From Solirubrobacterales bacterium (GTDB lineage: Bacteria > Actinomycetota > Thermoleophilia > Solirubrobacterales > 70-9): a DNA stretch of 64,000 nt. Of the stretch, positions 1-64,000 are shown in pieces (positions within the stretch are counted from its first letter, which is position 1; each line of letters opens with the position of its first letter). The notes under the pieces were generated by a model, which ran no database searches, was not told where the DNA came from, and worked only from the letters and a program-made list of their open reading frames with translations. A program made the translations under genes and the position numbers. Where the stretch lies: the NCBI GenBank assembly GCA_020438395.1, contig JAGQUR010000025.1:1-64000 (forward strand), read 5' to 3'.

Positions 1-2
1 AG

Positions 3-293
3 TACTTCGACAAGGACATCCGGGCTCTGCTCGGCAAGAAGGTGAAGAGCCCCTTCCGCGTCAAGTACTGCGGTCACGGCAAGAAGGCCGCCTGCCAGAA
101 GGCGGTCTGGGCCGCGATCGCTGCCGCGGGCACGGAGCTGCAGGCCGACCAGGGTTCTGCGAACCCGGCCGACTGGCACGCCGACGCCACCCGCGAGCAG
201 ATCAAGTTCGGCCCGGTGAGCCTGATCACCATGAGGTACACCAACCGGCCGTCCGGCATCCAGCAGGTGATCTCCTTCAACGGTCACCGCTAG
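3..293 (+). CDS. Penicillin acylase family protein, C-terminal fragment
   Basis: Only the last 96 codons are inside the window; the frame is open from the left edge to TAG at 291-293, so the gene starts upstream. The tail has the ending I associate with actinobacterial penicillin-acylase-family proteins: a basic stretch with two cysteines (YCGHGKKAAC), a W-x-x-DAT block, and the terminal RYTNRPSGIQQVISFNGHR. The family are secreted N-terminal-nucleophile hydrolases cleaving amide bonds of acylated substrates. The catalytic beta-chain Ser lies outside the window, so activity cannot be judged. Assignment rests on recognising the C-terminal pattern. A strong terminator follows at 318. Confidence 0.7.
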   Translation, partial: YFDKDIRALLGKKVKSPFRVKYCGHGKKAACQKAVWAAIAAAGTELQADQGSANPADWHADATREQIKFGPVSLITMRYTNRPSGIQQVISFNGHR

Positions 294-317
294 GAGCCGC
301 CGAAAGCCGGAATCGAG

Positions 318-353
318 AAAGCCCGCCCCAATCCTTGGGGCGGGCTTTCCTCT
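318..353 (+). terminator. Intrinsic terminator after the acylase gene
   Basis: A perfect 12-bp stem: AAAGCCCGCCCC (318-329) pairs with GGGGCGGGCTTT (337-348) around a 7-nt loop, followed by a pyrimidine-rich TTTCCTCTTT tract. It begins 25 bases past the acylase stop and should also insulate the next gene. Confidence 0.9.
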
Positions 354-504
354 TTCCATGGCGGTGCAGGCACTCACCGCCAGGCCTATCCACCGGGACG
401 CAGGGGGATCGCCCCGGTGAAATGAAGGCCGTGATCTCCGATTACCCCGGATTTCGAACTGAAAACCGGAACCTTGGCGTTTCGCACATTTCCCGCCTGC
501 CGCA

Positions 505-532
505 TTCGCAGGGTCAGGGTTCGGGCTAGTAT
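505..532 (+). promoter_or_regulatory. Possible sigma-70-type promoter for the propeller protein
   Basis: TAGTAT at 527-532 is a good -10 hexamer, with TTCGCA 16 bases upstream as a weak -35. It lies 34 bases before the chosen start codon at 567. This is a motif match only. Confidence 0.35.
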
Positions 533-566
533 CGGAACAGGAGAACAGGCACCCGGGAGAGGAACG

Positions 567-2183
567 ATGAAAACCTTCTTGACTTCCCTTGGAGCCCTTC
601 TGGTCGGGCTTCTGATTTGCTCGTCGAGCGCCTCGGCCCAGAACATGCTGTTCTGGACCGACCTCGAAAACAACGAGGTCATGAGTATGCCCCTCGACGG
701 CAGCCAGCCGCCAGGCGTGCTCGACATCAGTCCGGCCTCGGTCGACGCCGACCAGCAGTCGGCTGATCCCGGTTCGCTCGACTACGACCCGGTAACGGGC
801 CGCCTCTATTGGCCGAACGCCGGAAATCCGGGCGATGTGTCCTGGGCGGCAGCGGATGGTTCTGGCGGCGGCACCGTCAACACGACGGCAAACCCGATCG
901 ACCCGCCCACGGCCCTTTCGCTGGACGGGGGAAACGACCGGCTCTACATAGTCGGTGGCGACGGAGAGAGCGTGGCCACGATGGGCCTGGGCGGAACACA
1001 GGGGACCTGGGCCCTGAACGACGGTGACTTTCGCAACGGAATTCTCGTCGACGCCCGTTCCTCGACGCTGTGGATCGCCGGTCCCGAGTGGGTCAGCTAC
1101 GGAAACCTCGACGGGACCGGCACGCTCGACACCTATTCACCGAACGCGTTCACGAACGGGGGTTTTTCGGTCGATCGGGATGCCGATCGGCTCTACGGCA
1201 CCTGGTACCCGGGAGCAGGCGAACCGGATGTTCTCTCCTGGATGGCCACCGATGCCAGCACCGACGGTTCGCTCACCCCCGGCGCCGTGGATGTGTTCGG
1301 GGCATCGTCAACTGCGATCGACCACGACACCGGTGAGATCTACTGGGCGAATGCATACCCATTCGGCGAGGCCGATACGCGTGGAATCTTCAGGATGCCG
1401 CTTTCCGGAGGGGCGGGGGAACAGGTCAGTCCCGGCCAGATCGGGGGCCGAAGCGGCGGGCTGGTGATCCTGAAGGCTCCGGAAACGACGTCTGATCTTG
1501 AACTGACAGGGGAGTCCGAGCTCGGATCGGAACTGACCTGTGGTGATGTGACCTGGGCCGGCGACCGGCCCGAGGCCCACTACTTCCGCAGTCCGGTCGA
1601 GAAAAAGCTGGTCTGGGTGATCAACGGCGAACAGAGCGACGCGACCGACGGCAACAGCGTGCAGGCCGACGAGCCGGGGACCTACCAGTGCGTCCGGGCA
1701 GGACAAAATGCGGCCGGCATCGGTGCTGCCGAAAGCAACGAGATCGTCATTCCCAACCCGACGCCGGTGTGTCCGACGATCAGGCTTTCGGTCCGGATCT
1801 CGAAGTTCACGCCGCCGAGGCCCTTCGGCCATCACAACGCCCCGGGAGTCCGGGTCACCTTCCGGACCGGCGGCACCCTGATCGTCAGCCTGCGGCCGAA
1901 GATCACCTTCCATGGCAAGGAAGGAACCCGGGTCGGTCAACTTCGCAAGCATCAGGTCACCGTCCATCAGCGGCAGCGGCTGCGCTTCCTGCTGCCTTCG
2001 GGCCTGAAGAAGGCGATCGCGAAGGTGCGGAAGGTCCAGTTCGCCCCGGTCACCTTCTCCGCCCGGGCCACCATCTGGCGGCCTGGCGACAGGGACTGTG
2101 CCCAGCACCAGAACCTGAAGCTGAAGACCAGGGTCAAGTACGTGTCCAGAAAGCCCGGGATCGGCCTGCGCAGACTCTGGTGA
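567..2183 (+). CDS. Secreted YWTD-like beta-propeller protein
   Basis: 538 residues. ATG 567 is chosen because GGGAGAGGAA (554-563) is a good ribosome site and the protein then opens with a clean signal peptide (MKTFLTSLGALLVGLLICSS...ASA, cleavage near residue 24). Residues about 25-310 show repeated LDL-receptor-class-B-like strands: LFWTDLENNEVMSMPLDGS, RLYWPNAGNPGDVSW, EIYWANAYPFGEADTRG, indicating a beta-propeller exported from the cell. Residues about 325-410 resemble an Ig-like module with two cysteines (LTCGDVTW and YQCVRAGQ). The basic C-terminal about 120 residues are unassigned. Probably a surface or extracellular binding protein; ligand unknown. No enzyme motif was seen. Monocistronic between a terminator and pyruvate kinase. 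Confidence 0.7.
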   Translation: MKTFLTSLGALLVGLLICSSSASAQNMLFWTDLENNEVMSMPLDGSQPPGVLDISPASVDADQQSADPGSLDYDPVTGRLYWPNAGNPGDVSWAAADGSGGGTVNTTANPIDPPTALSLDGGNDRLYIVGGDGESVATMGLGGTQGTWALNDGDFRNGILVDARSSTLWIAGPEWVSYGNLDGTGTLDTYSPNAFTNGGFSVDRDADRLYGTWYPGAGEPDVLSWMATDASTDGSLTPGAVDVFGASSTAIDHDTGEIYWANAYPFGEADTRGIFRMPLSGGAGEQVSPGQIGGRSGGLVILKAPETTSDLELTGESELGSELTCGDVTWAGDRPEAHYFRSPVEKKLVWVINGEQSDATDGNSVQADEPGTYQCVRAGQNAAGIGAAESNEIVIPNPTPVCPTIRLSVRISKFTPPRPFGHHNAPGVRVTFRTGGTLIVSLRPKITFHGKEGTRVGQLRKHQVTVHQRQRLRFLLPSGLKKAIAKVRKVQFAPVTFSARATIWRPGDRDCAQHQNLKLKTRVKYVSRKPGIGLRRLW

Positions 2184-2244
2184 GTACCTTGCGTCTGTGA
2201 CCATCCTTCACAGCCCGGGGCGCCCGGCCTGTGATGATGCAGGC

Positions 2245-3681
2245 GTGAACCAGACCCACTCAGAGACCCGTCGCACGAAGATCGTCGCCACGGTCGGTCC
2301 CGCTTCCTGGGATCCGCCGGTGCTCGAACAGATGATCATCGCCGGCGTAGACGTGTTCCGGCTCAATTTTTCGCATGGGGACGGGCCGACCCACGTGCGG
2401 GTGATCAAGGACATCCGCGAGATCTCCGAGCGGCTCGACCTGGAGGTGGGAATCCTCGGTGATCTGCCGGGCCCGAAGCTCAGGGTCGGTGATTACCCAC
2501 AGGGCGTGGTCGACATCGTCCACGGCTCCACGGTGACCATCACCCCCGATGACGTTCCCGGCACCGAGACCCTGATCCCGGTCGACTGGCCCGAGTTGAG
2601 TGGCTCGCTCAAGGTCGAGGACACGGTCTACCTCGCCGACGGATCGATCCGCCTCAGGGTCATCGGCAACGACGGCCGGGTGGTCCAGTGCGAGGTCGAG
2701 GTCGGCGGTCCGCTCTCCTCCCACAAGGGAATGAACCTGCCCGGAGTGGAAGCCGGACTTGATTCGGTGTCCGAAGACGACCTGCGCTGGGTCGAGTTCG
2801 CGGTCGCCAACCAGATCGACTACCTGGCGGTCTCCTTCGTGCGCAAGGCGGACGATCTCGATCCGGTACTCGACAAGCTGTCCGAGCTCAAGTCCGACAT
2901 CCCGATCATCGCCAAGATCGAGAAGCCGCAGGCGGCCGATGCGGTCGAGGACATCGTCGAGAAGGCGACCGGGGGCATCATGGTCGCCCGGGGCGATCTC
3001 GGGATCGAGGTCCCGCTCTCGAAGGTGCCGGTGCTCCAGAAGAGCCTGATCCGGGCGGCCGGCCAGGCCGGAAAGACCGTGATCACGGCGACCCAGATGC
3101 TGGCCTCGATGGTCTCGGCCAAGCGCCCGACCCGGGCCGAGGTGACCGACGTCGCGACCGCGATCTACGACGGCACCGACGCGATCATGCTCTCCGAGGA
3201 GACGGCGGTCGGGGACTACCCGGTCGAGGCGGTCAAGGTGATGGATCAGATCGCCCGGGGCACGGAGACAGACCTTCCCTACTGGGACTGGGTGCTGAAC
3301 CGGGTGCGGCAGGACGAGATGGACGTCTCCGACTCGGTCACTCAATCGGCGGTGATCGCCGCCTACCGACTGAACCTGCAGGCGATTGTGGTTCCGACCG
3401 CTTCGGGCCGGACCGCGAAGGTCGTGGCCGCCCACCGGCCCCAGGTGCCGGTGCTGGCCGTGACCCACAGCGTCAGGACCCAGCGGCAGCTGAAGCTGAT
3501 CTTCGGGGTGCGGCCGGTGGTAAACGACCAGACCACGGAGATCCGCAACCTGCTCTACGAGTGCGCCGATGACGCGGTGACCTACGGGGCGGCGGCCTCG
3601 GGCGACCTGATCGCAATAGTCGCGGGCCTTTCGGACATGCAGCTGGGAACCAACCTCTTCGAAGTCCACCGGGTTCCCTGA
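2245..3681 (+). CDS. pyk: Pyruvate kinase
   Basis: 478 residues from GTG 2245, close to the family's usual 470-480. Transfers phosphate from phosphoenolpyruvate to ADP in the last step of glycolysis; cytoplasmic tetramer. Visible signatures in order: RRTKIVATVGPAS at the N-terminus, RLNFSHG, DLPGPKLRVGDY, the B-domain, AKIEKPQA with the catalytic Lys, VARGDLGIEV, ITATQMLASM, and IYDGTDAIMLSEETAVGDYP, then the C-terminal regulatory domain. The frame stays open to an ATG at 2197, but residues encoded between it and GTG 2245 do not fit the family, whose members start just before RRTKIVAT. Stand-alone housekeeping gene. Confidence 0.95.
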   Translation: MNQTHSETRRTKIVATVGPASWDPPVLEQMIIAGVDVFRLNFSHGDGPTHVRVIKDIREISERLDLEVGILGDLPGPKLRVGDYPQGVVDIVHGSTVTITPDDVPGTETLIPVDWPELSGSLKVEDTVYLADGSIRLRVIGNDGRVVQCEVEVGGPLSSHKGMNLPGVEAGLDSVSEDDLRWVEFAVANQIDYLAVSFVRKADDLDPVLDKLSELKSDIPIIAKIEKPQAADAVEDIVEKATGGIMVARGDLGIEVPLSKVPVLQKSLIRAAGQAGKTVITATQMLASMVSAKRPTRAEVTDVATAIYDGTDAIMLSEETAVGDYPVEAVKVMDQIARGTETDLPYWDWVLNRVRQDEMDVSDSVTQSAVIAAYRLNLQAIVVPTASGRTAKVVAAHRPQVPVLAVTHSVRTQRQLKLIFGVRPVVNDQTTEIRNLLYECADDAVTYGAAASGDLIAIVAGLSDMQLGTNLFEVHRVP

Positions 3682-3744
3682 GTCACCTCAGGGTCCCGCT
3701 GGTCCGGTGAACTTGTGTCGCGGTTTGGGCGGCGAGCGTGGCGC

Positions 3745-4518
3745 CTACCTTCTGGCCAGACGACCGTCCTTCGTGAAGCAGAGCCCGAAGCCGTTCACGT
3801 ACCCGTCGACTCCGTAACCCGTCGAGCCCATCTTGAGGACGAAGGCACCCCCGGTCAGGCCCATCCCCGTGCTGACCAGTTGGTTGGTCCGGAAAAATGT
3901 CGTGGAAGGGTCGCCGGTTTCCTGGACCATCTCGAACCAGACATCCGCGTCCTCGGTGTCCTTTCCGATGCCTTGAACAGAGAGGGCACGGCATGAGGTG
4001 CTGTCCATTCGCAGCACCGTGTCGCCCTTGCGATAAAGGGAAGAGTCGAACCAGACATAGCGGAAGAGGCTGCTGCCGACCTGAACGGTCTGCGATACCG
4101 GGTATCTCACCATCCGCTCCAGCGGCACCTTGTCGAGCACGAGCAGGCCACGGGCCGGCGACTTGCCTCGGAAACGTCCGTTCCTGGTGATCACGATGCG
4201 GTACCAGTACCGCCCCATGGTCGCGGGTCCGGCGACCGTGACGGCTTTGAAGCGACCCTTCGTCTGCTTCAAGTTCAGAACCTTGCGGAAGCGCTGTTTG
4301 GTGCCATAAGTACGCTGGAGGGTGAGTTTGCTTCCGCGCTTGAAACCCTTCGTCTTGTAGGCGATCTTGACTTGCCCGGAAGGGAATATGTAACGGGCTT
4401 TGAGCCCCATCGATACACCGCCGGCCTGGGCACTGGCCGGAATCCCTACCAAGGCCAGCGACACAATCGACGCTGAAAGTACGATTACGGCCTTCGTCCA
4501 GATTGACTTGAACCTCAT
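3745..4518 (-). CDS. Secreted protein of unknown function
   Basis: 257 residues. ATG at 4516-4518 is preceded on the minus strand by a strong GGGAGGGAG ribosome site. Residues 1-31 form a signal peptide ending in ASA-QA. The mature part looks all-beta and basic (about residues 35-125: KARYIFPSGQVKIAYKTKGF, WYRIVITRNGRFRGKSPARG), resembling Ig/fibronectin-like extracellular modules. The second half has two widely spaced cysteines (TSCRALS, GLCFTKDG) that may pair. No catalytic motif and no family I can name. It converges on pyruvate kinase and is divergent from the aldehyde dehydrogenase unit. Confidence 0.6.
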   Translation of the reverse strand: MRFKSIWTKAVIVLSASIVSLALVGIPASAQAGGVSMGLKARYIFPSGQVKIAYKTKGFKRGSKLTLQRTYGTKQRFRKVLNLKQTKGRFKAVTVAGPATMGRYWYRIVITRNGRFRGKSPARGLLVLDKVPLERMVRYPVSQTVQVGSSLFRYVWFDSSLYRKGDTVLRMDSTSCRALSVQGIGKDTEDADVWFEMVQETGDPSTTFFRTNQLVSTGMGLTGGAFVLKMGSTGYGVDGYVNGFGLCFTKDGRLARR

Positions 4519-4591
4519 TGCGCTCCCTCCCGGTCTGCAATCCAGCAGTTGTCAGAGAACTGAAAACTACTGGGACCGGATCGCCGGTACT

Positions 4592-4621
4592 TTGAACGAG
4601 ATCGGCTCTCGAAGTAAGGAT
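4592..4621 (+). promoter_or_regulatory. Candidate promoter of the aldehyde dehydrogenase/IclR unit
   Basis: TTGAAC (4592-4597) and TAAGGA (4615-4620) are separated by 17 bases in the divergent intergenic region. The expected start point falls near 4627, just before the GAACCCGGTTC palindrome. Motif match only. Confidence 0.4.
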
Positions 4622-4631
4622 TCGTGATCTT

Positions 4632-4642
4632 GAACCCGGTTC
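4632..4642. promoter_or_regulatory. Candidate IclR operator, GAACCCGGTTC
   Basis: An 11-bp palindrome GAAC-CC-GGTTC lies just downstream of the candidate promoter. The same pattern, GAACTTGGTTC, recurs at 6990-7000 in the leader of the neighbouring catabolic operon. Further GAAC half-sites follow at 4651 and 4660. The IclR-family gene at 6109 lies between the two sites and is the natural candidate regulator (inference). Confidence 0.5.
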
Positions 4643-4675
4643 TGTAGGCTGAACACCACGAACTGGGTCTAGCTG

Positions 4676-4689
4676 GGTACATGCGTACC
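4676..4689. promoter_or_regulatory. Inverted repeat next to the aldehyde dehydrogenase start
   Basis: GGTAC-ATGC-GTACC lies 7 bases upstream of the GTG start at 4697, where the ribosome site should be. It could be a second operator or a translational element. It is not repeated in the other leader. Confidence 0.3.
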
Positions 4690-4696
4690 TCGAGGT

Positions 4697-6106
4697 GTGA
4701 ATTTGAGCGTTGCTGAGATCAGGAATCCGGAAGGAACCGAGCTGCTGGGCGAGGTCGAACTCACCGACCCCGGCGACGTTGCCGGGGTGGTGGAAAGGGC
4801 CGTCGCCGCGAGGCCGGCCTGGTCGGCCCTTCCGGTGGCCGAGCGGGCGGCGATGCTCGACCGGGCGGCTGACCTGCTCGAACCGAAACAGGAAGCACTT
4901 GGCAGGCTGCTGTCGAAGGAATCCGGCAAGCCGATCGGCCAGGCCGAGTTCGAGGTCGGCGGTGGAATCCACTTCCTCCGGGGCAACGCGATCGAAGGCC
5001 GGCGGCTGGTTGGAAGGGTGCTGCCGACCGAGGGCAACTTCGGCACCGAATGGGACCTCGCCTACACGCGCCGCGAGCCACTCGGCGTGGTCGCGGCGAT
5101 CCTGCCCTTCAACTTCCCGGTCGAACTTTTCGTCGAGAAATGCGCTGCCGCCCTGGTCGGAGGCAATGCCGTCGTCGTCAAGCCTCCGGTCGAAGACCCG
5201 CTCGTGGTCGAGCAGTTCCGCGAGGCTCTGATCGAGGCCGGGGTGCCCTCGGACGCGATCGGCGCGGTCTATGGCGACGCCGAGGTCGGGGCCGCCCTGG
5301 CCGGGGCGCCGGGTGTTGACGCGATCTCGCTCACCGGGTCAACCGCCGCCGGCATCGCGGTGGCGACGGCGACCGCCGCCAGGCTCCCCTTCCTCCACCT
5401 CGAACTCGGCGGCAACAACGCCTGCCTGGTACTCGACGACGCCGACCTCGACCTGGTCGCGGGGGAGATCCTCCGGGGCCGGGTTCTGATGAACGGCCAG
5501 GCCTGTTCGGCCAGCAAGCGGGTGATCGTCGATCGCTCGATCCATGACGAGCTGGCGGCGCGGATGTCCGGGATCGTGGCGGCCCAGAAAGTTGGTCCGG
5601 CGCCGGAATCAGAGACCACGATCGGCCCGCTGATCCACCAGGGCGCGGCCGAGAAGGTGGCCGCCCAGGTCGCGAATGCGAGAAACCAGGGGGCAGAGGT
5701 TGCGGCCGGGTCCGGCGAGGCGGAGGGCGCCTACTTTGCCCCGACCCTGCTGGCCGGGGTGCCCCATTCGGCCGACGTGGCCATCGATGACGAGATCTTC
5801 GGGCCGGTCTTCAACCTGATCCCTGTCGACGGACAGGAGCAGGCGATCGAGGTCGCCAACTCCTCCTCCTTCGGCCTGATGGGCTCGGTCTTCTCGGCCG
5901 ACCCGCAGAGGGCCCTTGCTGTCGCCGAGGTCCTCGAGTCGGGAGGCGTCGTGATCAACGGCACCGACAACTACCGGCCGCCGGTGATCCCCTTCGGCGG
6001 GGTCAAGCTTTCCGGGCGCGGCGTCGAGGGAATCGGCTACACGCTGGAGGAGATGACCCGGGAGAAGCCGATCATCTTCCGGCGCTTCCGGGAACCGAGG
6101 GGCTAG
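4697..6106 (+). CDS. NAD(P)+-dependent aldehyde dehydrogenase
   Basis: 469 residues; oxidises an aldehyde to the acid in the cytoplasm. Family residues present: PFNF (Asn139), VKPP (Lys162), the Rossmann loop LTGST (212-216), LELGGN with general base Glu236, and GQACSASKR with nucleophile Cys270, all at normal spacing. Closest in style to benzaldehyde/vanillin-type or semialdehyde dehydrogenases, but the substrate cannot be read from sequence. GTG 4697 is the first plausible start; no clear ribosome site was seen. The stop is 2 bases from the IclR gene, so the two are co-transcribed. The shared palindromes suggest it serves the pathway encoded from 7061 onward, for example by oxidising a semialdehyde product. 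Confidence 0.9.
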   Translation: MNLSVAEIRNPEGTELLGEVELTDPGDVAGVVERAVAARPAWSALPVAERAAMLDRAADLLEPKQEALGRLLSKESGKPIGQAEFEVGGGIHFLRGNAIEGRRLVGRVLPTEGNFGTEWDLAYTRREPLGVVAAILPFNFPVELFVEKCAAALVGGNAVVVKPPVEDPLVVEQFREALIEAGVPSDAIGAVYGDAEVGAALAGAPGVDAISLTGSTAAGIAVATATAARLPFLHLELGGNNACLVLDDADLDLVAGEILRGRVLMNGQACSASKRVIVDRSIHDELAARMSGIVAAQKVGPAPESETTIGPLIHQGAAEKVAAQVANARNQGAEVAAGSGEAEGAYFAPTLLAGVPHSADVAIDDEIFGPVFNLIPVDGQEQAIEVANSSSFGLMGSVFSADPQRALAVAEVLESGGVVINGTDNYRPPVIPFGGVKLSGRGVEGIGYTLEEMTREKPIIFRRFREPRG

Positions 6107-6108
6107 CG

Positions 6109-6903
6109 ATGGCCCGGCAGCAGGGCGACGGCAAGTACCAGGTGCCGGCTGTGGTCGGGGCGATCAGCGTGCTGAACGAACTTTCCGGCACCGGTGAGGC
6201 GGGGGCGACCCTTTCACAGCTGGTCGAATCAACCGGGCTGTCCAAGAGCACCATGCACAACCTGCTCTCGACCCTCGACAGCCACGGCTTCGTGCGCCGG
6301 GACGCAAACACGAGGCAGTACCGGCTCGGTCCGGCCCTCATTCCCCTCGGCAATGAGGCGGCCCGTCAGGTCAAGCTGGTCCGCAGCACCCTCGACCGGG
6401 TGGCCCCTCTGGCCGGCCGTTACGGACTCTCCTTCGCGGTTGCCCAGCCGATCGACTCGAGTGAGCTACGGATCATCAGCCGTTTCTACCCGCCGGGTGA
6501 CGTCCACGTCGGCATCACCGTCGGTAGCGCCTACGGACCCATGGACGGGGCGCTCGGCAAAGTCCTGCTCTCCGCGATGGACGAAGATCAGGCGAGAAGG
6601 CTGATCAAGGGCCGCAAGCTTCCTGCCCACACCCGGGCGACCATCACCAGTCCCGAATCCCTGATCGGGGAGGTGGAGGAGGTGAGGTCGCGGGGCTGGT
6701 CCGTCTCCCACGGCGAATTCAACGAGAACAACGCTGTGGCGGCGGGGATCTGGGGGACCGGCGGTGACCTCGAACTGGTTCTGCTCGCTCTCGGATTCCC
6801 GACCCAGTTCGACGGGGAGCGGCTCGCTGAAATCGGAGAGGTGCTGCGGGACACGGCCGACGAGGTGATGAACGGCGCCGGAGTGGCCGCGCCGGGCCGA
6901 TAA
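6109..6903 (+). CDS. IclR family transcriptional regulator
   Basis: 264 residues. The N-terminal winged helix-turn-helix (about 15-75) includes LSQLVESTGLSKSTMHNLLS followed by RRDANTRQYRLGPALIPLG, the classic IclR linker. The C-terminal GAF-like effector domain (about 85-255) includes MDGALGKVLLSAM and the SHGEFNENNAVAAGIW stretch typical of IclR ligand pockets. IclR proteins usually repress adjacent catabolic genes until the substrate or an intermediate binds. It sits between two units that share GAAC-yy-GGTTC palindromes and probably controls both. Starts 2 bases after the dehydrogenase stop. Confidence 0.92.
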   Translation: MARQQGDGKYQVPAVVGAISVLNELSGTGEAGATLSQLVESTGLSKSTMHNLLSTLDSHGFVRRDANTRQYRLGPALIPLGNEAARQVKLVRSTLDRVAPLAGRYGLSFAVAQPIDSSELRIISRFYPPGDVHVGITVGSAYGPMDGALGKVLLSAMDEDQARRLIKGRKLPAHTRATITSPESLIGEVEEVRSRGWSVSHGEFNENNAVAAGIWGTGGDLELVLLALGFPTQFDGERLAEIGEVLRDTADEVMNGAGVAAPGR

Positions 6904-6944
6904 ATGACCGGGCCGTATTTTCTCCCGCGGTACAGGAAAAAGGG

Positions 6945-6974
6945 TTGCCCGGCCGAGGGGGCCTGTGTTAGGTT
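6945..6974 (+). promoter_or_regulatory. Candidate promoter of the 12-gene catabolic operon
   Basis: TTGCCC (6945-6950) and TAGGTT (6969-6974) are 18 bases apart; TAGGTT resembles actinobacterial -10 boxes. Transcription would begin near 6981, immediately before the palindromic cluster at 6990-7021, an arrangement suited to repression. Confidence 0.5.
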
Positions 6975-6989
6975 TCTGTCCACGATATA

Positions 6990-7021
6990 GAACTTGGTTC
7001 AGCAGGTTGAACTTGCTGAAC
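6990..7021. promoter_or_regulatory. Operator cluster: 11-bp and 25-bp overlapping palindromes
   Basis: GAACTTGGTTC (6990-7000) overlaps a 25-bp palindrome: GTTCAGCA (6997-7004) pairs with TGCTGAAC (7014-7021), and inside it GTT (7006-7008) pairs with AAC (7010-7012). Only the 7005/7013 pair is mismatched around central G7009. It lies 40 bases upstream of the first operon gene and just downstream of the candidate promoter. The 11-mer matches the site at 4632. Probable binding site of the IclR regulator. Confidence 0.6.
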
Positions 7022-7060
7022 AGTCTCCCGGACAACCGGGAGCTCTGACAGGAGACCGAA

Positions 7061-8632
7061 GTGAGCGAACCGAGGGAAGTGGATCTGGTCATCAAGGGCG
7101 GCACGGTGGTCAGCCCGAGCGGTACCCGCAAGGTAGGCGTCGCGGTTGACGGGGGCAAAGTCGTTGCCGTGACCGCCGACGAGTTCCTGCCACCTGCGAA
7201 GAAGACGGTTGACGCGACCGGGCTTCACGTGATCCCCGGACTGGTCGACACCGAGGCCCACCCCGGCTGTTACTCGCCACTCAAGGACGACCTCGCCAGC
7301 GAATCGATCGCTGCGGTCACCGCCGGCGTCACCACCTGGGGGGTCCACGCCCCCTCGACCCGGATGGGCCATCCCGACTTCGCCGAGTACGTCCAGAAGG
7401 AAGACGTCATGTCCTTCCATGACTCCTTCCCCTACTTCGAGGCGCTGACCGAATCCGACTCGGCGATCGACATCTTCCTCACCTACATGCTGGAGACCGA
7501 CCAGCAGGCCGCGGAAATCCCCGAGTACGCAAAGGATCACGGCGTCACCTCCTACAAGCTCTACCTCCAGGCGATGAGCCCCGAGGCCGAGCCGAACTGG
7601 CCGGGCCGCCGGGCCGGACTCGGTGCCGGCTTCGACGACGGCGTCTGCTGGGTGACCATGGAGAACGTCGCGGCGCTCGGCCGTCCCGGCGTGGTCTGCA
7701 TGCACTGCGAGAACTGGGAGATCGCCCGCATCTTCGACAAGCGACTGAAGGAAGAGGGGCGGACCGACTGGGCGACCTGGTCGGACCGCTCCCCCCATTA
7801 CCTCGAGGCCTCGCACATCCGTTGGTACGGGGACATGGCCGCCGAGATCGGCTGCCCGATCTACATCCAACATTCGACCACCCCAGAGTCCTACAAGGAG
7901 ATCCTCGAACTGCGCGGCCGCGGGGTCGAGATCTACGCCCAGACCGGTCCGCACTGGCTGCACTTCGGCAAGGGCGAGCACAACGCCTGGCGGATCAACG
8001 TGCCGCTCCGCTCCCGCGAGAACAATCCGAACATCTGGACAGCGCTGCAGTGCGGGATCATCGATTCGGTCGGCTCCGACCACGTGGTCGCCTGGGAGCC
8101 CGCCGATTACGAGTCCTCCTACAACGAGAACATCTGGGAGCTCAAGACCGGCTTCACCTCCAGGGTCGAGATGCACCTGCCGGTCCTGCTCGAAGGGGTC
8201 CATCAGGGCAAGCTCACGATCGAGCGCCTGGTCGAGGTGGCCTGCGCGAACCCGGCCCGGATCTTCGGCGTCTACCCGCAGAAGGGACTGATCGAGGTCG
8301 GCGCCGACGCCGACATCGTGCTGGTGGACCTGAACAAGGAAGTCACGGTCAAGAACGAGAACGTGCTGACCCGCTCGGGCTGGACATGCATCGACGGCCA
8401 CACCATTCACGGCTACCCGGTCGCCACCTTCCTGCGCGGCAAGCAGATGTCGAAGTTCGACGACGGTGCCCCCGGCCCGGAGTTCATCGGTGATGCCGAC
8501 GGTCACTACATCCGCCGGACCCCGGGCCAGGACCTGCTGCCGGTGGCCGGCGGCGAAGGGGCCCGGGCCGAGGTGCGGAAGCTGCCGAAGCTGGGCAAGC
8601 CCGAAGGCAGCGCAGTGGGGATCGATGTCTGA
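7061..8632 (+). CDS. Hydantoinase/dihydropyrimidinase-like amidohydrolase
   Basis: 523 residues. Cyclic amidohydrolases of this family open hydantoin, dihydropyrimidine or allantoin-like rings with a binuclear metal centre. Seen: N-terminal strand domain (VDLVIKGGTVVSPSG), GLVDTEAHPG (60-69), SYKLYLQ with the candidate carboxylated Lys, VCMHCEN, YIQHST, and GSDHVVAWEP with the catalytic Asp, then the C-terminal strand domain (GADADIVLVDLN). The usual D-x-H-x-H is D-T-E-A-H, so the first metal His is Glu65. GTG 7061 follows a GGAG ribosome site. It is the first gene of the operon and overlaps the next gene by 8 bases. Substrate unknown; ring opening is an inference. Confidence 0.85.
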   Translation: MSEPREVDLVIKGGTVVSPSGTRKVGVAVDGGKVVAVTADEFLPPAKKTVDATGLHVIPGLVDTEAHPGCYSPLKDDLASESIAAVTAGVTTWGVHAPSTRMGHPDFAEYVQKEDVMSFHDSFPYFEALTESDSAIDIFLTYMLETDQQAAEIPEYAKDHGVTSYKLYLQAMSPEAEPNWPGRRAGLGAGFDDGVCWVTMENVAALGRPGVVCMHCENWEIARIFDKRLKEEGRTDWATWSDRSPHYLEASHIRWYGDMAAEIGCPIYIQHSTTPESYKEILELRGRGVEIYAQTGPHWLHFGKGEHNAWRINVPLRSRENNPNIWTALQCGIIDSVGSDHVVAWEPADYESSYNENIWELKTGFTSRVEMHLPVLLEGVHQGKLTIERLVEVACANPARIFGVYPQKGLIEVGADADIVLVDLNKEVTVKNENVLTRSGWTCIDGHTIHGYPVATFLRGKQMSKFDDGAPGPEFIGDADGHYIRRTPGQDLLPVAGGEGARAEVRKLPKLGKPEGSAVGIDV

Positions 8633-9401
8633 GACGGGCGACAGCGGCAACGTCTGGGACGACGTCCTGCCGGAAGAAGACCGGCTGGTCTTCGAGGCCG
8701 CCGGTTGGGGCAAGGACGTCGGCTTCGGCGAGAAGCCCGTCCTGCTGGTCGTCGACGTGATCTACAACTTCTGCGGCGACGTGCCGGAGCCGATCCTCGA
8801 ATCGATCAAGCGCTGGCGCTACTCCTGTGGCGAGCGCAGCTGGGAGGGTGTCAGGCACCTCGAGCGGCTGATCGCCGCCGCCCGCGAGAAGCAGATCCCG
8901 ATCGTCTACACCGGCATGGACCGCCGGCCGGACGGCTTCGACCAGGGTGCCTGGAACTGGAAGAGCTATCGCTCCGGCGAGGCCTCTGACATCAAGGGCT
9001 CGCTCGGAAACGAGATCGTCGAGGAGATCAAGCCGGAGCCACAGGACATCTACTTCGTCAAGGACAAGCCAAGCGCCTTTCACGGGACCCACCTGCTCGA
9101 CTACCTGATCTATCTGGGGGCCGACACGGTGATCACGACCGGCACCACGACCAGCGGCTGCGTGCGGGCCAGCGCGGTCGATGCCACCCAGTACAACTAC
9201 CGCTCGATCGTGCCAGAGGAATGCGTCTGGGACCGCTCAATGATCTCCCACAAGGTCAACCTGCTCGACATCCAGATGAAATACGGGGATGTGAAGAAGA
9301 CCGACCAGGTGATCGAATATTTCAAGTCCCTGCCGGACCGGCCCTGCGGGCCGAACACCCCTACCGGCGTCGCCAACACCGACCAGGAGGTGCCGAAGTG
9401 A
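8625..9401 (+). CDS. Isochorismatase-fold cysteine hydrolase, N-carbamoylsarcosine amidase-like
   Basis: 258 residues. The family triad is visible: Asp44 (LLVVDVIYNF), Lys146 (FVKDKPSAFHGT) and nucleophile Cys179 (TTTSGCVRASA), with the usual G-T-T-T-S turn before Cys. Relatives hydrolyse N-carbamoyl or amide bonds (N-carbamoylsarcosine, ureidoacrylate, maleamate), releasing ammonia. Placed directly after a ring-opening amidohydrolase, it would be expected to act on the N-carbamoyl or amide product, as in creatinine/N-methylhydantoin or pyrimidine breakdown (inference). ATG 8625 was chosen from the ribosome site GTGGGG (8615-8620); it overlaps the upstream stop by 8 bases and shares GTGA with the downstream gene. 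Confidence 0.85.
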   Translation: MSETGDSGNVWDDVLPEEDRLVFEAAGWGKDVGFGEKPVLLVVDVIYNFCGDVPEPILESIKRWRYSCGERSWEGVRHLERLIAAAREKQIPIVYTGMDRRPDGFDQGAWNWKSYRSGEASDIKGSLGNEIVEEIKPEPQDIYFVKDKPSAFHGTHLLDYLIYLGADTVITTGTTTSGCVRASAVDATQYNYRSIVPEECVWDRSMISHKVNLLDIQMKYGDVKKTDQVIEYFKSLPDRPCGPNTPTGVANTDQEVPK

Positions 9402-9979
9402 GTGAAGAGCTGGACCTCGACGTGGAAGTCCGGAAGATCGTCACCGTGGTCGAAGAAGTCCACACCGAGGGCGGCCGGGGTGACGGCGGCGGCCCGCTGA
9501 AGAAAGTCGCTGTCGCGGTGGTCTTCAGGAACCCTTACGCGGGCAAGCCCTTTGCCGAGGACCTTTCAGAGTTGGTCGAGGCTTCGGCGGGTCTCGGCAA
9601 GCTGATCGGCGAACGGGCAAACGAGGCGATAGGCGGAGAAGTCGAAAGCCACGGCAAGGCGGTCGTGGTCGGGACGGGCGGCGAGCAGGAACACGGCAAC
9701 GCCGCCAAGACCACGGAGTTCGGTAACCCGTTCCGGGAAGGATTCGGTGGCGGAAAGGCCTGGCTGCCTTCGACCACCAAGCGTTGCGCCCCCGGCGCCA
9801 CTGTGGACGTTCCCCTCTGTTACAAGGACGAGATCTGGGTCCGCTCGCACTACGACACGATCACGATCCAGATCGAAGACGCCCCGGCGCCGGACGAGAT
9901 CGTCCTGATCGGGGCGGTCGCCTCCCGCGGCCGGCTCAACGCCCGCGTCGGTGGCAAGACCAAGGAAGAGGTCGAGTAG
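9398..9979 (+). CDS. DUF1185 (amino acid synthesis family) protein
   Basis: 193 residues from GTG 9398, which overlaps the upstream stop as GTGA and has GGAGG at 9386-9390. The pattern VRKIVTVVEEVHTEGG...VAVAVVFRNPYAG, then HGKAVVVGTGGEQEHGNA, RSHYDTITIQIEDAPAPDEIVLIGA and SRGRLNARVGG is that of PF06684. Structures of the family show a variant of the Bacillus chorismate-mutase fold, and no reaction has been established to my knowledge. Such genes often neighbour amidohydrolases. The conserved His and Glu residues around GEQEHG could form an active site between subunits (inference). No signal peptide, so cytoplasmic. Confidence 0.85.
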   Translation: MSEELDLDVEVRKIVTVVEEVHTEGGRGDGGGPLKKVAVAVVFRNPYAGKPFAEDLSELVEASAGLGKLIGERANEAIGGEVESHGKAVVVGTGGEQEHGNAAKTTEFGNPFREGFGGGKAWLPSTTKRCAPGATVDVPLCYKDEIWVRSHYDTITIQIEDAPAPDEIVLIGAVASRGRLNARVGGKTKEEVE

Positions 9980-10043
9980 AGACCATGGCCCGGGCCGGCA
10001 AGAGACTTGCGGCGCGGGCCGCAGGCGGATCGAGAGGAAGCCG

Positions 10044-11198
10044 GTGAGCCGGACCCTCGAGATCCGCAACCTCTCCGGCCTGGTGACCGGCAGGCTCGAT
10101 GACGATGTCCTGACCCCGGAAGTGATCCGGGTCGAAGACGGAACGATCGCCGGCTTCGAGCCCGGTCCCGACCCCGACGTCGTGCTCGACGCCGGCGGGG
10201 CGATGGTCTGCCCGGGCCTGATCGATTCGCATGCCCACGTGGTCTTCGGGGACTGGACGCCGCGCCAGAGCACCCTGGGCTGGATCGAGTCTTCGATGAA
10301 CGGCGGGGTGACCTCGATGATGTCGGCCTCCGAGGTCCACCTCCCGGGGCGGCCAAAGGACCGGGAGGGGGTGAAGGCCCTGGCGGTTGCCGCCCAGCGG
10401 GCCTTCGAGAATTTCCGTCCCGGCGGGGTGAAGGTGATGGCCGGCTCGGTGATCATCGAGCCCTGTCTTGAACCGGGGGATTTCGCTGAACTCAAGGAAA
10501 ACGGGGTGTGGCTGGCCAAGGTCGGATTCGGTGACTTCAGCCCCCAGGCGGACGCCGCGCCGCTGGTCCGGGCCGCACAGGAAAACGGCTTCGTCGTGAT
10601 GAACCACACCGGGGGCGCCTCGATCCCCGACTCATCGCCGGTCACCATCGATGATGTGCTGGCCCTCGGCTGCGACATCATCGGCCACGCCAACGGCGGA
10701 ACGACGGCCCTGCCGGACGAGGACCTTCCCCGCCTCTTTGACGCACCCGGTGCCATCCAGCTGGTTCAGGCCGGCAACCTCCGATCCAGCATGGAGATCG
10801 TCGAGGTCGCATGGGACAGGGACCTGCTCGACCGGCTTGTGCTGGCGACCGACACTCCGACGGGGACCGGAGTCATGCCGCTCGGCATGATCAAGACGGT
10901 CTGCGAGATCTCATCGCTCTGCGGCATGGCGGCCCCGAAGGCGATCGCCCTGGCGACCGGCAACAACGGTGCCGTCCTCGGGGTCGAACAGGGGGTGCTG
11001 GACACCGGCCGCCCCGCCGATCTCTTCTGCTGCTTCCGTCCTCTGGGTTCTTCCCAGAACGGGCCGCTGGAATCAATCGAATACGGCGACATCCCCGGGA
11101 TCGCCGCGGTTGTGATCGACGGCGAGGTGAGGGCACTCAGGTCGAGAAACACGCCGGCTCCGGACGGGGCCTGTGAAATCAAGGAGAAGAATGGCTGA
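10044..11198 (+). CDS. Enamidase-like amidohydrolase
   Basis: 384 residues. GTG 10044 is supported by GAGAGGAAG at 10032-10040. Metal-binding amidohydrolase signatures: DSHAHVVFGD (His63, His65), a Lys in WLAKVGFGDFS, VVMNHTGG, GHANGGTTALP and ATDTPTGTGVMPLGM with the catalytic Asp. The last two motifs are characteristic of enamidase, which hydrolyses 6-oxo-1,4,5,6-tetrahydronicotinate in anaerobic nicotinate fermentation. Here the other nicotinate-pathway genes are absent, so the substrate is probably another cyclic enamide or lactam. It is the second ring-type amidohydrolase in the operon and overlaps the DUF1989 gene by 8 bases. Confidence 0.8.
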   Translation: MSRTLEIRNLSGLVTGRLDDDVLTPEVIRVEDGTIAGFEPGPDPDVVLDAGGAMVCPGLIDSHAHVVFGDWTPRQSTLGWIESSMNGGVTSMMSASEVHLPGRPKDREGVKALAVAAQRAFENFRPGGVKVMAGSVIIEPCLEPGDFAELKENGVWLAKVGFGDFSPQADAAPLVRAAQENGFVVMNHTGGASIPDSSPVTIDDVLALGCDIIGHANGGTTALPDEDLPRLFDAPGAIQLVQAGNLRSSMEIVEVAWDRDLLDRLVLATDTPTGTGVMPLGMIKTVCEISSLCGMAAPKAIALATGNNGAVLGVEQGVLDTGRPADLFCCFRPLGSSQNGPLESIEYGDIPGIAAVVIDGEVRALRSRNTPAPDGACEIKEKNG

Positions 11199-11772
11199 AG
11201 TGATCGTCCCGGCAAGGGAAGCAAGGACCATGGAAGTGAAGAAGGGCCAGACCCTGGAGATTGTGGATCTCGAAGGGCAGCAGGTGGGGGATTTCACCGC
11301 CTGGCTCGCCTCGGACCCGAACGAATACCTCTCGCCCAGCCACACGGTCTCGTCGAACGGGAAGCTCGTTCCCGAGGTCGGAGACAACATCCTGTCGAAC
11401 CACCGCACCCCTCTCTTGAAGATCCTTCGCGACGACGTCGGACGGCACGACCTGGTTGTCCCCTGCTGCGACCCGGAGCGCTACGCGATCGACTACGACG
11501 CACCGGACCACGGCTCCTGCCTGCTCTCCCTGCAGACCGCGACCGAGGGCATGGGCCTTCCGTTGCGCGGCGAGATGTGCTGGAACGTCTTCATGAACAA
11601 CCAGGTGGAAGACGGGAAGATCGTCACCTACGAGCCGCCTCATCCGGCCGGTTCCACGATTGCGATGGAGGTGCTGGAGGACATGACCGTGGCCCTTTCG
11701 GCCTGCCCCCAGGACATCTCCGCGGTCAACGCCTTCAACCCGACCCCGATGGCGCTGAGGACCAGTGACTGA
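11191..11772 (+). CDS. DUF1989 (urea carboxylase-associated) protein
   Basis: 193 residues. ATG 11191 follows AAGGAGAAGA. Family marks: the N-terminal VPAREARTMEVKKGQTLEIVD barrel, QQVGDFTAW, LSPSHTV, the PCCDPERYAIDY...DHGSC block and EMCWNVFMN...ITYEPP-like end. PF09347 includes CgdA/CgdB, which together hydrolyse carboxyguanidine to allophanate, and other proteins linked to urea carboxylase. Here it is a single gene with no urea or guanidine carboxylase beside it, so it may act alone on another C-N substrate made by this pathway. It overlaps the upstream gene and abuts the aldolase-like gene without a gap. Confidence 0.85.
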   Translation: MAEVIVPAREARTMEVKKGQTLEIVDLEGQQVGDFTAWLASDPNEYLSPSHTVSSNGKLVPEVGDNILSNHRTPLLKILRDDVGRHDLVVPCCDPERYAIDYDAPDHGSCLLSLQTATEGMGLPLRGEMCWNVFMNNQVEDGKIVTYEPPHPAGSTIAMEVLEDMTVALSACPQDISAVNAFNPTPMALRTSD

Positions 11773-12438
11773 GTGACCGGAGTGCCGCGAACATCCGCCG
11801 ACGAAGTGGCCGAAGCAGCCCGGATCCTCACCGGAGCCGGGCTGGTCGAGGCATTCGGACATGTCTCGGCTCGCGATGGCGACGGTTTCCTGATCACCTC
11901 GACCCGGCCGCTCGGCGCCGCCGGCGGCGAGGATGTGCACAGGATGGATTCGCAGGGCAAAGCCCCGGAAGATGCTTCGGACGTGCCGCTGGAGACCCCG
12001 ATGCACGCCGCCGTCTACGCGGCCCGGGATGACGTGAACGCGATCTGCCGCACCCATTCCCCGGCTGCCGTCCGGGCCGGGGCCGAGGGCGAGGTGCCGC
12101 CGCTGGTCCATGGCCTCGGCGGACTTGCCGGTGAGGTGGCTTACTCGGGGCGTACCGACCTGGTTGCCGACGAGGCGGCCGGCAGGGAGGTCGCAGGAGA
12201 TCTCGGGGAGGCAAATTGTCTTTTGATCCGCGGAAACGGCGCGATCGCCACTGGCCGGAACATGGCCGAAGCGGTCGTCCGGGCCCGCTATCTGGAGGAG
12301 AGGTGCCTGGCTGGAAATGGGCTCGAACAGGAGGCCGGTTGGAGGGCCGACCTGCTGGGGCCCCGGGCCAGGTGGTTCGAAAAGGAAACGACCCGGGCCT
12401 TCGCCTGGTTGCGATGGAGGTATGGAGGAGATTCTTGA
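11773..12438 (+). CDS. Class II aldolase/adducin-fold protein with altered metal site
   Basis: 221 residues; GTG 11773 directly follows the DUF1989 stop. Fold marks: GLVEAFGHVSARDGDGFLIT, ETPMHAAVYAARDDVNAI, and LLIRGNGAIATGRNMAEAV. Classical members bind a divalent metal through H-x-H and a later His and cleave aldols or decarboxylate. Here the first pair reads RTHS (first His is Arg) and the later N-H-G reads G-N-G, leaving one obvious His ligand. It may therefore be a decarboxylase or hydrolase relative with different chemistry, or use other ligands. The catalytic-type Glu in ETPMH is present. Cytoplasmic, same operon. Confidence 0.75.
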   Translation: MTGVPRTSADEVAEAARILTGAGLVEAFGHVSARDGDGFLITSTRPLGAAGGEDVHRMDSQGKAPEDASDVPLETPMHAAVYAARDDVNAICRTHSPAAVRAGAEGEVPPLVHGLGGLAGEVAYSGRTDLVADEAAGREVAGDLGEANCLLIRGNGAIATGRNMAEAVVRARYLEERCLAGNGLEQEAGWRADLLGPRARWFEKETTRAFAWLRWRYGGDS

Positions 12439-12508
12439 CGGATCGCTGTGAGCTCGTCCCGGCCGGACGCCGAGCGGGTGTTTCGAACTGACTAACTAGA
12501 GAGGACCC

Positions 12509-13537
12509 ATGAAGTTCACAACCAGTTGGAAAAAGATCATGTTGCTGCTGGCGGCAACGATGGCCCTTGCGGTCGGCGTCGCAGCCTGCGGTTCAAGTGA
12601 CGACGATTCGGGCGGTTCCGGATCTGGCAGTTCAGGCGGCACCAAGAACGCGACCCTTGTGCTCGACTTCATCCCGGGAGCGGTTCACGCCGGGATCTAC
12701 GAGGCGATGCAGAAGGGCTACTACGAGGACAACGGCATCAACCTGAAGATCATCGAGCCGACCTCGACCGCCGACACCCTGAAGCTGATCGACGCCGGCA
12801 AGGCCGATTTCGGCATCGCCGATGGCATCGACCTGGCGACCCAGATCAGCGACGGCCGCGAAGCCCAGGGCATCATGGCGCTGCTCCAGCGTCCGCCCGG
12901 TGGCCTGATCACCCTGAAGGACGACAACATCACCGACCCGAAGCAGCTCGAGGGCAAGACTGTCGGAATCACCGGTGTGCCTTCGGACACGGCGATCCTG
13001 AACACGGTGATGAAGGACGCGGGCGGCAACCCCGACGACGCCAATGTGGTGACGATCGGCTTCAACGGGGTCCAATCCCTCGAAGCCGGAAAGGTGTCCG
13101 CCTTCACCGGATTCATCCCGGCCGACGGCGTCCAGGTTGAAGCCGACGGATACCCGACCAGGTCGTTCCCGCTGGACGAGTACGGCGGACCCTCCTACCC
13201 GGGACTGGTCGTCTTCTCGACCGAGACGAAGATCGGTGACGATCCCGACCTGATGCAGGGATTCGTGGACGCGACGATCAAGGGCTACCAGGATGCCCTG
13301 GCCGATCCGCAGGAGGCGCTGAACGCCCTCTACGCCCAGACCCAGGGTCTCGACAAGGGTCTGCAGAAGAAGGTGTTCGAAGCCTATGTCCCCTACTTCG
13401 GCCCGTCCGACACGTTCGGACAGTTCAACAAGGACAACCTGGAGTCACTGTCCACGTTCATGGTTGACAACGACCTGGCGAGCCAGCCGATCTCGCCCGA
13501 TCGTTACGCGACCACCGAGTTCACCCAGCCCAAGTAG
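12509..13537 (+). CDS. ABC transporter substrate-binding lipoprotein, NMT1/ThiY type
   Basis: 342 residues. A lipoprotein signal ends in LAVGVAAC-GSS (lipobox Cys at residue 27), followed by a Ser/Gly/Asp linker, so it is anchored outside the membrane. The mature fold has the NMT1/THI5 pattern: LVLDFIPGAVHAGIYEAMQKGYY, LIDAGKADFGIADG, GLITLKDDNITDPKQLEGKTVGITG. Relatives bind thiamin pyrimidine precursors, riboflavin, sulfonates or nitrate, so a small aromatic or heterocyclic ligand fits the operon. ATG 12509 has AGAGAGGA upstream. Followed at once by its ATPase and permease genes. Confidence 0.9.
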   Translation: MKFTTSWKKIMLLLAATMALAVGVAACGSSDDDSGGSGSGSSGGTKNATLVLDFIPGAVHAGIYEAMQKGYYEDNGINLKIIEPTSTADTLKLIDAGKADFGIADGIDLATQISDGREAQGIMALLQRPPGGLITLKDDNITDPKQLEGKTVGITGVPSDTAILNTVMKDAGGNPDDANVVTIGFNGVQSLEAGKVSAFTGFIPADGVQVEADGYPTRSFPLDEYGGPSYPGLVVFSTETKIGDDPDLMQGFVDATIKGYQDALADPQEALNALYAQTQGLDKGLQKKVFEAYVPYFGPSDTFGQFNKDNLESLSTFMVDNDLASQPISPDRYATTEFTQPK

Positions 13538-13571
13538 CGATCAGGGCTCAACACAAGTAAGGAGGATTGAC

Positions 13572-14396
13572 TTGCAGGCAGGTTCGAAACTCAGGATCGA
13601 AGATCTTTCCAAGACCTATCGAGGCGTCGGGGGTGGCGACAACGTCACCGCCCTGAAGGACGTCAACATCGAGATAGGGGCTGGCGAGTTCGTGTCGATC
13701 GTGGGGCCTTCGGGTTGCGGCAAGTCGACCCTCTTCAACATCATCGCCGGACTGATCCGGCCGTCGGGTGGCAAGGTGCTGCTCGACGGCCGGCAGCCCG
13801 ACGAGCTGCTCGGATCGGTCGGCTACATGCCACAGCGCGATTGCCTGATGCCCTGGCGGACCGTCCTTGACAACACCACCCTCGGCCTGGAGCTGAACGG
13901 CGTCCGCAAGAAGGAAGCCCACAAGCAGGCCCTGGCCGAGTTCGACCGCTTCGGACTGGCCGGGTTCGAGAAGCACTGGCCGGCCAAGCTTTCCGGCGGC
14001 ATGAAACAGCGTGCCGCCCTGCTCAGGACCTTCCTCGCCGGCCGCGACGTGATGCTGCTGGACGAGCCATTCGGCGCCCTCGATGCCCTGACCCGGGGGA
14101 ACATGCAGGAGTGGCTGCTGGACGTCTGGCAGGAAGACCGCAAGACCATTCTTTTCGTTACCCACGACGTCGAAGAGGCGATTTACCTCTCCGACCGTGT
14201 CTATGTGATGTCCGGCCGGCCGGGCCGGGTCTCGCTTGAAGTGAACGTCAATCTGGAACGGCCCAGGAAGGCGGAGGTCACCATGTCCCCCGAATTCCTG
14301 CTGCTCAAGCAGAAGCTGCTCAGGCCACTTGAGGAGGCCGCCGCCGGCGGGGGCCTCTTCGTTGATGACCGGCCCACCCTGGAGGAGCAGATCTGA
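13572..14396 (+). CDS. ABC transporter ATP-binding protein, SsuB/TauB/ThiZ type
   Basis: 274 residues. The start is TTG 13572, preceded by a very good AAGGAGG site; no ATG or GTG fits. Walker A GPSGCGKSTL, Q-loop MPQRDCLMPW, signature LSGGMKQRAALLR, Walker B VMLLDEPFGALD and H-loop FVTHDVEEA are all intact, so it should hydrolyse ATP to power import with the adjacent permease and lipoprotein. The final 30 residues extend past the core ATPase as in other SsuB-like proteins. It overlaps the permease start by one base (TGATG). Confidence 0.93.
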   Translation: MQAGSKLRIEDLSKTYRGVGGGDNVTALKDVNIEIGAGEFVSIVGPSGCGKSTLFNIIAGLIRPSGGKVLLDGRQPDELLGSVGYMPQRDCLMPWRTVLDNTTLGLELNGVRKKEAHKQALAEFDRFGLAGFEKHWPAKLSGGMKQRAALLRTFLAGRDVMLLDEPFGALDALTRGNMQEWLLDVWQEDRKTILFVTHDVEEAIYLSDRVYVMSGRPGRVSLEVNVNLERPRKAEVTMSPEFLLLKQKLLRPLEEAAAGGGLFVDDRPTLEEQI

Positions 14397-15220
14397 TGTT
14401 CGCCAGAGGAACCCGTTCCCGCCGCGTCGCCGCGGCGGTGCTCCCGCCGCTGCTCTTCGCGATCTTCGTGCTCGCCGTCTGGCAGCTCTACACGGTGGTC
14501 GGCAACATCAGGGAGTCAACCCTGCCGCCGCCGACCGACATCGCCAAGTCGATCTGGGAGAACCGCACCCTGCTGATCGACAACGCCTGGGTCACCATCA
14601 AGGAAATCCTGATCGGCTTCGTCTTCGCGATCCTGCTCGGGGTCGGTCTGGCGGTCCTGATCCGCAGTTCCCGCACGATCGAACGGGCGATCTATCCCTG
14701 GCTGGTCGTCTCCCAGATGGTGCCGATCCCGGCCATCGCTCCGCTCCTGATCATCTGGTTCGGTTTCGAACTCCAGCCCAAGGTGATCGTCATCATGCTG
14801 GTCAGCTTCTTCCCGATCGCGGTCAACACGATCGATGGCCTCAGGGCGGCCGAGCCGGAACTGCTCAACCTGCTGAAGACCCTGAAGGCGAACGCCTGGC
14901 AGCGCTTCCGCAAGGCGCAGTTGCCTGCCGCCCTGCCCTTCCTCTTCTCGGGGCTGAAGGTCGCCGCCGCGCTCTCGGTGATCGGCGCGGTCTTCGCCGA
15001 ATGGGTGGGCGCGTCGGAAGGCCTCGGCTACCTGATCCTGGTCCTGAACAACCAGACTGCGACCACTGACATGTTCGCTGTGATCTTCACGCTGGCCTTG
15101 ATCGGCATCCTGCTTTTCCTGATCGTCACCCTGCTGGAACGGCTGCTGCTCCCCTGGTACTACGAGTCGCGTGAGAGCGAAGGGGAAGGCCTCCACCTCG
15201 AAGTCGAGGAGAAGGCATGA
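14396..15220 (+). CDS. ABC transporter permease, SsuC/ThiX type
   Basis: 274 residues with about six hydrophobic spans starting at residue 13. The cytoplasmic EAA loop is present as LKTLKANAWQRFRKAQLPAALPFLFSGLKVA (the conserved G is displaced), the docking site for the ATPase. The membrane subunit of the same importer. It overlaps the ATPase stop by one base and the deaminase start as ATGA at 15217-15220, pointing to translational coupling of transport and catabolism. Confidence 0.92.
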   Translation: MFARGTRSRRVAAAVLPPLLFAIFVLAVWQLYTVVGNIRESTLPPPTDIAKSIWENRTLLIDNAWVTIKEILIGFVFAILLGVGLAVLIRSSRTIERAIYPWLVVSQMVPIPAIAPLLIIWFGFELQPKVIVIMLVSFFPIAVNTIDGLRAAEPELLNLLKTLKANAWQRFRKAQLPAALPFLFSGLKVAAALSVIGAVFAEWVGASEGLGYLILVLNNQTATTDMFAVIFTLALIGILLFLIVTLLERLLLPWYYESRESEGEGLHLEVEEKA

Positions 15221-16599
15221 GCGGCACGATCGTCCGCGGCGCCTGGGCCCTGACCATGGGGCCGGGGGGCGCGATCCGCGAAGGCGCGGTCGCCTTCGAC
15301 GGAGACGGCAGGATCACCGCTGTCGGAAAGGCGGTGGAGCTTGCGGCGGCGGATCCCGGGGCGACCGTGGTCGGTGACGGCAACGGCATCGTCCTGCCCG
15401 GATTCGTGAACGCCCACACCCACCTGACCGAGGGCCTGATCACCGGGATGGGTGAGACGGCAGTCCTCTGGGAATGGTTCGAGCGGGTCGTGAACCCCTC
15501 CGGAATCAACATCACCAGGGACCAGGTCGAGCTCGGTACCCGTCTGAAGGCGGTCGAGATGCTCGAATCCGGCATCACCACGGTCAATGACATGTGCTGC
15601 CACCGGAACATCGGGTCGCTGGCCTCGCTCGGCGCGGTCGACGGCCTCTCGGCCATGGGCATGCGTGGCGTGGTCTGCTTCGGGGCCGAGGACATGTACG
15701 ACGGGGCACCGGCCGCCGATGAGTTCATGGCCGAGCACGAGGCGCTGGCCGACCGGATCTCCTCCGAAGACATGATCGACTTCCGGATCGGGGTCGGCAC
15801 CGTGCTCGGCATGAGTGACGAACTCTTCAAGCGGACGATCGAGGCCGCGGCGGCCAACGACTGGGCGATCCATACCCATCTCGCCGAGGTGCGGGAGGAG
15901 ATCACCGAGTCGACCCTGCTCCACGGTGGCTCGACCATCCAGCATGCCGACCGGGCCGGGATGCTCGACCACGAAGTGATTGCCGGCCATTGCATCTGGT
16001 GTTCGGAGAATGACATCGGCCTGCTCGCATCCAGTGACGTGGCGGTCGCGCACAACCCGGTCGCGAACATGATTCTCGCCTCCGGGGTCTGCCCGGTCCC
16101 GCGTCTGCTCCGCGAAGGCATCCGGATCGGGATCGGCACCGACGGCGCCGCCAGCAACGATTCCCAGGACATGTTCGGCGCAATCAAGTCGGCCGCCCTG
16201 TTGCAGAAGGTCCACCATCTGCAGGCGGTTTCGATGACCGCGCCACAGGTGATGGAGATGGCGACCATCGGCGGGGCAAAGGCCCTCGGAATGGAACATG
16301 AGATCGGCAGCCTCGAGCCGGGAAAGCGGGCCGACGTGGTCCTGCTTGACGGCAACGGCCCGGAACTGGCCGTGCTTCACGATCCCTTCCAGCAGATCGT
16401 CTATGGCGCTACTCCGCGCAGCGTCTCCGAAGTCTGGGTCGACGGAGAGCTCCGGGTGACCGGGGCCCAGACCGTCGGCGTGGACCGTTCGGCACTTGCC
16501 GCCGAGGCCCGGGAGTCTGCCCGGGACCTGGCGATTCGCGGTGACATGAAGGGCGAGTCGGCCTACGCCGGCCCCCTGGATTTCGAAGAAGGGAAGTAA
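15217..16599 (+). CDS. TrzA/SsnA-type amidohydrolase (deaminase or dechlorinase family)
   Basis: 460 residues. Mononuclear-metal amidohydrolase with every expected residue: NAHTHL near residue 65, IHTHLAEV with the catalytic Glu, AGHC, and GTDGAASND with the catalytic Asp; the C-terminal strand domain ends the protein (PGKRADVVLLDG). The family removes amino or other leaving groups from heteroaromatic rings (guanine, 8-oxoguanine, S-adenosylhomocysteine, cytosine-like and triazine compounds). Subfamily is unclear. It may begin the pathway by deaminating the imported ring, before the hydantoinase-like and enamidase-like steps (inference). Confidence 0.87.
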   Translation: MSGTIVRGAWALTMGPGGAIREGAVAFDGDGRITAVGKAVELAAADPGATVVGDGNGIVLPGFVNAHTHLTEGLITGMGETAVLWEWFERVVNPSGINITRDQVELGTRLKAVEMLESGITTVNDMCCHRNIGSLASLGAVDGLSAMGMRGVVCFGAEDMYDGAPAADEFMAEHEALADRISSEDMIDFRIGVGTVLGMSDELFKRTIEAAAANDWAIHTHLAEVREEITESTLLHGGSTIQHADRAGMLDHEVIAGHCIWCSENDIGLLASSDVAVAHNPVANMILASGVCPVPRLLREGIRIGIGTDGAASNDSQDMFGAIKSAALLQKVHHLQAVSMTAPQVMEMATIGGAKALGMEHEIGSLEPGKRADVVLLDGNGPELAVLHDPFQQIVYGATPRSVSEVWVDGELRVTGAQTVGVDRSALAAEARESARDLAIRGDMKGESAYAGPLDFEEGK

Positions 16600-16602
16600 A
16601 GG

Positions 16603-18237
16603 GTGTCGGAAACCAGTGACGTCGTCCTGATCGGGGCCGGCCATAACGGGCTGGTCTGTGGCTCCTACCTTGCCCGGGCCGGTCTCTCGGTGACGGTGCT
16701 CGAGTCCTCCCACTCTCCCGGAGGCTGCATCTATACCGAGGAGCAGCCTTCCGGAAACCGCCTCGAGCTTGGCGCCTACGAGCACGGCGGCATTCGCGGG
16801 AGCGGGGTGGCGGAGGAGCTCGAACTGGAGTCAAAGTACGGGCTGAGCTTCCACGAACGCGACGAGTTTCTCTTCGCCCCATGTGACGACGGAACCGGCC
16901 TGCCATTCTGGAATTCGCTCGACCGCACGGTTGACGCACTGGCCGACCTGCTCGGCCGCGAGGAAGCCGAGCGTTACCGGGCCTTCTCGAAGTGGTCCGC
17001 AGCGGCAATGGGCGTGCTCGGCCAGACCGAGAACGGGCCGCCGCCAAGCATCCGCTCGCTCGCGTCCCTGGCCGACCTGACCCTTGGCGCGGAAGGGGCA
17101 CGGCTGATGCAGGCCCTGTTCGCGCCGGCCACTGCGGTCACCGAAGCGGCACTCGGGGACGATCGCCTGCGCGGCCCGCTCGACCACTGGGCTGCCCATT
17201 CCCAGCAGCCGCCGCAGGCCCCAGGCACCGGCGCAGGGGCCCTTTTCCTCGCCGCCTCTCATGGTTCACCGGCCAGTCGTCCGGCCGGCGGCTCGGTTGG
17301 CACGATCAATGCCCTGGTCAGTTGCCTGGAGGACGCCGGGGGAAAGCTGGTCTGCGATGCCCCGGCCGAGAAAGTCGAGACGAACGGCGGCCGGGCCACC
17401 GCGGTGATCGCCGCCGGCCAGAGATACGAGGCAGGCAAGGCAGTCGTTTCCGCTATCGATGCCCGAAGGCTTTTCCTGGGCCTGATGGACGAGAGCCAGT
17501 TGCCGGCGCCGCTTCTCGCAGAGGTTCGCCGAATCCACTTCAGCCAGCACAACGTCTCGGAGCTCAAGGTCGACGCGGTGATTGCGGAGGTGCCGAAGGT
17601 CAACGGTCCGGAGGGCATGGAGAAGGCCTTCATGCTTTCTGCGAACACCGGTACCGACATCGCGAAGGCCTTCGCGAGCCTCGGTCTCGGCCAGTTGCCC
17701 GAGCGACCGCCGGTGATGATCGCCTTCCCCTCGACCCTCGAGTCCGGATGGGCCCCGGAGGGACAGGGCGTGGTCTGGCTCTCGACATTTGTGCCCTGGA
17801 CCCCGGAGCGGGGGCAGTGGGACGAGGCCCTGCTGGAAGAGGCGTCGGAGCTGACCTGGAAGACGGCCGAAAAGGCGCTCGGCTGGCAGATGACCCCGGT
17901 CGAGAAGAAGATGACCGGTCCGCTCGAATGGGTGGAGCGCCACGGCAACCCCGGGGCCAATCCGAATCACATCGAGATGAGCATCGACCAGCTGATGGCG
18001 ATGCGGCCATCGGTGAACCTTTCCGGCTATTCGACTCCGATCGGGTCTCTCTACCTGACCGGGGCGGGCACCCACCCAGGTGGCGGTATCACCGGAATGC
18101 CGGGAAGGAACGCGGCCGGAGTGATCCTCGCGGAATTGGGTCTCGCGAAGCGGACCCGGGGCGGAAAACTCAAAGCGCAGGCGGCGCTCCTGAAGGATGC
18201 CCTCCGGGCCACGAGAGAATTGAGGAAGAACGCATGA
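16603..18237 (+). CDS. FAD-dependent oxidoreductase, phytoene-desaturase-like
   Basis: 544 residues from GTG 16603. N-terminal dinucleotide motif GAGHNGLVCGSYLARAG, then VTVLESSHSPGGCIYTEE, and a C-terminal FAD-contact region (YLTGAGTHPGGGITGMPGRNAAG) mark the CrtI/phytoene-desaturase-like flavoproteins. There are no carotenoid genes nearby. In this operon it may oxidise or desaturate the ring or an intermediate. It overlaps the methyltransferase gene as ATGA (18234-18237). Confidence 0.85.
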   Translation: MSETSDVVLIGAGHNGLVCGSYLARAGLSVTVLESSHSPGGCIYTEEQPSGNRLELGAYEHGGIRGSGVAEELELESKYGLSFHERDEFLFAPCDDGTGLPFWNSLDRTVDALADLLGREEAERYRAFSKWSAAAMGVLGQTENGPPPSIRSLASLADLTLGAEGARLMQALFAPATAVTEAALGDDRLRGPLDHWAAHSQQPPQAPGTGAGALFLAASHGSPASRPAGGSVGTINALVSCLEDAGGKLVCDAPAEKVETNGGRATAVIAAGQRYEAGKAVVSAIDARRLFLGLMDESQLPAPLLAEVRRIHFSQHNVSELKVDAVIAEVPKVNGPEGMEKAFMLSANTGTDIAKAFASLGLGQLPERPPVMIAFPSTLESGWAPEGQGVVWLSTFVPWTPERGQWDEALLEEASELTWKTAEKALGWQMTPVEKKMTGPLEWVERHGNPGANPNHIEMSIDQLMAMRPSVNLSGYSTPIGSLYLTGAGTHPGGGITGMPGRNAAGVILAELGLAKRTRGGKLKAQAALLKDALRATRELRKNA

Positions 18238-19241
18238 GTGAAGACCGGACCAACGGTGGCACAGGCGACGCCTACTCGGTCGCCGACCAGATCACCTCCT
18301 ACCAGCAGTCGGCCCTGATCGGAACTGCGGTTGAAGTCGGTCTTCCGGCCGTGCTCTACGGGTCTCCGAAGACCCTCGACGAGCTGACCGGGGCCCTTGG
18401 CACCGATCCGCGCGGAACCATGGGCCTGCTTTCCGGTCTGGTCACCTTCGGCCTGGTCGAACGGGACGGCGACCGGTTTTCCCTGACCGCCGACGGGGAA
18501 CTGCTGGCCGACGACCACCCCGATTCGATCGCAATGATCGCCCGGAAGGAATGGTTCTTCTACAAGCTCTGGGCGAACATGCCCGAGGCGGTCCGGACCG
18601 GTCACACCCAGACCCGGGCCTGGCGCGATCGCCTGGAGAATGACCCCGAGCAGGCCCATGACTTCCTGAGGGCGCTGGATGACCTCTGCCGGCTCTACGG
18701 CGGCGACCTTCCCGGGCTGGCGGACCTCGAGTCGGGCGGTCGCCTGCTCGATGTCGGCGGCGGGGCCGGTTCCCATTCGGCCAACCTGCTCGCCGCGGTC
18801 GACGGTCTCGAGGCCACGGTGCTCGACCTGCCTGGGGCGGAGCCGGTCCTGAGGGAACGCCACCCGGAACTCTCCTTCGTGGAGGGAGACATCGACCAGC
18901 CCCGCTTCGGCCGGCCCGAAGGGGAGGAGTGGGATTACGTCCTCGTATCCAACATCCTCCACGACCATCCGGCCGGGGAAAACGAACGGATCGTCAGGGA
19001 AGCAGCTGGTCTGCTCGCCCCCGGAGGCTCGCTGGTCATCTACGAATGGGTGATCGACGAGGGCCGCACCTCACCGGCCGGCGTCGCTTCGTTCACCCCG
19101 ATGATGGTGATCGAAAACGAAGGCGGCTACACCTGGACCGAAGCCGAAATCGGCGGGTGGATCAGGTCAGCAGGTCTGGAGCCCCGGCCGATAAGCCAGG
19201 GCCCCGGACCCATCGCAGTAATCAGGGCCGAGCGCGCCTAG
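18234..19241 (+). CDS. SAM-dependent O-methyltransferase, hydroxyindole/caffeate type
   Basis: 335 residues. ATG 18234 is coupled to the upstream stop (ATGA), with GAGGAAG at 18222-18228. The N-terminal dimerisation winged helix (about 10-100; AVEVGLPAVLYGSPKTLDELT) precedes the catalytic domain with the SAM loop LLDVGGGAGSHS, the acidic EATVLDLPGAEPVL strand and the catalytic-type His in VSNILHDHP. Relatives methylate hydroxyls on aromatic rings. It is the last gene of the operon. An O-methyltransferase is unexpected in a purely degradative route, so it may detoxify an intermediate or the operon may instead make or modify a compound. The stop overlaps the convergent gene at CTAG. Confidence 0.87.
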   Translation: MSEDRTNGGTGDAYSVADQITSYQQSALIGTAVEVGLPAVLYGSPKTLDELTGALGTDPRGTMGLLSGLVTFGLVERDGDRFSLTADGELLADDHPDSIAMIARKEWFFYKLWANMPEAVRTGHTQTRAWRDRLENDPEQAHDFLRALDDLCRLYGGDLPGLADLESGGRLLDVGGGAGSHSANLLAAVDGLEATVLDLPGAEPVLRERHPELSFVEGDIDQPRFGRPEGEEWDYVLVSNILHDHPAGENERIVREAAGLLAPGGSLVIYEWVIDEGRTSPAGVASFTPMMVIENEGGYTWTEAEIGGWIRSAGLEPRPISQGPGPIAVIRAERA

Positions 19242-20179
19242 GCGTGCTGTACGCGGAAGGCCACTCCGCCCTTGCCGGTGTTGAACTTGGCCTTGGCCAC
19301 GTTCAGGCGCCACGGACGCGGCAGCCTGCCGTCGGTCCGGTTCAGGAACTGGCGGAAGTAGTTTGAAGCGCTGCTGCAGCTGAGACCGTTGACCACGTAG
19401 ACGTAGTAGGGCCCCTTTCGCAGGTAGAGCGCACCGATGCGGTCGTTGTTCAGGACCCGGAAGGTCGCGGGGCAGCGGACGTAGGTGTGCTTGTTCGGCC
19501 TCGGCGCGGGCCCGTAGGCCTTGTTCACCTTGAAGCCGATCCGGCCGTGCTTGCTGTTGTAGAAGATGCCCATCAGCGGATTCAGCTTCCACGGGTAGGG
19601 GAGGCGGCCGTCGAAATCGAGCAGGAACTCCTTGAAGCGCTTGAATGCCTGGACGCAGGTGATCTTCTTCGGGTCGATCAGGGTGATGCGGTACTGGCCC
19701 CGCGGCACCTTGAAGCTGCCGATCGAGTCGCCCCGGACCACCGTGAAGTAAGCCGGGCATGAACGACCGGAATTGCCTCCGCCGCCGCCACTCTTCTTGG
19801 CCGGGGTGGCGGTGAAGCCCTTGTCCGTGTTGCCGGCCCGGAAGACCCGCTTGTTGCCGCTCAGGTACACCCGCCACGGGCTGCGGAGCCGGCCGTCCCA
19901 GTCCTGGAGAAACTCCTGGAAAAGCTTCGTCGAGCCTGCACAGCTGAGCTTGTTGCCGTTCAGCAGGGTGACGTTGTAATAGCCGGCCGGGAAGGAAACC
20001 TTGCCGATGCGGTCGTTGTTCAGGACCCGGAACTGCGGGCACTTGACCTGCGCCGCCTGTGCCTTGTCGGGGCTGCCCCCGACCACCAGCACCACGAGGG
20101 CCAGCAGGGCCAGAACTCCGGCGAGGGAGAACTTGGCGTATCGACGGGTCAGATTCGCGTAATTCCGGGTATCGGGCAT
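19238..20179 (-). CDS. Secreted protein with three copies of an unknown domain
   Basis: 313 residues. A transmembrane/signal segment at about 17-42 ends in AQAA. The mature part holds three similar units of about 80-90 residues (about 46-120, 138-215, 235-311). Each opens with C-P-x-F-x-V-x-x-x-D-x-I-G, has a Y-x-V/I-x-L strand and a mid-unit Cys, and ends with F-x-x-F-L-x-x-x-D-G-R-L-x-x-P-W. The two Cys per unit probably pair. A Gly/Ser linker (SGGGGGNSG) separates units one and two. I know no named domain with this pattern. Convergent with the catabolic operon: the two stop codons share CTAG at 19238-19241. Confidence 0.65.
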   Translation of the reverse strand: MPDTRNYANLTRRYAKFSLAGVLALLALVVLVVGGSPDKAQAAQVKCPQFRVLNNDRIGKVSFPAGYYNVTLLNGNKLSCAGSTKLFQEFLQDWDGRLRSPWRVYLSGNKRVFRAGNTDKGFTATPAKKSGGGGGNSGRSCPAYFTVVRGDSIGSFKVPRGQYRITLIDPKKITCVQAFKRFKEFLLDFDGRLPYPWKLNPLMGIFYNSKHGRIGFKVNKAYGPAPRPNKHTYVRCPATFRVLNNDRIGALYLRKGPYYVYVVNGLSCSSASNYFRQFLNRTDGRLPRPWRLNVAKAKFNTGKGGVAFRVQHA

Positions 20180-20240
20180 GTCCTCAAAACCCTACCCGGA
20201 CGGTCAAGTTCCGGTGTGGCCTGTCTGCGAATCTTCCGGT

Positions 20241-21995
20241 ATGGCGCTGTTGATCCTTTTCGGGTTCATCGCCGGGGCCGCTACCGCGGTCTCGCCCTGC
20301 GTGCTGCCGGTTCTCCCGGTGGCGCTTTCCGCCGGCGCCACCGGTGGCAGGCGTCGTCCGGCCGGGATCGTGGCCGGGCTGACCGCCTCGTTCACCTTCG
20401 CCACGGTGGCCCTCGTCTATTTGATCGATGCGCTGGGCCTGCCCGATGACCTGATCCGCAACCTGGCGATCGCCGTTCTGATCGGCTTCGGCCTCGTCCT
20501 GCTGCTGCCGGCCGTTTCTTCCAGGCTGGAAGGCTGGCTCAGTCGCTTCACTGCCAGGTTCACCCCGAAGACGGAAGCGGACGGTTTCTGGTCAGGCACC
20601 CTGGTGGGAGCCAGCCTCGGCCTGGTCTATGCGCCCTGCGCCGGGCCGATCCTGGCCGGGGTCATCACGGTCTCCGCTTCCCAGTCGTTCACCGTAGACC
20701 GGCTGGCGATCGCCTTCGCCTACGCGCTCGGTTCGGGGCTGGTCCTCTACCTGCTGATGCTGGGCGGCCGCCGATTGATCGCCCCGCTGAGCCGCAGGGT
20801 TGGTTGGCTTCAGGCGGCGACGGGAATCGTGATGATCGTCTTCGGTATCGGGATGGCGGCGCAGTGGGACCTGAAGTTCCAGAACTGGATTGCCGACGAC
20901 CTGCCGGCAGTGCTGGTCAACCCCACGAAGGATCTCGAGTCCAGCGACGCCTCGATTTCGCGCCTGGCCGACCTGCGGGCTGGTCATACGACGAAGTCGG
21001 CTGAGCAGATAGCGGCCGGCGCTGCCGCGGTTCAGAGCGAGGCGAGGGCGGCGTCAGATCTCCCGGTGATCGGCCGGGCTCCGGAGTTCCAGGGCACCCA
21101 GCAGTGGTTCAACACCCCCGGTGACCGGCCGCTGACCATGGCCGGTCTGCGCGGCCGGGTGGTTCTGATCGACTTCTGGACCTACACCTGCATCAACTGC
21201 ATCCGGACCCAGCCGTGGCTGAACGCGATGAACGAGCGCTACGGAGACCGGGGGCTCACCATCGTCGGAGTTCACACCCCGGAGTTCCCCTTCGAAAAGG
21301 ACGCCGGCAACGTCGAGGATGCGATCAAGCGGGCTGGCATCGAGTACCCGGTGGCCCAGGACAACGACTACACGGTCTGGAATTCCTACGGCAATCAGTA
21401 TTGGCCAGCCGAGTATTTCGTCGATGCCGACGGCAACATCCGCTACGCCCATTTCGGGGAAGGGGATTACGGCCACAAGGAAGAGGTGATCCGCGAGTTG
21501 CTCGCCGAGGCGGGGGAGAACCCGGGGGCCGGGAAGACCGGAGCGACCGGCATGAAGGCGGCCCACGTTCTGCTGACCCCGGAGAGCTACCTGGGCTCGG
21601 CCCGGGCCGACCGGTTCGAGAACGGGTACATCCTGCCGGGAGTCCACGACTTCGGCCCGCTGAAGGAGCCGAGACTCGACTGGCTGGCCTACGGCGGCAA
21701 GTGGAGCATTGGCCCGGAGAAGGCGAGATCGGACGGGGGTGAGATTGCCGTGCATTTCCGGGCCAAGCGGGTCTACCTGGTGCTCTCCTCACCCGGCAGG
21801 TCCCGCACCGCCGGCATCGAACTCGACGGCAAGCCGGTCAACGCCACGGCCGCCGGTGGAGACGTCAAGGGTGGCGAGGTGAAGGTAACCGGCGAGCGGC
21901 TCTACTCCTTGATCGATCTGCCGGAACCCGGCCGGCATCTGCTGACCGTGAGCCCCGAGTCGGGGATCCGCGGTTTCGCCTTCACCTTCGGTTGA
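20241..21995 (+). CDS. DipZ-type CcdA-thioredoxin fusion protein
   Basis: 584 residues. ATG 20241 places the first membrane helix at the N-terminus. Residues about 1-215 are a CcdA-like six-helix electron carrier with VSPCVLP and YAPCAGP cysteines. Residues about 285-425 are an extracytoplasmic thioredoxin/TlpA domain with CINC in DFWTYTCINCIRTQPW, and residues about 430-584 form a C-terminal beta domain as in mycobacterial DipZ. It moves reducing power from the cytoplasm to exported proteins and may support cytochrome maturation. Divergent from the three-repeat Cys-rich secreted protein at 19238, a plausible client of thiol-redox control. Confidence 0.9.
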   Translation: MALLILFGFIAGAATAVSPCVLPVLPVALSAGATGGRRRPAGIVAGLTASFTFATVALVYLIDALGLPDDLIRNLAIAVLIGFGLVLLLPAVSSRLEGWLSRFTARFTPKTEADGFWSGTLVGASLGLVYAPCAGPILAGVITVSASQSFTVDRLAIAFAYALGSGLVLYLLMLGGRRLIAPLSRRVGWLQAATGIVMIVFGIGMAAQWDLKFQNWIADDLPAVLVNPTKDLESSDASISRLADLRAGHTTKSAEQIAAGAAAVQSEARAASDLPVIGRAPEFQGTQQWFNTPGDRPLTMAGLRGRVVLIDFWTYTCINCIRTQPWLNAMNERYGDRGLTIVGVHTPEFPFEKDAGNVEDAIKRAGIEYPVAQDNDYTVWNSYGNQYWPAEYFVDADGNIRYAHFGEGDYGHKEEVIRELLAEAGENPGAGKTGATGMKAAHVLLTPESYLGSARADRFENGYILPGVHDFGPLKEPRLDWLAYGGKWSIGPEKARSDGGEIAVHFRAKRVYLVLSSPGRSRTAGIELDGKPVNATAAGGDVKGGEVKVTGERLYSLIDLPEPGRHLLTVSPESGIRGFAFTFG

Positions 21996-22022
21996 GCCGG
22001 TCGCAGTTACCCCGGCGATTGC

Positions 22023-22334
22023 TCAGTCGGCGGTGATCGATTCGAGCACGTCAAAGGACCAGATTTCGCTGGAGGTGCCGACTGGTCCCTGTTCGCGGTG
22101 CTGGGAATGGCCGGCGGCGAAATCTGGACTGTTGAGCCACGCCCTGAAGTCGTCCTCGGATCGCCAGCGGGTGACCACCAGGCAGACTTCGCGCTCGTCG
22201 TTGGGGCGGAGCAGGTCGAAGGACTCGAAGCCTTCCGCTTCCTCGACCTTGCCGGCGCGGGAGGCAAAGCGCTCGGCGAATTCGTCGAATCGCTCGCTGG
22301 GGACTGTTATTGCGTTGATCTTGACGATGCTCAT
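22023..22334 (-). CDS. MhuD/IsdG-like heme-degrading monooxygenase
   Basis: 103 residues, the usual size. The start MSIVKINAI matches the MhuD-type opening, with Asn7; Trp66 lies in [10 protein letters not shown], and His76 in FAAGHSQH is the likely axial heme ligand. These correspond by position to the Asn, Trp and His that MhuD/IsdG proteins use to degrade heme and release iron. Family also includes antibiotic-biosynthesis-monooxygenase-like proteins, but the triad favours heme oxygenase. Small cytoplasmic dimer expected. Convergent with dipZ, 27 bases between stops. Confidence 0.8.
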
Positions 22335-22437
22335 AACTCGATCCTACGGAGGCGCGAGAATCGAGCCACGCCGGCGGAAGAACGCGATCAGGTTCTGACC
22401 CATACAATGCCCGTCCGGGGTTTACCCCCAGCGTCCC

Positions 22438-22511
22438 GCGCCCGTAGCTCAGCTGGATAGAGCGTTGGTCTACGAAACCAAAGGTCACAGGTTCGAATCC
22501 TGTCGGGCGCG
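22438..22511 (+). tRNA. tRNA-Arg(ACG)
   Basis: A full cloverleaf can be drawn: 7-bp acceptor GCGCCCG/CGGGCGC, D-stem GCTC/GAGC, anticodon stem TTGGT/ACCAA with loop CTACGAA (anticodon ACG, 22472-22474), variable loop AGGTC, T-stem ACAGG/CCTGT with loop TTCGAAT, discriminator G. The 3' CCA is not encoded. ACG is the arginine anticodon normally edited to ICG. Confidence 0.97.
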
Positions 22512-22553
22512 TTCGTCTCGTGGCTTGGTTCCTGCGACGGAGTCATGTCGCAA

Positions 22554-22600
22554 TTGCTGGTTTCGGCCTGATCTGTACAAATAGATCATCAAACTGTACA
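22554..22600 (+). promoter_or_regulatory. Toxin-antitoxin promoter with twin TGTACA operator sites
   Basis: TTGCTG (22554-22559) and TACAAA (22576-22581) form a candidate promoter with 16-base spacing. CTGTACAAAT and CTGTACAATT place two TGTACA palindromes at 22574-22579 and 22595-22600, exactly 21 bases apart (two helical turns), the first overlapping the -10. The antitoxin ATG is 9 bases further. This is the expected layout for autorepression by the antitoxin-toxin complex. Confidence 0.6.
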
Positions 22601-22608
22601 ATTCTCTC

Positions 22609-22857
22609 ATGTCCACTTTCAGCATCAGCAAGGCAAGGGAGTCTCTCTCGGACGCGGTCGAGCTATCCCGGACCGAAGCCGTTTTTCTCGAGCGGCACGG
22701 CAAGAAGGCTGCGGTCATGGTCAGTCCCGAGCGCTACGAGGAGATGATGGAGGCGCTCGAGGAGATCGAAGACGTTGCTGCCTTCGATCAGGCGATGGCC
22801 GAAGAAGGCCCGAACATCCCGTGGGATGAAGCCAAAGCCGACCTGGGCTGGGATTGA
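22609..22857 (+). CDS. Type II antitoxin, Phd/YefM family
   Basis: 82 residues. The N-terminal MSTFSISKARESLSDAVEL and EAVFLERHGKKAAVMVSPERYEEMME follow the Phd/YefM DNA-binding fold; the acidic tail (ALEEIEDVAAFDQAMAEEGPNIPWDE) would wrap and neutralise the toxin. Paired with the RelE-type gene, whose TTG start overlaps this stop (TTGA, 22854-22857). Probably represses its own promoter through the TGTACA pair. Confidence 0.88.
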   Translation: MSTFSISKARESLSDAVELSRTEAVFLERHGKKAAVMVSPERYEEMMEALEEIEDVAAFDQAMAEEGPNIPWDEAKADLGWD

Positions 22858-23114
22858 ATCGTTACCGGATAGAACTGCGCCCGGCCGCACTTCGATCCCT
22901 ACGAAAGCTTGATCCGCAGATCAGAGGAAGAGTCCAGGGAGCCATCGCCCTCCTAGCCGACGACCCCCGGCCGCCGAGCGCGAAGAAGCTGAAAGGACGT
23001 GAAGCCTTCCGGGTCCGAGTGGGTGACTATCGGGTGATCTACACCGTTGAAGACGATGTACTTCTCGTTGTCGTGGTCACGCTTGGTCACCGGCGAGATG
23101 TCTACGAGCGGTAG
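22854..23114 (+). CDS. Type II toxin, RelE/ParE family
   Basis: 86 residues, usual size. TTG 22854 overlaps the antitoxin stop and gives the natural N-terminus NRYRIELRPAALRSLRKLD. The C-terminal half has GREAFRVRVGDYRVIYTVEDD and VVTLGHRRDVYER, the RelE pattern with the basic and aromatic residues (Arg, Tyr, terminal His-Arg-Arg...Tyr) used for ribosome-dependent mRNA cleavage. ParE-like gyrase action is the alternative. Confidence 0.88.
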   Translation: MNRYRIELRPAALRSLRKLDPQIRGRVQGAIALLADDPRPPSAKKLKGREAFRVRVGDYRVIYTVEDDVLLVVVVTLGHRRDVYER

Positions 23115-23285
23115 CGGCGGGACCGCGGGCAAACAAGCAACCATCACGCTTCCTGGCCCACGGGACCCGGCCCTTGCCGGAGGTTGCGCGTTGTGGAGAC
23201 GACCACCGCCTTGGACGTGCGGGGACTTACGGTCTGACCACCACGCTCTCCGGCCAGAACGGATTCGTCCCATGACGTCTGCTAC

Positions 23286-23301
23286 ATTAGGTATCCCTAA
23301 T
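23286..23301. promoter_or_regulatory. Inverted repeat ATTAGG-TATC-CCTAAT upstream of the SBBP gene
   Basis: Six-base arms ATTAGG/CCTAAT with a 4-base spacer, in an otherwise featureless 275-base gap (23115-23389), 88 bases before the SBBP start. It stands out as AT-rich in GC-rich DNA. It shares TTAGG/CCTAA half-sites with DtxR/IdeR boxes, but the spacing is wrong. Unknown regulator. Confidence 0.35.
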
Positions 23302-23389
23302 CAGGAGTGTCCGTTCTTGCGGGCCGAATGTGACGGGGGCCGGGGGTGTAGGACATCGATTGGTCCGACACGACAGGAAGGGAGCCTCA

Positions 23390-25993
23390 ATGATCCGGGG
23401 CGGGCGAGAGCGTGAAAGAGGAGCACTGCGGTTGGGGCCGTTCGGCCTGGTGGCGGTTGCGGCATTGGTGGTAGCAGCCATTGCTCTGGTGATCATCTTG
23501 CGGTCCGGGGACAATGGGAAGCCTTCTCTCGACAAGGGGGACACCAAGGTCAGTATCGAGCGCTCGTACGGAAAGCTGCCTCTCGCCTTCGAGCCCAACG
23601 CCGGGCGCTATCCGGCCGGACTTCGCTACAGGGCCCGCTCGGAATCGGGGTCCGTCTTGCTGTCGCGCTCGGGGGCCGAGCTCATAGCGGCCAGTCAGAA
23701 GCCAAACCGGTTCGCCCTGGAGTTCACCGGGGGATCCCCGACTTCAGTCGTCGGAGACGACAAGCTCGACGGCGTCGTGAACGACCTGCGCGGCGATGAT
23801 CCAGCCCGTTACAGGACCGGCATCCCGACCTACGCTGCTGTCCGCTACCGGCGTATCTGGTCGGGGATCGACGCCGTATACCGTGGCACCCAGCGTCGGC
23901 TCGACTATGACTTCCGCGTCGCCCCCGGCGCCGATCCACAAGACATCGGGGTAAGGGTGCGGGGAGCCGACCGGCTGCGCCTCGCGGAAAACGGTGATGT
24001 TGTTATCACCACCGGCGGGAGCAAGTTCCTGCAGAAGGCCCCTGTTTCATTCCAGCCCGCCGCAAACGGAGACGCGCGGGCGTCCGTGGAGTCCCGCTAC
24101 ACCCTCCAGGGCAACCGGATCGGTCTCGAGATCGGTGACTATGACCGAAGCCGGCCGCTGCAGATCGACCCGGTCGTCGTCACCTATTTCGCCAGTGATG
24201 GTGCCCCGGAAGACCTCAGCGACATAGCCGTCGACGCTTCAGGTTCCGCCTACGTGGTCGGCCAGGATGAGCCCGACGAGGATACCTACACCCCCGATGT
24301 ATTCGTAGGCAATTACGCGCCCGACGGCGAGTCTTTCGTTTATTCGACCTACCTGGGTGGCACCAGCGACGACTATGGAAGTTCGATCGCGATCGACAGC
24401 GCAGGCGCGGCCTACATAACCGGCTTCACGTACTCCAGTACCTTTCCGACCGTCAACGAGATCCAGGCCTGTACCGGTGCCTCGTATCTCCACTCCGAGG
24501 CCTTCGTCACGAAACTCGCCCCCGACGGCGGATCGCTCACCTACTCGACCTGCCTCGGCGGCAGCGATTACGACTACGGCAGAGGAATCGCGGTCGATGG
24601 CTCCGGCAGTGCCTACGTCGCTGGCGCCACCGACTCGAGCGACTTCAACCGGGTTGGCGGCATCGAAGGAAACGAGGGCGGGCAAGACGCCTTCGTCTCG
24701 AAGCTCGCCCCCAACGGGGGGTCGCTCGTCTACTCGACCTACCTCGGCGGAGGTGGAGACGACGCCGGCAATGGAATCGCGGTCGACGCCTCAGGCAGCG
24801 CCTATTTGACCGGTTCGACCGAATCGAGCGACTTCAATCGCGTTGGCGGTATCGAAGGTGATGAGGGCATGAAAGATGCCTTCATCTCGAAGCTCGCACC
24901 GAACGGCTCGTCACTTGTCTACTCCACGTACCTGGGTGGCAGCAGCGATGACGCTGGCAATGGAATCGCGGTCGACGCCTCGGGCAGCGCCTTCGTCGCC
25001 GGCGCCACCGACTCGAGCGACTTCAACCGGGTCGGCGGCATCGAAGGGGACGAGGGCGGAAAAGACGCCTTCGTCTCGAAGCTCGCCCCCAACGGCGCTT
25101 CGCTCGCCTACTCGACCTACCTCGGCGGGGGTGGCTCCGACTTCGCAAGTGACGTCGCCGTGGATTCGACCGGATCGGCCCATGTAACGGGTGGCACCTC
25201 ATCTGAAGACTTCGGCGCCGACGGCTGGACCGGCTCGTACTACTACGGGTCCGATGATTTCGTCTTCCAGCTGAACCCGGCCGGTAGCTCACTGGTCTTC
25301 TTGAGTGTCACCCGTGCGAACATCAGCGAATCCGGACAGGGCATTGCAGTTGATTCCGCCGGAGACACCTACGTGGTTGACAGTTCGGGCGGGACGATGA
25401 AGCTCGTCTATACAGACACGACGCCGCCCGACACCACAATCACCTCCGGACCCGCGAACGGCGCCACGATAAAGACAAACTCCGTCGACTTCGGCTTCTC
25501 ATCGAGCGAGACGGACTCGACCTTCGCGTGTCGCCTCGACAGCGGGGCGTGGTCGTCCTGTACGTCGCCGAAGTCGTACTCGAACCTCTCAAACGGATCC
25601 CACCGCTTCGCAGTCAGGGCGACCGACCCGGCCGAGAACACGGATCAGACCCCGGCGACCCGCGACTTCACGGTCAACACCACCGTCTACAGGGCCCGGA
25701 TCAGCAAGGTGAGCGTAAGCGGTCCTGCCAGGGTCAAACGGAAAAAGAAGGTCACCTACAAGGTCAGGATCACCAACTCCGGAAACGCGAGTGCCACCGG
25801 AGTGAGGCTAAAAGTGAGTGGCAGGGGCGTCGGCCTCAAGAAGTCGGCCGGAAAGATTGGCGCCCGCAAGACCAGGACGGTCAAGATCGGTCTCAGGTTC
25901 AAGAAGACGGGGAAGGTCAAGGTCACGTTCAAGGTGACCTCAGGCAACGCCGGCGGCAAGACCGTCAAGAAGAACGTCAGGGTCAGGAAGTAG
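23390..25993 (+). CDS. Secreted SBBP-repeat (beta-propeller) protein with CARDB-like end
   Basis: 867 residues. ATG 23390 follows AGGAAGGGAG (23375-23384). One transmembrane anchor at about 17-40 (LVAVAALVVAAIALVIIL). Residues about 55-270 match the domain that precedes SBBP propellers (YGKLPLAFEPNAGRY, SGIDAVYRGTQRRLDYDF, LQIDPVVVTYFA). Residues about 275-650 are propeller blades, each with a D-A-F-V-x-K-L-A-P-x-G core then YSTYLGG and GIAVDxxGxAYVxG. About 660-740 is a Big-like module (DTTITSGPANGATI) and the basic end (750-867) resembles CARDB. Probably a cell-surface protein. Its blades are nearly identical at DNA level. The 3' end overlaps the convergent tetR gene by 11 bases. Confidence 0.82.
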   Translation: MIRGGRERERGALRLGPFGLVAVAALVVAAIALVIILRSGDNGKPSLDKGDTKVSIERSYGKLPLAFEPNAGRYPAGLRYRARSESGSVLLSRSGAELIAASQKPNRFALEFTGGSPTSVVGDDKLDGVVNDLRGDDPARYRTGIPTYAAVRYRRIWSGIDAVYRGTQRRLDYDFRVAPGADPQDIGVRVRGADRLRLAENGDVVITTGGSKFLQKAPVSFQPAANGDARASVESRYTLQGNRIGLEIGDYDRSRPLQIDPVVVTYFASDGAPEDLSDIAVDASGSAYVVGQDEPDEDTYTPDVFVGNYAPDGESFVYSTYLGGTSDDYGSSIAIDSAGAAYITGFTYSSTFPTVNEIQACTGASYLHSEAFVTKLAPDGGSLTYSTCLGGSDYDYGRGIAVDGSGSAYVAGATDSSDFNRVGGIEGNEGGQDAFVSKLAPNGGSLVYSTYLGGGGDDAGNGIAVDASGSAYLTGSTESSDFNRVGGIEGDEGMKDAFISKLAPNGSSLVYSTYLGGSSDDAGNGIAVDASGSAFVAGATDSSDFNRVGGIEGDEGGKDAFVSKLAPNGASLAYSTYLGGGGSDFASDVAVDSTGSAHVTGGTSSEDFGADGWTGSYYYGSDDFVFQLNPAGSSLVFLSVTRANISESGQGIAVDSAGDTYVVDSSGGTMKLVYTDTTPPDTTITSGPANGATIKTNSVDFGFSSSETDSTFACRLDSGAWSSCTSPKSYSNLSNGSHRFAVRATDPAENTDQTPATRDFTVNTTVYRARISKVSVSGPARVKRKKKVTYKVRITNSGNASATGVRLKVSGRGVGLKKSAGKIGARKTRTVKIGLRFKKTGKVKVTFKVTSGNAGGKTVKKNVRVRK
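24584..25150 (+). repeat. Three tandem 189-bp units inside the SBBP gene
   Basis: GGAATCGCGGTCGA begins at 24584, 24773 and 24962, a constant 189-base (63-codon) period. Each unit encodes a blade with ATDSSDFNRVGGIEG or STESSDFNRVGGIEG, then DAF-SKLAPNG and YSTYLGG. Long stretches are identical between units, implying recent duplication or gene conversion. Confidence 0.9.
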
Positions 25994-26609
25994 CGCTGAT
26001 CGAGCAGTGGGCCGTCTCGACCAGTGAAGTCATCAGATCGGCGGCTTCGTCCCGGCCGAGCCCCTGTTCACGGACCAGCGAGCCCCAGGTGCTGAAGGCG
26101 AGGGCATGCCCGATTGCCGCGGCCACCCGCTCCCGGGGCCTGCCCCTCTGCTTGCGACCGCGCATCAGGATTGAAGTGGCCTCGGTCAGGTAGGCGCCCA
26201 TGGCGGCGACCGCGTCCCGGACTGCCGGCACCCGGTCGGCGTCGCGGCCGGTGCTCTCAAGCATCTGCTCCGTCTCGGCGTAGAAATCGTAGATCTCGGT
26301 CAGGGCCAACCGCAACCGCTCGTCGGGATCGGCCACGCCGCTCCACTCTTCGAGGTCGGGGGGTGGATGCTGGGCGTTGTAGTGGGAGGTGCAGGCCTGG
26401 TAGATCGCCGCTTCGTCGGGAAAGTGCCGATAGACGGTTGCCCGTTGCACACCGGCTTCACGGGCGATGCCACTGACCGTCGTCTTTGCCGGGCCGATCG
26501 TGCCGTGAAGCTTCACCGCGGCCTCGGTGATCCGAAGGCGCGTCTCCGCCTCCTTGTCGGCTCGACGACGCTTCCGGTAGGTGCGGGGCTTTTCGATTTC
26601 GTGAGACAT
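25983..26609 (-). CDS. TetR/AcrR family transcriptional regulator
   Basis: 208 residues. A basic N-terminus (YRKRRRADKEAETR) is followed by the TetR helix-turn-helix: RITEAAVKLHGTIGPAKTTVSGIAREAGVQRATVYRHFPDEAAIYQAC. The rest is a helical ligand-binding domain. Divergent from the cupin gene; an AACAG-TC-CTGTT repeat in the shared promoter region is a likely operator, so it probably represses the cupin gene and itself. Ligand unknown. Confidence 0.92.
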   Translation of the reverse strand: MSHEIEKPRTYRKRRRADKEAETRLRITEAAVKLHGTIGPAKTTVSGIAREAGVQRATVYRHFPDEAAIYQACTSHYNAQHPPPDLEEWSGVADPDERLRLALTEIYDFYAETEQMLESTGRDADRVPAVRDAVAAMGAYLTEATSILMRGRKQRGRPRERVAAAIGHALAFSTWGSLVREQGLGRDEAADLMTSLVETAHCSISATS

Positions 26610-26625
26610 ACCTGTTCATGCAATA

Positions 26626-26672
26626 TTGACAGATGGGCAGGACGTGTGTTACTTTCGCAAAACAGTCCTGTT
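26626..26672. promoter_or_regulatory. Divergent tetR/cupin promoter with candidate TetR operator
   Basis: TTGACA (26626-26631) is a consensus -35 toward the cupin gene, with TTACTT 17 bases on as a weak -10. AACAG-TC-CTGTT (26661-26672) is a palindrome in the expected operator position. CCTGTTCA occurs twice, at 26611 and 26667, once near each start codon. Confidence 0.5.
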
Positions 26673-26690
26673 CAATGAAAAGTAGAAGGT

Positions 26691-27239
26691 ATGGCACACG
26701 CGGTAGACACCAAGAGAATTCGCTTCGACGCAAGCCAGGGTCCGAGGCTGATCGGGCCGGGTGACGGAAAGTCGGTTGACCTCGGTTCAGTCGGGGTGCG
26801 CTTCATGGCCTGGACCGAAGAAACCGGCGGAGGCTTCTCGCTGGTCGAGCATCCGATCCCCCCGAAGACCCTGGTTGCTCCGGTTCACATCCACGAGCGC
26901 GAGGACGAATACAGCTACGTGCTGGAAGGCCGCATGGGCGCGAAACTCGGCGACGACGTCGTCTATGCCGAGGCCGGGGATTTCGTCTTCAAGCCGCGCG
27001 AGCAGTGGCACACCTTCTGGAATCCCGACGACGCGCCCTGCCGCATCCTCGAGATCATCGCTCCGGGGGGCTTCGAGCACTTCTTCGACGAGCTGGCCAC
27101 GGCAATGGCCGGCGCCTTCGACCCGGAGAAGCTGGCTGAACTCGGCGCCAGGTACGGGCACCGCTTCAAGCCGGAGACCGTGTCCGAGCTCTGCGCGGAG
27201 CACGGCCTGTGGCATCCGATGCTGGAAGAGCAGGGCTAG
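26691..27239 (+). CDS. Cupin-domain protein
   Basis: 182 residues. Single cupin barrel: PVHIHEREDEYSYVLEGRMGAKLGD gives the metal motif H-x-H-x5-E-x-Y..., and FKPREQWHTFWNPDDAPCRILEII supplies the last His. About 60 C-terminal residues are helical and specific to this subgroup (FEHFFDELATAMAG). Small-molecule dioxygenase, isomerase or sensor roles are all known in cupins, so no reaction is assigned. Under likely control of the divergent TetR regulator. Confidence 0.85.
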   Translation: MAHAVDTKRIRFDASQGPRLIGPGDGKSVDLGSVGVRFMAWTEETGGGFSLVEHPIPPKTLVAPVHIHEREDEYSYVLEGRMGAKLGDDVVYAEAGDFVFKPREQWHTFWNPDDAPCRILEIIAPGGFEHFFDELATAMAGAFDPEKLAELGARYGHRFKPETVSELCAEHGLWHPMLEEQG

Positions 27240-27327
27240 CCGACCGGATGACGAGAGTGCCAAATGCGGCCGGGCCGCCTGACCAGGACGGCAGGTGCCG
27301 AGACGATTACGCCTCTGTCTCTGAGAG

Positions 27328-27537
27328 CTAGTACCTCGGAGGCAGATCTCGAGGTGGATCGCCAGGCAGGCGGCCCCGTCGACCATAGGCAAAGATCGAG
27401 AAGATCAGGCCGAACGCACCGACGCCCATCAGGATCCAGCCGACGATGTTGATGTCGACGCCACTGACGGTCGCGGTGACCGCGAAGGCGAGGATTGCCC
27501 CCACCGCGACAAGAAAGAGTGAAAAACCGAAAGTCAT
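27328..27537 (-). CDS. DUF6458 family small membrane protein
   Basis: 69 residues from ATG 27535-27537. Two hydrophobic spans (about 3-22 and 29-48: FSLFLVAVGAILAFAV, INIVGWILMGVGAFGLIFSIF) with a V-x-G-V-D-I-N turn between them and a basic, Pro-rich tail. This is the pattern of the small actinobacterial DUF6458 proteins, of unknown role. A longer frame upstream adds only non-conserved residues. Confidence 0.7.
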   Translation of the reverse strand: MTFGFSLFLVAVGAILAFAVTATVSGVDINIVGWILMGVGAFGLIFSIFAYGRRGRLPGDPPRDLPPRY

Positions 27538-27653
27538 GGTGAGCCGGTACCCGGCGGCATTTCCGGGCAAACAGGCCAAGCGCCGCTTCGCCGTCGTTGA
27601 CGGTCGCCGATTCTGTTTGCCCGGAGGGTGGTGGGATACTGGATCCAGTACCG

Positions 27654-28343
27654 ATGCCTCCGCAATGGCTTGAGACCTTGGCTTGGATATCGCTCGGCGT
27701 GGCGTTTCTTTGCGCCATCATCATCCTCTGGGACATCTTCGTCGCCGGAAACCGTCAGCCGATGGGGGTCATGGAGGCGGTGTGGCCGATCACGGCCCTC
27801 TACCTGGGGCCGCTCGGCTTGTGGGCCTACTGGCATTGGGCCCGGGTCGGGCGGCCCGAGGAACAGGATCAGGGTGAGCCGCGCCCGAAACCGTTCCCGG
27901 TCAAGGTGGCGATCGGGGTCAGTCACTGCGGCGCCGGATGCACCCTCGGCGACATCATCGCCACCTGGATCGTCTTCGCCCTCGGCCTCACGATTGCCGG
28001 CCTTGCTCTCCCCTACGAATACGTCTTCGATTTCACCTTCGCTTTCCTGCTCGGGATCGTCTTCCAGTTCTTCGCGATCCGGCCGATGAGGCCGGAAATG
28101 CCTCTGGGTCAGGTGCTGAAGAAGGCCCTCAAGGCCGACACCCTCTCGCTGACCGCCTTCGAGGTCGGGCTTTTCGGCTGGATGGCGATCATGCAGCTGG
28201 TCCTCTTCAAAAACCCGCACCTTTCGCCTGAGCATGCCTCGTACTGGTTCCTGATGCAGATCGGGATGGCGATCGGCTTCATGACCAGCTACCCGGTCAA
28301 CATCTGGCTGATCCGTCGCGGAATCAAGGAGACGATGGCCTGA
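27654..28343 (+). CDS. DUF4396 family membrane protein
   Basis: 229 residues from ATG 27654. About five to six hydrophobic spans. The signature SHCGAGCTLGDIIATWIVF near residue 84 and the C-terminal GFMTSYPVNIWLIRRGIKETM are typical of DUF4396 integral membrane proteins, sometimes found near copper or multicopper proteins. The conserved H-C-x-x-x-C could bind a metal (inference). Start uncertain, since an in-frame GTG lies further upstream. Divergent from the DUF6458 gene. Confidence 0.75.
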   Translation: MPPQWLETLAWISLGVAFLCAIIILWDIFVAGNRQPMGVMEAVWPITALYLGPLGLWAYWHWARVGRPEEQDQGEPRPKPFPVKVAIGVSHCGAGCTLGDIIATWIVFALGLTIAGLALPYEYVFDFTFAFLLGIVFQFFAIRPMRPEMPLGQVLKKALKADTLSLTAFEVGLFGWMAIMQLVLFKNPHLSPEHASYWFLMQIGMAIGFMTSYPVNIWLIRRGIKETMA

Positions 28344-28561
28344 ATCAGGTCCTTCGGGGCCTTGCTGATACGGTGAAATCTCCGATGACCGGGGGCCCGG
28401 GTTGAGAATCGGATGCAGGATCAACGCCGCGATAGCGGCAGTTATCGCCCCTTCGGGAGACGGGGCGAAGGAGTCTCAGGGGCCCGACGCAAGCGGCTGA
28501 TTTGCGTTTCGGCCAGTCCCATCTTCTCGCTTCCTCGAATGGAATTCTGGATGTCGCGACA
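28344..28561. other. Intergenic region with a hairpin, no gene seen
   Basis: 218 bases without a supported gene. CGCCCC (28446-28451) pairs with GGGGCG (28462-28467) around a 10-base loop, and GC-rich runs could fold further. No T-tract follows, so it is not a convincing terminator, and I cannot match it to a known riboswitch. Confidence 0.3.
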
Positions 28562-29761
28562 ATGAAAAGTGAACGGGAGGAGACGGTGGTCATCGGTGCC
28601 GGCATTCACGGCATCTCGTCAGCCCTTGCGCTGGCTTCCCGCGGCAGGCGGTCCCTGGTGCTCGAGGCCGGCACCGGCCCCTTCTTCGGAGCCAGCGCCC
28701 GCAACGAAGGGAAGATTCATCTGGGTTTCGTCTACGCCCTCGACGAGACCGGTGCGACGACAAAGGCGATGGTCGAAGGATCGCTCTCCTTCGCACCGCT
28801 GATCGAACACTGGTGCGGTCCGTTGCCCTGGGAGCAGATCCGCTCCGACGGCTTCGGCTACGTGGTGATGGACGAAGGACTGGCCGGGCCCGACCAGGTG
28901 GAAGCCCACTACAGGTCAGTCATCGAGGAGGCAGAAAGGGCGGCTCCCGCCTTCGGTTCGAACTATGTCGGGGTGAACCTCGGCGGCGCCGAAATCGTCC
29001 GGCATGAAGGGACCTTCCCCGGCATGGCCGAGGGTCATTCGGGTTGCTGGTTCGAGACTCCGGAACGGGCGGTCGACCCGCGTGCCCTTTCCAAGTTCAT
29101 CACCGAAGCCGCGAGCCGCGAGCCCCTGGTGGAGATTCGGAGCGGGCACCGCGTGGCGCATGTCGAAAGACTCGAAGGCGGTTTCGCCCTTGAGGCGGAG
29201 ACGGCTTCCGGCAACCGAAGGATCGAGTCGGACAACGTGATCAACTGCGCCTGGGACGGTCGTCCGGCACTGGACGGAATGATCCTCGGAGACCAGTCGC
29301 ATGAGAGCTTTCGGGTCAAGCATCAGGTCATGATCCACGGCGGAGAAACGGCGGGAATCATTCCGGCGACCCTGGTCCAGGGTCCGTACGGGGACGTGGT
29401 CCTCTGGCCGAACGGCGACGTTTACATCAGCTGGTACCCGATCGCAAGAACCCATTTCGGTGACCGGCCGGAAGACGGGCTCGAGATCGACCCCGTAGTC
29501 GCTGACCGGGTCCACGAGGCGATCGTGGACCTGTTCCCGTCCCTGGCCGGGTTCAAAGTTCTGAGCCACGCGCCCTGCTACATCCTGGCCAAGGGCGCTA
29601 CCGACATTCACGATCCGGGGAGCGAGCTCCACGTAAGGCTTGGCGCCGAGTATGTGGAGTCCGACGGATGGTTCTCGATCCGTTCATCGAAGCTGACCAC
29701 GGGGCCTCTCGCCGGTGAGCGCTGTGCCGCCGCGATCACCGGGACCGATCCCGGTTACTGA
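28562..29761 (+). CDS. FAD-dependent oxidoreductase, D-amino-acid oxidase/DAO fold
   Basis: 399 residues. The Rossmann motif VVIGAGIHGISSALALASRGRRSLVLEAG begins about residue 8, then FFGASARNEGKIHLGFVY, a DAO-family FAD/substrate region, and an end with LGAEYVESDGWFSIRSSKLTTGP. DAO enzymes oxidise C-N bonds of amino acids, sarcosine or related amines. ATG 28562 puts the motif at the usual distance, though no good ribosome site is visible. The glycosyltransferase frame overlaps its end by 47 bases, so the two probably form a unit. Confidence 0.82.
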   Translation: MKSEREETVVIGAGIHGISSALALASRGRRSLVLEAGTGPFFGASARNEGKIHLGFVYALDETGATTKAMVEGSLSFAPLIEHWCGPLPWEQIRSDGFGYVVMDEGLAGPDQVEAHYRSVIEEAERAAPAFGSNYVGVNLGGAEIVRHEGTFPGMAEGHSGCWFETPERAVDPRALSKFITEAASREPLVEIRSGHRVAHVERLEGGFALEAETASGNRRIESDNVINCAWDGRPALDGMILGDQSHESFRVKHQVMIHGGETAGIIPATLVQGPYGDVVLWPNGDVYISWYPIARTHFGDRPEDGLEIDPVVADRVHEAIVDLFPSLAGFKVLSHAPCYILAKGATDIHDPGSELHVRLGAEYVESDGWFSIRSSKLTTGPLAGERCAAAITGTDPGY

Positions 29762-30635
29762 GTTGGAACCGCGCCTGACAATCGCGATTCCGCTCCACGG
29801 GGGCGCGAAATGGATCGAAGGAATCCTTGACACGGTTGCCAAAGCGCCGGAATGGAGCCGGGTCGTGCTGAGCGATGCCACCCATCTGGACGACGCGGTC
29901 GAATCCCTTGCCGGCGCTTGCCGGGGTGACGACCGGGTCGAAGCGATTTCGCGACCGGAAACCCTGGGCTGGGTCGATCACGCGAACCTGCTGCTCGAGG
30001 AAGCGCAAACCGACTACTTCTGCTGGATGCCGCAGGATGACCTGGTCTCGCCGGAGGAGTACTTCGAGTTGCTCGTCGCGGCACTTGATGAGAACCCCGA
30101 CCGGATCCTTGCCTTCCCGACGGTTCTCAGGGAACTCGAGGTGGGGCGTCTGCGCCAGAGGTCGATCGGCGAAGTGCCCTACCAGTCTCCCCCGTTCGAG
30201 CTCGGTGAGGAACCGCCCGAGCTTGAGGCAGTCCGGATGCTGAGGGAATGGAACATGGCCCTGGGTTGCTGGAGAGGGGTATTCAGGACTCGTCTGGCGC
30301 GGCCCATCCCGCAAACCGACGATTGTGCCGATGTTGCCTGGACATTCTCGATGGCCCTGGAGGGAAACTTCATCGGGGTCGAACAGGCGCGTTATCTGAA
30401 ACGGTTCCACGGAAAGAACGCCCACCACTCGATGCGTTGGCAGGGAATGCCGGAAGCGTTGGAGGTCTTCCGGGCCGAAGTGGAGGCCCGGATCGGCCAG
30501 GACCCGGTGCCCGCCGGTCAGGTCATGGCCGCTGTTCGCCGCTACCTGCACCGGCACCGGCTGGCGATGTTCGGTTACCGGCTTCGCCCCTTCGCGGCCT
30601 ACCTCCTCAACCGGCCGAGGCCCGTCACCGAGTAG
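29715..30635 (+). CDS. Family 2-type glycosyltransferase
   Basis: 306 residues from GTG 29715. GT-A fold start (RLTIAIPLHGGAKWIEGILDTV), then ETLGWVDHANLLLEEAQTDYFCWMPQDDLVSPEEYFELLV, whose Q-D-D is the D-x-D-like metal/nucleotide site. No membrane segment, so cytoplasmic or membrane-associated. A TTG at 29763, just after the DAO stop, is an alternative start without the 47-base overlap. Partnered with a DAO-type oxidoreductase; acceptor unknown. Confidence 0.75.
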   Translation: MSAVPPRSPGPIPVTELEPRLTIAIPLHGGAKWIEGILDTVAKAPEWSRVVLSDATHLDDAVESLAGACRGDDRVEAISRPETLGWVDHANLLLEEAQTDYFCWMPQDDLVSPEEYFELLVAALDENPDRILAFPTVLRELEVGRLRQRSIGEVPYQSPPFELGEEPPELEAVRMLREWNMALGCWRGVFRTRLARPIPQTDDCADVAWTFSMALEGNFIGVEQARYLKRFHGKNAHHSMRWQGMPEALEVFRAEVEARIGQDPVPAGQVMAAVRRYLHRHRLAMFGYRLRPFAAYLLNRPRPVTE

Positions 30636-30713
30636 AGGATGACGTGGTGGTTGTTACCATCGGGTCGATGGGGCCTTCCCACAGGAACCGGAGCTTCTGA
30701 TCGGGGTCTTCCA

Positions 30714-31964
30714 GTGAAGTTGACCTTCGCGCCGAAGAGCTGGTTCGAAGCGATGCGGGTCAGTTTCGGCCTGCCGTCAGGCATGGCGATGCTGGCTGGC
30801 ATCTTCCTCGGGCTCACCCTCCCGGCCATGGACGACAAGTTCGGAATCGAGCTTCCGGCACTCGCCTTCGAAAGCCAGTCTTCGGCAAGGGGGCTGCTTG
30901 AGACGATCAGCACCGCGACCGTTTCGGTTGCCGGCCTCAGCTTCTCGGTGACCATCGTCGCCTTGACCCTGGCCTCGTCCCAGCTCAGCCCGAGAGTGCT
31001 GCGAACCTTCCGGGGTGACCGGCTCAGCCAGGTGACGCTGGCGCTCTTTCTCGGGACTTTTGTCTACTGCCTGACCTTGCTGGTGCGGCTCGGCGTCAAC
31101 GGTACCGGGGGGGAAGCACCGAACCTCTCGGTCACCATCGCCGTGCTGCTCGCTTTCGCATCGTTTCTGGTTTTTGCCTTCTTCATCGGTCACGTCATAA
31201 AGATTCTCCAGCCCTCGACCGTGGTGTCGGGGATCTATGAGGACGGCGTCGAAATGGGCCGGAACCAGTACCCCACCGGTGCGGGGGAACCGGATCACCC
31301 GGCGGCAGCCAGACTGGCGGCCCGTGACCTGATGCGGGGGAAGGGGCCGGAGACCGTTTGTTCCGAAGATCCCGGATACCTGACCCTGGTCGACCTCGAC
31401 GGGCTGATCTCCTGTCTGCAGGAGAAGGACGGGTTTGCTCGCCAGGCGGTCGCGGTTGGCGACTATGTGTTGCCGGGTCAGACTCTGGTTGAGGTCTGGC
31501 CGGGCGAGGACGGGATGGAAGTTCTGGAAGCCAAGGTCCGGGAAACCTTCGTGCTGGGCAAGCAGCGAACCCTTGTCCAGGACACCGCATTCTGCGTTCG
31601 CCAACTCGCTGACATAGCTCTGAAGGGACTGTCTCCGGGAATCAACGACCCGACCACGGCCGAGAACGCAATGGACGCGATGTGTTCGCTCCTGATCAAC
31701 TTCGCGCGGACCGAGCGCCCTTCCGCGGTACGGGTCGATGAGAACGCCGATCCCCGATTCCTGGCGCTCGCCCCGGATCTGGACGACCTCGTCCGGTTGG
31801 GTTTCGGGCAGGTCCGCGTGGCGGCCGAAGGCAGCCCTCACTTCAACGCGCGTCTGATGGTCTTGCTGAACCAACTGCAGGCCCAGGCCCGGAAGGCGAA
31901 CGTGGCCAGCCGGGAGATCAATCGCCAGAAGCAGGCCCTCGGCTCGGTCGTCGAGGTGTGCTGA
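30714..31964 (+). CDS. DUF2254 family membrane protein
   Basis: 416 residues from GTG 30714. Four hydrophobic spans: MAMLAGIFLGLTLP, ISTATVSVAGLSFSVTIVALTL, VTLALFLGTFVYCLTLLVRLGV and ISVLLAFASFLVFAFFIGHVI-like. DUF2254 marks are SVAGLSFSVTIVALTLASSQLSPRVLRTFRGDR and GLSPGINDPTTAENAMD. The C-terminal half is soluble and carries both the second mark and a strand-rich segment (VAVGDYVLPGQTLVEVWPG). No reaction known. An upstream ATG at 30639 adds non-family residues. Confidence 0.8.
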   Translation: MKLTFAPKSWFEAMRVSFGLPSGMAMLAGIFLGLTLPAMDDKFGIELPALAFESQSSARGLLETISTATVSVAGLSFSVTIVALTLASSQLSPRVLRTFRGDRLSQVTLALFLGTFVYCLTLLVRLGVNGTGGEAPNLSVTIAVLLAFASFLVFAFFIGHVIKILQPSTVVSGIYEDGVEMGRNQYPTGAGEPDHPAAARLAARDLMRGKGPETVCSEDPGYLTLVDLDGLISCLQEKDGFARQAVAVGDYVLPGQTLVEVWPGEDGMEVLEAKVRETFVLGKQRTLVQDTAFCVRQLADIALKGLSPGINDPTTAENAMDAMCSLLINFARTERPSAVRVDENADPRFLALAPDLDDLVRLGFGQVRVAAEGSPHFNARLMVLLNQLQAQARKANVASREINRQKQALGSVVEVC

Positions 31965-32010
31965 ACCGCTCGGGCCAGGCGAACCCTTAGGCTGAGCCGC
32001 GGGAGAACCG

Positions 32011-32601
32011 ATGCTGAGACTGGTTGACCGGGAGATCAAGGCCTGGAGCCGCGGAACCGCGCAGGCTCAACTCGGGCTGCTCTGGGATGAGGTCGAGCGC
32101 AACGGGGTCAAGGCGATCTCCTGGTGGGAACGGGACGAATGGTCCTCGCCTTATCTGATCAGCGCCTCGGAGGACCGGAGCCTTGCGCCGGGGAAGTTCC
32201 GGGCCTTTTGCCAGGTCAACTTCGGCCGGCCGGAAGACGACGAAATGCTGTTCTCCGACGACAGCGAGGCCAGAGGTAGAGACACCCCGGTCGAGACCAT
32301 GGGTGCGCGGGATATCCGCCGGATGCTTGAGTTGCCCGGCGTCGAAGAGCGCCCCGAACTCTGCGACCTGCTGATCAACATCGGCTACCGGCGCGACGAA
32401 ATGGACCTCCCGGCGATCACCTCCTTCGCCGGGCACCAGGAACCGGTCGTCCGGTACGTGGTCCTCGGGATGCTTTCCTGGAACCCCTCGCTGACCAACG
32501 ACTACCTCGGCGGGAAGTTCGAAAAGGACCCGGATCCGGCGGTTCGGGAACTCGCCGAACGGTTCGCCAGCGGCAGACTGCGGCGACAGACCAGAATCTA
32601 G
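32011..32601 (+). CDS. Hypothetical cytoplasmic protein
   Basis: 196 residues, no signal or membrane segment. The N-terminal part has several Trp (ISWWERDEWSSPYLI). The C-terminal part (about 100-190) looks like one or two HEAT-type helical repeats (LPAITSFAGHQEPVVRYVVLGMLSW, FEKDPDPAVRELAERFAS). I do not recognise the family. Stop codon 24 bases from the convergent aldo-keto reductase stop. Confidence 0.6.
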   Translation: MLRLVDREIKAWSRGTAQAQLGLLWDEVERNGVKAISWWERDEWSSPYLISASEDRSLAPGKFRAFCQVNFGRPEDDEMLFSDDSEARGRDTPVETMGARDIRRMLELPGVEERPELCDLLINIGYRRDEMDLPAITSFAGHQEPVVRYVVLGMLSWNPSLTNDYLGGKFEKDPDPAVRELAERFASGRLRRQTRI

Positions 32602-32624
32602 ATGCGACTGCCGGCATAACGGGA

Positions 32625-33620
32625 TCAGTCTTCGCTGTCCAGCATTGCCATTTGAGGTTCCGGATAGCGGGAGCCGGCCACAGAATCTTCGGGGATTGCC
32701 GACCCGATCCTGTCGAGAGTCGCCTGGTCCAGTTCCAGGTCAACTGCGCCGACGGCCTCGGCGAGCCGGTCCCTTCGGCGGGCACCGACCAGCGGGACGA
32801 TGTCGTCGCCGCGGGAGAAGACCCAACCGATTGCAACCTGGGTCACGGTCGCCCCGAGTTCATCGGCGATCGCCCGGAGCCGTTCTGTCAGCTCGAGATT
32901 GCGCCGCAGACTATCGCCTTGAAACCGCGGGGCATGAGCCCGGAAATCAGTCTGGTCGAACTGCCGGCCAGGGCTCCAATTGCCGCTCAGAAGTCCCCGG
33001 CTGAGTACTCCATAGGCGGTGATTCCGATGCCAAGCTCGCGCGTGACGGGGAGTATTCCCGACTCGATACCCCGCGACATCAACGAGTACTCGATCTGGA
33101 GGTCAGCGACGGGATGGACGGCCGCTGCCCGGCGGATCGTTTCCGGCCCGACCTCTGAGAGGCCCAGGTAGCGGACGTATCCCCCCTCGATCAACTCCGA
33201 AATCGCACCGACCGTCTCTTCGATCGGCACGTCCGGATCGAGCCTGGCTGGCCGGTAGATGTCAACGTGATCGAGACCGAGTCGGGCCAGCGTGTAAGAA
33301 AGCGCTGTCTTGAGGGCGGCCGGGCTTGTGTCAAAGCCGATCCACTGACCGTCGGGAGATCGCTGGGCGCCGAACTTCACGCTGACGAGAAAAGAGTCCC
33401 GGTCTCTGCCCCTGAGCGCCTCGCCGAGGAGCATCTCGTTGCGACCCATGCCGTAGAAGTCGCCGGTATCGATCAGGTTGATCCCTGCTGCGAGGGCTGC
33501 ATGGACGGTGGCGATGTTCTCCTGACGGTCGCTGGGCCCGTAGAGGCCGGACATTCCCATCGCACCGAGCGCAATCGCCGAAACTTCGGGTCCGTCACTA
33601 CCAAGTCTTCTCTGCTTCAT
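32625..33620 (-). CDS. Aldo/keto reductase
   Basis: 331 residues. NADPH-dependent carbonyl reductase fold: RRLGSDGPEVSAIALGAMGMSG opening, DTGDFYGMGRNE with catalytic Asp and Tyr, a Lys in SVKFGAQ, and DHVDIYRPARLDPDVPIEET. In this subgroup the last tetrad position reads PAR instead of the usual Y-x-H, which is normal for AKR13-like members. The C-terminal ATVTQVAIGWVFSRGDDIVPLVGARR binds NADP. Divergent from a lysR gene that probably controls it. Confidence 0.9.
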   Translation of the reverse strand: MKQRRLGSDGPEVSAIALGAMGMSGLYGPSDRQENIATVHAALAAGINLIDTGDFYGMGRNEMLLGEALRGRDRDSFLVSVKFGAQRSPDGQWIGFDTSPAALKTALSYTLARLGLDHVDIYRPARLDPDVPIEETVGAISELIEGGYVRYLGLSEVGPETIRRAAAVHPVADLQIEYSLMSRGIESGILPVTRELGIGITAYGVLSRGLLSGNWSPGRQFDQTDFRAHAPRFQGDSLRRNLELTERLRAIADELGATVTQVAIGWVFSRGDDIVPLVGARRRDRLAEAVGAVDLELDQATLDRIGSAIPEDSVAGSRYPEPQMAMLDSED

Positions 33621-33658
33621 GGTCTGCCTTCGCTTTGGGGGTTCGGTGCTGCCATGAT

Positions 33659-33729
33659 CAGTCAGGTGAGCGGGAAACTGAAACTCCGATCGGTAGTGAA
33701 GTCACCCCCTGACTGGCCCGCGACTGGCC
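33659..33729. promoter_or_regulatory. Inverted and direct repeats between the AKR and LysR genes
   Basis: CAGTCAGGTGA (33659-33669) is mirrored by TCAC (33702-33705) and CCTGACTG (33708-33715), 32 bases apart. GACTGGCC occurs at 33711-33718 and again at 33722-33729. A divergent LysR promoter is where paired regulator sites are expected. Confidence 0.5.
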
Positions 33730-33732
33730 GGT

Positions 33733-34611
33733 ATGCCTGACCTCAGGCAGCTAAGGGTCTTCGTGTCGGTTGCCGAGACCCTGAATTTCACCCGCGCCTC
33801 CGAACAGCTCTCGATTGGCCAACAGGCCGTTTCCAAGACGATCGGCCAGCTTGAAGCGGAACTGGGAGTTGAATTGTTCGAGCGCACAACCCGAGAGGTG
33901 AGGCTGACCCGGGCGGGCCGGTCCCTGCTTGAGGATGCCCCCCGGATAATTGAAATGTCGGACGCGGCCTTTGCCCGGGCGTCGGAGGTCGGGGCGGGAT
34001 TGGGCGGCACTATTCAACTCGGGCACAGTCCGGCAGTCTCCGACGCGGAGGTGGCAAGAACGATCGAGGCGCTTCGTTCGAAGGCCAACCCGGACCTGCT
34101 CATCTCTGTTCACCAGGTGCGACCCGCCGAGATCGAAGGCCGGCTCGTTTCGGGCGACCTGGACCTGATCCTTGCCCGCTCCGGCGCGAATTCGCCGAGG
34201 CTCGATAGCGAGGCTCTGACTCCGACCCCGGCCGTGATCCTCGTGCACGAGGGCCATCGGCTCGCTAACCGGGACCGGGTTTCCGGCCCGGACCTTGACG
34301 GTGACCGGTTACTCACTTTCAATCCGCCGGGCACTCCCTATACGGACATGATCCTCGCTTCGCTCGATGCGGTCGGTGCCCGGGTCGTTCCGGTCGAATC
34401 ATCGGTCGTCGGTTCTTCTCCGCAGATGATGATTCGCGAAATCGAGAAACAGAACGCCATATCGCTCGTGGCCGCGAGCGATCAGATTCCGTCCGGCGCG
34501 GTTCAACTCGTTCTGGATGAACCGTTGAGCCTTCCGCTGATCGTGATCTGGCCGGTTGCGAGGCGTGGAGCGGCAGTCGACCGGTTGGTCGAAACTCTCA
34601 CCGCAACCTGA
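33733..34611 (+). CDS. LysR family transcriptional regulator
   Basis: 292 residues. N-terminal winged helix: LRQLRVFVSVAETLNFTRASEQLSIGQQAVSKTIGQLEAELGVELFERTTREVRLTRAG in LysR order. Residues about 90-290 are the periplasmic-binding-like effector domain (IQLGHSPAVSDAEVA). Divergently placed from the aldo-keto reductase, with repeats between them, the usual arrangement for a LysR activator and its target. Ligand unknown. Confidence 0.93.
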   Translation: MPDLRQLRVFVSVAETLNFTRASEQLSIGQQAVSKTIGQLEAELGVELFERTTREVRLTRAGRSLLEDAPRIIEMSDAAFARASEVGAGLGGTIQLGHSPAVSDAEVARTIEALRSKANPDLLISVHQVRPAEIEGRLVSGDLDLILARSGANSPRLDSEALTPTPAVILVHEGHRLANRDRVSGPDLDGDRLLTFNPPGTPYTDMILASLDAVGARVVPVESSVVGSSPQMMIREIEKQNAISLVAASDQIPSGAVQLVLDEPLSLPLIVIWPVARRGAAVDRLVETLTAT

Positions 34612-34623
34612 ACCGATGGCCGG

Positions 34624-35943
34624 TTACCGGCCGGTCAGGATCGTCTCGGCGCCGCGGCCCGGGGTGACGGTGATCGCCCGGCGCCTGGTTGCTTCCGGTC
34701 CGTCGATTCCTGCCCGGATCACCGTGGTGCGGAGCAGTTCCCTCAGCACGATCGCCATCTCGAGCTGGGCGAAACTCGCCCCCACGCAACGGCGACGGCC
34801 ACCGCCAAACGGAATCCAGGTGTAGGTGCCCGGGTCGGACTCAAGGAAGCGCTCTGGCTGGAACGCATAGGGGTTCGGATAGATGTCCGCGTCGTGCTGG
34901 ACCAGCCAGGCGCTGGCCAGCATGTGGACCCGGGGCTTGTAGAGGATGCCGCCGATCTCGATCGGCTTCTTGACCGTCCTCGGGGCGGCGTTCAGGAGAA
35001 CGGGGCGCAGCCTGAGGCTTTCGCGGATCACCGCGGTCAGGTACGGCTCGCCGTCGCCTACATCGACTGCCTCGACCAGCCGTTCAAGCACCCGGGGTTC
35101 CCTGGTCAGCCGCTCGATCGTCCAGGCGAGCTGGGTCGCGGTCGTCTCGTGGCCTGCCACCAGCAGGGTGAGCAGCTCGTCGTGGATCTCCACGTCCGAC
35201 ATCGGTGAGCCGTCATCGTGATGGGCGGCGATCAGCGAGTTGATGATCTCGCTGCCACCCTCGTCCCCGCTGTCGCGCCGGTCCTGGATCTCTCCGTAGA
35301 TCAACTCGTCGGTGCGGGCCCTGACTTTCAGGAACCTCGCCCAGGGGCCACGACCGAACGGCGCCCTGCGGGCCGGAGGGACGAGGCTCAGCGGATTCAT
35401 CCCGAAATCGAGCATTTCGGTGAGCGATTCGCGCAGGGGGTCGAGCCGCTCACCGGAACGCACCCCGAACACGGCGGCCAGGATCACCTCCAGTGTGAGG
35501 CGCTGCATTCGCGGGTGGATCGGCGAGGACTCGCCATGCGGCCAGGAGGCGATCTGTTCCTGCGTCACCTCGGCGATCACCGATTCCAGCCCGCGCATGC
35601 GCTCGCCGTGGAATGCGGGCAGGACCAGCTTGCGCTGGGTCATGTGGGCGCCCTCGTCCAGCAGCAGGATCGAGTTCGGCCCGACGATCGGCTCGAGGAT
35701 CCTGGTTCCCTCGCCCGGGTGGAGGACATCGGGCGGGGCGGTGAAGACCTGCTTGATCTCGGCGGGGTCGGAAATCACCACGAAGGGATCCTGGGCGGCC
35801 AGGTTGACCGTGAACCGCTTGCCGTAGCGCCGGCGGCAACGATCGAGGAAACCGGTTGGTCGCGTCCACCAGCCAACAGTCTGCATCGCACTGGGCATGC
35901 GCGGTCCGGGGGGCAAACCCTTTGTGGCTCTCGTCAGCATCAT
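34624..35943 (-). CDS. Cytochrome P450
   Basis: 439 residues from ATG 35941-35943 (a second ATG is adjacent). I-helix oxygen-activation motif LLVAGHETTATQLAW, ESLRLRP (E-x-x-R), the YPNPYAFQPERFL meander and the heme loop FGGGRRRCVGASFAQLE with Cys386 are all intact. The opening LPPGPRMP resembles class II-like bacterial or membrane-linked forms but no anchor is present. A heme monooxygenase with unknown substrate; no redox partner gene is adjacent. The stop is 12 bases from the lysR stop, and it is divergent from the arylsulfotransferase gene. Confidence 0.94.
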   Translation of the reverse strand: MMLTRATKGLPPGPRMPSAMQTVGWWTRPTGFLDRCRRRYGKRFTVNLAAQDPFVVISDPAEIKQVFTAPPDVLHPGEGTRILEPIVGPNSILLLDEGAHMTQRKLVLPAFHGERMRGLESVIAEVTQEQIASWPHGESSPIHPRMQRLTLEVILAAVFGVRSGERLDPLRESLTEMLDFGMNPLSLVPPARRAPFGRGPWARFLKVRARTDELIYGEIQDRRDSGDEGGSEIINSLIAAHHDDGSPMSDVEIHDELLTLLVAGHETTATQLAWTIERLTREPRVLERLVEAVDVGDGEPYLTAVIRESLRLRPVLLNAAPRTVKKPIEIGGILYKPRVHMLASAWLVQHDADIYPNPYAFQPERFLESDPGTYTWIPFGGGRRRCVGASFAQLEMAIVLRELLRTTVIRAGIDGPEATRRRAITVTPGRGAETILTGR

Positions 35944-35988
35944 CCGTAACGCTAGCGCGGATCGCCCTTGCGATTCGGTTTTGTTACC

Positions 35989-36014
35989 GCAACTATTTGC
36001 CTGACGGCAGTTGC
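35989..36014. promoter_or_regulatory. Inverted repeat in the P450/arylsulfotransferase intergenic region
   Basis: GCAACT (35989-35994) and AGTTGC (36009-36014) form an inverted repeat with a 14-base spacer in the 110-base divergent region. Weak evidence for an operator. Confidence 0.3.
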
Positions 36015-36053
36015 AACCGATAGCGTCAGTAGTCCAATTCCAAGAAAGGATCG

Positions 36054-37871
36054 ATGCCTTCCCTGATTGGCCGGTTTTTCGGCCTGAGTCTCTCCGCCCT
36101 GTTTCTGTTGAGCCTTGCCAACGCGCCAACCGCGTCGGCCGCCTACAAGTATCCGGTCACGGTATTTCCGTCTCCCGGAACTCCGGTTGCTTCTGAAAGC
36201 ACCACTTTCAGTTTCCGCGGGGTCAAGCCCCGCTACATGGGACCGATCAAGGTCTATGGCGCCCAGAGTGGCCGCCACTTCGGCCGGCGACTCGCCCATT
36301 CCGACGGTCGCGGTGTCAGCTTCATCGCCTACAAGAATTTCACTCCCGGCGAACTGGTCCGCGTGTACACCCGCAAGAAGATATGGGGAGCCCGCAACGG
36401 TGACTTCGCCGTGCGGATCGGCCGCTTCTACGGCAATGACGACAAGCTCGGCCATCCCGGGGCACCGAACAAGTTCCCCGCGCTCCATTCGCGCCCGGAC
36501 CTGAAGCCGCCGAAGATCAACATCCTCAAGCACACCGACCAGGCCTATCCCGGCCGGGTCTTCTTCGCGCCCAAGCAGACGGGGCTCACGATCCTCGACA
36601 GCCACGGCCGGATCAACTGGTTCCAGATGACCGGTTACGGAGGAAACGGCGAGCAGGTGCAGGACTTCCATCCGCAGTACCTGAACGGACAGCAGGTCCT
36701 CACCTACTGGAAGGGCGCCTCGACGTCCCGCGGATTCAGCCAGCTCGGTTACTTCTCGGTCCTGAACCGCAAGTACAACGTGATCGCGAGGTTCCGGGTC
36801 GGTAACGGTTACAAGCCCGACGCACACGAAATGACCCTTTCTCCGCGGGGGACCGCTTTCACCATCTCCTACCGCGGCGTTCTCTGGGACACCAGCCGGT
36901 TCGCCGGGGGTACGAAGACCAGCCGGGTGATGGACAACGTCATCCAGGAGATCGACATCAAGACCGGAGCCGTGATATTTGAATGGCACAGCATCGGAAA
37001 CATCAACCTGGAAGCGTCGGTCAACAAGGCGACCAACGACGGTGCACCCTGGGACTTCTTCCACGCGAACGCGATCTCGAATGACGGGGACAGCATCCTC
37101 GTGTCGGCCCGTCACACCTGCTCCATCTACCGGATCGACCGCCGCACCGGCTGGCTTCGCTGGCGGCTCCGCGGTGACGGCCGGAAACCGAAGACGAATG
37201 ACTTCCGCCTCGGCAAGGGAACCCGCTTCGGATACCAGCACGACATCCGTCGCCTGAAGAGCGGGAATATCTCGATGTTCGACAACGGCTCGGCCGGAGA
37301 TTCGATGCCGGCGGTGCAGAAGCAGTCCAGCGGGCTGATCCTGAAGCTGACGAACAAGGGCAAGGGCCGCCGGACGGCGACTCTGGTCCACCGCTACAAG
37401 CACAAGCCAAAGGGGGTCACCTCCGGGTCTCAGGGCAGCATGACCCTGCTGCCGAACGGAAATGCCCTGCTCGGCTGGGGTTCGAACGCGCAGATCTCCG
37501 AGATCACCCCCAAGGGCGATATCGCCTTTGACGCCACGTTCAACACGGCACCGACCGCCTCCTACCGTGCCCGCAAGGCGCAGTGGATGGGTATCCCCAA
37601 GTTCCGGCCGGCGATCGCCAGCCAGGGGACCGCGAAGGGCGGCACCGTATGGGCCAGCTGGAATGGTGCGACAAACATCGCCCGCTGGCGGGTGCTCTCC
37701 GGGCCCGACGCGAAGCACCTCGCCGTGATCGGCAACTCGCCCTGGAAGAACCTCGAGACCACAATCCCGGTCGAGAAGTTCGGAAAGATGGTGATGGTCC
37801 AGGCGATCGACTACAAGAACAAGGTGATCGGCAACTCCAAGCTGACACCACTCGGGAAGCAGGCCCGCTAG
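36054..37871 (+). CDS. Secreted arylsulfotransferase-family (ASST_2) protein
   Basis: 605 residues. ATG 36054 has AGAAAGGA upstream and yields a signal peptide (MPSLIGRFFGLSLSALFLLSLANA...SAA, about 30 residues). After an N-terminal beta module, residues about 160-520 follow the ASST_2 propeller: DPHGRINWF-like ILDSHGRINWFQM, YKPDAHEMTLSPRGTAF, NVIQEIDIKTGAVIFEWHSIGNI, WDFFHANAISNDGDSILVSARH, GYQHDIRRLKSGNISMFDNG. Classical arylsulfate sulfotransferases use a catalytic His; His residues in HEMT, HANAIS and QHDIR sit at the conserved loops. Whether it moves sulfate is not known. Extracellular. Confidence 0.82.
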   Translation: MPSLIGRFFGLSLSALFLLSLANAPTASAAYKYPVTVFPSPGTPVASESTTFSFRGVKPRYMGPIKVYGAQSGRHFGRRLAHSDGRGVSFIAYKNFTPGELVRVYTRKKIWGARNGDFAVRIGRFYGNDDKLGHPGAPNKFPALHSRPDLKPPKINILKHTDQAYPGRVFFAPKQTGLTILDSHGRINWFQMTGYGGNGEQVQDFHPQYLNGQQVLTYWKGASTSRGFSQLGYFSVLNRKYNVIARFRVGNGYKPDAHEMTLSPRGTAFTISYRGVLWDTSRFAGGTKTSRVMDNVIQEIDIKTGAVIFEWHSIGNINLEASVNKATNDGAPWDFFHANAISNDGDSILVSARHTCSIYRIDRRTGWLRWRLRGDGRKPKTNDFRLGKGTRFGYQHDIRRLKSGNISMFDNGSAGDSMPAVQKQSSGLILKLTNKGKGRRTATLVHRYKHKPKGVTSGSQGSMTLLPNGNALLGWGSNAQISEITPKGDIAFDATFNTAPTASYRARKAQWMGIPKFRPAIASQGTAKGGTVWASWNGATNIARWRVLSGPDAKHLAVIGNSPWKNLETTIPVEKFGKMVMVQAIDYKNKVIGNSKLTPLGKQAR

Positions 37872-37890
37872 CCGGTTTCCCTTAGCGGCT

Positions 37891-37928
37891 ACCCGCCGGT
37901 TGCCCTCATGCTCAGGGCGCCGGCGGGT
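37891..37928. terminator. Bidirectional hairpin between convergent genes
   Basis: ACCCGCCGG (37891-37899) pairs with CCGGCGGGT (37920-37928), and inside it GCCCT (37902-37906) pairs with AGGGC (37914-37918). It lies between the arylsulfotransferase stop and the sedolisin gene and includes the sedolisin stop codon. No long T-tract, so termination may be partly Rho-dependent. Confidence 0.5.
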
Positions 37929-39618
37929 TCGCCGCGACCGCATCCGCGAAGGCCGTGGCCTTCAGGGAGCCGAGCCCGGTTGCGAGGTCGTATCCGGGCT
38001 GGGCGGCCCCGCCGGCCGGGGTCTTGCCGGCCGCGCTGTTCGGCTTCCTCGAGGAGGTGCCGACCGTTACGTCGTAGAAGGTCGTCCCGTAACCAGGGCC
38101 TCGCCCAAGCCGGTAGAGGAGCGGGGTGATCAACCCAAGCGGCGGCCTGCCCGCCTGCTTTTCCTGCTGCACCGCCAGGGCGACCATCGCGGCGGTTATC
38201 GGCGTCGCGGCGCTGGTTCCGCCGCCGCCACCCCAGCCGCCGGTGGACGTCTGGAACACCGCCACTCCCGGCTTGAAGGAAGCCATCGCGCCCAGGTCCG
38301 GAACCAGTCGCATCGGGTTTCCGGACTGGATCGAGGGGGTGATTCCGGGCCCGGTCTGGTAGCCGGGACGGGACCAGAAGTGGCTCGGGCCCCCGCCGCT
38401 CCCGACCCCCTGCTGGGGCTCGGTCGCGTAGGTCGACCAGACCGGCTGGGAAACGATGCCGTTGCCGGCGTTGAGGCTCAGGTTTGTACCGCCGACCGCG
38501 GTGATGTAGGGAGAGCTGGCCGGAAACGAGGTGCCGGGCTTGCTCGTCTCACAGCCCTGGAAGCCGAGATCGCCGGAAGCCGAAAGGGCAGTGACTCCGA
38601 GTACCGCGGCTTCCGCCAGCAGCCGGTTCGAGAGGTATATCTCGGACTTGTTGAACCGGTATTCGCAGACACCGTCGCTGATCGAAAGCACGTCAGGCAG
38701 CGTGCCGTCCTGCCTGCCGGGGTCGAGGGCGCCCAGCATGAACAGGATGAACGAGTTGCTGAAGCCCTGGTCCAGCGGAACGAAGATCGGCGTGATCTGT
38801 TTCAGGCCCGGGGCGAGAGCGGCGAGGGCCTCAACGTCAAGGACCGTCTCGTCAGGGTCGTCCTGGGTGTCGGCCACGCCGCCCGGCATCGCGAACTGGT
38901 TGACCCTGGGGGCGGGGAGGTTGAAGCAGTTGGCCCAGGTCTTGAAGTCACTGGTGCCGACGACGAAGGAGCTGAGCGTGTTGACCCTTACCCCGGAACC
39001 GTCGAGTCCCCGGCTGTGGAGCTCGTCCACGTCGTAGGCGGTGGAAAGCTGGTTCGGGGTCAGGGCGCCGGACTTGATCGCGCCGCCGCAGCCTTCCGGA
39101 GTGCCGGTGAGGGAAGTCCCCGAATGGGGCGGCTTGGGGGCCGGACCCTGCCGGAAAGTCTCGCCGACCGAGACCTGCTTGATCGCCCACTTGTATCCCT
39201 TCGGGCGGCAGGGGCGTCCGGGAATCGTCGGGCCGGCACAGAAGAGACGCTTCGCTGCGGCCGGACTCACCAGGGCGGTCGCAACCGTCTGGGTGGGGTC
39301 GAGGCGGACCCACCTGACGCCGTTCTTCTTGCCGAGTGAGAGGACTTTGCTGCGGACCTTCGGACCGGCCCCGAACTGGCTGCGGAACTGCGACAGGCTG
39401 AGGAAGTGCCGGTAGCGGCCGCTGGCCGGGCGGGAAATCTGCTGTGCGGCGGCCAGCGCATTGCCCTTGCCGGGCAGCCCCATCACGACCGCCCTCACCA
39501 TCGGCCGCTTTTTCGCTGACGCCCCGGCTTCATGTGCCGATACGGTTCCGGCCCCCGGTGTCAGGGCCATCAGAGCGGCCAGTGCTGCGAACCCCGTCAG
39601 AACTCCCCTCTTGCTCAT
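37912..39618 (-). CDS. Secreted sedolisin (S53) serine-carboxyl peptidase
   Basis: 568 residues from ATG 39616-39618; longer upstream coding in frame is not used because a signal peptide starts here (MSKRGVLTGFAALAALMALTPGAG...SAHE). Residues about 36-165 are the activation propeptide (PASGRYRHFLSLSQFRSQFG). The catalytic set is complete: Glu257 and Asp261 in ETVLDVE, oxyanion Asp350 in SASGDLG, and Ser469 in GGGTSAATP. Sedolisins are calcium-dependent endopeptidases active at acid pH outside the cell. The 3' region overlaps the bidirectional hairpin. Confidence 0.93.
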   Translation of the reverse strand: MSKRGVLTGFAALAALMALTPGAGTVSAHEAGASAKKRPMVRAVVMGLPGKGNALAAAQQISRPASGRYRHFLSLSQFRSQFGAGPKVRSKVLSLGKKNGVRWVRLDPTQTVATALVSPAAAKRLFCAGPTIPGRPCRPKGYKWAIKQVSVGETFRQGPAPKPPHSGTSLTGTPEGCGGAIKSGALTPNQLSTAYDVDELHSRGLDGSGVRVNTLSSFVVGTSDFKTWANCFNLPAPRVNQFAMPGGVADTQDDPDETVLDVEALAALAPGLKQITPIFVPLDQGFSNSFILFMLGALDPGRQDGTLPDVLSISDGVCEYRFNKSEIYLSNRLLAEAAVLGVTALSASGDLGFQGCETSKPGTSFPASSPYITAVGGTNLSLNAGNGIVSQPVWSTYATEPQQGVGSGGGPSHFWSRPGYQTGPGITPSIQSGNPMRLVPDLGAMASFKPGVAVFQTSTGGWGGGGGTSAATPITAAMVALAVQQEKQAGRPPLGLITPLLYRLGRGPGYGTTFYDVTVGTSSRKPNSAAGKTPAGGAAQPGYDLATGLGSLKATAFADAVAANPPAP

Positions 39619-39675
39619 GGGTCGATTATCCCCCAGCGGCCACGGTGCCTCCGGGACTCGGTGTAGTTTCTGACC

Positions 39676-40830
39676 GTGTCCGAGTCCTCGCCTCCCTTCC
39701 GGGTTTCCGTCACCGTGGCCCTGCTTGCGCTCTCCGGCGCCTGGAATGCAGGGAACGTCGGCCCGGTGGCGTCGCAGCTCGCGGGGGACTTTGATGTCTC
39801 CCTGGCCATGGTCGGCGTGGTCTCCGGCACCCTCTTCTTCGCTGCCAACGTGATCGGGCTTGCCTTCGCCGCCCAGATCGGCGAGAAGATCGGATTGGTC
39901 TGGGGCATGAGGACGGCGTGCATCATGATCGTGGCCGGCAATCTGATCATCGCCGCCACTCCCGACTTTCTGGGGGTCGCCGTGGGCAGGATCCTGCCCG
40001 GACTCGGCTTCGCCCTGACCACGACGGTCGGAGTCGTCTGGGCCAGGCACGAGGGCGGGGTGAAGCTGGTCGGGGTATTCGGTGCCGCGATCCAGATGGG
40101 GATAGCGCTTTCACTCCTGGTGGGAAGCGTCCTCTTCGACCAGGGCGTCGACTGGCGGGTCGGGTTCCTGATCAGCGCTTCGCTGGCCGCTCTCGCGATG
40201 GGCTGGATTCCCCCCTGGGCAGAGACCCCGCCGACCCCGGAAAAGAAGTCCTCCGGTTTCCTCCGGCTGGCCTGGCGCAAGGCCCGGGTCTACCGGCTCT
40301 CGCTTCTGTTCCTTTCCATCTACGGGGTGCCGATGATCCTCGGGGCCTGGATGATCGAATACCTCTCCAGCGAGGGCGATGTCTCCAAGACCCTGGCCGG
40401 CCTGGCCTCTTTCCTGCTTTTCGGCCTGTCGGCGGCGATGCGCTTCGGCGGCGCCGAGTTGAGAGCGAAAGGCTGGACCCACAAGGTGCTCTGCGGTTCG
40501 CTGGGCCTGGCTGCGGCCGGCCTTGCCGCGGTCGCGATCGACCCGGTCGCCGGCGCCGCCTTCCTCGCCGCGGTGCTGCTCGCCACCGGCTTCGGACTGC
40601 CCTACGCCACGGCCCTTGACGAGGCCCAGGACCTCTACCCGGAAGAGCCGGCAGAACCGCTGGCCCTGATGACCCTTGTTGCCCTGCTCCTCCCGATCGT
40701 CGTCATTCCCCTGGTGGGTCATGCGATCTCCCGTGACGCCGGTGACGTCGCCTTCGGAGCCCTCGCGGCCTTCCTGGTCCTGGCTACGCTCGCCAACCTG
40801 AAACGTTCCGGGGTCCCCCTCACCGAATAA
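39676..40830 (+). CDS. MFS transporter
   Basis: 384 residues from GTG 39676, about 12 hydrophobic spans. MFS marks include the NAGNVGPVASQLAGDFDVSLAMVGVVSGTLF entry, G-E-K-I-G-L-V-W-G-M-R-T as the helix 2-3 loop and GRILPGLGFAL. Resembles CynX/NarK-like or general multidrug-type carriers; substrate unknown. Divergent from the sedolisin gene, 57 bases apart, and upstream of the acyl-CoA dehydrogenase. Confidence 0.87.
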   Translation: MSESSPPFRVSVTVALLALSGAWNAGNVGPVASQLAGDFDVSLAMVGVVSGTLFFAANVIGLAFAAQIGEKIGLVWGMRTACIMIVAGNLIIAATPDFLGVAVGRILPGLGFALTTTVGVVWARHEGGVKLVGVFGAAIQMGIALSLLVGSVLFDQGVDWRVGFLISASLAALAMGWIPPWAETPPTPEKKSSGFLRLAWRKARVYRLSLLFLSIYGVPMILGAWMIEYLSSEGDVSKTLAGLASFLLFGLSAAMRFGGAELRAKGWTHKVLCGSLGLAAAGLAAVAIDPVAGAAFLAAVLLATGFGLPYATALDEAQDLYPEEPAEPLALMTLVALLLPIVVIPLVGHAISRDAGDVAFGALAAFLVLATLANLKRSGVPLTE

Positions 40831-40856
40831 TTCTCCGTCGGGCATATGCTCCTCGC

Positions 40857-42647
40857 ATGGAGCCCAACGCGAGTTCTGAAGCTGCAGCCCCCCGGATCGC
40901 TCCCGGTACTCCCGGTGACGGCCTGATCCTCAATCCGAAGACCTGGTCGGCGCCGCATCTCGAGGCCGCCGACGAGGACCGGCTGAAGAAGATGATCGAG
41001 TGGTTCGAGAACCGCGGGCTGAAGCAGCTCAAGGACGATGACCGCGAGAACCGCTGGTACTCGGACTTTCTCGAGATGCAGGCGGAACTCGGGATCTTCA
41101 GCACCTTCCTCACTCCGGCGCGGGACGGTGAAGGCGACCCGGCCAGGCGATGGGACACGACCCGCATCTGCGAGTTCAATGAGCTCTCCGGCTTCTACGG
41201 GCTGCCCTACTGGTACACGTGGCAGGTCTCGATTCTGGGCCTCGGCCCGGTCTTCCAATCCGGGAACGAGACGGCCCGTAAGAAGGCGGCGGCCGAGCTC
41301 GAGAAGGGGTCGATCTTTGCCTTCGGTCTCTCCGAACGCGCACACGGTGCCGACATCTATTCGACCGACATGGTGCTCCGGCCCGCCGGCAATGACGGGG
41401 CGGGGGAGACCTACACCGCGACCGGCGGCAAGTACTACATCGGCAACGGCAACAAGGCGGCGATGGTCTCGGTCTTCGGTCGGGTCGACGGCATCGAGGG
41501 ACCGGACGGCTACGCATTCTTCGCCGCCAGCTCCAGCCACAGCAACTACGAGCTGGTCCGCAACGTGGTCAACTCGTCGAACTACGTCTCGCAGTTCAAC
41601 CTCAACGCCTATCCGGTCGAGTCGGCGGATGTACTGCACATGGGACCCGGCGCCTTCGACGCCGCCCTGAACACGGTCAACATCGGCAAGTTCAACCTAG
41701 GTTTCGCCTCGATCGGGATCTGCGAGCACGCCTTCTGGGAAGCGATCACCCATGCCGACAACCGCGTGCTCTACGGCATGAAGGTGACCGACTTCCCCCA
41801 GGTCCGGCAGGCCTTCACCGACGCCTTCGCCCGGGCGGTCGCGATGAAGCTCTTCGCCTGGCGGGCGGTCGACTACTTCCGCGCCGCCTCGCCGGATGAC
41901 CGGCGCTACCTGCTCTTCAACCCGCTGACCAAGATGAAGGTGACGACCGAGGGCGAAAAGGTGATCGACCTGCTCTGGGACGTGATCGCGGCCAAGGGCT
42001 TCGAACGGGACATGTGGTTCGAGATGGCAGCCCGGGACATTCGAGCCCTGCCGAAACTGGAGGGCACGGTCCACGTCAACATGGCCCTGGTCCTCAAGTT
42101 CATGGCCTCGTACCTGTTCAACCCGGACCCAGACCTGCAAGCGCCCGACCGGATGCAGGAGCCGGGCGACGACGATTTCCTCTTCCGACAGGGCCCTGCC
42201 CGCGGTCTCGGGAAGATCCGCTTCAGCCCCTGGGAGAAATCCTATGAGCCTTTCGCCGGGGTGCCGAACGTGGCGAGGTTCATGGAGCTGGCCGAGTCCT
42301 TCAAGAGCTTCCTGGTCGAATGCGGTCCCGACGAGGACCAGCAGAAGGATCTCGACTTCCTGCTCACCCTGGGCGAGATCTTCACCCTGATCCCCTACGG
42401 CCAGCTGATCTGCGAGCAGGCGGCCCTGATCGGGCTGCCGGAGGACACGCTCGACCAGATCTTCGACGTGATGATCCGAGACTTCTCCGCCTACGCCGCC
42501 GAGCTCCACGGCAAGACATCGACCACGGAGGCACAGGCCGAGTGGGCGCGTTCGGCGATCACCAGGCCGGTGGTTGACCAGGACCGGTTCGACTCGGTCT
42601 GGGAGAAGACCCGCGCTCTGGCCGGCGGCTACGAAATGAACCCGTAG
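40857..42647 (+). CDS. Acyl-CoA dehydrogenase family flavoprotein
   Basis: 596 residues, of the long (about 600) subclass. Middle beta-domain with IFAFGLSERAHGADIYSTDMVL and YYIGNGNKAAMVSVFGRV; helical C-terminal half with GFASIGICEHAFWEAITHADNRVLYGMKVTDFPQVRQAFTDAFAR, the usual position of FAD and tetramer contacts. It probably introduces an alpha-beta double bond into an acyl-CoA, but I cannot confirm the catalytic Glu. Ends 10 bases before the SRPBCC gene. Confidence 0.87.
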   Translation: MEPNASSEAAAPRIAPGTPGDGLILNPKTWSAPHLEAADEDRLKKMIEWFENRGLKQLKDDDRENRWYSDFLEMQAELGIFSTFLTPARDGEGDPARRWDTTRICEFNELSGFYGLPYWYTWQVSILGLGPVFQSGNETARKKAAAELEKGSIFAFGLSERAHGADIYSTDMVLRPAGNDGAGETYTATGGKYYIGNGNKAAMVSVFGRVDGIEGPDGYAFFAASSSHSNYELVRNVVNSSNYVSQFNLNAYPVESADVLHMGPGAFDAALNTVNIGKFNLGFASIGICEHAFWEAITHADNRVLYGMKVTDFPQVRQAFTDAFARAVAMKLFAWRAVDYFRAASPDDRRYLLFNPLTKMKVTTEGEKVIDLLWDVIAAKGFERDMWFEMAARDIRALPKLEGTVHVNMALVLKFMASYLFNPDPDLQAPDRMQEPGDDDFLFRQGPARGLGKIRFSPWEKSYEPFAGVPNVARFMELAESFKSFLVECGPDEDQQKDLDFLLTLGEIFTLIPYGQLICEQAALIGLPEDTLDQIFDVMIRDFSAYAAELHGKTSTTEAQAEWARSAITRPVVDQDRFDSVWEKTRALAGGYEMNP

Positions 42648-42657
42648 AATCGCGCTC

Positions 42658-43083
42658 ATGCAGCGGATGCGATTCGACAAGGATTTTGACCTGCCGCCCG
42701 ACCAGGTGTTCAGCTTCTTCGCCGAGCACGAAAACCTGGGGGGCGTTCTCGGAGCAGAGGTGACCAGACTGAGCGACGGCACTGACGGCCACCGCAACGG
42801 GGTCGGCTCTTCACGTCGCCTGAAGCCGCCCGGCCCGGTTCCCGCCTTCGAGGAGACGGTCACCGAGTTCGTACCGGACGAGAAGATCGTCTACAAGATC
42901 ACCAAGGGAACCCCGCTGAACCATCATCTCGGCACGGTCACCTTCGCGCCGACCGAATCCGGGACTCACATGGAGTGGAACATCGAGATCGGCGCCGCCT
43001 TTCCCGGTCTCGACTTCATCATCTCCAAGGTTCTGATCAGGAACATCGGAGGCGGGCTCGACCGCATGTCGATTCCCGCCTGA
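42658..43083 (+). CDS. SRPBCC (polyketide cyclase/dehydrase-like) family protein
   Basis: 141 residues. START-like helix-grip fold pattern: DKDFDLPPDQVFSFFAEHENLGG, SSRRLKPPGPVPAFEETVTEFVPDEKIVYKITKG, HHLGTVTFAPTESGTHMEWNIEIG, and a C-terminal helix. Such proteins bind hydrophobic ligands in a cavity. It follows the acyl-CoA dehydrogenase gene by 10 bases. Convergent with the antiporter gene. Confidence 0.85.
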   Translation: MQRMRFDKDFDLPPDQVFSFFAEHENLGGVLGAEVTRLSDGTDGHRNGVGSSRRLKPPGPVPAFEETVTEFVPDEKIVYKITKGTPLNHHLGTVTFAPTESGTHMEWNIEIGAAFPGLDFIISKVLIRNIGGGLDRMSIPA

Positions 43084-43087
43084 GGTC

Positions 43088-44329
43088 TCATTTCCTGATC
43101 TGGAGTTCCATCGCCTCCTCGCTCTCGGCGGCGGCTCCGTCTGACCTGATCACGCGAGAGTAGAGGTTGATCAGCGGTTCGGCCGTCAGTCCGTGGGCGA
43201 AGACGCTGACCAGAACGGTGAAAGTCATTGCCGCGAGGACGGTCGCAAGGGCAGGCAGCTCCGGTTCCTCCTCGATCACGACCAGGGCAAGGATGATCGA
43301 GGCGAGTCCCCGCGGTCCGAACCACCCCATGAAGAGGACCGAGCTTCGCTTCAGCCCGGTCCCGATCGTGGATATTGCGACCGGGACCATCCTGATCAGG
43401 GTGAGACTGAGCAGGCCGTAGACGATCACGTGCCAGGTCAGGCCGTCGAGCAGCGTGATCGCGCTGGCACCGAACACGAAGAAGATGATCAGGTTGAGGA
43501 GCTGGCCCTCGTCCTCGGTGAACGCGAGGATCCTCTGACCGGTGTGAGGGGTGATGCGTCCGGCTGCCAGCCCGGCGGTGAAGGCCGCGATGAAGCCGTT
43601 TCCGCCAAGGAAGTCGGCCAGGGCCCAGGATCCGACGGCCAGCCCGACCAGGCCGAGCTGCTGGAAGGGCGTGGAGACCAGGTCGCGGTCCGTAGCCCGC
43701 TCGAAGAGGAAGCCGCCGGCCAGTCCGGTGGCGAGTCCGACCCCCGCGCCGATCCCGATCTGCTCGATCACGAAGGTCGCCCATCCGGTGGCGGTCACGA
43801 CGGTTTCGGTCACCGCTAGTCCCACGAAGAGGAAGAGGAACGGAATCGAGAGTCCGTCGTTGAGGCCGCTTTCCACGTTCAGGGCCTGCCTGATTCGCTG
43901 AGGCACCTTCTGGCTTGAAACCACGGCCTGGCCCAGGGCGGCGTCGGTGGGAGCGAGGATCGCCGCCACGATTGCGGCTTCCCAGAACTCGACTTCCTTC
44001 AGCAGCACGGCGCCGATCAGGACGCCCAGAATGATGGTCAGCGGCATCCCGATGCCGAGCAGCCGGACCGGCAGGTTGCGGTTCCCGCTCAGTGCGCGAA
44101 GGTCGATTCTGGCCGCGTCCGCAAAGAGCACGATCACGAGGGCGATCTCGGCGAGGGCCAGTCCGGTCTCGCCGGTCAGGGTCAGATCGAAAACCCCCAG
44201 CACGTCGGGGCCGAGCAGGACACCTGCCGCAACGAACACCATGGGAGGAGTGATGGCCCAGCCGGAGAGCTTGTCCGAAACCAGGCTGTAGGCGAACAGG
44301 ACCGCGGCGATGATTCCGATTTCGGCCAT
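43088..44329 (-). CDS. Na+/H+ antiporter, CPA1/NhaP type
   Basis: 413 residues, about 12 hydrophobic spans. CPA features: LGPDVLGVFDLTLTGETGLALAEIALVIVLFADAARID (N-terminal), AILAPTDAALGQAVVSS with the D-A-A region, and VESGLNDGLSIPF with the N-D pair used for cation/proton exchange. The tail SEEAMELQIRK is short. Membrane exchanger for pH and sodium homeostasis. Confidence 0.9.
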   Translation of the reverse strand: MAEIGIIAAVLFAYSLVSDKLSGWAITPPMVFVAAGVLLGPDVLGVFDLTLTGETGLALAEIALVIVLFADAARIDLRALSGNRNLPVRLLGIGMPLTIILGVLIGAVLLKEVEFWEAAIVAAILAPTDAALGQAVVSSQKVPQRIRQALNVESGLNDGLSIPFLFLFVGLAVTETVVTATGWATFVIEQIGIGAGVGLATGLAGGFLFERATDRDLVSTPFQQLGLVGLAVGSWALADFLGGNGFIAAFTAGLAAGRITPHTGQRILAFTEDEGQLLNLIIFFVFGASAITLLDGLTWHVIVYGLLSLTLIRMVPVAISTIGTGLKRSSVLFMGWFGPRGLASIILALVVIEEEPELPALATVLAAMTFTVLVSVFAHGLTAEPLINLYSRVIRSDGAAAESEEAMELQIRK

Positions 44330-44367
44330 CTGGCAGCGACTCTAATCGAGGGTCCGGTGGCTCCGGG

Positions 44368-45036
44368 TCAGGAGGCGATCGGCGCCTTGGCGCGGATTTC
44401 GTCGAGCAGACGCTGGGCCATTTCCTGGTCGTCTTCGTCCGGACGCGGCTGGCCACCCGCCGGTTCGAAGAACTCGACCGTGACCAGCGGCCGTTTGGGG
44501 AAGCGCTTCAGGTCGGTGCCGCCGGTCACTGCGACAAGTACGACCGGCGTTCCCGGGCAGGCCCGGGCCAGTCGGGAGATCCCGCGCCGGGCCCTCAGGT
44601 TGGTGCCGCGGGAAAGGGTGCCCTCGGGGAAGATTCCGATCGTCTCGCCGCGGCCGGCCGCATCGACCGCTGCCTCCAGCGCCGCGGTGTCACTCTCTCC
44701 GCGGCGAATCGGGATCTGGGCGGCTTCGTCGAGAATCCAGGCAAGCGGCCGGAATTTCCAGAGGGTGTGCTTGGCGAGGAAGCGGAGCTGGCGCTGTTTC
44801 CACATCATCGCCTCAATGATCGCCAGCGGGTCAAGCCACGAATCGTGGTTGGAGACGATCAGCGCGCCGCCCTTGCCCGGCAGGTGTTCGAGGCCCTTGA
44901 CCTGGATGCGCGCCCACCAGCGGAGCGGCCGCAGGATGAGGCGGACGGTCTGGTAGAGCATCCAGCCCCGTCGTTCGGAGACCGCGGTCGTGATCTCTTC
45001 GGCCGCGACGGAATCGTCGGCGATCGACGTACTCAT
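44368..45036 (-). CDS. 1-acyl-sn-glycerol-3-phosphate acyltransferase-like protein
   Basis: 222 residues. PlsC-type motifs: SNHDSWLDPL (H-x4-D catalytic), FPEGTLSRG (phosphate-binding E-G-T), and ACPGTPVVLVAVTGG. It probably acylates lysophosphatidic acid or a related lysolipid at the inner membrane face. One hydrophobic stretch near the N-terminus. Ends 38 bases upstream (in minus sense) of the antiporter gene and may be co-transcribed with it. Confidence 0.87.
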   Translation of the reverse strand: MSTSIADDSVAAEEITTAVSERRGWMLYQTVRLILRPLRWWARIQVKGLEHLPGKGGALIVSNHDSWLDPLAIIEAMMWKQRQLRFLAKHTLWKFRPLAWILDEAAQIPIRRGESDTAALEAAVDAAGRGETIGIFPEGTLSRGTNLRARRGISRLARACPGTPVVLVAVTGGTDLKRFPKRPLVTVEFFEPAGGQPRPDEDDQEMAQRLLDEIRAKAPIAS

Positions 45037-45161
45037 CGTCTTTCCACAGTGCCTTGCGGATCCATGAACACACGACTCTAGAGCCTGTGGGTATGAAGAC
45101 TCGCCTGTTTGTCTAAATCATCCGAAACGGGTGATCCGGGCCGGTGCTACGGCCCCTGGAC

Positions 45162-45962
45162 TCAGGCGCTGAGCTTCCCGGACTTCAACTGGCGGGGGGA
45201 GGGGCCGGGCAGGATGGTGCCTTCCTTCTGCTGCATCATCTTCCGGGTCAGCACCACAACAGCGATCGCGAACAGCGGGGAGAGAGCCACTTCGGCGAGG
45301 GCTTCCCCCAGACCGACCGCGATGAAGGAGTGGCCGAGGAGCGCTTCGCAGGCCGCTTCGATTCCCTTCCGGACCGATTCGCCCAGCACCTCGATCGGAA
45401 CCAGGATCATGAAGACCAGCCAGTAACTGCCGCGGACCAGTCGGAAGCTTCTTCTGAACGCAGACTTCACGCCCTGTTGCTCGATTTCGACGATCGGCCC
45501 GGCCAGGGCGAAATAGACGAGCGCGGCGAAGCCCGGAATGATCAGCAGCACGAAGCCGAAGGCGATCGACAGCACGTAGAGGACGTCGACCACGATCAGG
45601 GGACCGAACTTCAGGTGCTTTGTCAGGAACCGGATGCCCGGGGGCCTGCCGTCCTCCGCATGGGTCAGCGAAAGCCCGATCGCACCGGCCAGGAATACCT
45701 CCCCGAGGACGCCGGTGGCCGTCACCGCGAGGGCGCCGACGATCAGGGCCAGTACTTTCACGTCGTGGCCGGGACCGATCGACTCGAGCGCGTGGGAGTC
45801 GGCGGCGCCCAGCAGCCCGAGCGGAACGAAGATGATCAGCGAGAGGGTGAGGATGTCTGCCCACCAGGCGCGGTAGACGTGGAAGATTCCGTCGATGACG
45901 TCGACCGCCTCGCCCATGAGGCGGTTCAGGCGATCGCTCTTCTTCTGCTCACGGGCGGCCAT
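45162..45962 (-). CDS. Multi-pass membrane protein of unknown function
   Basis: 266 residues with about five to six hydrophobic spans (LTLSLIIFVPLGLLGA, VLALIVGALAVTATGVLGEVFLAGAI, GPLIVVDVLYVLSIAFGFVLLIIPGF, YWLVFMILVPIEVLG). The arrangement resembles glycerophosphodiester-phosphodiesterase-type membrane domains, but no catalytic part is present. Basic tail. No close family I can name. Confidence 0.65.
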   Translation of the reverse strand: MAAREQKKSDRLNRLMGEAVDVIDGIFHVYRAWWADILTLSLIIFVPLGLLGAADSHALESIGPGHDVKVLALIVGALAVTATGVLGEVFLAGAIGLSLTHAEDGRPPGIRFLTKHLKFGPLIVVDVLYVLSIAFGFVLLIIPGFAALVYFALAGPIVEIEQQGVKSAFRRSFRLVRGSYWLVFMILVPIEVLGESVRKGIEAACEALLGHSFIAVGLGEALAEVALSPLFAIAVVVLTRKMMQQKEGTILPGPSPRQLKSGKLSA

Positions 45963-46006
45963 GCGCCGGAAAGTCTTTCAGCAACGGGCCGAAATGCCCG
46001 TGAGGG

Positions 46007-46741
46007 TCAGGTCTGGCCCCGGGGCGGGGCCGCTCCTGTCTGTTTCTGCCTCTCGCGGCGCTGGGCCGCCTCGGTCTGCACCGCATCGAGGATCGCTTCC
46101 AGGTCCTCGCGGTTGATGTCGTAGGTGCTGCCGACCCGTCCGAGTACGGCGTCGAGGTCGGCGTCTGTGAACTGGCCTTCGCCTGCCTTGACGCCCGGTC
46201 CGGGAGAGGGGACGAGGGCCCGGTGGGGGTAGGAATGGCCGGTCACGACCCGGTGAAACACCCAGGCCAGGGCGACGATCGCCAGCGAGTCAAGCAGGAT
46301 CGGAACCACCGGGAAGAGGGTTCCGATGTCGGTGTCGGTGGTCGCGGCGAGGACCGCGGTCAGCGCGGCCGCCCCTCCGGGAGGGTGGAGGCAGCGGGCC
46401 ACCGTCATTACCGCGATCGCCGCAGCCACGGCCACTCCCGCCGCCAGTGGTTCGGGGGAGATCAGGTGAACGCAGACGACCCCGGTCAGGGCCGAGATCG
46501 TGCTGCCCCCGATCACCGGCCAGGGCTGGGCAAGCGGCGTGGCGGGGACGGCAAAGACGAGTACGGCCGAAGCTCCGACCGGCGCCAGGATCCAGGTCTG
46601 GTCGTGAAGCTCGTGACCGGCCAGGTTCGCGCTGATTCCGATCAGCGCGACCCCGGCCAGGGCACCGGCACAGGCAAGGGCCCGGTCGCGAACCGTCGCG
46701 CCGGGCAGAAGCGGCACGAACCACCACTTGCCCTCCGTCAC
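46007..46741 (-). CDS. HPP family membrane protein
   Basis: 244 residues from GTG 46739-46741. Four to five hydrophobic spans and the family-defining L-H-P-P-G-G-A-A motif in RCLHPPGGAAALTAVLA, with the preceding PVGASAVLVFAVPATPLAQPWPVIGGS typical of PF04982. HPP proteins have been linked to nitrite uptake in cyanobacteria and plastids. The acidic tail (FTDADLDAVLGRVGSTYDINREDLEAIL) is soluble. Its start lies one base from the upstream gene's stop, so they are one unit. Confidence 0.88.
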   Translation of the reverse strand: MTEGKWWFVPLLPGATVRDRALACAGALAGVALIGISANLAGHELHDQTWILAPVGASAVLVFAVPATPLAQPWPVIGGSTISALTGVVCVHLISPEPLAAGVAVAAAIAVMTVARCLHPPGGAAALTAVLAATTDTDIGTLFPVVPILLDSLAIVALAWVFHRVVTGHSYPHRALVPSPGPGVKAGEGQFTDADLDAVLGRVGSTYDINREDLEAILDAVQTEAAQRRERQKQTGAAPPRGQT

Positions 46742-46742
46742 G

Positions 46743-47291
46743 TCAGGCCTTGCGGCAAAGCGCCCTCGCGTTGGTCAGCTCGGCATCACCGAGATCCCTG
46801 GCCTGGCCGAAGGATTCCCAGCCGACCTTCCACTGGCTGCCGCGACGAGCCACGGCGGTCACATAGGACCCGCCCTTGATCTTTCCTCGCACGATCGCGG
46901 TGATGTTCCTGCCCCTGATCCGGGCGTTCTCTACCCGCCAGCCTTTCTTCACGAAACTTTCCCCGCCGTCGTAGCTGAAGGAGCCGTTGGCGCAGTAGAC
47001 GCTGTCGACGTACACCCCGTCGGCCCTGGTGCCGGCGATCATCTTGTTCTTGAGGATTCCGTAGACGCGGCGGTTGACCTTGCATTTTGCGAGTCGCTTG
47101 CGCGCGGCCCGTTTGGCCGCCGGGGTGTTGGCTGTCCGGATCTGCTTGCTGAACTTGGTGCAGCCCGGCTGCTTCCACCTGGCCTCGGCCGGTGATTCGA
47201 CCATGAAGAGTGAAACCGTGATGGCGACTGCTGCCACCACCGAACCGGTCAGCCTGCCGGTGCTCATCCTGCGCATCGCTGAGAACATCAT
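46743..47291 (-). CDS. Secreted basic protein of unknown function
   Basis: 182 residues from ATG 47289-47291, with AAAGGCGGGCAG as ribosome site. Signal segment at about 12-35 (TGRLTGSVVAAVAITVSLFMVESPAEA). The mature part is Lys/Arg-rich with five Cys and a beta-rich second half (VYVDSVYCANGSFSYDGGESFVKKGW). I do not recognise the fold. Precedes the HPP gene in the same unit. Confidence 0.6.
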   Translation of the reverse strand: MMFSAMRRMSTGRLTGSVVAAVAITVSLFMVESPAEARWKQPGCTKFSKQIRTANTPAAKRAARKRLAKCKVNRRVYGILKNKMIAGTRADGVYVDSVYCANGSFSYDGGESFVKKGWRVENARIRGRNITAIVRGKIKGGSYVTAVARRGSQWKVGWESFGQARDLGDAELTNARALCRKA

Positions 47292-47414
47292 CTGCCCGCC
47301 TTTCGGTCTTGCTCGTGAGTTCGTCTTCCCCCGGACCACGCCAACCATATGAACTGGACCGGGAGAACGTCCCCCGGCCGCGAGTGGCCGGCTACTGGTC
47401 TCGGCCGGGGTCGG

Positions 47415-48257
47415 TCAGCCGAGTTCGAGGGTGGTGATGCCGTAGATCCGGTCGAGGGGGAGGTCCGGGGCTGGGCCTCGGTACATGCGGGTGGTGGGGA
47501 AGCTCTTCTCCATGCCCAGGTTTGTGAAGAGGTCGAAGGCGTTCCGGTTGGGCTCGGGGGCGTCGACCGAGATCGGGCCGGTCAAGCGTCCGGCGAGGGC
47601 GAGGAGCAGGTCCCGGGCGGTGTCCTTGTTGGCGGCGAAGAAGGGGCCGATCCGGTTGCCGGTGCTGGTCGGGCGGGAGGCGGCGAAGCCGGTGATCTCG
47701 CCGTCGTTCGTGGCTACCAGGCCCTGGCGGCCCTCTCCGTTCATCCACTGGCTCAGGAAATCGGGCCTCGGGCCGAAGTAGTGGCCGGCGTCGAAGGCGA
47801 CCAGATCTTCGAAGGGCACCGAGGTGGCGGGCTGGATAGGTGAGCCCGGTTCCGGGTCCGGAAGGTCAGCGGCCTCGGCCGAGAACCTGGCGTTTCCGTA
47901 GGCGGGCTCGAACCCTTCAGACGCGTAGGTGGCGACCTGCTCGGGAACCGCGTCGAGGCCAAGGGTCAGACCTTCGAAACGTCCAAGAGTCTCATCCCAC
48001 AACTGCTTGCCAAGTCCCTGCCCCCGCAACTCAGCGGCCACGATGTACAGACCGACGAAGGCGACATCCGGGGAACCGCGGACGACCGAGATCGTGGCGA
48101 CCGTCTCGCCGTCCGTTACCGAGCGGAAGAAGCCTTCGGGGTCGGCGGCGAAGAAGGGCCGGTGATCACCGAGACCGGGCTGCCAGCCCTCGGACTCGGC
48201 CCAGGCAACCGCCTCGCCGACCCCCGTCTCGTCCATCGTCTCAACGTCCGGATTCAA
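47415..48257 (-). CDS. GNAT family N-acetyltransferase, double-domain
   Basis: 280 residues. The first GNAT unit holds AFVGLYIVAAELRGQGLGKQLWDETL, with the acetyl-CoA loop R-G-Q-G-L-G; the second half (about 140-280) is a second, weaker acetyltransferase-like domain, as in two-domain GNATs. Acceptor unknown. TTG 48257 overlaps the upstream stop as TTGA, favouring translational coupling; ATG at 48236 is the alternative. Confidence 0.85.
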   Translation of the reverse strand: MNPDVETMDETGVGEAVAWAESEGWQPGLGDHRPFFAADPEGFFRSVTDGETVATISVVRGSPDVAFVGLYIVAAELRGQGLGKQLWDETLGRFEGLTLGLDAVPEQVATYASEGFEPAYGNARFSAEAADLPDPEPGSPIQPATSVPFEDLVAFDAGHYFGPRPDFLSQWMNGEGRQGLVATNDGEITGFAASRPTSTGNRIGPFFAANKDTARDLLLALAGRLTGPISVDAPEPNRNAFDLFTNLGMEKSFPTTRMYRGPAPDLPLDRIYGITTLELG

Positions 48258-48856
48258 TGCCGGTCAATCATGACCGTTCCCGCGGAGGCGGGGGTGCCGG
48301 CCACCCGGGCCGGGGCCGGCTTGCTGCTCCGTTGGGTCAAGCGCATGATCAGCAGCACCAGGGCCGGGCCCGAAGTGAGCGCAACCGGGATCCAGACCCA
48401 GGGCTGGAAGGCGTCGGTGCCGGCGCCGAAGGTGTGGACCAGGCCGAGCAGCCAGAAGATCGCGATGAAACGGTGAGCGGTGCGCCAGCGCGACGGCCCG
48501 ATCCAGCGGCGCAGGTAGTAGCTCAGACCGAGCAGGGCCAGTCCGTAGCCGGCGATGATCCCGATCCCGGTCCAAAGCGAGCGGTAGGACATCACGAAGG
48601 GAATGGAGATCCCGGCCAGGCCGGGCTTCAGCCACGGGTCGCCGAGCAGGATCAGGCCATGAGCGGCGACCAGCACGATCGTCGCCATTGAAAGCGCCTC
48701 GTGGAGAGGCCTGAGTTCGAAGTTCTTCCTCAGCTTCGGAAAAGGCATGCCCCGGCTGCTGAGCAGGCCGATGGTCACCGAGAGCCCGGCAAAGAGGATC
48801 GCCGCGATACCCGCACCGCGGCTGAGGATCCAGAAGATGTGAACGCCATTACTCAC
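48254..48856 (-). CDS. Ferric-reductase-like transmembrane protein
   Basis: 200 residues with about six hydrophobic spans. Two His pairs on neighbouring helices fit heme b ligation: LRPLHEALSMATIVLVAAHGLILL and WRTAHRFIAIFWLLGLVHTFGAG. The family (PF01794) passes electrons across the membrane. It lacks the flavin/NAD domain of complete ferric reductases, so it needs another electron donor or acceptor. It overlaps the ApbE gene by 8 bases (48849-48856) in the same minus-strand unit. Confidence 0.82.
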   Translation of the reverse strand: MSNGVHIFWILSRGAGIAAILFAGLSVTIGLLSSRGMPFPKLRKNFELRPLHEALSMATIVLVAAHGLILLGDPWLKPGLAGISIPFVMSYRSLWTGIGIIAGYGLALLGLSYYLRRWIGPSRWRTAHRFIAIFWLLGLVHTFGAGTDAFQPWVWIPVALTSGPALVLLIMRLTQRSSKPAPARVAGTPASAGTVMIDRH

Positions 48857-49766
48857 GGCCCGGCCTCCGTCGGAAATCCCAGGCGCGGATCTCGCCGCTG
48901 TCGGTCACGAACATGCCGCCGTCGATCAGCCATTCGGAGGCGCGGTCGGGTCCGGAAAGCAGGGCTGCCTTCGCCCGCACCTCGGCTTCGACCGCGGTGG
49001 GGGCCACGGCGGTCACCTGGACCAGTCCGGTCCGGGCCGGCAGGCCGGTGCGGGGGTCGATCAGATGGTGGGAGCGTCCCGATTCGACCTCCCAGGAGCG
49101 GCGGGTCGTGCCACTGGTGGCGATCGCGCCCGACGGGGCGGTGTAGTCGGCGATCACCCCGGCATCGGGGAAAGGGGAGGTGACGTCGATCCGGCGCTCG
49201 GCACCGTTGGTTCCGCCGAACCGAAGGTCGCCGGCACATACAACTGCCCAGGAATCGAAGTCCCGCAGCCTCTCGGCGACGATGTCGGCGGCCAGGCCCT
49301 TGCCGATGCCCCCGGAATCCAGGCGCAGCCCGGGAGGGCGGATCACGGCCGATGCGTCGCGGTCGACCTTCACGTCGGACCAGTTCCATTGCCTGGCCGG
49401 GACGGTCGCCGTGGGAGTTTCCGGTCGCGGCTCGAGCGGGCTGTCCGGATCGATCGATTCGGTGTATCCGGCGGCTTCGACCTGATCGAGCAGCGTGGCG
49501 TCAACCAGACCGCCGCTCATCTCGCCGGCCAGGCGGACATCCTCGGCGAAGCGCAGGAGGAGCGGGCTCGCGGCCACGGACTGTTCGGAGTTGGCGTTCA
49601 GCCGACAGAGCTCGCTCGACTCTTCGAAGCGGGTCAGCCGCCGGTGCAGGTCAAGAACCATCTCCCGGGCCTCTTCGACCGCGAGGTCGGATCCGGGCCC
49701 TTCAGCCTGGATCAGGACCTTGCCGCCGAGGGCCGGGAAGTCGAGGGTCGTGACCTGTGCGTTCAT
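48849..49766 (-). CDS. apbE: FAD:protein FMN transferase (ApbE)
   Basis: 305 residues. Family marks: RLTRFEESSELCRLN, GLRLDSGGIGKGLAADIVAERL, VVCAGDLRFGG, IATSGTTRRSWEVE, and HHLIDPRTGLPA. It transfers FMN from FAD to a Thr/Ser of an exported protein, in a magnesium-dependent reaction. No standard signal peptide or lipobox is visible, unlike many secreted ApbEs, so a cytoplasmic or tethered form is possible. It is encoded with a heme-b membrane protein and two anchored proteins, but I see no clear FMN-binding-domain partner in the window. Confidence 0.9.
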   Translation of the reverse strand: MNAQVTTLDFPALGGKVLIQAEGPGSDLAVEEAREMVLDLHRRLTRFEESSELCRLNANSEQSVAASPLLLRFAEDVRLAGEMSGGLVDATLLDQVEAAGYTESIDPDSPLEPRPETPTATVPARQWNWSDVKVDRDASAVIRPPGLRLDSGGIGKGLAADIVAERLRDFDSWAVVCAGDLRFGGTNGAERRIDVTSPFPDAGVIADYTAPSGAIATSGTTRRSWEVESGRSHHLIDPRTGLPARTGLVQVTAVAPTAVEAEVRAKAALLSGPDRASEWLIDGGMFVTDSGEIRAWDFRRRPGRE

Positions 49767-50155
49767 GACTGGCTGGTGGTCAGCGGAGCAGTGGTGGTCG
49801 TCGGCGGAGTGACGGTTGTCGTGGGAGGAGTGACCGTCGTGGTGGAGGGGGCCACGGTGGTTGAAGTCGAGCCGGAACCTTCCTCCTCGCCGTCGTCGCC
49901 AAAGGCCGATGCAACCTGGTTCGCGAGTGAGCTCAGTCCGTCTGAGCTCTCACCGTCATCACTCCTGGTCACCGATGAAGTGACCGTCGCGGTCGAGCCT
50001 GTCTGCTGTTCGAGAGAACGGAACAGGATGGCGCCGCTGAAGACGGCCACCATCACTGTTGCTCCGTATGCGATCCGGCGCCGGATGTTCCTGACGCGAA
50101 TCCCTCGGGCCCGCTTTCTTGCCTCTGCCAGTTCTTTTCCGTTCAGTGTTTCCAT
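49763..50155 (-). CDS. Anchored protein with Thr/Pro-rich extracytoplasmic tail
   Basis: 130 residues. A basic N-terminus (RKRARGIRVRNIRRRIAYG) and one hydrophobic segment (about 31-46, ATVMVAVFSGAILFRSL) predict N-in anchoring. The tail alternates Ser/Asp/Glu/Gly stretches and ends in repeated VTPPTTT units. No domain is recognised. Overlaps the apbE start by 4 bases, so translationally coupled. Confidence 0.6.
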   Translation of the reverse strand: METLNGKELAEARKRARGIRVRNIRRRIAYGATVMVAVFSGAILFRSLEQQTGSTATVTSSVTRSDDGESSDGLSSLANQVASAFGDDGEEEGSGSTSTTVAPSTTTVTPPTTTVTPPTTTTAPLTTSQS

Positions 50156-50204
50156 GGTTGGTAAAGGTTCGAATATCAGGCTTGGGGGAGTGTGAATCGC
50201 GCGT

Positions 50205-50214
50205 GAGAATTCTC
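50205..50214. promoter_or_regulatory. GAGAATTCTC palindrome
   Basis: A perfect 10-bp palindrome in the 69-base gap between the two anchored-protein genes, upstream of the start at 50155 in minus sense. Similar TGAGAG-TTTTCT letters lie near the response regulator start. A possible regulator site. Confidence 0.35.
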
Positions 50215-50224
50215 TGAAACTTGC

Positions 50225-50788
50225 TCAGGACTGGCCGCTCTCCAGCGGGGCGGGGGTTGAACCTCCGGAAGAGTCACTCTGGTCTCCGCCCTGCGGCATG
50301 GAGCCCTCCTCGCCGTTGCCGTAGTCATCACCTGACTGCGGCGGGCCGAAGCTGTCTCCGTCTTCGTGTCCATACTGCTGGTCACCGAAGCCCTGGCCGT
50401 CCTGGAAGGGAACCTGGCCGCCCATCGGGGGACCGCTGCCTTCCGGCCGGCCGAACGAGGCCAGGTCGGCTTCCGAACTGTTCTCCTGGGTGGCACGCCC
50501 GATCAGGAGGCCGCTGAAGAAGGCAACCGCTACCGCGGCGCCGACCGCGACCCAGCGACCGATGGGGTTGTTGGCGAAACGGCTCGTGGCCGCCGCGATT
50601 CCGGAATAGCGGGCGGTCGCGGACGTGCCGTCCTCAACTGCCGGGCCGGCAGCTTCCGCCTGCTCCGTCACCTCGTCTTCCGGGGTGGGAAGCTTGCGCG
50701 TCTCGGCGACCTCGGTGGGCGCCTCGCGCGTCGGTTCTTCCCCTGCTTCGTTTGCATCCTGCTTCTCGTTGTCTGGAGTTTCGCTCAT
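50225..50788 (-). CDS. Anchored Glu/Gly/Gln-rich low-complexity protein
   Basis: 187 residues. An acidic N-terminal half (about 1-75, NEAGEEPTREAPTEVAE) precedes one hydrophobic segment (about 80-98, WVAVGAAVAVAFFSGLLIG), then a Gly/Gln/Asp-rich tail with no domain. This topology puts the low-complexity tail outside. First gene of the minus-strand unit ahead of apbE, divergent from the response regulator gene. Confidence 0.55.
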   Translation of the reverse strand: MSETPDNEKQDANEAGEEPTREAPTEVAETRKLPTPEDEVTEQAEAAGPAVEDGTSATARYSGIAAATSRFANNPIGRWVAVGAAVAVAFFSGLLIGRATQENSSEADLASFGRPEGSGPPMGGQVPFQDGQGFGDQQYGHEDGDSFGPPQSGDDYGNGEEGSMPQGGDQSDSSGGSTPAPLESGQS

Positions 50789-50818
50789 GTGGACAAGACT
50801 GAGGGAGGCGGCTGGGAG

Positions 50819-50832
50819 TTTCCGTAAGGAAA
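50819..50832. promoter_or_regulatory. TTTCC-GTAA-GGAAA inverted repeat in the divergent promoter region
   Basis: A 14-base inverted repeat between the divergent anchored-protein and response-regulator genes; followed at 50834-50851 by TGAGAGTTTTCTTAGAA-like sequence. Candidate site for autoregulation by the adjacent response regulator. Confidence 0.4.
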
Positions 50833-50890
50833 GATGAGAGTTTTCTTAGAATGCCGGGAAACCCCGCAATCGAAGCTACGATCGGCGGCG

Positions 50891-51565
50891 ATGAGAATTC
50901 TTGTGGTCGAAGACGAGCGGGCTATCGCTGACTTCATCTCCCGCGGGCTGGAGGCCGAGGGATACGCGGTGACCTGTGTCGAGGACGGGATCGACGGCGA
51001 GACCCTTGCCCGCACCGGCCGGTTCGACCTGATCCTGCTGGACATCATGCTGCCCGGCCGGGACGGCCTCGAGGTGCTTTCGAACCTGCGCCGCGAAGAC
51101 GGCGACACGCCGGTGATACTCCTCACCGCGAAGGGCGAAGTGGAAGACCGGGTGGCGGGGCTGGACACGGGAGCGAACGACTACATCCCGAAACCCTTTG
51201 CCTTCGAGGAACTGGTTGCCCGGGTCCGGGCACATCTCAGGCGGCCCGGCCAGGGGACCGCAACCGAACTCGAGGTGGGTGACCTGAAGATGGACCTGCT
51301 TCGCCGCCAGGTAAGCCGGGCCGGCAAGGAGATCCTGCTCTCGGCCCGCGAATTCGACCTGCTGGCCTACCTGATGAGGCATCCCGGCCAGGTCCTCTCC
51401 CGCGAGCAGCTCCTCAACGGTGTCTGGGGATACGACCATGACCCCGGCACCAACATCGTCGGTGTGTACATCGCCTACCTGCGGCGCAAGCTGGCGATCG
51501 ACGGCGAGATCGACCCGATCGAAACCCTGAGGTCGGTCGGCTACCGGCTGCGGGACGACCGGTGA
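50891..51565 (+). CDS. OmpR/PhoB-type response regulator
   Basis: 224 residues from ATG 50891, which gives the standard opening MRILVVEDERAIADF. Phosphoacceptor Asp51 in DLILLDIMLPGRDG, Thr in VILLTAKG, Lys in PKPFAFEEL; the C-terminal winged helix (about 125-224) ends in the recognition region GTNIVGVYIAYLRRKL. Overlaps the kinase start by 4 bases. Divergent from the apbE/ferric-reductase unit, its most likely target. Confidence 0.93.
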   Translation: MRILVVEDERAIADFISRGLEAEGYAVTCVEDGIDGETLARTGRFDLILLDIMLPGRDGLEVLSNLRREDGDTPVILLTAKGEVEDRVAGLDTGANDYIPKPFAFEELVARVRAHLRRPGQGTATELEVGDLKMDLLRRQVSRAGKEILLSAREFDLLAYLMRHPGQVLSREQLLNGVWGYDHDPGTNIVGVYIAYLRRKLAIDGEIDPIETLRSVGYRLRDDR

Positions 51566-53076
51566 ACCTGCATCGGCCCGGTCTCCGGGGCAAGCTCGCC
51601 CTGGCCATCGCGCTGGTGCTCCTGACTGCGCTCGGGATCACTTATGTAGCCGTCTATCGGGGGACGGGATCCGAGCTGAGCAGCCGGACCGACAACGAAC
51701 TGGCCCAGGAAGTCGACCGGATTTCTACCCGCCTTGAGTCAGCCGCGGGCGAAGACCCGGACGCCTACACGCGGCGGGCCAGGACGATCACCTCGGCCGA
51801 GAACTTCGGCCCGAATGCCCGGGTAGTTTCGATTTCGATCGCGGATGGTGGCACGGCCACGAACCAGCCGGAACTGGTCGAGCCGGGAATCGACCGGCCG
51901 GACGGGGGAGGCGACGGGAGCGGCACGAGCGGTGACGGTGAGCATGGTGACGACGACGGGAGTCACGAACCGGACGAGAAGAGGCAGGACGCCCGGCGCA
52001 TCCTGACCGCGTCACCCGGGTACTCGACGATTGAGATCGAGGACGTCGGGAAGGTCAGGCTGCTGGCCCGCGAAGTGGAACTTCCCGGCAGGGTGGCCGC
52101 GTCGATCCGGGTCGGCCAGCCCCTCGCGCCCTCCGAGAATGCCCTTCAGGGACTGAGCGACACCTTCGTCATCGTCGGAATTGCCACCCTTCTGCTCGGG
52201 GCCCTTGCCGGCTGGCTTCTGGCCAGCACCGCCACCCGGCCGATGCGGCGCATGGCCTCGGTGGCGGAGGGGGTCGACGCAGGGGATCTGTCCTCCCGGA
52301 TGCCGGTGGAAGGGACCCGCGACGAGGTCCGGCGGCTCGCCGAATCGTTCAACGGCATGCTCGACCGGCTGGAGGACGCATTCGACCGGCAAAGGGCATT
52401 CGTTGCCGACGCTTCCCATGACCTTCGAACCCCGCTCACGGTCGTGCGGGGGCAGATCGAGGTTCTGGCCCGGGACCCGGATCCGACCCCCGAGGAGGTC
52501 GGCAGGGTTTCCGCGCTGGTCATCCAGTCAACCGGGAGGATGGAATCGATGGTCGATGACCTGCTACTGCTCGCCCGGTCGGAATCGGAACAGAGCCTGC
52601 GTCTCGAATCGGTCGAGCTGGGACCCCTGATCCAGGGTGAGGTGGAGAGCCTCGGCTTCGACGGAAACAGGGACCTGACGGTGGGCGAAATCACCGGGCG
52701 CCGGGTCGCGATCGATCGCGAACAGATCGCCAGGGCGGTCTCGAATCTGATCTCGAATGCAGTCGCCCATACCTCCGAGGGAGGCAGGGTGGAGGTGTCG
52801 GCACTCGACCGGAGTGACTCCGTCGCCCTGATCGTCGACGACGACGGACCGGGAGTGCCGGTGGCCGACCGGGAACGGATCTTCAATCGTTTCGCCCGAC
52901 TCGATCAGGCGAGAAGCAGCGCCTCCGGGGGTTCCGGATTGGGTCTCGCGATCGTTGCGGCCATAGCCGGGGCCCATGGCGGGGTCGCACGCTGCACGGA
53001 TTCGCCCCTCGGCGGCGCCCGGTTCGAGATAGAGATTCCCGTTACCGGGTCGGGTGGTGTTCCGCCGAGCCGGTAG
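51562..53076 (+). CDS. Membrane sensor histidine kinase
   Basis: 504 residues from GTG 51562 (GTGA overlap with the regulator stop). Two membrane spans (about 11-30 and 193-218) flank an acidic Gly/Asp-rich sensor loop (e.g. DRPDGGGDGSGTSGDGEHGDDDGSHEPDEK, low complexity). HAMP (about 210-265), phosphoacceptor in FVADASHDLRTPLT, and an ATPase domain with NLISNAVAHT, DDDGPGVP and SGGSGLGLAIV. Signals to the adjacent regulator. The sensor loop resembles an acidic metal- or cation-binding stretch, but this is inference. Confidence 0.92.
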   Translation: MNLHRPGLRGKLALAIALVLLTALGITYVAVYRGTGSELSSRTDNELAQEVDRISTRLESAAGEDPDAYTRRARTITSAENFGPNARVVSISIADGGTATNQPELVEPGIDRPDGGGDGSGTSGDGEHGDDDGSHEPDEKRQDARRILTASPGYSTIEIEDVGKVRLLAREVELPGRVAASIRVGQPLAPSENALQGLSDTFVIVGIATLLLGALAGWLLASTATRPMRRMASVAEGVDAGDLSSRMPVEGTRDEVRRLAESFNGMLDRLEDAFDRQRAFVADASHDLRTPLTVVRGQIEVLARDPDPTPEEVGRVSALVIQSTGRMESMVDDLLLLARSESEQSLRLESVELGPLIQGEVESLGFDGNRDLTVGEITGRRVAIDREQIARAVSNLISNAVAHTSEGGRVEVSALDRSDSVALIVDDDGPGVPVADRERIFNRFARLDQARSSASGGSGLGLAIVAAIAGAHGGVARCTDSPLGGARFEIEIPVTGSGGVPPSR

Positions 53077-53085
53077 TTTGCGGCC

Positions 53086-54255
53086 ATGCGAACTTCCGCG
53101 GATCGCCCCCTGAACGTGCAGCCCGCGACCGTGCGGGACTACCGCGAACTGGCGCGGCGCAGATTGCCGCGCCAGCTCTTCGATTACGCCGACGGCGGTG
53201 CCTACGAAGAGACGACGATGAGGGCGAACGAGTCCGACCTGGAGAAGGTCCTTCTCAGGCAGCGGGTCATGCGGGATGTGTCGGTCCGCGAACAGTCGAT
53301 CGAGTTGCTGGGCCAGGAACTCTCGATGCCCGTGATCCTCGGGCCGGTGGGCCTGGCCGGCATGTTCGCGCCCCGGGCAGAGGTCCAGGCGGCGAGGGCA
53401 GCGGAGGCCGCCGGGGTTCCCTTCACCGAGTCCACCGTTTCGATCTGTTCGATCGAGGAGGTTGCGGAAGCGACCAGCGTCCCGCCCTGGTTCCAGCTCT
53501 ACGTGATGCGGGACCGCGCCTATGCCGAGAAGCTGATGGCCAGGGCCCGTGAAGTCGGCTCGCCGGTGTTGATGCTCACCATCGACCTCGCCGTGGTCGG
53601 CGCCCGACACCGGGACACCCGCAACGCAATGGTCGGCAATCCCTCCACCTGGGCAAAGGTCCGCCGGGGACTGGACATCGCCTCCCACCCGGGCTGGGTC
53701 AAATCGGTCGCGCTCGGGGGCAAGCCGCTCACCTTCGGCAATCTCGCCGAAGTGGTGCCCGGTGCACGGACTCCGGAAGACTTCAAGGGATGGGTGGACT
53801 CCCAGTTCGACCCTTCGGTTACCTGGGACGACATCGCCTGGGTGCGGGAACACTGGAAAGGGAAGCTGGTCGTCAAGGGCGTGCTCGACTCCGAGGACGC
53901 GCGCCGCGCGGTCGATGCCGGGGTCGACGGGATCGTCGTCTCCAACCACGGTGGCCGTCAGCTCGATGCGGTGCCCTCCACTGCATCGGCCCTGCCCGGG
54001 ATCGCCGAGGCGGTCGGCAGCCAGACCACCGTGATTGCCGACGGCGGCGTTCGCAACGGGCTCGACATGGTCAAGATGCTCGCGCTCGGTGCCAGGGCGG
54101 TGATAGTCGGCCGGGCCTGGGCCTGGGCGGTCGCCGCCGAAGGTCAGGCCGGGGTCGAGAACATGCTGAAGGTGCTGCGCGCCGATGCCGACGTGGCGCT
54201 TGCGCTGACCGGCAGCAACTCGGTCACCGAACTCGGCCCGGATTCGCTGGCCTGA
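53086..54255 (+). CDS. FMN-dependent alpha-hydroxy-acid dehydrogenase (lactate type)
   Basis: 389 residues. TIM-barrel family: RLPRQLFDYADGGAYEETTMRAN, ILGPVGLAGMFAPRAEVQAARAAEAAG, WFQLYVMRDRAYAEKLMARAREVG, VVKGVLDSEDARRAVDAGVDGIVVSNHGGRQLD with catalytic His, and VIADGGVRNGLDMVKMLALGARAV. Oxidises L-lactate or another 2-hydroxy acid, passing electrons to FMN. An L-lactate dehydrogenase (lldD-like) is likely but the substrate is not proven. Its 3' end overlaps the convergent protease gene by 32 bases. Confidence 0.9.
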   Translation: MRTSADRPLNVQPATVRDYRELARRRLPRQLFDYADGGAYEETTMRANESDLEKVLLRQRVMRDVSVREQSIELLGQELSMPVILGPVGLAGMFAPRAEVQAARAAEAAGVPFTESTVSICSIEEVAEATSVPPWFQLYVMRDRAYAEKLMARAREVGSPVLMLTIDLAVVGARHRDTRNAMVGNPSTWAKVRRGLDIASHPGWVKSVALGGKPLTFGNLAEVVPGARTPEDFKGWVDSQFDPSVTWDDIAWVREHWKGKLVVKGVLDSEDARRAVDAGVDGIVVSNHGGRQLDAVPSTASALPGIAEAVGSQTTVIADGGVRNGLDMVKMLALGARAVIVGRAWAWAVAAEGQAGVENMLKVLRADADVALALTGSNSVTELGPDSLA

Positions 54256-56530
54256 GCCGGCTGGCTCGGTCGGCCAGGACGAAACGGGCGGCAGGCATAA
54301 CCACCGGCAGATAGACCCTGCGTCCGCGTTTGCGAATCTCGAATATCTGTGTTGCCGGGCCGAAGCCGAGCCGCACCGTGAAGATCCCGCGGCGGTTGTG
54401 CCTGACCTTGCGGTTTGAAGGGCTGCCGCCGCAAAGAGGTACGGACTTGAGGGTGAGGGACCCTTTCCGGCGGATTCCGGAGAGTCTGGCCCTCACCTGT
54501 TCGGCTGCGGGCAGGGGCTTGCGGAAGAGCACTCTTATCGCGCTGCTTGCCCGCATCCGCTTCGACGAAGAACTCCCGACCTTCAGGCTGTAACGGGCGG
54601 TCTTGCGTGCCTTCTTTGACCGTGGCGCGGCTACGGAGACCTCGATGATCCCGTCCGTCGCCACCTTCTTCGACCCCACCTTTCGGCCATTACGGAGAAC
54701 CTTGGCCGTTGCGCCTGCCAGGGACGGATCCACCGCGCCGCTCAGTCTGACCCTGGAGCCCCGCGATTCGACCGAGGCCAGTCTGGTCCCGGATGAATGG
54801 CATCCCGGACCGACCTCGTAGGAGACCGTCGATGTTGCGGTCAGTCCGAGCGCATTTACCGCGGTTGCGGTCAGCGTGTGGGTTCCGGGCTGGTCGGTCG
54901 GGAGCTGATCCCCCTGGACCAGGGACGCATCCCCGGACGGACCGTGATCTACCACCAGGCAGGACTCGAGTTCGGGGCCACCTCCCCTGCAGTCCAGATC
55001 GAGGCTCTGGTCCGAATCGAAATCGAAGGACGACTGATCTGCCGGACCGCCGATGGACACCGAGGGGAGGCTGTCGTCGATCAGCCCGATGGCGGACTGG
55101 ACATCGGGCAGAGGACCGATCTGCCCCGAGCCGGGGCTCGGCTGCGGGGTGCCGGTGCCGCGGAGCAGCGAAACCATCTGGTCGCCGGTGATCGGAGGTT
55201 GTCCGATCGCCTTCAGGTAAGAGAGGACGGAGGCGACCGCGCTGGTGACGATCGGCCCGGCTCCCGAGGTGCCGTCGAAGCTGTTCGTGTAACGGATATC
55301 CCGCTCGTTCGGTCCGGCCCCCTGCAGGTCACCGACGCTTCCCGTGGTCACGATGTTGTTGCCGTAGCCCTGAAGGTCAAGCCGGGAACCGTGTGAAGTG
55401 AACCAGAGCGGAGCGTGGGTAACCGAATCCCCCGCTCCGACCAGGATCGCGTCGGAATCCCGGATCGTCCGGTCGAACTTTCCGAGCATGTCCGGGCTGT
55501 CCAGGTCATATCCGCCGTTGGCGCCGGTCTCGACCACGATCACCCCGAGATCACCCAGTTGCCTGATCGCGTCGAAGCTGGCCTGGTTCCACTCCATTGG
55601 CACATAGTCCGAACTGCCCGGTCCCGGTCCGTCAGCCTGCTGCTCGATCAGCACCACATCACCCCTGGCAAGTCGGCTGGCCAGGAAGGTGAGCGCTCCC
55701 GCGGGGTTGTAGCCGAAGCCCGGAGATTCGGTCGGGGAGATTCCTTTCATGGTGGCGTCCGGCACACCACCGGTCACTCCGAAGCCGTTGTCCTTGGCGA
55801 CCAGGATTCCGAACACCGCTGTCCCGTGTTCATCGCCGAAGGCCGTGTACTGGACGTACTGGCCCTCACCCATGTCGGTTGACGGCGGCAGTTGCAGGTC
55901 CTCGTGAGTTCCTGTCCAGTAGTACTCGAGGTCGACGATCCTGATTCCGGCACCCCGGGTGCGGCTGTCCGCTGCGAGCGGTTCGAGTCCTGTGCCTGTG
56001 GGTGCCGCATCGAGGTGAAGTTGAAGGTTGCTGAAGTCGGGGGTGGTCGGGGGAGGGAGGGCCACTGGTGCCTTTTCGGCAACGGCCACAAGGGGGGATC
56101 TGCGCAGAATCCCGAGTGCCCGTTCGGCGCCCTCCGGGGGCACGGTCACCCGGTACCAGTTGGCCATGTTCACCGTCCCTGCCCCGGACGAGGCCCGGGC
56201 CTCGCTTGCCAGGTCCGTGACCTCGGCCTGGCTGAGTCCCGACACGAGCGGTCTTACCGCGGTCGCCTCAATCTCCGCGAGCATCAGGCCGACCCGGTCC
56301 AGGGCCGTTCGGGATCGGGCCCGCATATTCGCTGCGTCCCCGCGGACCGCAAGCTGTCCCTTGAAGCGCAACTCGAGAACCCTCCCGCCGGATGGGGCTT
56401 CGGCTTGGGCGAGACCCTGCCAGGCCGTGAAGAAAGCCAGGAGTAAACAAACCAGCAGACCAGCCGGCCGTGCCCCAACAGGGGCCTTGGTGGACCTCCC
56501 CCGAACCGCCTTGCCTGACATCGAATTCAT
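54224..56530 (-). CDS. Secreted subtilisin-like (S8) serine protease
   Basis: 768 residues from ATG 56528-56530 (the other candidate is 9 bases downstream). A membrane/signal segment (about 22-44) ends in AQAEA. Residues about 50-165 look like a propeptide. Catalytic residues: Asp200 in IVDLEYYW, His235 in DEHGTAVFG, Asn338 in ETGANGG, Ser422 in DGTSGAGP. The Asp motif is less standard than usual. After the protease, about 475-560 is an Ig-like region with a Cys pair, and the basic C-terminal 200 residues (KARKTARYSLKVGSSS) may bind the surface. Probably an exported protease. The stop lies inside the convergent dehydrogenase gene. Confidence 0.87.
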   Translation of the reverse strand: MNSMSGKAVRGRSTKAPVGARPAGLLVCLLLAFFTAWQGLAQAEAPSGGRVLELRFKGQLAVRGDAANMRARSRTALDRVGLMLAEIEATAVRPLVSGLSQAEVTDLASEARASSGAGTVNMANWYRVTVPPEGAERALGILRRSPLVAVAEKAPVALPPPTTPDFSNLQLHLDAAPTGTGLEPLAADSRTRGAGIRIVDLEYYWTGTHEDLQLPPSTDMGEGQYVQYTAFGDEHGTAVFGILVAKDNGFGVTGGVPDATMKGISPTESPGFGYNPAGALTFLASRLARGDVVLIEQQADGPGPGSSDYVPMEWNQASFDAIRQLGDLGVIVVETGANGGYDLDSPDMLGKFDRTIRDSDAILVGAGDSVTHAPLWFTSHGSRLDLQGYGNNIVTTGSVGDLQGAGPNERDIRYTNSFDGTSGAGPIVTSAVASVLSYLKAIGQPPITGDQMVSLLRGTGTPQPSPGSGQIGPLPDVQSAIGLIDDSLPSVSIGGPADQSSFDFDSDQSLDLDCRGGGPELESCLVVDHGPSGDASLVQGDQLPTDQPGTHTLTATAVNALGLTATSTVSYEVGPGCHSSGTRLASVESRGSRVRLSGAVDPSLAGATAKVLRNGRKVGSKKVATDGIIEVSVAAPRSKKARKTARYSLKVGSSSSKRMRASSAIRVLFRKPLPAAEQVRARLSGIRRKGSLTLKSVPLCGGSPSNRKVRHNRRGIFTVRLGFGPATQIFEIRKRGRRVYLPVVMPAARFVLADRASRLRPANPGRVR

Positions 56531-56587
56531 GCTCGCACATGCTGTCGGCCATGCCAAGCGTCCCGGGTCACCTGAGAGGATGCCCCG

Positions 56588-57289
56588 GTGAAGTCTTCGG
56601 CACCACAGGCAACCGCCATACGGCATGTCCTTTTCGAGGACCTGGGGTTGATCGGGCCGATCCTCGCCGGGCGGGGGTTCGAGGTGACTTACCTGGACGC
56701 GGGTGTGGACGAACTCGGGACCTCACCCGCGGATGCGGAACTGCTGGTCGTGCTGGGCGGCCCGATCGGAGTCGGTGACGCGGATCGCTACCCCTTCCTC
56801 GGGCAGGAAATCGACCTGATCTCCCGGCGTGCCGAAGCAGGGCTCCCGACGCTGGGGGTCTGCCTCGGGGCCCAGTTGATGGCGGCGGCGCTCGGTGCCG
56901 GAGTCGGCCCGACCGGCAGGACCGAGATCGGGTTCAGCGAGCTCACACTTACGCAGGACGGCCGCGAATCGGTTCTGGCGCCGCTTGAAGGAGTACCCGT
57001 CTTCCACTGGCATGGCGATGAGTTCGAGATCCCGGCGGGAGCCGATCGCCTCGCCTCGACCGGGGGATTCCCTAACCAGGCGTTTTCACTCGGTTCGCAG
57101 AACCTCGCCCTTCAGTTCCACATTGAAGCCGACCTCCGGTTCATCGAAAGGTGGCTGATCGGCCATTCCGGGGAGCTGGCCACCGCCGGGATCGATCCGC
57201 AGGCGCTGCGTGATGGCGCCGCCAGACACGGTTGCCAGCTGGCTGACGCTGCCCGTGAGGTCATCGAATCCTGGCTCGACGGGATCTGA
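56588..57289 (+). CDS. Class I glutamine amidotransferase-like protein
   Basis: 233 residues from GTG 56588. Rossmann-type GATase1 domain: LLVVLGGPIGVGDADRYPFL, nucleophile Cys in GVCLGAQLMAAALG, His in VFHWHGDEFEIP and LQFHIEADLRFIERWL. This set matches class I GATases of the GuaA-like stand-alone subgroup, which release ammonia from glutamine or hydrolyse related amides. Partner unknown. Divergent from the protease gene; 57 bases apart. Confidence 0.88.
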   Translation: MKSSAPQATAIRHVLFEDLGLIGPILAGRGFEVTYLDAGVDELGTSPADAELLVVLGGPIGVGDADRYPFLGQEIDLISRRAEAGLPTLGVCLGAQLMAAALGAGVGPTGRTEIGFSELTLTQDGRESVLAPLEGVPVFHWHGDEFEIPAGADRLASTGGFPNQAFSLGSQNLALQFHIEADLRFIERWLIGHSGELATAGIDPQALRDGAARHGCQLADAAREVIESWLDGI

Positions 57290-57293
57290 GTCC

Positions 57294-57881
57294 GTGGCCG
57301 TCACCGACGCGACCGTGACTCTCCACTGGTTGCCGCTCGGGGCGGGCGGGATGGTGGTCAGGTTCAGCGGGCGGGTCTGGGAGCGGCTGACCGCCAGGCG
57401 GGAGCACCGTTCACCGGTGCCGCTGTTCCACTCGGCCCTGGAAGTTCGTGACGCCCGGGGGGTTTCAGTGATCGAGATAGCACCGGCCGTCAATTCGCTG
57501 CCGGCGGATCACGGGGTCGTGGGCGAAGGCCCGGTCGGAGCGGGATGGGCCGGGCGGTTCCGGGCCTTCCGTTACGAACTGAGATGCTGGCGCGAGGGGG
57601 AGATCCCCGACCTGGAATTCGAATCCGGGGAGCCCTTGGCCCTGAGCAGATCGGACGAACTTGCCGCCACGCTGATCGATCTGACCGCGAAGGTGCCGTT
57701 GCTCATCTGGGGCCGGGACGAACTGAGGCTGGGCGAGATGTGGAATTCGAATTCTGTGATCGCCTGGCTCCTGCTTGCCACCGGTATCGAAGCGGACCGG
57801 ATTTCACCGCCGCATGGCGGCCGGGCGCCGGGCTGGGACGCGGGCATCGAAGCCTGCCGGCTGTCTCCGCCCCGGACCTGA
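57294..57881 (+). CDS. Hypothetical protein, permuted papain/DUF-like
   Basis: 195 residues from GTG 57294, 4 bases past the amidotransferase stop. The N-terminal VTLHWLPLGAGGMVVRFSGRVWERLTARREHR, then the C-terminal WGRDELRLGEMWNSNSVIAWLLLATGIEADRISPPHGGRAPGWDAG end, with conserved W, N and H-G-G residues, looks like an enzyme of unknown type. No signal peptide. The tight spacing suggests it is made with the amidotransferase. Confidence 0.65.
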   Translation: MAVTDATVTLHWLPLGAGGMVVRFSGRVWERLTARREHRSPVPLFHSALEVRDARGVSVIEIAPAVNSLPADHGVVGEGPVGAGWAGRFRAFRYELRCWREGEIPDLEFESGEPLALSRSDELAATLIDLTAKVPLLIWGRDELRLGEMWNSNSVIAWLLLATGIEADRISPPHGGRAPGWDAGIEACRLSPPRT

Positions 57882-57927
57882 ACTGCGCCGGGGCGGAGAT
57901 GGCCGGATGACTTCGCTGGCCGGATGG

Positions 57928-58305
57928 TCAGGTCGTGGCTGCGGTGGTCTGGCGACCCGAGCCGAGAGCGAGCGCTGCCAGTCCGATCACACCGACTTCG
58001 AGCAGGACGGAGAGGATCCCCGAGAGCTCCCACTCGGCTTCATGGAAGCCGGGCAGCCCCGTGGTCCTGGAGAGGATGAAACCGACGGCCATGCCGGCGC
58101 AGACGACTGCGGCACCGAGCCAGGCCACCGGCTGGCTGCTGTTCCACAGCCAGGCGGCGAGCGCGAGGGTCGCTATGCCGCCAAGTACGAAGAGGACCCC
58201 GATGTAGGCCTGCTCTCCGAAATATTCGGGTGAGAGTGCGAGATGGAGAACGCCGGTCAGCGCCAGCATCCCGGCGGCGAGACGTCTCCCTGTCGAATCG
58301 TTCAT
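57928..58305 (-). CDS. Small membrane protein of unknown function
   Basis: 125 residues, four hydrophobic spans (LAAGMLALTGVLHLAL, YIGVLFVLGGIATLALAAWLW, PVAWLGAAVVCAGMAVGFIL, SGILSVLLEVGVIGLAALAL). Resembles small DUF-type four-helix membrane proteins. Between it and the preceding oxidoreductase gene (58306-58397) only a short CCCGG/CCGGG hairpin is seen. Role unknown. Confidence 0.6.
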   Translation of the reverse strand: MNDSTGRRLAAGMLALTGVLHLALSPEYFGEQAYIGVLFVLGGIATLALAAWLWNSSQPVAWLGAAVVCAGMAVGFILSRTTGLPGFHEAEWELSGILSVLLEVGVIGLAALALGSGRQTTAATT

Positions 58306-58397
58306 GAAATTCCTTTCGTCATTGGACTTCGGAATCCCACGTTGGCGACTCCCGGTCAGAGCCGGGTGAGGGCGGCGTTAGAAATCTCTGAAGAAGC

Positions 58398-59414
58398 TCA
58401 GTCGGCGATCTTGACCACGAGCTTGCCCTTGTTCTCGCCCTTGAAGAGCATGTTGAGGGCATTGGGCAGGTTCTCGAAGCCTTCGACCACGGTCTGTTCG
58501 GACTTCAGCCTGCCCTCGGCCACCCACCCGGACAGCTGCGCGATCGCCTCGCCGAAACGGGCGTAGTAGTCGAGGATGATGAAGCCCTGAAGCTTGACCC
58601 GGTGGATCAGCAGGCGGGCGAAGACCCGGGGGTCGACCGGACGGGTGTCATCGTTGTATCCGGAGATAAGTCCGCAGAGAGCGACCCGGGCACCGATGTT
58701 GAGACGGGCGAAAACCGCCTCCATGATCTCCCCGCCGACGTTTTCGAAGTCGACGTCGATGCCGTCCGGGGTGGCGTCCTTGAGCTGCTGGCGCCAGTCG
58801 TCGGCCTTGTAGTCCACTGCTGCGTCGAAGCCCAGTTCGTCGACGATCCAGGCGCATTTCTCCGGTCCGCCGGCGATGCCGACCACCCGGGCTCCCTTGA
58901 GCTTGGCCAGCTGGCCGGCCACGGTTCCGACCGCCCCTGCCGCGGCCGAAACGACCACAGTCTCGCCCTCCTTGGGCTCGCCGATCTCCAGCATTCCGAA
59001 GTAAGCGGTGCATCCGGTCATCCCCAGCATGCCGAGCAGGGTGGCCGGCGGCGCGCTCTTTGCGCTGTCCGGCACCACCATCAACGGGTTCGCATCGCTG
59101 ATCACCGTGTAGTCGGTCCAGCCGGTCAGTCCGTTGACCAGGGCGCCGACCGGGAAATTGTCGTTGTTGGAAGCGACGACTTCACCGAGCCCGAGCGCTC
59201 TCATCGTCTCGCCGATCTGCACCGGCGGAAGATACGTCGGCTCCTCGCCGATCCAGGTCCGGTTGGTCGGGTCGATCGAAATCCACTTGACCCTGACCAG
59301 GGCTTCGCCTTCGCCGATCTCCGGGACCGGACCGGTCTCCAAAGTGAAGGTGTCGTCGTTGATCAGCCCTTCGGGCCGCTCTGCCAATGCGTAACGCCGG
59401 TTCTCCTCGCTCAT
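58398..59414 (-). CDS. Zinc-independent MDR family NADP-dependent oxidoreductase
   Basis: 338 residues from ATG 59412-59414. Medium-chain reductase fold without the zinc ligands: VKWISIDPTNRTWIGEEPTYLPPVQIGETMRALGLGEVV, the NADP loop VVSAAAGAVGTVAGQLAKLKGARVVGIAGG, DVDFENVGGEIMEAVFARL, and RVKLQGFIILDYYARF. Close in pattern to leukotriene-B4 dehydrogenase-like/CurA enone reductases, which reduce alpha,beta-unsaturated ketones. Substrate unknown. Divergent from the carotenoid oxygenase gene. Confidence 0.9.
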   Translation of the reverse strand: MSEENRRYALAERPEGLINDDTFTLETGPVPEIGEGEALVRVKWISIDPTNRTWIGEEPTYLPPVQIGETMRALGLGEVVASNNDNFPVGALVNGLTGWTDYTVISDANPLMVVPDSAKSAPPATLLGMLGMTGCTAYFGMLEIGEPKEGETVVVSAAAGAVGTVAGQLAKLKGARVVGIAGGPEKCAWIVDELGFDAAVDYKADDWRQQLKDATPDGIDVDFENVGGEIMEAVFARLNIGARVALCGLISGYNDDTRPVDPRVFARLLIHRVKLQGFIILDYYARFGEAIAQLSGWVAEGRLKSEQTVVEGFENLPNALNMLFKGENKGKLVVKIAD

Positions 59415-59455
59415 GGAAGACAACCTATAGTGGTCGCAAGGAGAGAGGCTCAAAC

Positions 59456-60997
59456 ATGGGGAAAACACGTCGGGAATTGCTGGTCGAGGGTTCGAAGGTT
59501 GCGGCTGCGGCCGCGGTCGCGAATGCCCTGTCGCCGACCGGACCGATCGGTCTGGGCGAGGCGTTGGCCGACCCGCGCGGCAAGCTGCGGCGGCCGGGCT
59601 ACAACCTTGCCTTCAAGTCGCTGAGGAGGGAGACCCACCTTCCGCACATTCACCTTGACGGCAAGTTGCCGAAGTGGCTGACCGGGACGCTCCTCCGCAA
59701 CGGGCCGGCCCTTTTTGAAATCGGAGAAGAGAAGTTCAACCACTGGTTCGACGGACTGGCGATGCTCCATGCCTTCTCCTTCCATCGGGGCAGGGTCGAC
59801 TACCGCAACCGCTTCCTCCGCTCGAGCCAGTACTGGGCCTGGCAGAGGGAAGGGCGGATCAAGTTCTCCGAACTGGCCACGGACCCGGCACCCGACCCCT
59901 GCCGCCAGATCTTCTCGGGGGTCTCGACCCTGCCGGTGCTCGGGCGGGTCCCGAACGCCAACGTCTCGATCGAGAAACTGGCCGGCGAGTTCCGGGCCCA
60001 TACGGAGATTCCGATCCCGGTCAGGTTCAATCCGAAGTTCCTGAACACCCTGGGAATCGAAGACGGCGAAACGATGCAGGGCCGGCTCGGAACCGCCCAT
60101 CCGCATTTCGATCCCGAAACCCGGGAGCGCTTCTCCTACGAGGTGGAACTGGTGCCGCCGAGCGGTCTGAGGATCGTCTCGGAGAAGGGCAAGAGCCGGC
60201 GGGAGCTCGCCTTCATCCCGCAGTCCAACCCCGGCTACCTGCATTCCTTCGGACTCACCCGGCGCTTCGTGGTCATCGTTTCGCAGCCCTTCAACTTCAA
60301 TCTCGCGAAGTTCCTCAGCCCGGACCGGGGTCCGATCATCACCAACTACGAATGGAAGGGCGAGGAACCGACCCGGATCATCCTGGTCGACCGCAAGCGC
60401 GGCGGTGTCGCCCGCACCGTCGAGACCGACTCGTTCTTCGCCTTCCACCACATCAACGCCTACGAGCACGATGGCAAGGTGGTCATCGACGTCTGCGCCC
60501 ACAAGGACGCCGGGATCATCGACGCCCTCTACCTGAAGAAGATCCGGGCCGGCAACAAGGTGCCCCAGGCCCGGTATCGCCGCTTCGAGGTTCGTCTCTC
60601 CAACGGCCGCCTCACCCAGCGCGACCTGATCGACGCCTACATCGAACTCCCGCAGAAGAACTATTCACGGGTGAACGGAAAGCGCTACCGCTATGCGTAC
60701 GGGGTTGGTACGCGCAAGGGCTCGAGCGGCTTCATCGACCAGCTTGTCAAGGCGGATGTGAAGAAGGGCGAGTCGAAGCTCTGGCGGGAGTGGGGCGTCT
60801 ACCCGGGCGAGCCGGTCTTCGTGCCGCGGCCGGGGGCAAAGGCAGAAGATGACGGCGTCCTGCTCTCGGTCGTGCTCGACGGGCGCCGGAGAAAGTCGGG
60901 GCTGCTGGTTCTCGACGCCCGCAACATGGAGGAGATTGCCCGGGCTTCGGTTCCCCACCACATACCCTTCGGGTTTCACGGGCTGTATGCTCGGTGA
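59456..60997 (+). CDS. Carotenoid oxygenase (RPE65/lignostilbene dioxygenase family) with Tat-like leader
   Basis: 513 residues from ATG 59456, preceded by AAGGAGAGAGG. The four iron-binding His lie in TAHPHFDP, GYLHSFGLT, AFHHINAYEHDG and the end GFHGLYAR. The family cleaves C=C bonds of carotenoids, retinoids or stilbenes with iron and oxygen. The N-terminus MGKTRRELLVEGSKVAAAAAVANAL has an R-R-x-L-L Tat pattern and a short hydrophobic segment, suggesting export, which is uncommon in this family. No carotenoid biosynthesis gene is adjacent. Confidence 0.9.
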   Translation: MGKTRRELLVEGSKVAAAAAVANALSPTGPIGLGEALADPRGKLRRPGYNLAFKSLRRETHLPHIHLDGKLPKWLTGTLLRNGPALFEIGEEKFNHWFDGLAMLHAFSFHRGRVDYRNRFLRSSQYWAWQREGRIKFSELATDPAPDPCRQIFSGVSTLPVLGRVPNANVSIEKLAGEFRAHTEIPIPVRFNPKFLNTLGIEDGETMQGRLGTAHPHFDPETRERFSYEVELVPPSGLRIVSEKGKSRRELAFIPQSNPGYLHSFGLTRRFVVIVSQPFNFNLAKFLSPDRGPIITNYEWKGEEPTRIILVDRKRGGVARTVETDSFFAFHHINAYEHDGKVVIDVCAHKDAGIIDALYLKKIRAGNKVPQARYRRFEVRLSNGRLTQRDLIDAYIELPQKNYSRVNGKRYRYAYGVGTRKGSSGFIDQLVKADVKKGESKLWREWGVYPGEPVFVPRPGAKAEDDGVLLSVVLDGRRRKSGLLVLDARNMEEIARASVPHHIPFGFHGLYAR

Positions 60998-61057
60998 ACA
61001 GGGGTGTTTCTTTTTCTGACTGACGGGTAGAAACCGACCTCAGGCTCCGGAGGGCTG

Positions 61058-62653
61058 ATGGAACGCGTCCCGCCAACGAAGAACGCAGGCAGTTTTGTGC
61101 TGGTGACCAGCCTTACGGCGCTGGTCCTGGTCGTTCCCTGCCTCGCCGCGATCGGTCTCCGCGCAAGCGGACTCGTCACCTCAACGGCGTTGCTGATCCT
61201 GATTCCGGTCGTGGTGTCGGTCCTCTTTTCCCATTCGATAGCCGAGTTCTGGAAGCGGCGCCGCACGGGAAGCCCCCTCCTCTTCGAGGACCTGATGCTC
61301 TGGGGCTGGCTGCGCCGGCGAAGGTTCGAGAAGCTGCTCGCCAGGTCCGAGGACTTCGTCGGCCCTGAGGCCGGCCGCGGCCTCAGTCCCGAGCGGCGCG
61401 CCCGGGAACTGGAGCGACTCGCCGGTGCCTTGGAAGCCCGGGATCCGCGCACCCATGGACACTCCCGGCGGGTCGCGCGTCATGCCACCACGATCGCCCG
61501 CTCGCTGAAGCTGGAGACCGCGGAGGTCGCCCGGGTCCGCACCGCTGCCCTGCTTCATGACGTCGGCAAGATCGAAGTGCCCTGGGAGATCCTCGAGAAG
61601 CCCGGCGCCCTGACCGACGAGGAGTTCGCGGAGATCAGGAAGCACCCGGTTGCCGGCGCAAGTCTGGTCGAGGGCATGGACGATCCGGAACTGACCGCGA
61701 TCGTCCGGCACCACCACGAACGAATCGATGGCGGCGGCTACCCGGACGGCATCGTGGCCGACGAGATCCCGATCGGTGCCCGGATCATTGCCGTGGCCGA
61801 CACCTTCGACGCGTTGACCTCGGCCCGCTCCTACCGGCAGCCGCGCTCGCATGAGGAGGCGCTCGAGGTGCTTCGCGAGGAAGCCGGGACACAGCTTGAC
61901 TCCAACGCGGTTGAGGCCTTTGACGGCCGCTATTCCAGCCGCCGTCCGGTGGCACTTGTCGCGGCGGCTCTCGGGCTCGGGCGTCTGGCCGGCCAGTCCC
62001 TGGTCAGCTTCGGCACGGGAGCGAGCCAGGTGGTCGCGGTGGGGGCGGCGGCCGCGGTTATCAGCACGGCGCCGGCCACGCAGGTCGACCACCAGAAAGA
62101 GTCCTCCCCCGAGCCGCGGATCGTGAAGGAAGGCGAGGTCTCCTCCGGACCCGGGGTTACGGCCGCCAGCCAGACGGCGTCGGTTCAGGAGAGCCCCGCA
62201 GCCGGCAAGCACACGAAGAAGGCCGACAAGAAGGATGGCCCGAAACAGTCCGGTTCCCGCAGCCGCAACGGCAACGGCGAGTCCTCCAACAGTGACGTCA
62301 AGACTTCTTCATCCGGCGGCAACGGAGGCGGGAGCGGCGGGGGCTCGTCCGATGGTTCAGACGGCGGGTCGACCGGGGGGTCGACCGGCGGGTCGACCGG
62401 CGGTTCCAGCGGGGACGGCGGCGGCAGCTCTTCCGGCGGGTCCACAACTACGGCCAACCCGGTCAAGACCCTGAACGAGACAGTGCAGGCCAAGGTTCAG
62501 CAGGCCTCGCAGCAGGCCGCCGAGCAGGTCGCCCAGCATGTCCCCGATGTGGTCCCGGGCCCGCCCGCCGGGAAGGGCCCCGGGTCCCAGGGAGTGAACG
62601 GCGCCGTCTCAGGGGTCAAGGACACGGTCGGCAAAATTACCGGCAAGCCCTGA
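61058..62653 (+). CDS. HD-GYP phosphodiesterase-like membrane protein with low-complexity tail
   Basis: 531 residues. Two N-terminal membrane spans (about 12-33 and 38-58), then an HD-GYP domain: RTHGHSRRVARHA (131-143), LLHDVGKIEVP (HD pair 167-168), KHPVAG (195-200), HHHERIDGGGYPDG (218-231) and DTFDALTSARSYR. HD-GYP enzymes usually degrade cyclic-di-GMP. A third hydrophobic stretch (about 298-340) is followed by 190 residues rich in Ser/Gly/Lys/Asn with GGSTGGSTGGSTGG repeats and a helical VQQASQQAAEQVAQHV end. The tail's side of the membrane is unclear. Confidence 0.85.
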   Translation: MERVPPTKNAGSFVLVTSLTALVLVVPCLAAIGLRASGLVTSTALLILIPVVVSVLFSHSIAEFWKRRRTGSPLLFEDLMLWGWLRRRRFEKLLARSEDFVGPEAGRGLSPERRARELERLAGALEARDPRTHGHSRRVARHATTIARSLKLETAEVARVRTAALLHDVGKIEVPWEILEKPGALTDEEFAEIRKHPVAGASLVEGMDDPELTAIVRHHHERIDGGGYPDGIVADEIPIGARIIAVADTFDALTSARSYRQPRSHEEALEVLREEAGTQLDSNAVEAFDGRYSSRRPVALVAAALGLGRLAGQSLVSFGTGASQVVAVGAAAAVISTAPATQVDHQKESSPEPRIVKEGEVSSGPGVTAASQTASVQESPAAGKHTKKADKKDGPKQSGSRSRNGNGESSNSDVKTSSSGGNGGGSGGGSSDGSDGGSTGGSTGGSTGGSSGDGGGSSSGGSTTTANPVKTLNETVQAKVQQASQQAAEQVAQHVPDVVPGPPAGKGPGSQGVNGAVSGVKDTVGKITGKP

Positions 62654-62661
62654 GCCCGCGG

Positions 62662-63729
62662 TCACCAGCTGTGGCCGACGAAGACGGGTTCCGGCTTCAA
62701 CGCCACCCCGAAGACCTCCTCGACATGGCCCGCGATCAGGCGAGCGAAGCTAACCAGCTCGGCGGTGGTCCCACCGCCGCGGTTCACTATCGCGAGGGTG
62801 TGATTGTGGGAAAGGCCGATCGGCCCTTCACCGAAACCTCGTGAGAACCCGGCTCTTTCGATCAGCCAGGCGGCCGAAGTCTTGGCCATACCCTCGGGTG
62901 CCGGGTAAGCGGGCGGCAGGTTGTCCGGGCCGAAGAGTTCCTCCGCCCTGGCGTTCAGCTCGGCCATGCCGGCCAGGTCCAGCAACGGGTTGGTGAAGAA
63001 GGACCCGGCGCTCACGGAATCCGGATCGTCCGGGTCGAGCACCATGCTCTTGGACCGCCTCAAGTCGAGGACCGTTTCCCTCGCTACCGAAAGTGGAACG
63101 CGCTCGCCGGTCTCGACCTCGAGGGCATCGGCCAGCTGGGCGTAGGCGACGGGAGCCGACTCATCGGAAGGGTCGAGGATGAACTCCACCGCGAGCACAA
63201 GGAAGCGGGAGTCACCCTTGAAACGGCTGGAGCGGTATCCGAAACCGCACTGCGAAGCTTCCATGGGCCCGACCTGCCCGGACTCGCGGTCGAGGACCAG
63301 GACCGACGCTATGGTCGATGAAACCTCCTGGCCGTAGGCCCCGACGTTCTGGACCGGAGTCGCCCCGACCGAGCCGGGGATTCCCGAGAGGCATTCGATC
63401 CCGGCCAGGCCCGAATCGACACTGCGGCTGACCAGGTCGTCCCACGGCTCTCCGGCCGCGACCGTCAGCGAAAGTCTTCCGTCTTCGAGTTCCCGTTCCT
63501 CGATCCCGGTCGTGCGGATCCAGATCGTCGTCCCGGGCACGCCTTCGTCTGCGATCACCACGTTCGAGCCCCCGGCGAGGAAGAAGACCGGTTCCCGCTC
63601 CGCATCGGCAGCCTGAACCAGGCGGATCAGTTCCGCGGTGTCGGTCACCTTCACCAGCCGTTCGGCCGGGCCCCCGAGCCTGAGGGAAGTCAGCGGGGCG
63701 AGGTCAACGTGTTCTCCGGCTTCGGCCAC
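62662..63729 (-). CDS. murB: UDP-N-acetylenolpyruvoylglucosamine reductase
   Basis: 355 residues from GTG 63727-63729. Reduces enolpyruvyl-UDP-GlcNAc to UDP-MurNAc with NADPH in peptidoglycan synthesis. Flavin-binding LAGGSNVVIADEGVPG, GIPGSVGATPVQNVGAYGQEV, the substrate region YRSSRFKG, catalytic Ser in SAGSFFTNP, and the end SHNHTLAIVNRGGGTTAELV. A TTG at 63747 (codons WQHRG) also fits the frame but GTG is nearer the family start. A stem-loop terminator begins 18 bases upstream, leaving almost no 5' leader. Confidence 0.93.
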   Translation of the reverse strand: MAEAGEHVDLAPLTSLRLGGPAERLVKVTDTAELIRLVQAADAEREPVFFLAGGSNVVIADEGVPGTTIWIRTTGIEERELEDGRLSLTVAAGEPWDDLVSRSVDSGLAGIECLSGIPGSVGATPVQNVGAYGQEVSSTIASVLVLDRESGQVGPMEASQCGFGYRSSRFKGDSRFLVLAVEFILDPSDESAPVAYAQLADALEVETGERVPLSVARETVLDLRRSKSMVLDPDDPDSVSAGSFFTNPLLDLAGMAELNARAEELFGPDNLPPAYPAPEGMAKTSAAWLIERAGFSRGFGEGPIGLSHNHTLAIVNRGGGTTAELVSFARLIAGHVEEVFGVALKPEPVFVGHSW

Positions 63730-63747
63730 GCCACGATGCTGCCACAA

Positions 63748-63775
63748 GAAAGGGGCCGCTTGTGCGGCCCCTTTC
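63748..63775. terminator. 12-bp stem-loop terminator upstream of murB
   Basis: GAAAGGGGCCGC (63748-63759) pairs perfectly with GCGGCCCCTTTC (63764-63775) around TTGT. It follows the minus-strand gene ending at 63802 and most likely terminates it, although the murB start is only 18 bases further on. Confidence 0.8.
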
Positions 63776-63801
63776 CCGTGGTGATCTGTTGGGGGGCCAG
63801 A

Positions 63802-63999
63802 TCAACCGCTCGCGGGAACGATCTCCAGTTCCTTGAAGACCTTGCCCGAGGCCGTGTACTTGACCACGGCTTCGGTCACTTCCACGCCTTCAGCCAGATC
63901 GTCGACCGAGCAGTTCCCGTCACATCCTTCCCGGCCGGTGTCCGGCCCGTCGCGACCGCTGCCGCTACGGAGGTTCCCGGCTTCACCGGAATCGTCATC
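63802..63999 (-). CDS. C-terminal end of an unknown, probably exported protein
   Basis: Only the last 65 residues are in the window; the stop (TCA on the plus strand) is at 63802-63804 and the frame is open to the right edge. The visible part begins with a Asp/Ser/Gly/Arg low-complexity linker, then two cysteines (GCDGNCSVDDLAEG) and a strand pattern VEVTEAVVKYTASGKVFKELEIV. No domain is recognised; the acidic Ser/Gly linker is typical of secreted or anchored proteins of this genus group. Confidence 0.5.
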   Translation of the reverse strand, partial: DDDSGEAGNLRSGSGRDGPDTGREGCDGNCSVDDLAEGVEVTEAVVKYTASGKVFKELEIVPASG

Positions 64000-64000
64000 G

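What the first reader, a model, noticed from the sequence alone, without database searches (positions are those of the whole stretch)
6990..7021. 25-bp near-perfect palindrome overlapping an 11-bp palindrome at the operon leader
GTTCAGCA (6997-7004) pairs with TGCTGAAC (7014-7021), with GTT/AAC pairing inside and a single mismatched pair. GAACTTGGTTC (6990-7000) overlaps its left arm. It lies between a plausible promoter (6945-6974) and the first gene, exactly where a repressor should sit.
Basis: seen in the sequence. Interest (0 to 1): 0.65.

Follow-up and report, generated by a model that had tools for sequence, protein, structure and literature searches.

The report
IclR-type four-box operator, misread as palindrome
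The sequence in front of this gene cluster is very probably the switch where a neighbouring IclR-type regulator binds, but the conserved switch is a 35-base, four-box element lying slightly left of the 25-base palindrome that was reported, and it is of a kind already known for this protein family.

Summary
The palindrome is present exactly as described, but as a palindrome it is unremarkable: about 0.5 such 25-mers are expected per 64 kb by chance. It is also not the conserved unit.

Comparing orthologous leaders shows an operator of four half-sites with invariant spacing, GTcCA-N7-GAAC-N3-GTTC-N7-TGAAC, at 6978-7012 (axis 6995). A second copy at 4620-4654 lies before the ALDH-iclR pair. These are the only two perfect three-box-core matches in the 2.6-Mb genome.

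A matrix trained on the genus finds the element as the best site in 11 of 12 assessable out-of-genus loci that carry the IclR orthologue. It finds it in no leader of 37 loci with the same hydantoinase-like gene but without that IclR. Where iclR abuts the hydantoinase gene, the operator moves in front of iclR.

The arrangement matches published IclR-family motifs (PMC8222616): group 1 plus group 2 boxes, tandem centres 19 nt apart. The best reading is an autoregulating IclR-type operator, probably repressing, since it starts 3 bp after a conserved extended -10.

The palindrome's outer right arm (7013-7021) occurs in only six genomes, with variable spacing but preserved pairing. That fits an mRNA hairpin better than a fifth box; this part is suggestive only.

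The parts
6978..7012 (.). Operator O2: four half-sites (boxes), 35 bp, two-fold axis at 6995, in front of the hydantoinase-like operon
   Evidence: spacing invariant in 14 hydantoinase leaders; axis 6995 is the best symmetry axis in all site sets; exact core match in the own genome only here and at 4632
6978..6982 (-). Box 1, GTCCA (one mismatch from GTTCA)
   Evidence: mirror image of box 4
6990..6993 (+). Box 2, GAAC; with box 3 forms the 11-bp palindrome GAAC-N3-GTTC (published group 2 arrangement)
6997..7000 (-). Box 3, GTTC (followed by AG); with box 4 forms GTTC-N8-GAAC (published group 1 arrangement)
7008..7012 (+). Box 4, TGAAC
7013..7021 (.). TTGCTGAAC: outer right arm of the reported palindrome; extra half-site-like CTGAAC in six genomes only, with variable distance to box 4; pairs with 6997-7005 in RNA
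6945..6974 (+). Probable promoter: TTGCCC, then extended -10 TGTTAGGTT (6966-6974); start site expected about 6980-6984, inside the left part of the operator
   Evidence: seen in sequence; extended -10 conserved in relatives' leaders; no consensus sigma-70 hit
7024..7041 (+). Stem-loop CTCCCGG-ACAA-CCGGGAG in the leader; stem kept, loop free to vary, six genomes
7042..7053 (+). Short hairpin CTCT-GACA-GGAG that includes the Shine-Dalgarno-like AGGAG
4620..4654 (.). Operator O1: second four-box site (ATTCG-N7-GAAC-CCG-GTTC-N7-TGAAC, axis 4637) in front of the aldehyde dehydrogenase-iclR pair
   Evidence: the same place in every genus genome with the complete ALDH-iclR pair on one contig
4697..6106 (+). 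Aldehyde dehydrogenase gene (first gene of the iclR transcript)
   Evidence: Pfam PF00171, 6e-129
6109..6903 (+). IclR-family regulator, presumed to bind both operators
   Evidence: PF09339 HTH_IclR and PF01614 IclR_C above cut-off; closest solved structures are IclR-family
7061..8632 (+). First gene of the controlled operon: hydantoinase/dihydropyrimidinase-like amidohydrolase
8622..18237 (+). Rest of the presumed operon: isochorismatase-like hydrolase, AA_synth, amidohydrolase, DUF1989, class II aldolase, NMT1-type ABC transporter, Atz-like amidohydrolase, CrtI-like oxidoreductase
   Evidence: gene order kept in relatives; the CrtI label is from the translation only, not from a family search

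Best explanation
The element is the operator of the IclR-family protein encoded at 6109-6903. It has four boxes in mirror arrangement (6978-7012). Two group-1 palindromes (centres 6985.5 and 7004.5, 19 nt apart) share a central GAAC-N3-GTTC. Two IclR dimers, or one tetramer, would bind on one face of the DNA. A twin site at 4620-4654 lets the protein control its own ALDH-iclR transcript. Because box 1 begins 3 bp after the extended -10, bound protein would cover the start site and block the promoter until a ligand, probably a metabolite of the encoded pathway, releases it. Shown here: sequence, spacing, conservation, symmetry, co-occurrence with the IclR orthologue, and relocation with iclR. 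Inferred: binding, stoichiometry, repression rather than activation, and the ligand.
For: 1) Exactly two perfect core matches in the 2.6-Mb genome, one before each of the two transcripts of the cluster; the reversed control pattern has none. 2) The two promoters of one genome share little besides the boxes. 3) In the order, 23 of 232 genomes have the IclR orthologue. A matrix trained only on the genus ranks the site first in 11 of 12 assessable out-of-genus loci with that IclR, beside the ALDH, iclR or hydantoinase start, scores 16-29. In 37 loci with a hydantoinase relative but no such IclR, no leader has one; the best score anywhere is 15.1, away from that gene. 4) Where iclR abuts the hydantoinase gene the site lies before iclR (L076, L077, L142). 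5) Two further copies precede an added amidohydrolase operon in G011 and G015. 6) Motif shape, half-site sequence and 19-nt spacing match the published IclR-family motif classes. 7) The symmetry axis at 6995 is best in every set.
Against: No binding or expression data. The site in L078 is degenerate and is not found by the matrix. Box 1 is a weak match in the window and poor in several ALDH sites, so a three-box reading (boxes 2-4) is nearly as good. Within the genus, part of the conservation is shared ancestry. Activation is not excluded, since IclR-family proteins can do either (general knowledge).
Confidence: 0.88

Rival explanations
1. The 25-bp palindrome 6997-7021 is itself the IclR operator.
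For: It contains real half-sites (box 3, box 4 and an extra CTGAAC) and is 11/12 paired.
Against: Such palindromes are expected about 0.5 times per window. The right arm is missing in 8 of 14 hydantoinase leaders and in the ALDH sites. Among the six genomes that have it, its distance to box 4 varies, with about 35-nt inserts in G010 and G012. The symmetry score about 7009 is 0.29 in other leaders against 0.57 about 6995.
Confidence: 0.05
2. The repeat 6997-7021 also acts as an mRNA hairpin. With the stem-loop 7024-7041 and the hairpin over the ribosome-binding site, it forms a structured leader that tunes stability or translation, on top of the DNA operator.
For: z-score -4.5, 0 of 200 shuffles as stable (also -4.5 in G001 and -4.0 in G013). 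Arms stay complementary in 6 of 6 genomes while the loop runs from 3 to about 40 nt. One pair (columns 36-82) changes on both sides, C-G to U-A, at least twice on the hydantoinase-gene tree. G007 breaks the DNA half-site (CTGGAC) but keeps RNA pairing.
Against: Only six sequences, one covarying pair, and shuffles that reach the score in 23 of 500. z-scores of G007, G010 and G012 are only -0.9 to -2.1. Not found outside the six. No Rfam family. Palindrome-templated mutation could also keep the arms matched.
Confidence: 0.25
3. The conserved boxes bind some other regulator, not the neighbouring IclR protein.
For: Binding was not tested, and GAAC/GTTC half-sites are short.
Against: The site is present with this IclR orthologue and absent without it in leaders of the same gene, moves with iclR, and has the published IclR-family form.
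Confidence: 0.06
4. The protein activates from this site instead of repressing.
For: Some IclR-family proteins are activators (general knowledge).
Against: The site lies on and downstream of the likely start site at the hydantoinase promoter, and TAGGCT between boxes 3 and 4 at the ALDH site could be that promoter's -10. Activator sites normally lie upstream.
Confidence: 0.15

Closest known systems
IclR-family binding motifs of Suvorova and Gelfand 2021 (PMC8222616): group 1 GKTYCRYW3-4RYGRAMC, group 2 TGRAACAN1-2TGTTYCA, three-box sites, tandem sites 18-22 nt apart
   Same: Half-sites GTTC/GAAC; GTTC-N8-GAAC and GAAC-N3-GTTC in one site; tandem centres 19 nt apart; site near the gene start.
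   Different: A full mirror set of four boxes in many copies. The regulator/operon pairing in Solirubrobacterales was not found in the papers searched; the study's supplementary tables could not be read here.
PcaU/PobR operators of Acinetobacter (three-box sites, cited in PMC8222616)
   Same: A palindrome plus an outer direct repeat; for PcaU the repeat is reported as needed for binding.
   Different: Different half-site sequence (PobR motif TTGTCCGATSATCGGACAR in Table 1 of that paper) and different pathway; here a fourth, weaker box completes the mirror.
TtgV of Pseudomonas (IclR-family protein, PDB 2xrn/2xro)
   Same: IclR-family protein, found as a distant sequence relative; a known tetramer-on-DNA case (cited in PMC8222616), hence a model for four-box binding.
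   Different: Efflux-pump regulator (general knowledge); only 2.7e-9 similarity; operator sequence not compared here.
NpdR of Rhodococcus opacus (motif GTTCMRYATMRTGAWS, Table 1 of PMC8222616)
   Same: Closely similar group-1 half-site sequence GTTCA...TGA.
   Different: Controls 2,4,6-trinitrophenol use; regulator not compared here.

Membership tests
IclR-family transcription factor (protein at 6109-6903) | N-terminal HTH_IclR and C-terminal IclR_C domains | tested here: met
   PF09339 44.9 bits (cut-off 22) and PF01614 72.6 bits (cut-off 24)
IclR-family operator (PMC8222616 motif classes) | Group 1 pair GTTC-N7/8-GAAC | tested here: met
   GTTCAGCAGGTTGAAC 6997-7012 and GTCCACGATATAGAAC 6978-6993 (one mismatch)
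IclR-family operator (PMC8222616 motif classes) | Group 2 pair GAAC-N3/4-GTTC, making a three-box site | tested here: met
   GAACTTGGTTC 6990-7000; kept in the sites, with box 2 degenerate in some distant ones
IclR-family operator (PMC8222616 motif classes) | Tandem palindrome centres 18-22 nt apart | tested here: met
   Centres 6985.5 and 7004.5, 19 nt (from coordinates)
IclR-family operator | Conserved in front of orthologous regulated genes together with the regulator | tested here: met
   11 of 12 assessable out-of-genus loci with the orthologue; no leader among 37 loci without it
IclR-family operator | Physical binding by the IclR protein | not testable with these tools
   Needs gel shift or footprint
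   Right arm in 6 of 14 leaders, spacing 8 to about 43 nt
Known riboswitch or structured leader (Rfam 15) | Match to a covariance model | tested here: not met
   No match at gathering cut-off; only one irrelevant hit at E 3.8 in four leader loci
Conserved structured RNA leader | Several pairs with compensatory changes, and a match beyond close relatives | tested here: inconclusive
   One covarying pair, 23/500 shuffles as high; confined to six genomes

The most novel reading that the evidence does not exclude
In one group of Solirubrobacterales the same bases serve twice. Half of the IclR DNA operator is transcribed into the 5' arm of an mRNA hairpin whose loop tolerates inserts of about 35 nt, and which with two further hairpins (one over the ribosome-binding site) adds a second, post-transcriptional layer of control of the operon.
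Probability: 0.15. Interest if true: 0.5.

Novelty: new member of a known kind. Interest (0 to 1): 0.27.

Why it matters
It gives a concrete, testable operator and a small regulon (ALDH-iclR plus a nitrogen-heterocycle-type hydrolase operon) for an IclR regulator in a little-studied actinobacterial order. It also offers a clear natural example of the mixed group 1/group 2 box arrangement. Since the substrate of the operon is unknown, the operator and regulator could be used as a reporter to find the inducing compound. Otherwise the mechanism is ordinary.

Tried and rejected
Chance alone: the bare 25-bp palindrome is about as expected, but the four-box element is not. Known RNA family: none. 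Intrinsic terminator: none in the leader, and no T run after 7041. Wider spread of the RNA structure: the model finds only the six leaders it was built from, plus one weak hit in a coding sequence of G007, judged chance. Literature on this operon or its regulator: nothing useful. A third-codon-position table was out of frame and is not used. Locus L134 gave a wrong piece in the IclR alignment and is disregarded.

Full report
OBSERVATION. The described letters are all there. As a bare palindrome the feature is unremarkable: a first-order Markov model of the window gives 0.53 +/- 0.9 odd 25-bp palindromes with at least 11 of 12 pairs, against 2 observed; the other is a GC-rich hairpin at 321-345. 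Its meaning has to come from conservation.

SETTING. The window lies in a 2.6-Mb draft genome; the related contigs named are Solirubrobacterales/Thermoleophilia MAGs plus Conexibacter. Gene order on the + strand: aldehyde dehydrogenase (4697), IclR regulator (6109), the leader in question, then a hydantoinase-like gene (7061) followed by isochorismatase-like, AA_synth, amidohydrolase, DUF1989, class II aldolase, NMT1-type ABC transporter and Atz-like genes.

WHAT IS CONSERVED. Fourteen hydantoinase leaders (ten in the genus, four in other genera) were lined up. Three boxes keep identical spacing in all of them: GAAC-N3-GTTC-N7-TGAAC, 6990-7012 in the window. Box 2 has single-base variants in three of the leaders outside the genus, and box 4 has one in G002. 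A fourth box (GTCCA, 6978-6982; GTTCA in several relatives) mirrors the last one. The whole is a 35-bp two-fold element with axis 6995. A symmetry score over the sites is highest at this axis in every subset (0.52-0.58). About the axis of the reported palindrome (7009) it is 0.29 in leaders outside the six-genome group.

A SECOND SITE. A pattern search of the own genome finds the perfect core exactly twice: here, and at 4632-4654 before the ALDH-iclR pair; the reversed control has none. In the genus, 12 of 18 genomes have 1-3 perfect cores. Ten of these have the IclR orthologue. The other two are G016, with a site before ALDH on a contig that ends soon after, and G005, where one site lies near fragments of ALDH and iclR and another elsewhere. 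Over the order, perfect cores are otherwise scattered singletons.

LINK TO THE REGULATOR. Outside the genus a matrix trained only on genus sites was applied. In loci with the IclR orthologue and enough upstream sequence, the best site of the whole locus lies beside the ALDH, iclR or hydantoinase start in 11 of 12 (L070-L073, L076, L077, L079-L081, L142, L147; scores 16.3-29.0). L078 has only a degenerate site. In L074 and L144 the contig ends too close to iclR to judge. In 37 loci that carry a hydantoinase relative but no such IclR (Chloroflexi, Acidimicrobiia, other Actinomycetota, Deltaproteobacteria and others), the best score anywhere is 15.1 and none lies in the hydantoinase leader. When iclR directly precedes the hydantoinase gene the site is found before iclR (L076, L077, L142). 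In G011 and G015 an extra operon inserted after iclR (Atz-like amidohydrolase, ABC transporter, carbon-nitrogen hydrolase and others) has its own copy. A further copy precedes an amidohydrolase gene in G018.

COMPARISON WITH THE KNOWN. Suvorova and Gelfand (PMC8222616) describe group 1 (GKTYCRYW3-4RYGRAMC) and group 2 (TGRAACAN1-2TGTTYCA) IclR motifs, three-box sites that combine both, and tandem sites 18-22 nt apart. The present element contains a group 2 pair (6990-7000) flanked on both sides by group 1 pairs with centres 19 nt apart. It is therefore a new member of a known kind. Their supplementary tables could not be read, so whether this orthologous group is already listed is unknown.

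HOW IT PROBABLY WORKS. The extended -10 TGTTAGGTT ends at 6974 and box 1 starts at 6978, so bound protein would sit on the start site. At the ALDH site a TAGGCT between boxes 3 and 4 is kept in most of the genus sites and may be that promoter's -10 (inference). Repression with self-control and release by a pathway metabolite is the simplest reading. None of this is shown experimentally.

THE OUTER RIGHT ARM. TTGCTGAAC (7013-7021), which completes the reported palindrome, occurs in six genomes only (G000, G001, G007, G010, G012, G013). Its distance to box 4 varies widely and two genomes carry inserts of about 35 nt between them, yet the arms stay complementary in all six. One pair switches from C-G to U-A, at least twice on the hydantoinase-gene tree, and G007 keeps pairing by G.U while breaking the half-site. 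A second stem (7024-7041) keeps its stem while its loop varies, and a short hairpin covers the ribosome-binding site. Folding is unusually stable in G000, G001 and G013 (z -4.0 to -4.5) but not clearly so in the other three. The formal pair count is weak (23 of 500 shuffles). The structure is not found elsewhere. An mRNA hairpin is the best guess for this arm, at about one in four.

VERDICT. The element is an ordinary, well-conserved IclR-type multi-box operator with a twin upstream; interest is modest.

Noticed in passing
window 7024-7053: Two further leader hairpins (CTCCCGG-N4-CCGGGAG, and CTCT-GACA-GGAG over the ribosome-binding site), conserved with the outer palindrome arm in six genomes.
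   Followed up: partly
L066 about 9921-9955 and L075 about 6040-6074: Different inserts of about 35 nt inside the loop of the leader hairpin in G010 and G012; origin unknown, no Rfam match for either leader.
   Followed up: partly
window 4697-8632 versus L063: Mosaic divergence: the hydantoinase protein is 96% identical to G001 but ALDH only 79% and IclR 82%, and the gene trees disagree, suggesting recombination between the two transcripts of the cluster.
   Followed up: partly
L053 (G005:C157): Only fragments of ALDH and iclR remain near an operator copy, suggesting decay of the cluster in G005.
   Followed up: no
L067 723-9895 and L069: Extra operon with its own operator copy inserted between iclR and the hydantoinase gene: amidohydrolase, ABC transporter with two BPD_transp_2 permeases, carbon-nitrogen hydrolase, histone-deacetylase-like protein.
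   Followed up: partly
window 8622-16599: The pathway (hydantoinase-like, isochorismatase-like, AA_synth, DUF1989, class II aldolase, Atz-like hydrolase, NMT1 transporter) has no substrate assigned by the family searches; related hydantoinase-containing clusters occur in Chloroflexi, Acidimicrobiia and others without this IclR.
   Followed up: no
window 317-349 and 63747-63776: Strong GC-rich inverted repeats (12 of 12 arms) that look like hairpins or terminators, unrelated to the finding.
   Followed up: no

What the first reader, a model, noticed from the sequence alone, without database searches (positions are those of the whole stretch)
11773..12438. Class II aldolase-fold protein missing two of three canonical metal histidines
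The H-T-H metal pair reads R-T-H and the later N-H-G reads G-N-G, while the Glu and fold pattern stay. Either the metal site is rebuilt or the protein does non-metal chemistry, such as a decarboxylase or hydratase step.
Basis: seen in the sequence. Interest (0 to 1): 0.5.

Follow-up and report, generated by a model that had tools for sequence, protein, structure and literature searches.

The report
Metal-site-less class II aldolase relative
A gene in a conserved bacterial operon that looks built to break down a nitrogen-ring compound makes a protein with the fold of metal-using aldolases, but an arginine and an asparagine sit where two metal-holding histidines should be, and the same swap is shared by a whole branch of relatives that probably remove carbon dioxide without a metal.

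Summary
The 221-aa protein at 11773-12438 has a confident class II aldolase/adducin fold in which two metal histidines are Arg93 and Asn155; His95 and Glu74 remain. It is not an error or a private mutation. Among 98 distinct relatives compared, all 57 with Arg93 lack His155 (55 Asn, 2 Phe) and all 41 with His93 keep the full triad. A tree built without those columns separates the two sets by one branch (bootstrap 97, SH-aLRT 85). His95 is also lost in two subgroups (14 rows) and no new ligand is fixed, though a Cys at 92 is enriched, so a rebuilt metal site is unlikely for the branch as a whole. Context points to decarboxylation. Sister subgroups sit beside extradiol dioxygenases (15 of 16 loci), one fused to an alpha/beta hydrolase. 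The window's subgroup sits with an enamidase homologue, a DUF1989 protein and often an aldehyde dehydrogenase or class III aminotransferase, both aldehyde consumers. Best reading: a metal-independent beta-oxo-acid decarboxylase in N-heterocycle catabolism. Activity, metal content and substrate are untested. Whether the known decarboxylases CmtD and DhbB carry the same Arg/Asn could not be checked and decides how new this is.

The parts
11773..12438 (+). class II aldolase/adducin-fold protein of the Arg93/Asn155 branch (ALD), 221 aa
   Evidence: AlphaFold2 model pLDDT 95.0, pTM 0.92; structure match 2z7b Z 26.9
11992..11994 (+). Glu74, the retained active-site Glu position
   Evidence: 98 of 98 rows
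12049..12057 (+). Arg93-Thr94-His95, in place of His-x-His
12232..12240 (+). Gly154-Asn155-Gly156, in place of Asn-His-Gly
4697..6106 (+). aldehyde dehydrogenase (ALDH), candidate consumer of the aldehyde product
   Evidence: PF00171 6e-129; NCBIfam models such as lactaldehyde, aminobutyraldehyde and succinate-semialdehyde dehydrogenase, those shown all under cut-off
6109..6903 (+). IclR-family regulator
   Evidence: PF01614/PF09339
7061..8632 (+). hydantoinase/dihydropyrimidinase-like amidohydrolase (HydA)
8625..9401 (+). isochorismatase-fold amidase, best solved match N-carbamoylsarcosine amidohydrolase
   Evidence: start codon my choice
9398..9979 (+). PF06684 (AA_synth/DUF1185) protein
   Evidence: PF06684 1.2e-64; start codon my choice
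10044..11198 (+). enamidase homologue (Amd)
   Evidence: 2vun ENAMIDASE E 1.1e-93 over residues 34-409 of the listed ORF; start codon my choice
11173..11772 (+). DUF1989 protein; its stop codon abuts the start of ALD
   Evidence: PF09347 3.1e-39
12509..13537 (+). NMT1/THI5-like ABC substrate-binding protein
   Evidence: PF09084 4.1e-57
13560..14396 (+). ABC transporter ATPase
   Evidence: PF00005; start approximate
14396..15220 (+). ABC transporter permease
   Evidence: PF00528
15217..16599 (+). TRZ/ATZ-type amidohydrolase (deaminase-like)
16603..18237 (+). FAD-dependent oxidoreductase
18200..19241 (+). O-methyltransferase-like protein
   Evidence: PF00891; start approximate

Best explanation
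The protein belongs to one branch of the class II aldolase fold in which the metal site appears to have been given up in a single step: Arg93 and Asn155 replace two metal-binding histidines and Glu74 is kept. The most likely chemistry is metal-independent decarboxylation of a beta-oxo (here probably beta-formyl) carboxylic acid. The Arg guanidinium, helped by Asn155, would take the metal's role of holding the carbonyl and stabilising the enolate left by CO2, and Glu74 or a bound water would return the proton. In this operon the enamidase homologue would open a cyclic enamide to a 2-formyl-dicarboxylate-like acid, this enzyme would remove CO2 to give a semialdehyde, and the operon's aldehyde dehydrogenase (in Acidimicrobiia, a class III aminotransferase) would consume it. 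Shown here: fold, residue swap and its conservation, single-branch separation, operon and neighbours. Inferred: loss of metal, decarboxylation, catalytic roles, order of steps. The starting compound is unknown.
For: Fold: model pLDDT 95; best solved match 2z7b, 3-hydroxy-2-methylpyridine-4,5-dicarboxylate decarboxylase, Z 26.9, rmsd 2.1, 212 aligned, 23% identity (the next rows, pyruvic oxime dioxygenases at Z 26.5 and 26.2, are tied), first also by sequence. Swap: 57 of 57 R93 rows lack His155, 41 of 41 H93 rows keep both, one branch UFBoot 97/SH-aLRT 85 with those columns left out. H95 lost in 14 of 52 rows and no fixed replacement ligand. Context of sister subgroups: extradiol dioxygenase within 6 kb in 15 of 16 loci, families confirmed by Pfam for selected proteins and by annotation. 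One open frame joins Aldolase_II and an alpha/beta hydrolase (L102). A passage in PMC6362003 says the class II aldolase DhbB is involved in decarboxylating the ring-cleavage product CHMS. Context of the window's subgroup: of 35 loci DUF1989 in 34 and enamidase homologue in 29 within 6 kb; ALDH or class III aminotransferase in 26 of 36 loci anywhere on the stretch held. One Acidimicrobiia open frame joins ALD and aminotransferase. Enamidase gives (S)-2-formylglutarate in nicotinate breakdown (passages in PMC7356986 and PMC9304392). It is the only Aldolase_II above cut-off in its own genome, about 86% complete.
Against: No activity, metal or ligand data. The model's coordinates could not be inspected. 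The sequences of CmtD and DhbB were not obtained, so it is not shown that the proven decarboxylases belong to this branch. Aromatic-catabolism context is not unique to the branch: His-triad relatives also lie near such genes by annotation (L093, L114), although in the 6 His-triad plasmid loci the reference search found VOC in 1 and Rieske in 1. The enamidase homologue is missing within 6 kb in 6 of 35 loci, including all three Conexibacter loci, so it cannot always supply the substrate; L045 has none of the eight operon families counted. ALDH and aminotransferase are both absent in 10 of 36 loci; four of those stretches are shorter than 7.1 kb. ALD has the highest dN/dS of 11 operon genes, 0.23 against 0.066-0.216, weaker constraint than its neighbours. 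His95 is fixed in the window's subgroup and Cys92 is enriched in the branch (43 of 52 rows); my mechanism gives neither a role.
Confidence: 0.45

Rival explanations
1. Metal site rebuilt: in the window's subgroup Glu74 and His95, with His113, His30 or Cys92, still hold a divalent metal and the enzyme is an ordinary metal-dependent aldolase or decarboxylase.
For: E74 and H30 invariant and H95 fixed in the window's subgroup; H113 in 44 of 52 R93 rows; Cys92 in 43 of 52 R93 rows against Val in 29 of 32 His-triad rows.
Against: H30 and H113 also occur in His-triad relatives (16 of 32 and 14 of 31 rows), so they are not replacements. H95 is Q/M/L/I in 14 of 52 rows, H113 is absent in 8 of 52, Cys92 in 9 of 52, and residue 92 should face away from the site if 93 faces in (inference from strand alternation, strand 90-94). 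A conserved Arg where a metal ligand was should repel a cation (inference).
Confidence: 0.17
2. Non-metal C-C lyase other than a decarboxylase: retro-aldolase, deformylase (retro-Claisen) or hydratase/tautomerase acting on the ring-opened intermediate.
For: The superfamily is mechanistically broad: aldolases, an epimerase, a decarboxylase and oxygenases are among the structural matches. A retro-aldol step would also yield an aldehyde for ALDH or aminotransferase.
Against: Several sister loci already encode a dmpG-type aldolase and FAH-fold hydratase candidates (annotation; homologues of the aldolase in 7 of 16 and of the FAH protein in 8 of 16 loci of subgroups B-D). Deformylation would leave no aldehyde for ALDH or aminotransferase.
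Confidence: 0.22
3. Catalytically dead partner or scaffold, as adducin is thought to be (recalled), stabilising DUF1989 or the enamidase.
For: Highest dN/dS of the 11 genes compared; gene abuts DUF1989.
Against: R93, E74, H78, G114, G156, E175 invariant in 52 of 52 rows and N155 in 50 of 52, across Actinomycetota, Chloroflexota and proteobacterial plasmids; sole Aldolase_II over cut-off in its genome, so no active paralogue to assist.
Confidence: 0.08

Closest known systems
3-hydroxy-2-methylpyridine-4,5-dicarboxylate decarboxylase Mlr6791 (PDB 2z7b)
   Same: First match by sequence and fold; FGH-S motif, Glu, His113 position; acts on an N-heterocycle carboxylate by its PDB title
   Different: Keeps histidines at the positions of R93 and N155
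3,4-dihydroxyphthalate decarboxylase PhtC (NCBIfam NF053537)
   Same: Best-scoring NCBIfam model (63.9 bits)
   Different: Far below the cut-off of 200; the aldolase-like gene in the Rieske cluster of pASPHE302 (L114, which I take to be PhtC, recalled) has the full His triad
CHMS/HCOMODA decarboxylases DhbB and CmtD
   Same: Same place in operons as my subgroups B-D: ring-hydroxylating dioxygenase, extradiol dioxygenase, decarboxylase (class II aldolase for DhbB, passage in PMC6362003), hydrolase or semialdehyde dehydrogenase, hydratase, aldolase, acetaldehyde dehydrogenase
   Different: Sequences not available here, so R93/N155 not checked; the window's operon is not an aromatic meta-cleavage operon. 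That CmtD is of the aldolase fold is recalled.
L-fuculose-1-phosphate aldolase FucA (1fua)
   Same: Fold, Z 24.5, 197 aligned, rmsd 2.6; Glu73 position
   Different: Zn His triad His92/94/155 (numbering recalled) reduced to one His

Membership tests
Class II aldolase/adducin fold family (PF00596) | Significant match to the family model and fold | tested here: met
   92.2 bits vs cut-off 22.2; Z 24.5 to FucA 1fua
Metal-dependent class II (FucA-type) aldolases | Three metal-binding histidines | tested here: not met
   two of three replaced, R93 and N155
Metal-dependent class II (FucA-type) aldolases | Active-site Glu (Glu73 of FucA) | tested here: met
   E74, 98 of 98 rows
Metal-dependent class II (FucA-type) aldolases | Bound divalent metal | not testable with these tools
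   needs purified protein
3,4-dihydroxyphthalate decarboxylase PhtC (NF053537) | NCBIfam equivalog cut-off of 200 bits | tested here: not met
   63.9 bits
CmtD/DhbB ring-cleavage-product decarboxylases | Close sequence relation to proven CmtD or DhbB | not tested
   no sequence of either was fetched
CmtD/DhbB ring-cleavage-product decarboxylases | Encoded beside an extradiol dioxygenase | tested here: not met
   0 of 35 loci of the window's subgroup; 15 of 16 loci of sister subgroups B-D
Adducin | Loss of the catalytic site residues in the head domain (recalled) | not tested
   adducin 8iah/8iai are sequence and fold matches; residues not compared

The most novel reading that the evidence does not exclude
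The Arg93/Asn155 proteins are a metal-free enzyme lineage inside a classic metal-enzyme fold, born once by swapping the metal for an arginine, and used both in aromatic meta-cleavage pathways and, in the window's subgroup, for an unreported reaction: decarboxylation of a 2-formyl-dicarboxylate-type acid downstream of an enamidase in a new N-heterocycle catabolic pathway.
Probability: 0.33. Interest if true: 0.65.

Novelty: new variant of a known kind. Interest (0 to 1): 0.47.

Why it matters
Class II aldolases are the textbook metal-using aldolases. A lineage that appears to have exchanged the metal for an arginine in one step and kept working in catabolic operons would be a clean case of how an enzyme loses its metal. 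The residues (R93, N155, E74) are precise and testable, and the operon looks like an unassigned route for an N-heterocycle in Actinomycetota that are mostly known from metagenomes.

Tried and rejected
Sequencing error or private mutation: rejected, the same residues occur in all 31 loci of the genome-contig scan. Rebuilt metal site as the rule for the branch: disfavoured, though Cys92 is enriched. PhtC membership: rejected on score. Viral carriage: one scan of viral contigs found no relative. Nicotinate pathway as such: considered because of the enamidase homologue; not adopted, because hydantoinase-like, carbamoylsarcosine-amidase-like and TRZ/ATZ enzymes in the same operon do not fit it (my judgement). 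Riboflavin/lumichrome pathway (PMC12746152, passages): looked at for the pyrimidine-ring hydrolysis logic; its set of enzymes differs. Tetralin ThnF (PMC6563040, passages): called a class II aldolase there but compared with homoprotocatechuate-pathway aldolases, so I judged it another family. PF06684 structures paper (PMC2954203, passages): no gene neighbourhood like this one in the passages. Paper searches in the held library on metal loss in this family and on the operon: I saw listings (titles and starts of abstracts) and none described either; one search returned no paper; subscription journals are largely not held. Ligand-site inspection was not possible because no coordinates were available to me. 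Chloroflexota loci L134-L137 were examined for context: one LigB-like dioxygenase (L135) and one weak Rieske match (L136), otherwise uninformative.

On the second check I corrected one count (stretches without ALDH or aminotransferase that are short: four, not five), added the enrichment of Cys92, which I had left out, and raised the rebuilt-site rival from 0.15 to 0.17 for it.

Full report
OBSERVATION. The window encodes an intact 221-aa protein at 11773-12438 on the + strand, a clear Aldolase_II family member. Its AlphaFold2 model from a 47-row alignment is confident (pLDDT 95.0, pTM 0.92). The first solved structure by sequence and by fold (Z 26.9, rmsd 2.1 over 212 residues, 23% identity) is 2z7b, 3-hydroxy-2-methylpyridine-4,5-dicarboxylate decarboxylase; pyruvic oxime dioxygenases are tied with it by Z. 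In the alignment to 2z7b, two histidines face Arg93 and Asn155 of the window protein, whereas Glu74, His95 and His113 are matched.

HOW COMMON AND HOW OLD. A search of 101 genomes (the window's own and 100 relatives) gave 46 with a relative of any kind at E <= 0.001. A scan of genome contigs gave 31 encoding loci, mostly MAGs titled Solirubrobacterales, Solirubrobacteraceae, Actinomycetota or Acidimicrobiia, three Conexibacter, one Actinocorallia and one Chloroflexi MAG; all 31 have R93, H95, N155 and E74. A profile search of 396 Actinomycetota genomes (38 with a match at E <= 1e-20), of 201 Chloroflexota genomes (15 with a match at E <= 1e-22) and tblastn of plasmid records widened the set. 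From these I compared 98 distinct rows: the window, loci whose DNA was returned, and plasmid hits chosen by hand. Two duplicates (L091, L120) were dropped. L001-L015, L023, L026, L028 and L062-L064 were not entered; most are copies of genes that were, but L010 (R-T-H, A-N-G) and L023, L026, L028 (His triad) are distinct and were read, where they fit the same split. Matches without a returned locus were not read. Of the 98, 57 have R93 and 41 have H93. All 57 lack His155 (N in 55, F in 2) and all 41 have His95 and His155; no mixed row was seen. A maximum-likelihood tree with the motif columns left out puts the two sets on either side of one branch (bootstrap 97, SH-aLRT 85; 96% of 200 bootstrap trees). 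An earlier quick tree of 84 rows agreed (one change, support 90). The simplest history is one change; the tree is unrooted, so the direction His to Arg is my inference.

SUBGROUPS. Within the first 52 R93 rows: A, R-x-H with N155 (36 rows, including the window); B, R-x-Q with N155 (7); C, R-x-H with F155 (2); D, R-x-M/L/I with N155 (7). The five Chloroflexota additions are all R-x-H/N155. So the third histidine, too, is dispensable in the branch.

METAL SITE. If the site had been rebuilt, new ligands should be fixed in the R93 rows. At the motifs the positions that set the branch apart are R93, G114 and N155. E74, H78, H30 and E175 are invariant in the R93 rows but also found in His-triad rows. 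Against this, Cys92 is enriched: 43 of 52 R93 rows, where 29 of 32 His-triad rows have Val. It is not fixed and, as the neighbour of R93 on a strand, should face away (inference). The balance argues against a rebuilt site for the branch. In subgroup A, E74 and H95 could still hold a metal, and this was not excluded. Coordinates of the model could not be inspected.

CONTEXT OF SUBGROUPS B-D. In 16 loci, an extradiol dioxygenase homologue (VOC or LigB type) lies within 6 kb in 15; the exception (L099) carries homologues of 4-hydroxy-2-oxovalerate aldolase, acetaldehyde dehydrogenase and an FAH-family protein. The references for that search were taken from some of the same loci, so those hits are self-matches; families were confirmed by Pfam for ten selected proteins and by record annotation for Sphingopyxis, Caballeronia, Tistrella and Sphingobium plasmids. 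One locus has a single 546-aa open frame holding Aldolase_II and an alpha/beta hydrolase domain. This is where the p-cumate and 2,3-dihydroxybenzoate pathways place a decarboxylase for the carboxylated ring-cleavage product, just before a hydrolase. Passages in PMC5224996 describe CmtD at that step, and one in PMC6362003 states that DhbB, a class II aldolase, is involved in it. That CmtD is a class II aldolase family protein is my recollection. Six His-triad plasmid loci searched the same way had a VOC hit in 1 and a Rieske hit in 1, but annotation shows aromatic-catabolism genes near some of them, so this context is suggestive, not exclusive.

CONTEXT OF SUBGROUP A. In 35 loci (the window not counted), within 6 kb: DUF1989 in 34, enamidase homologue in 29, PF06684 in 27, hydantoinase-like and carbamoylsarcosine-amidase-like each in 24, FAD oxidoreductase in 22, TRZ/ATZ amidohydrolase in 20, ALDH in 18; extradiol dioxygenase in none. 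L045 has none of these. In the window the co-directional genes run from about 4697 to 19241. The enamidase homologue matches PDB 2vun at 1.1e-93. Enamidase turns tetrahydro-6-oxonicotinate into (S)-2-formylglutarate (passages in PMC7356986 and PMC9304392), a beta-formyl acid, chemically the sort of compound a decarboxylase would turn into a semialdehyde. Consistent with this, many loci carry an enzyme that could use such an aldehyde: ALDH or class III aminotransferase in 26 of 36 loci (L138 added to the 35). In eight loci (L049-L051, L054-L056, L058, L060; Acidimicrobiia by title or by place in the tree) no ALDH homologue was found on the stretch held and the aminotransferase (PF00202 at 2.9e-110 for L049) follows ALD; in L058 both lie in one 657-codon open frame. 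Loci with neither number 10, four of them on stretches shorter than 7.1 kb.

SELECTION. NG86 estimates between the window and up to seven orthologous loci give ALD dN/dS 0.23, the highest of 11 genes (NMT1 0.216, ALDH 0.203, others 0.066-0.179). The protein is under purifying selection but evolves faster than its neighbours. Its invariant active-site residues argue against a decayed enzyme. In its own genome (completeness 86%) it is the only Aldolase_II above cut-off; one partial match lies below it.

MECHANISM PROPOSED. Arg93, with Asn155, replaces the metal as electrophile that binds the beta-carbonyl and stabilises the enolate after CO2 loss; Glu74 or water reprotonates. Shown: residues, conservation, single-branch split, operons. 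Inferred: absence of metal, reaction, roles, substrate. Rivals, in order: another non-metal lyase step, a rebuilt metal site in subgroup A, a non-catalytic partner.

NOVELTY. The fold and probably the reaction type are known; the metal-site-less branch and its use beside an enamidase did not turn up in my searches of the held library (listings seen). Whether CmtD/DhbB already belong to it is the open question that sets how new this is.

Noticed in passing
window 4697-19241: Conserved catabolic cluster (ALDH, IclR, hydantoinase-like, carbamoylsarcosine-amidase-like, PF06684, enamidase homologue, DUF1989, aldolase-like, NMT1/THI5 ABC transporter, TRZ/ATZ amidohydrolase, FAD oxidoreductase, O-methyltransferase) with unknown substrate; most of it recurs in loci of Solirubrobacterales, Conexibacter and Acidimicrobiia.
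   Followed up: partly
L058 10001-11971 (+): One open frame of 657 codons holding the aldolase-like domain and a class III aminotransferase; a fusion or two genes without a stop between.
   Followed up: partly
L102 5776-7413 (-): 546-aa Aldolase_II plus alpha/beta hydrolase fusion beside Rieske and VOC dioxygenase genes.
   Followed up: yes
L094 7251-8645 (+): Streptomyces plasmid CDS in which the aldolase-like domain follows a TetR-like N-terminal part (by eye, not scanned), with a LigB-type dioxygenase upstream.
   Followed up: partly
L056 about 6970-8100 and L061 about 7260-8600: Unidentified 350-aa protein inserted in the operon, alike by eye in two loci of subgroup A.
   Followed up: no
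window 23330-25993: 887-aa protein with DUF7948, beta-propeller SBBP repeats and CARDB.
   Followed up: no
window 20178-21995: 605-aa protein joining a DsbD_TM-like part, AhpC-TSA/redoxin and Thioredoxin_10 domains.
   Followed up: no
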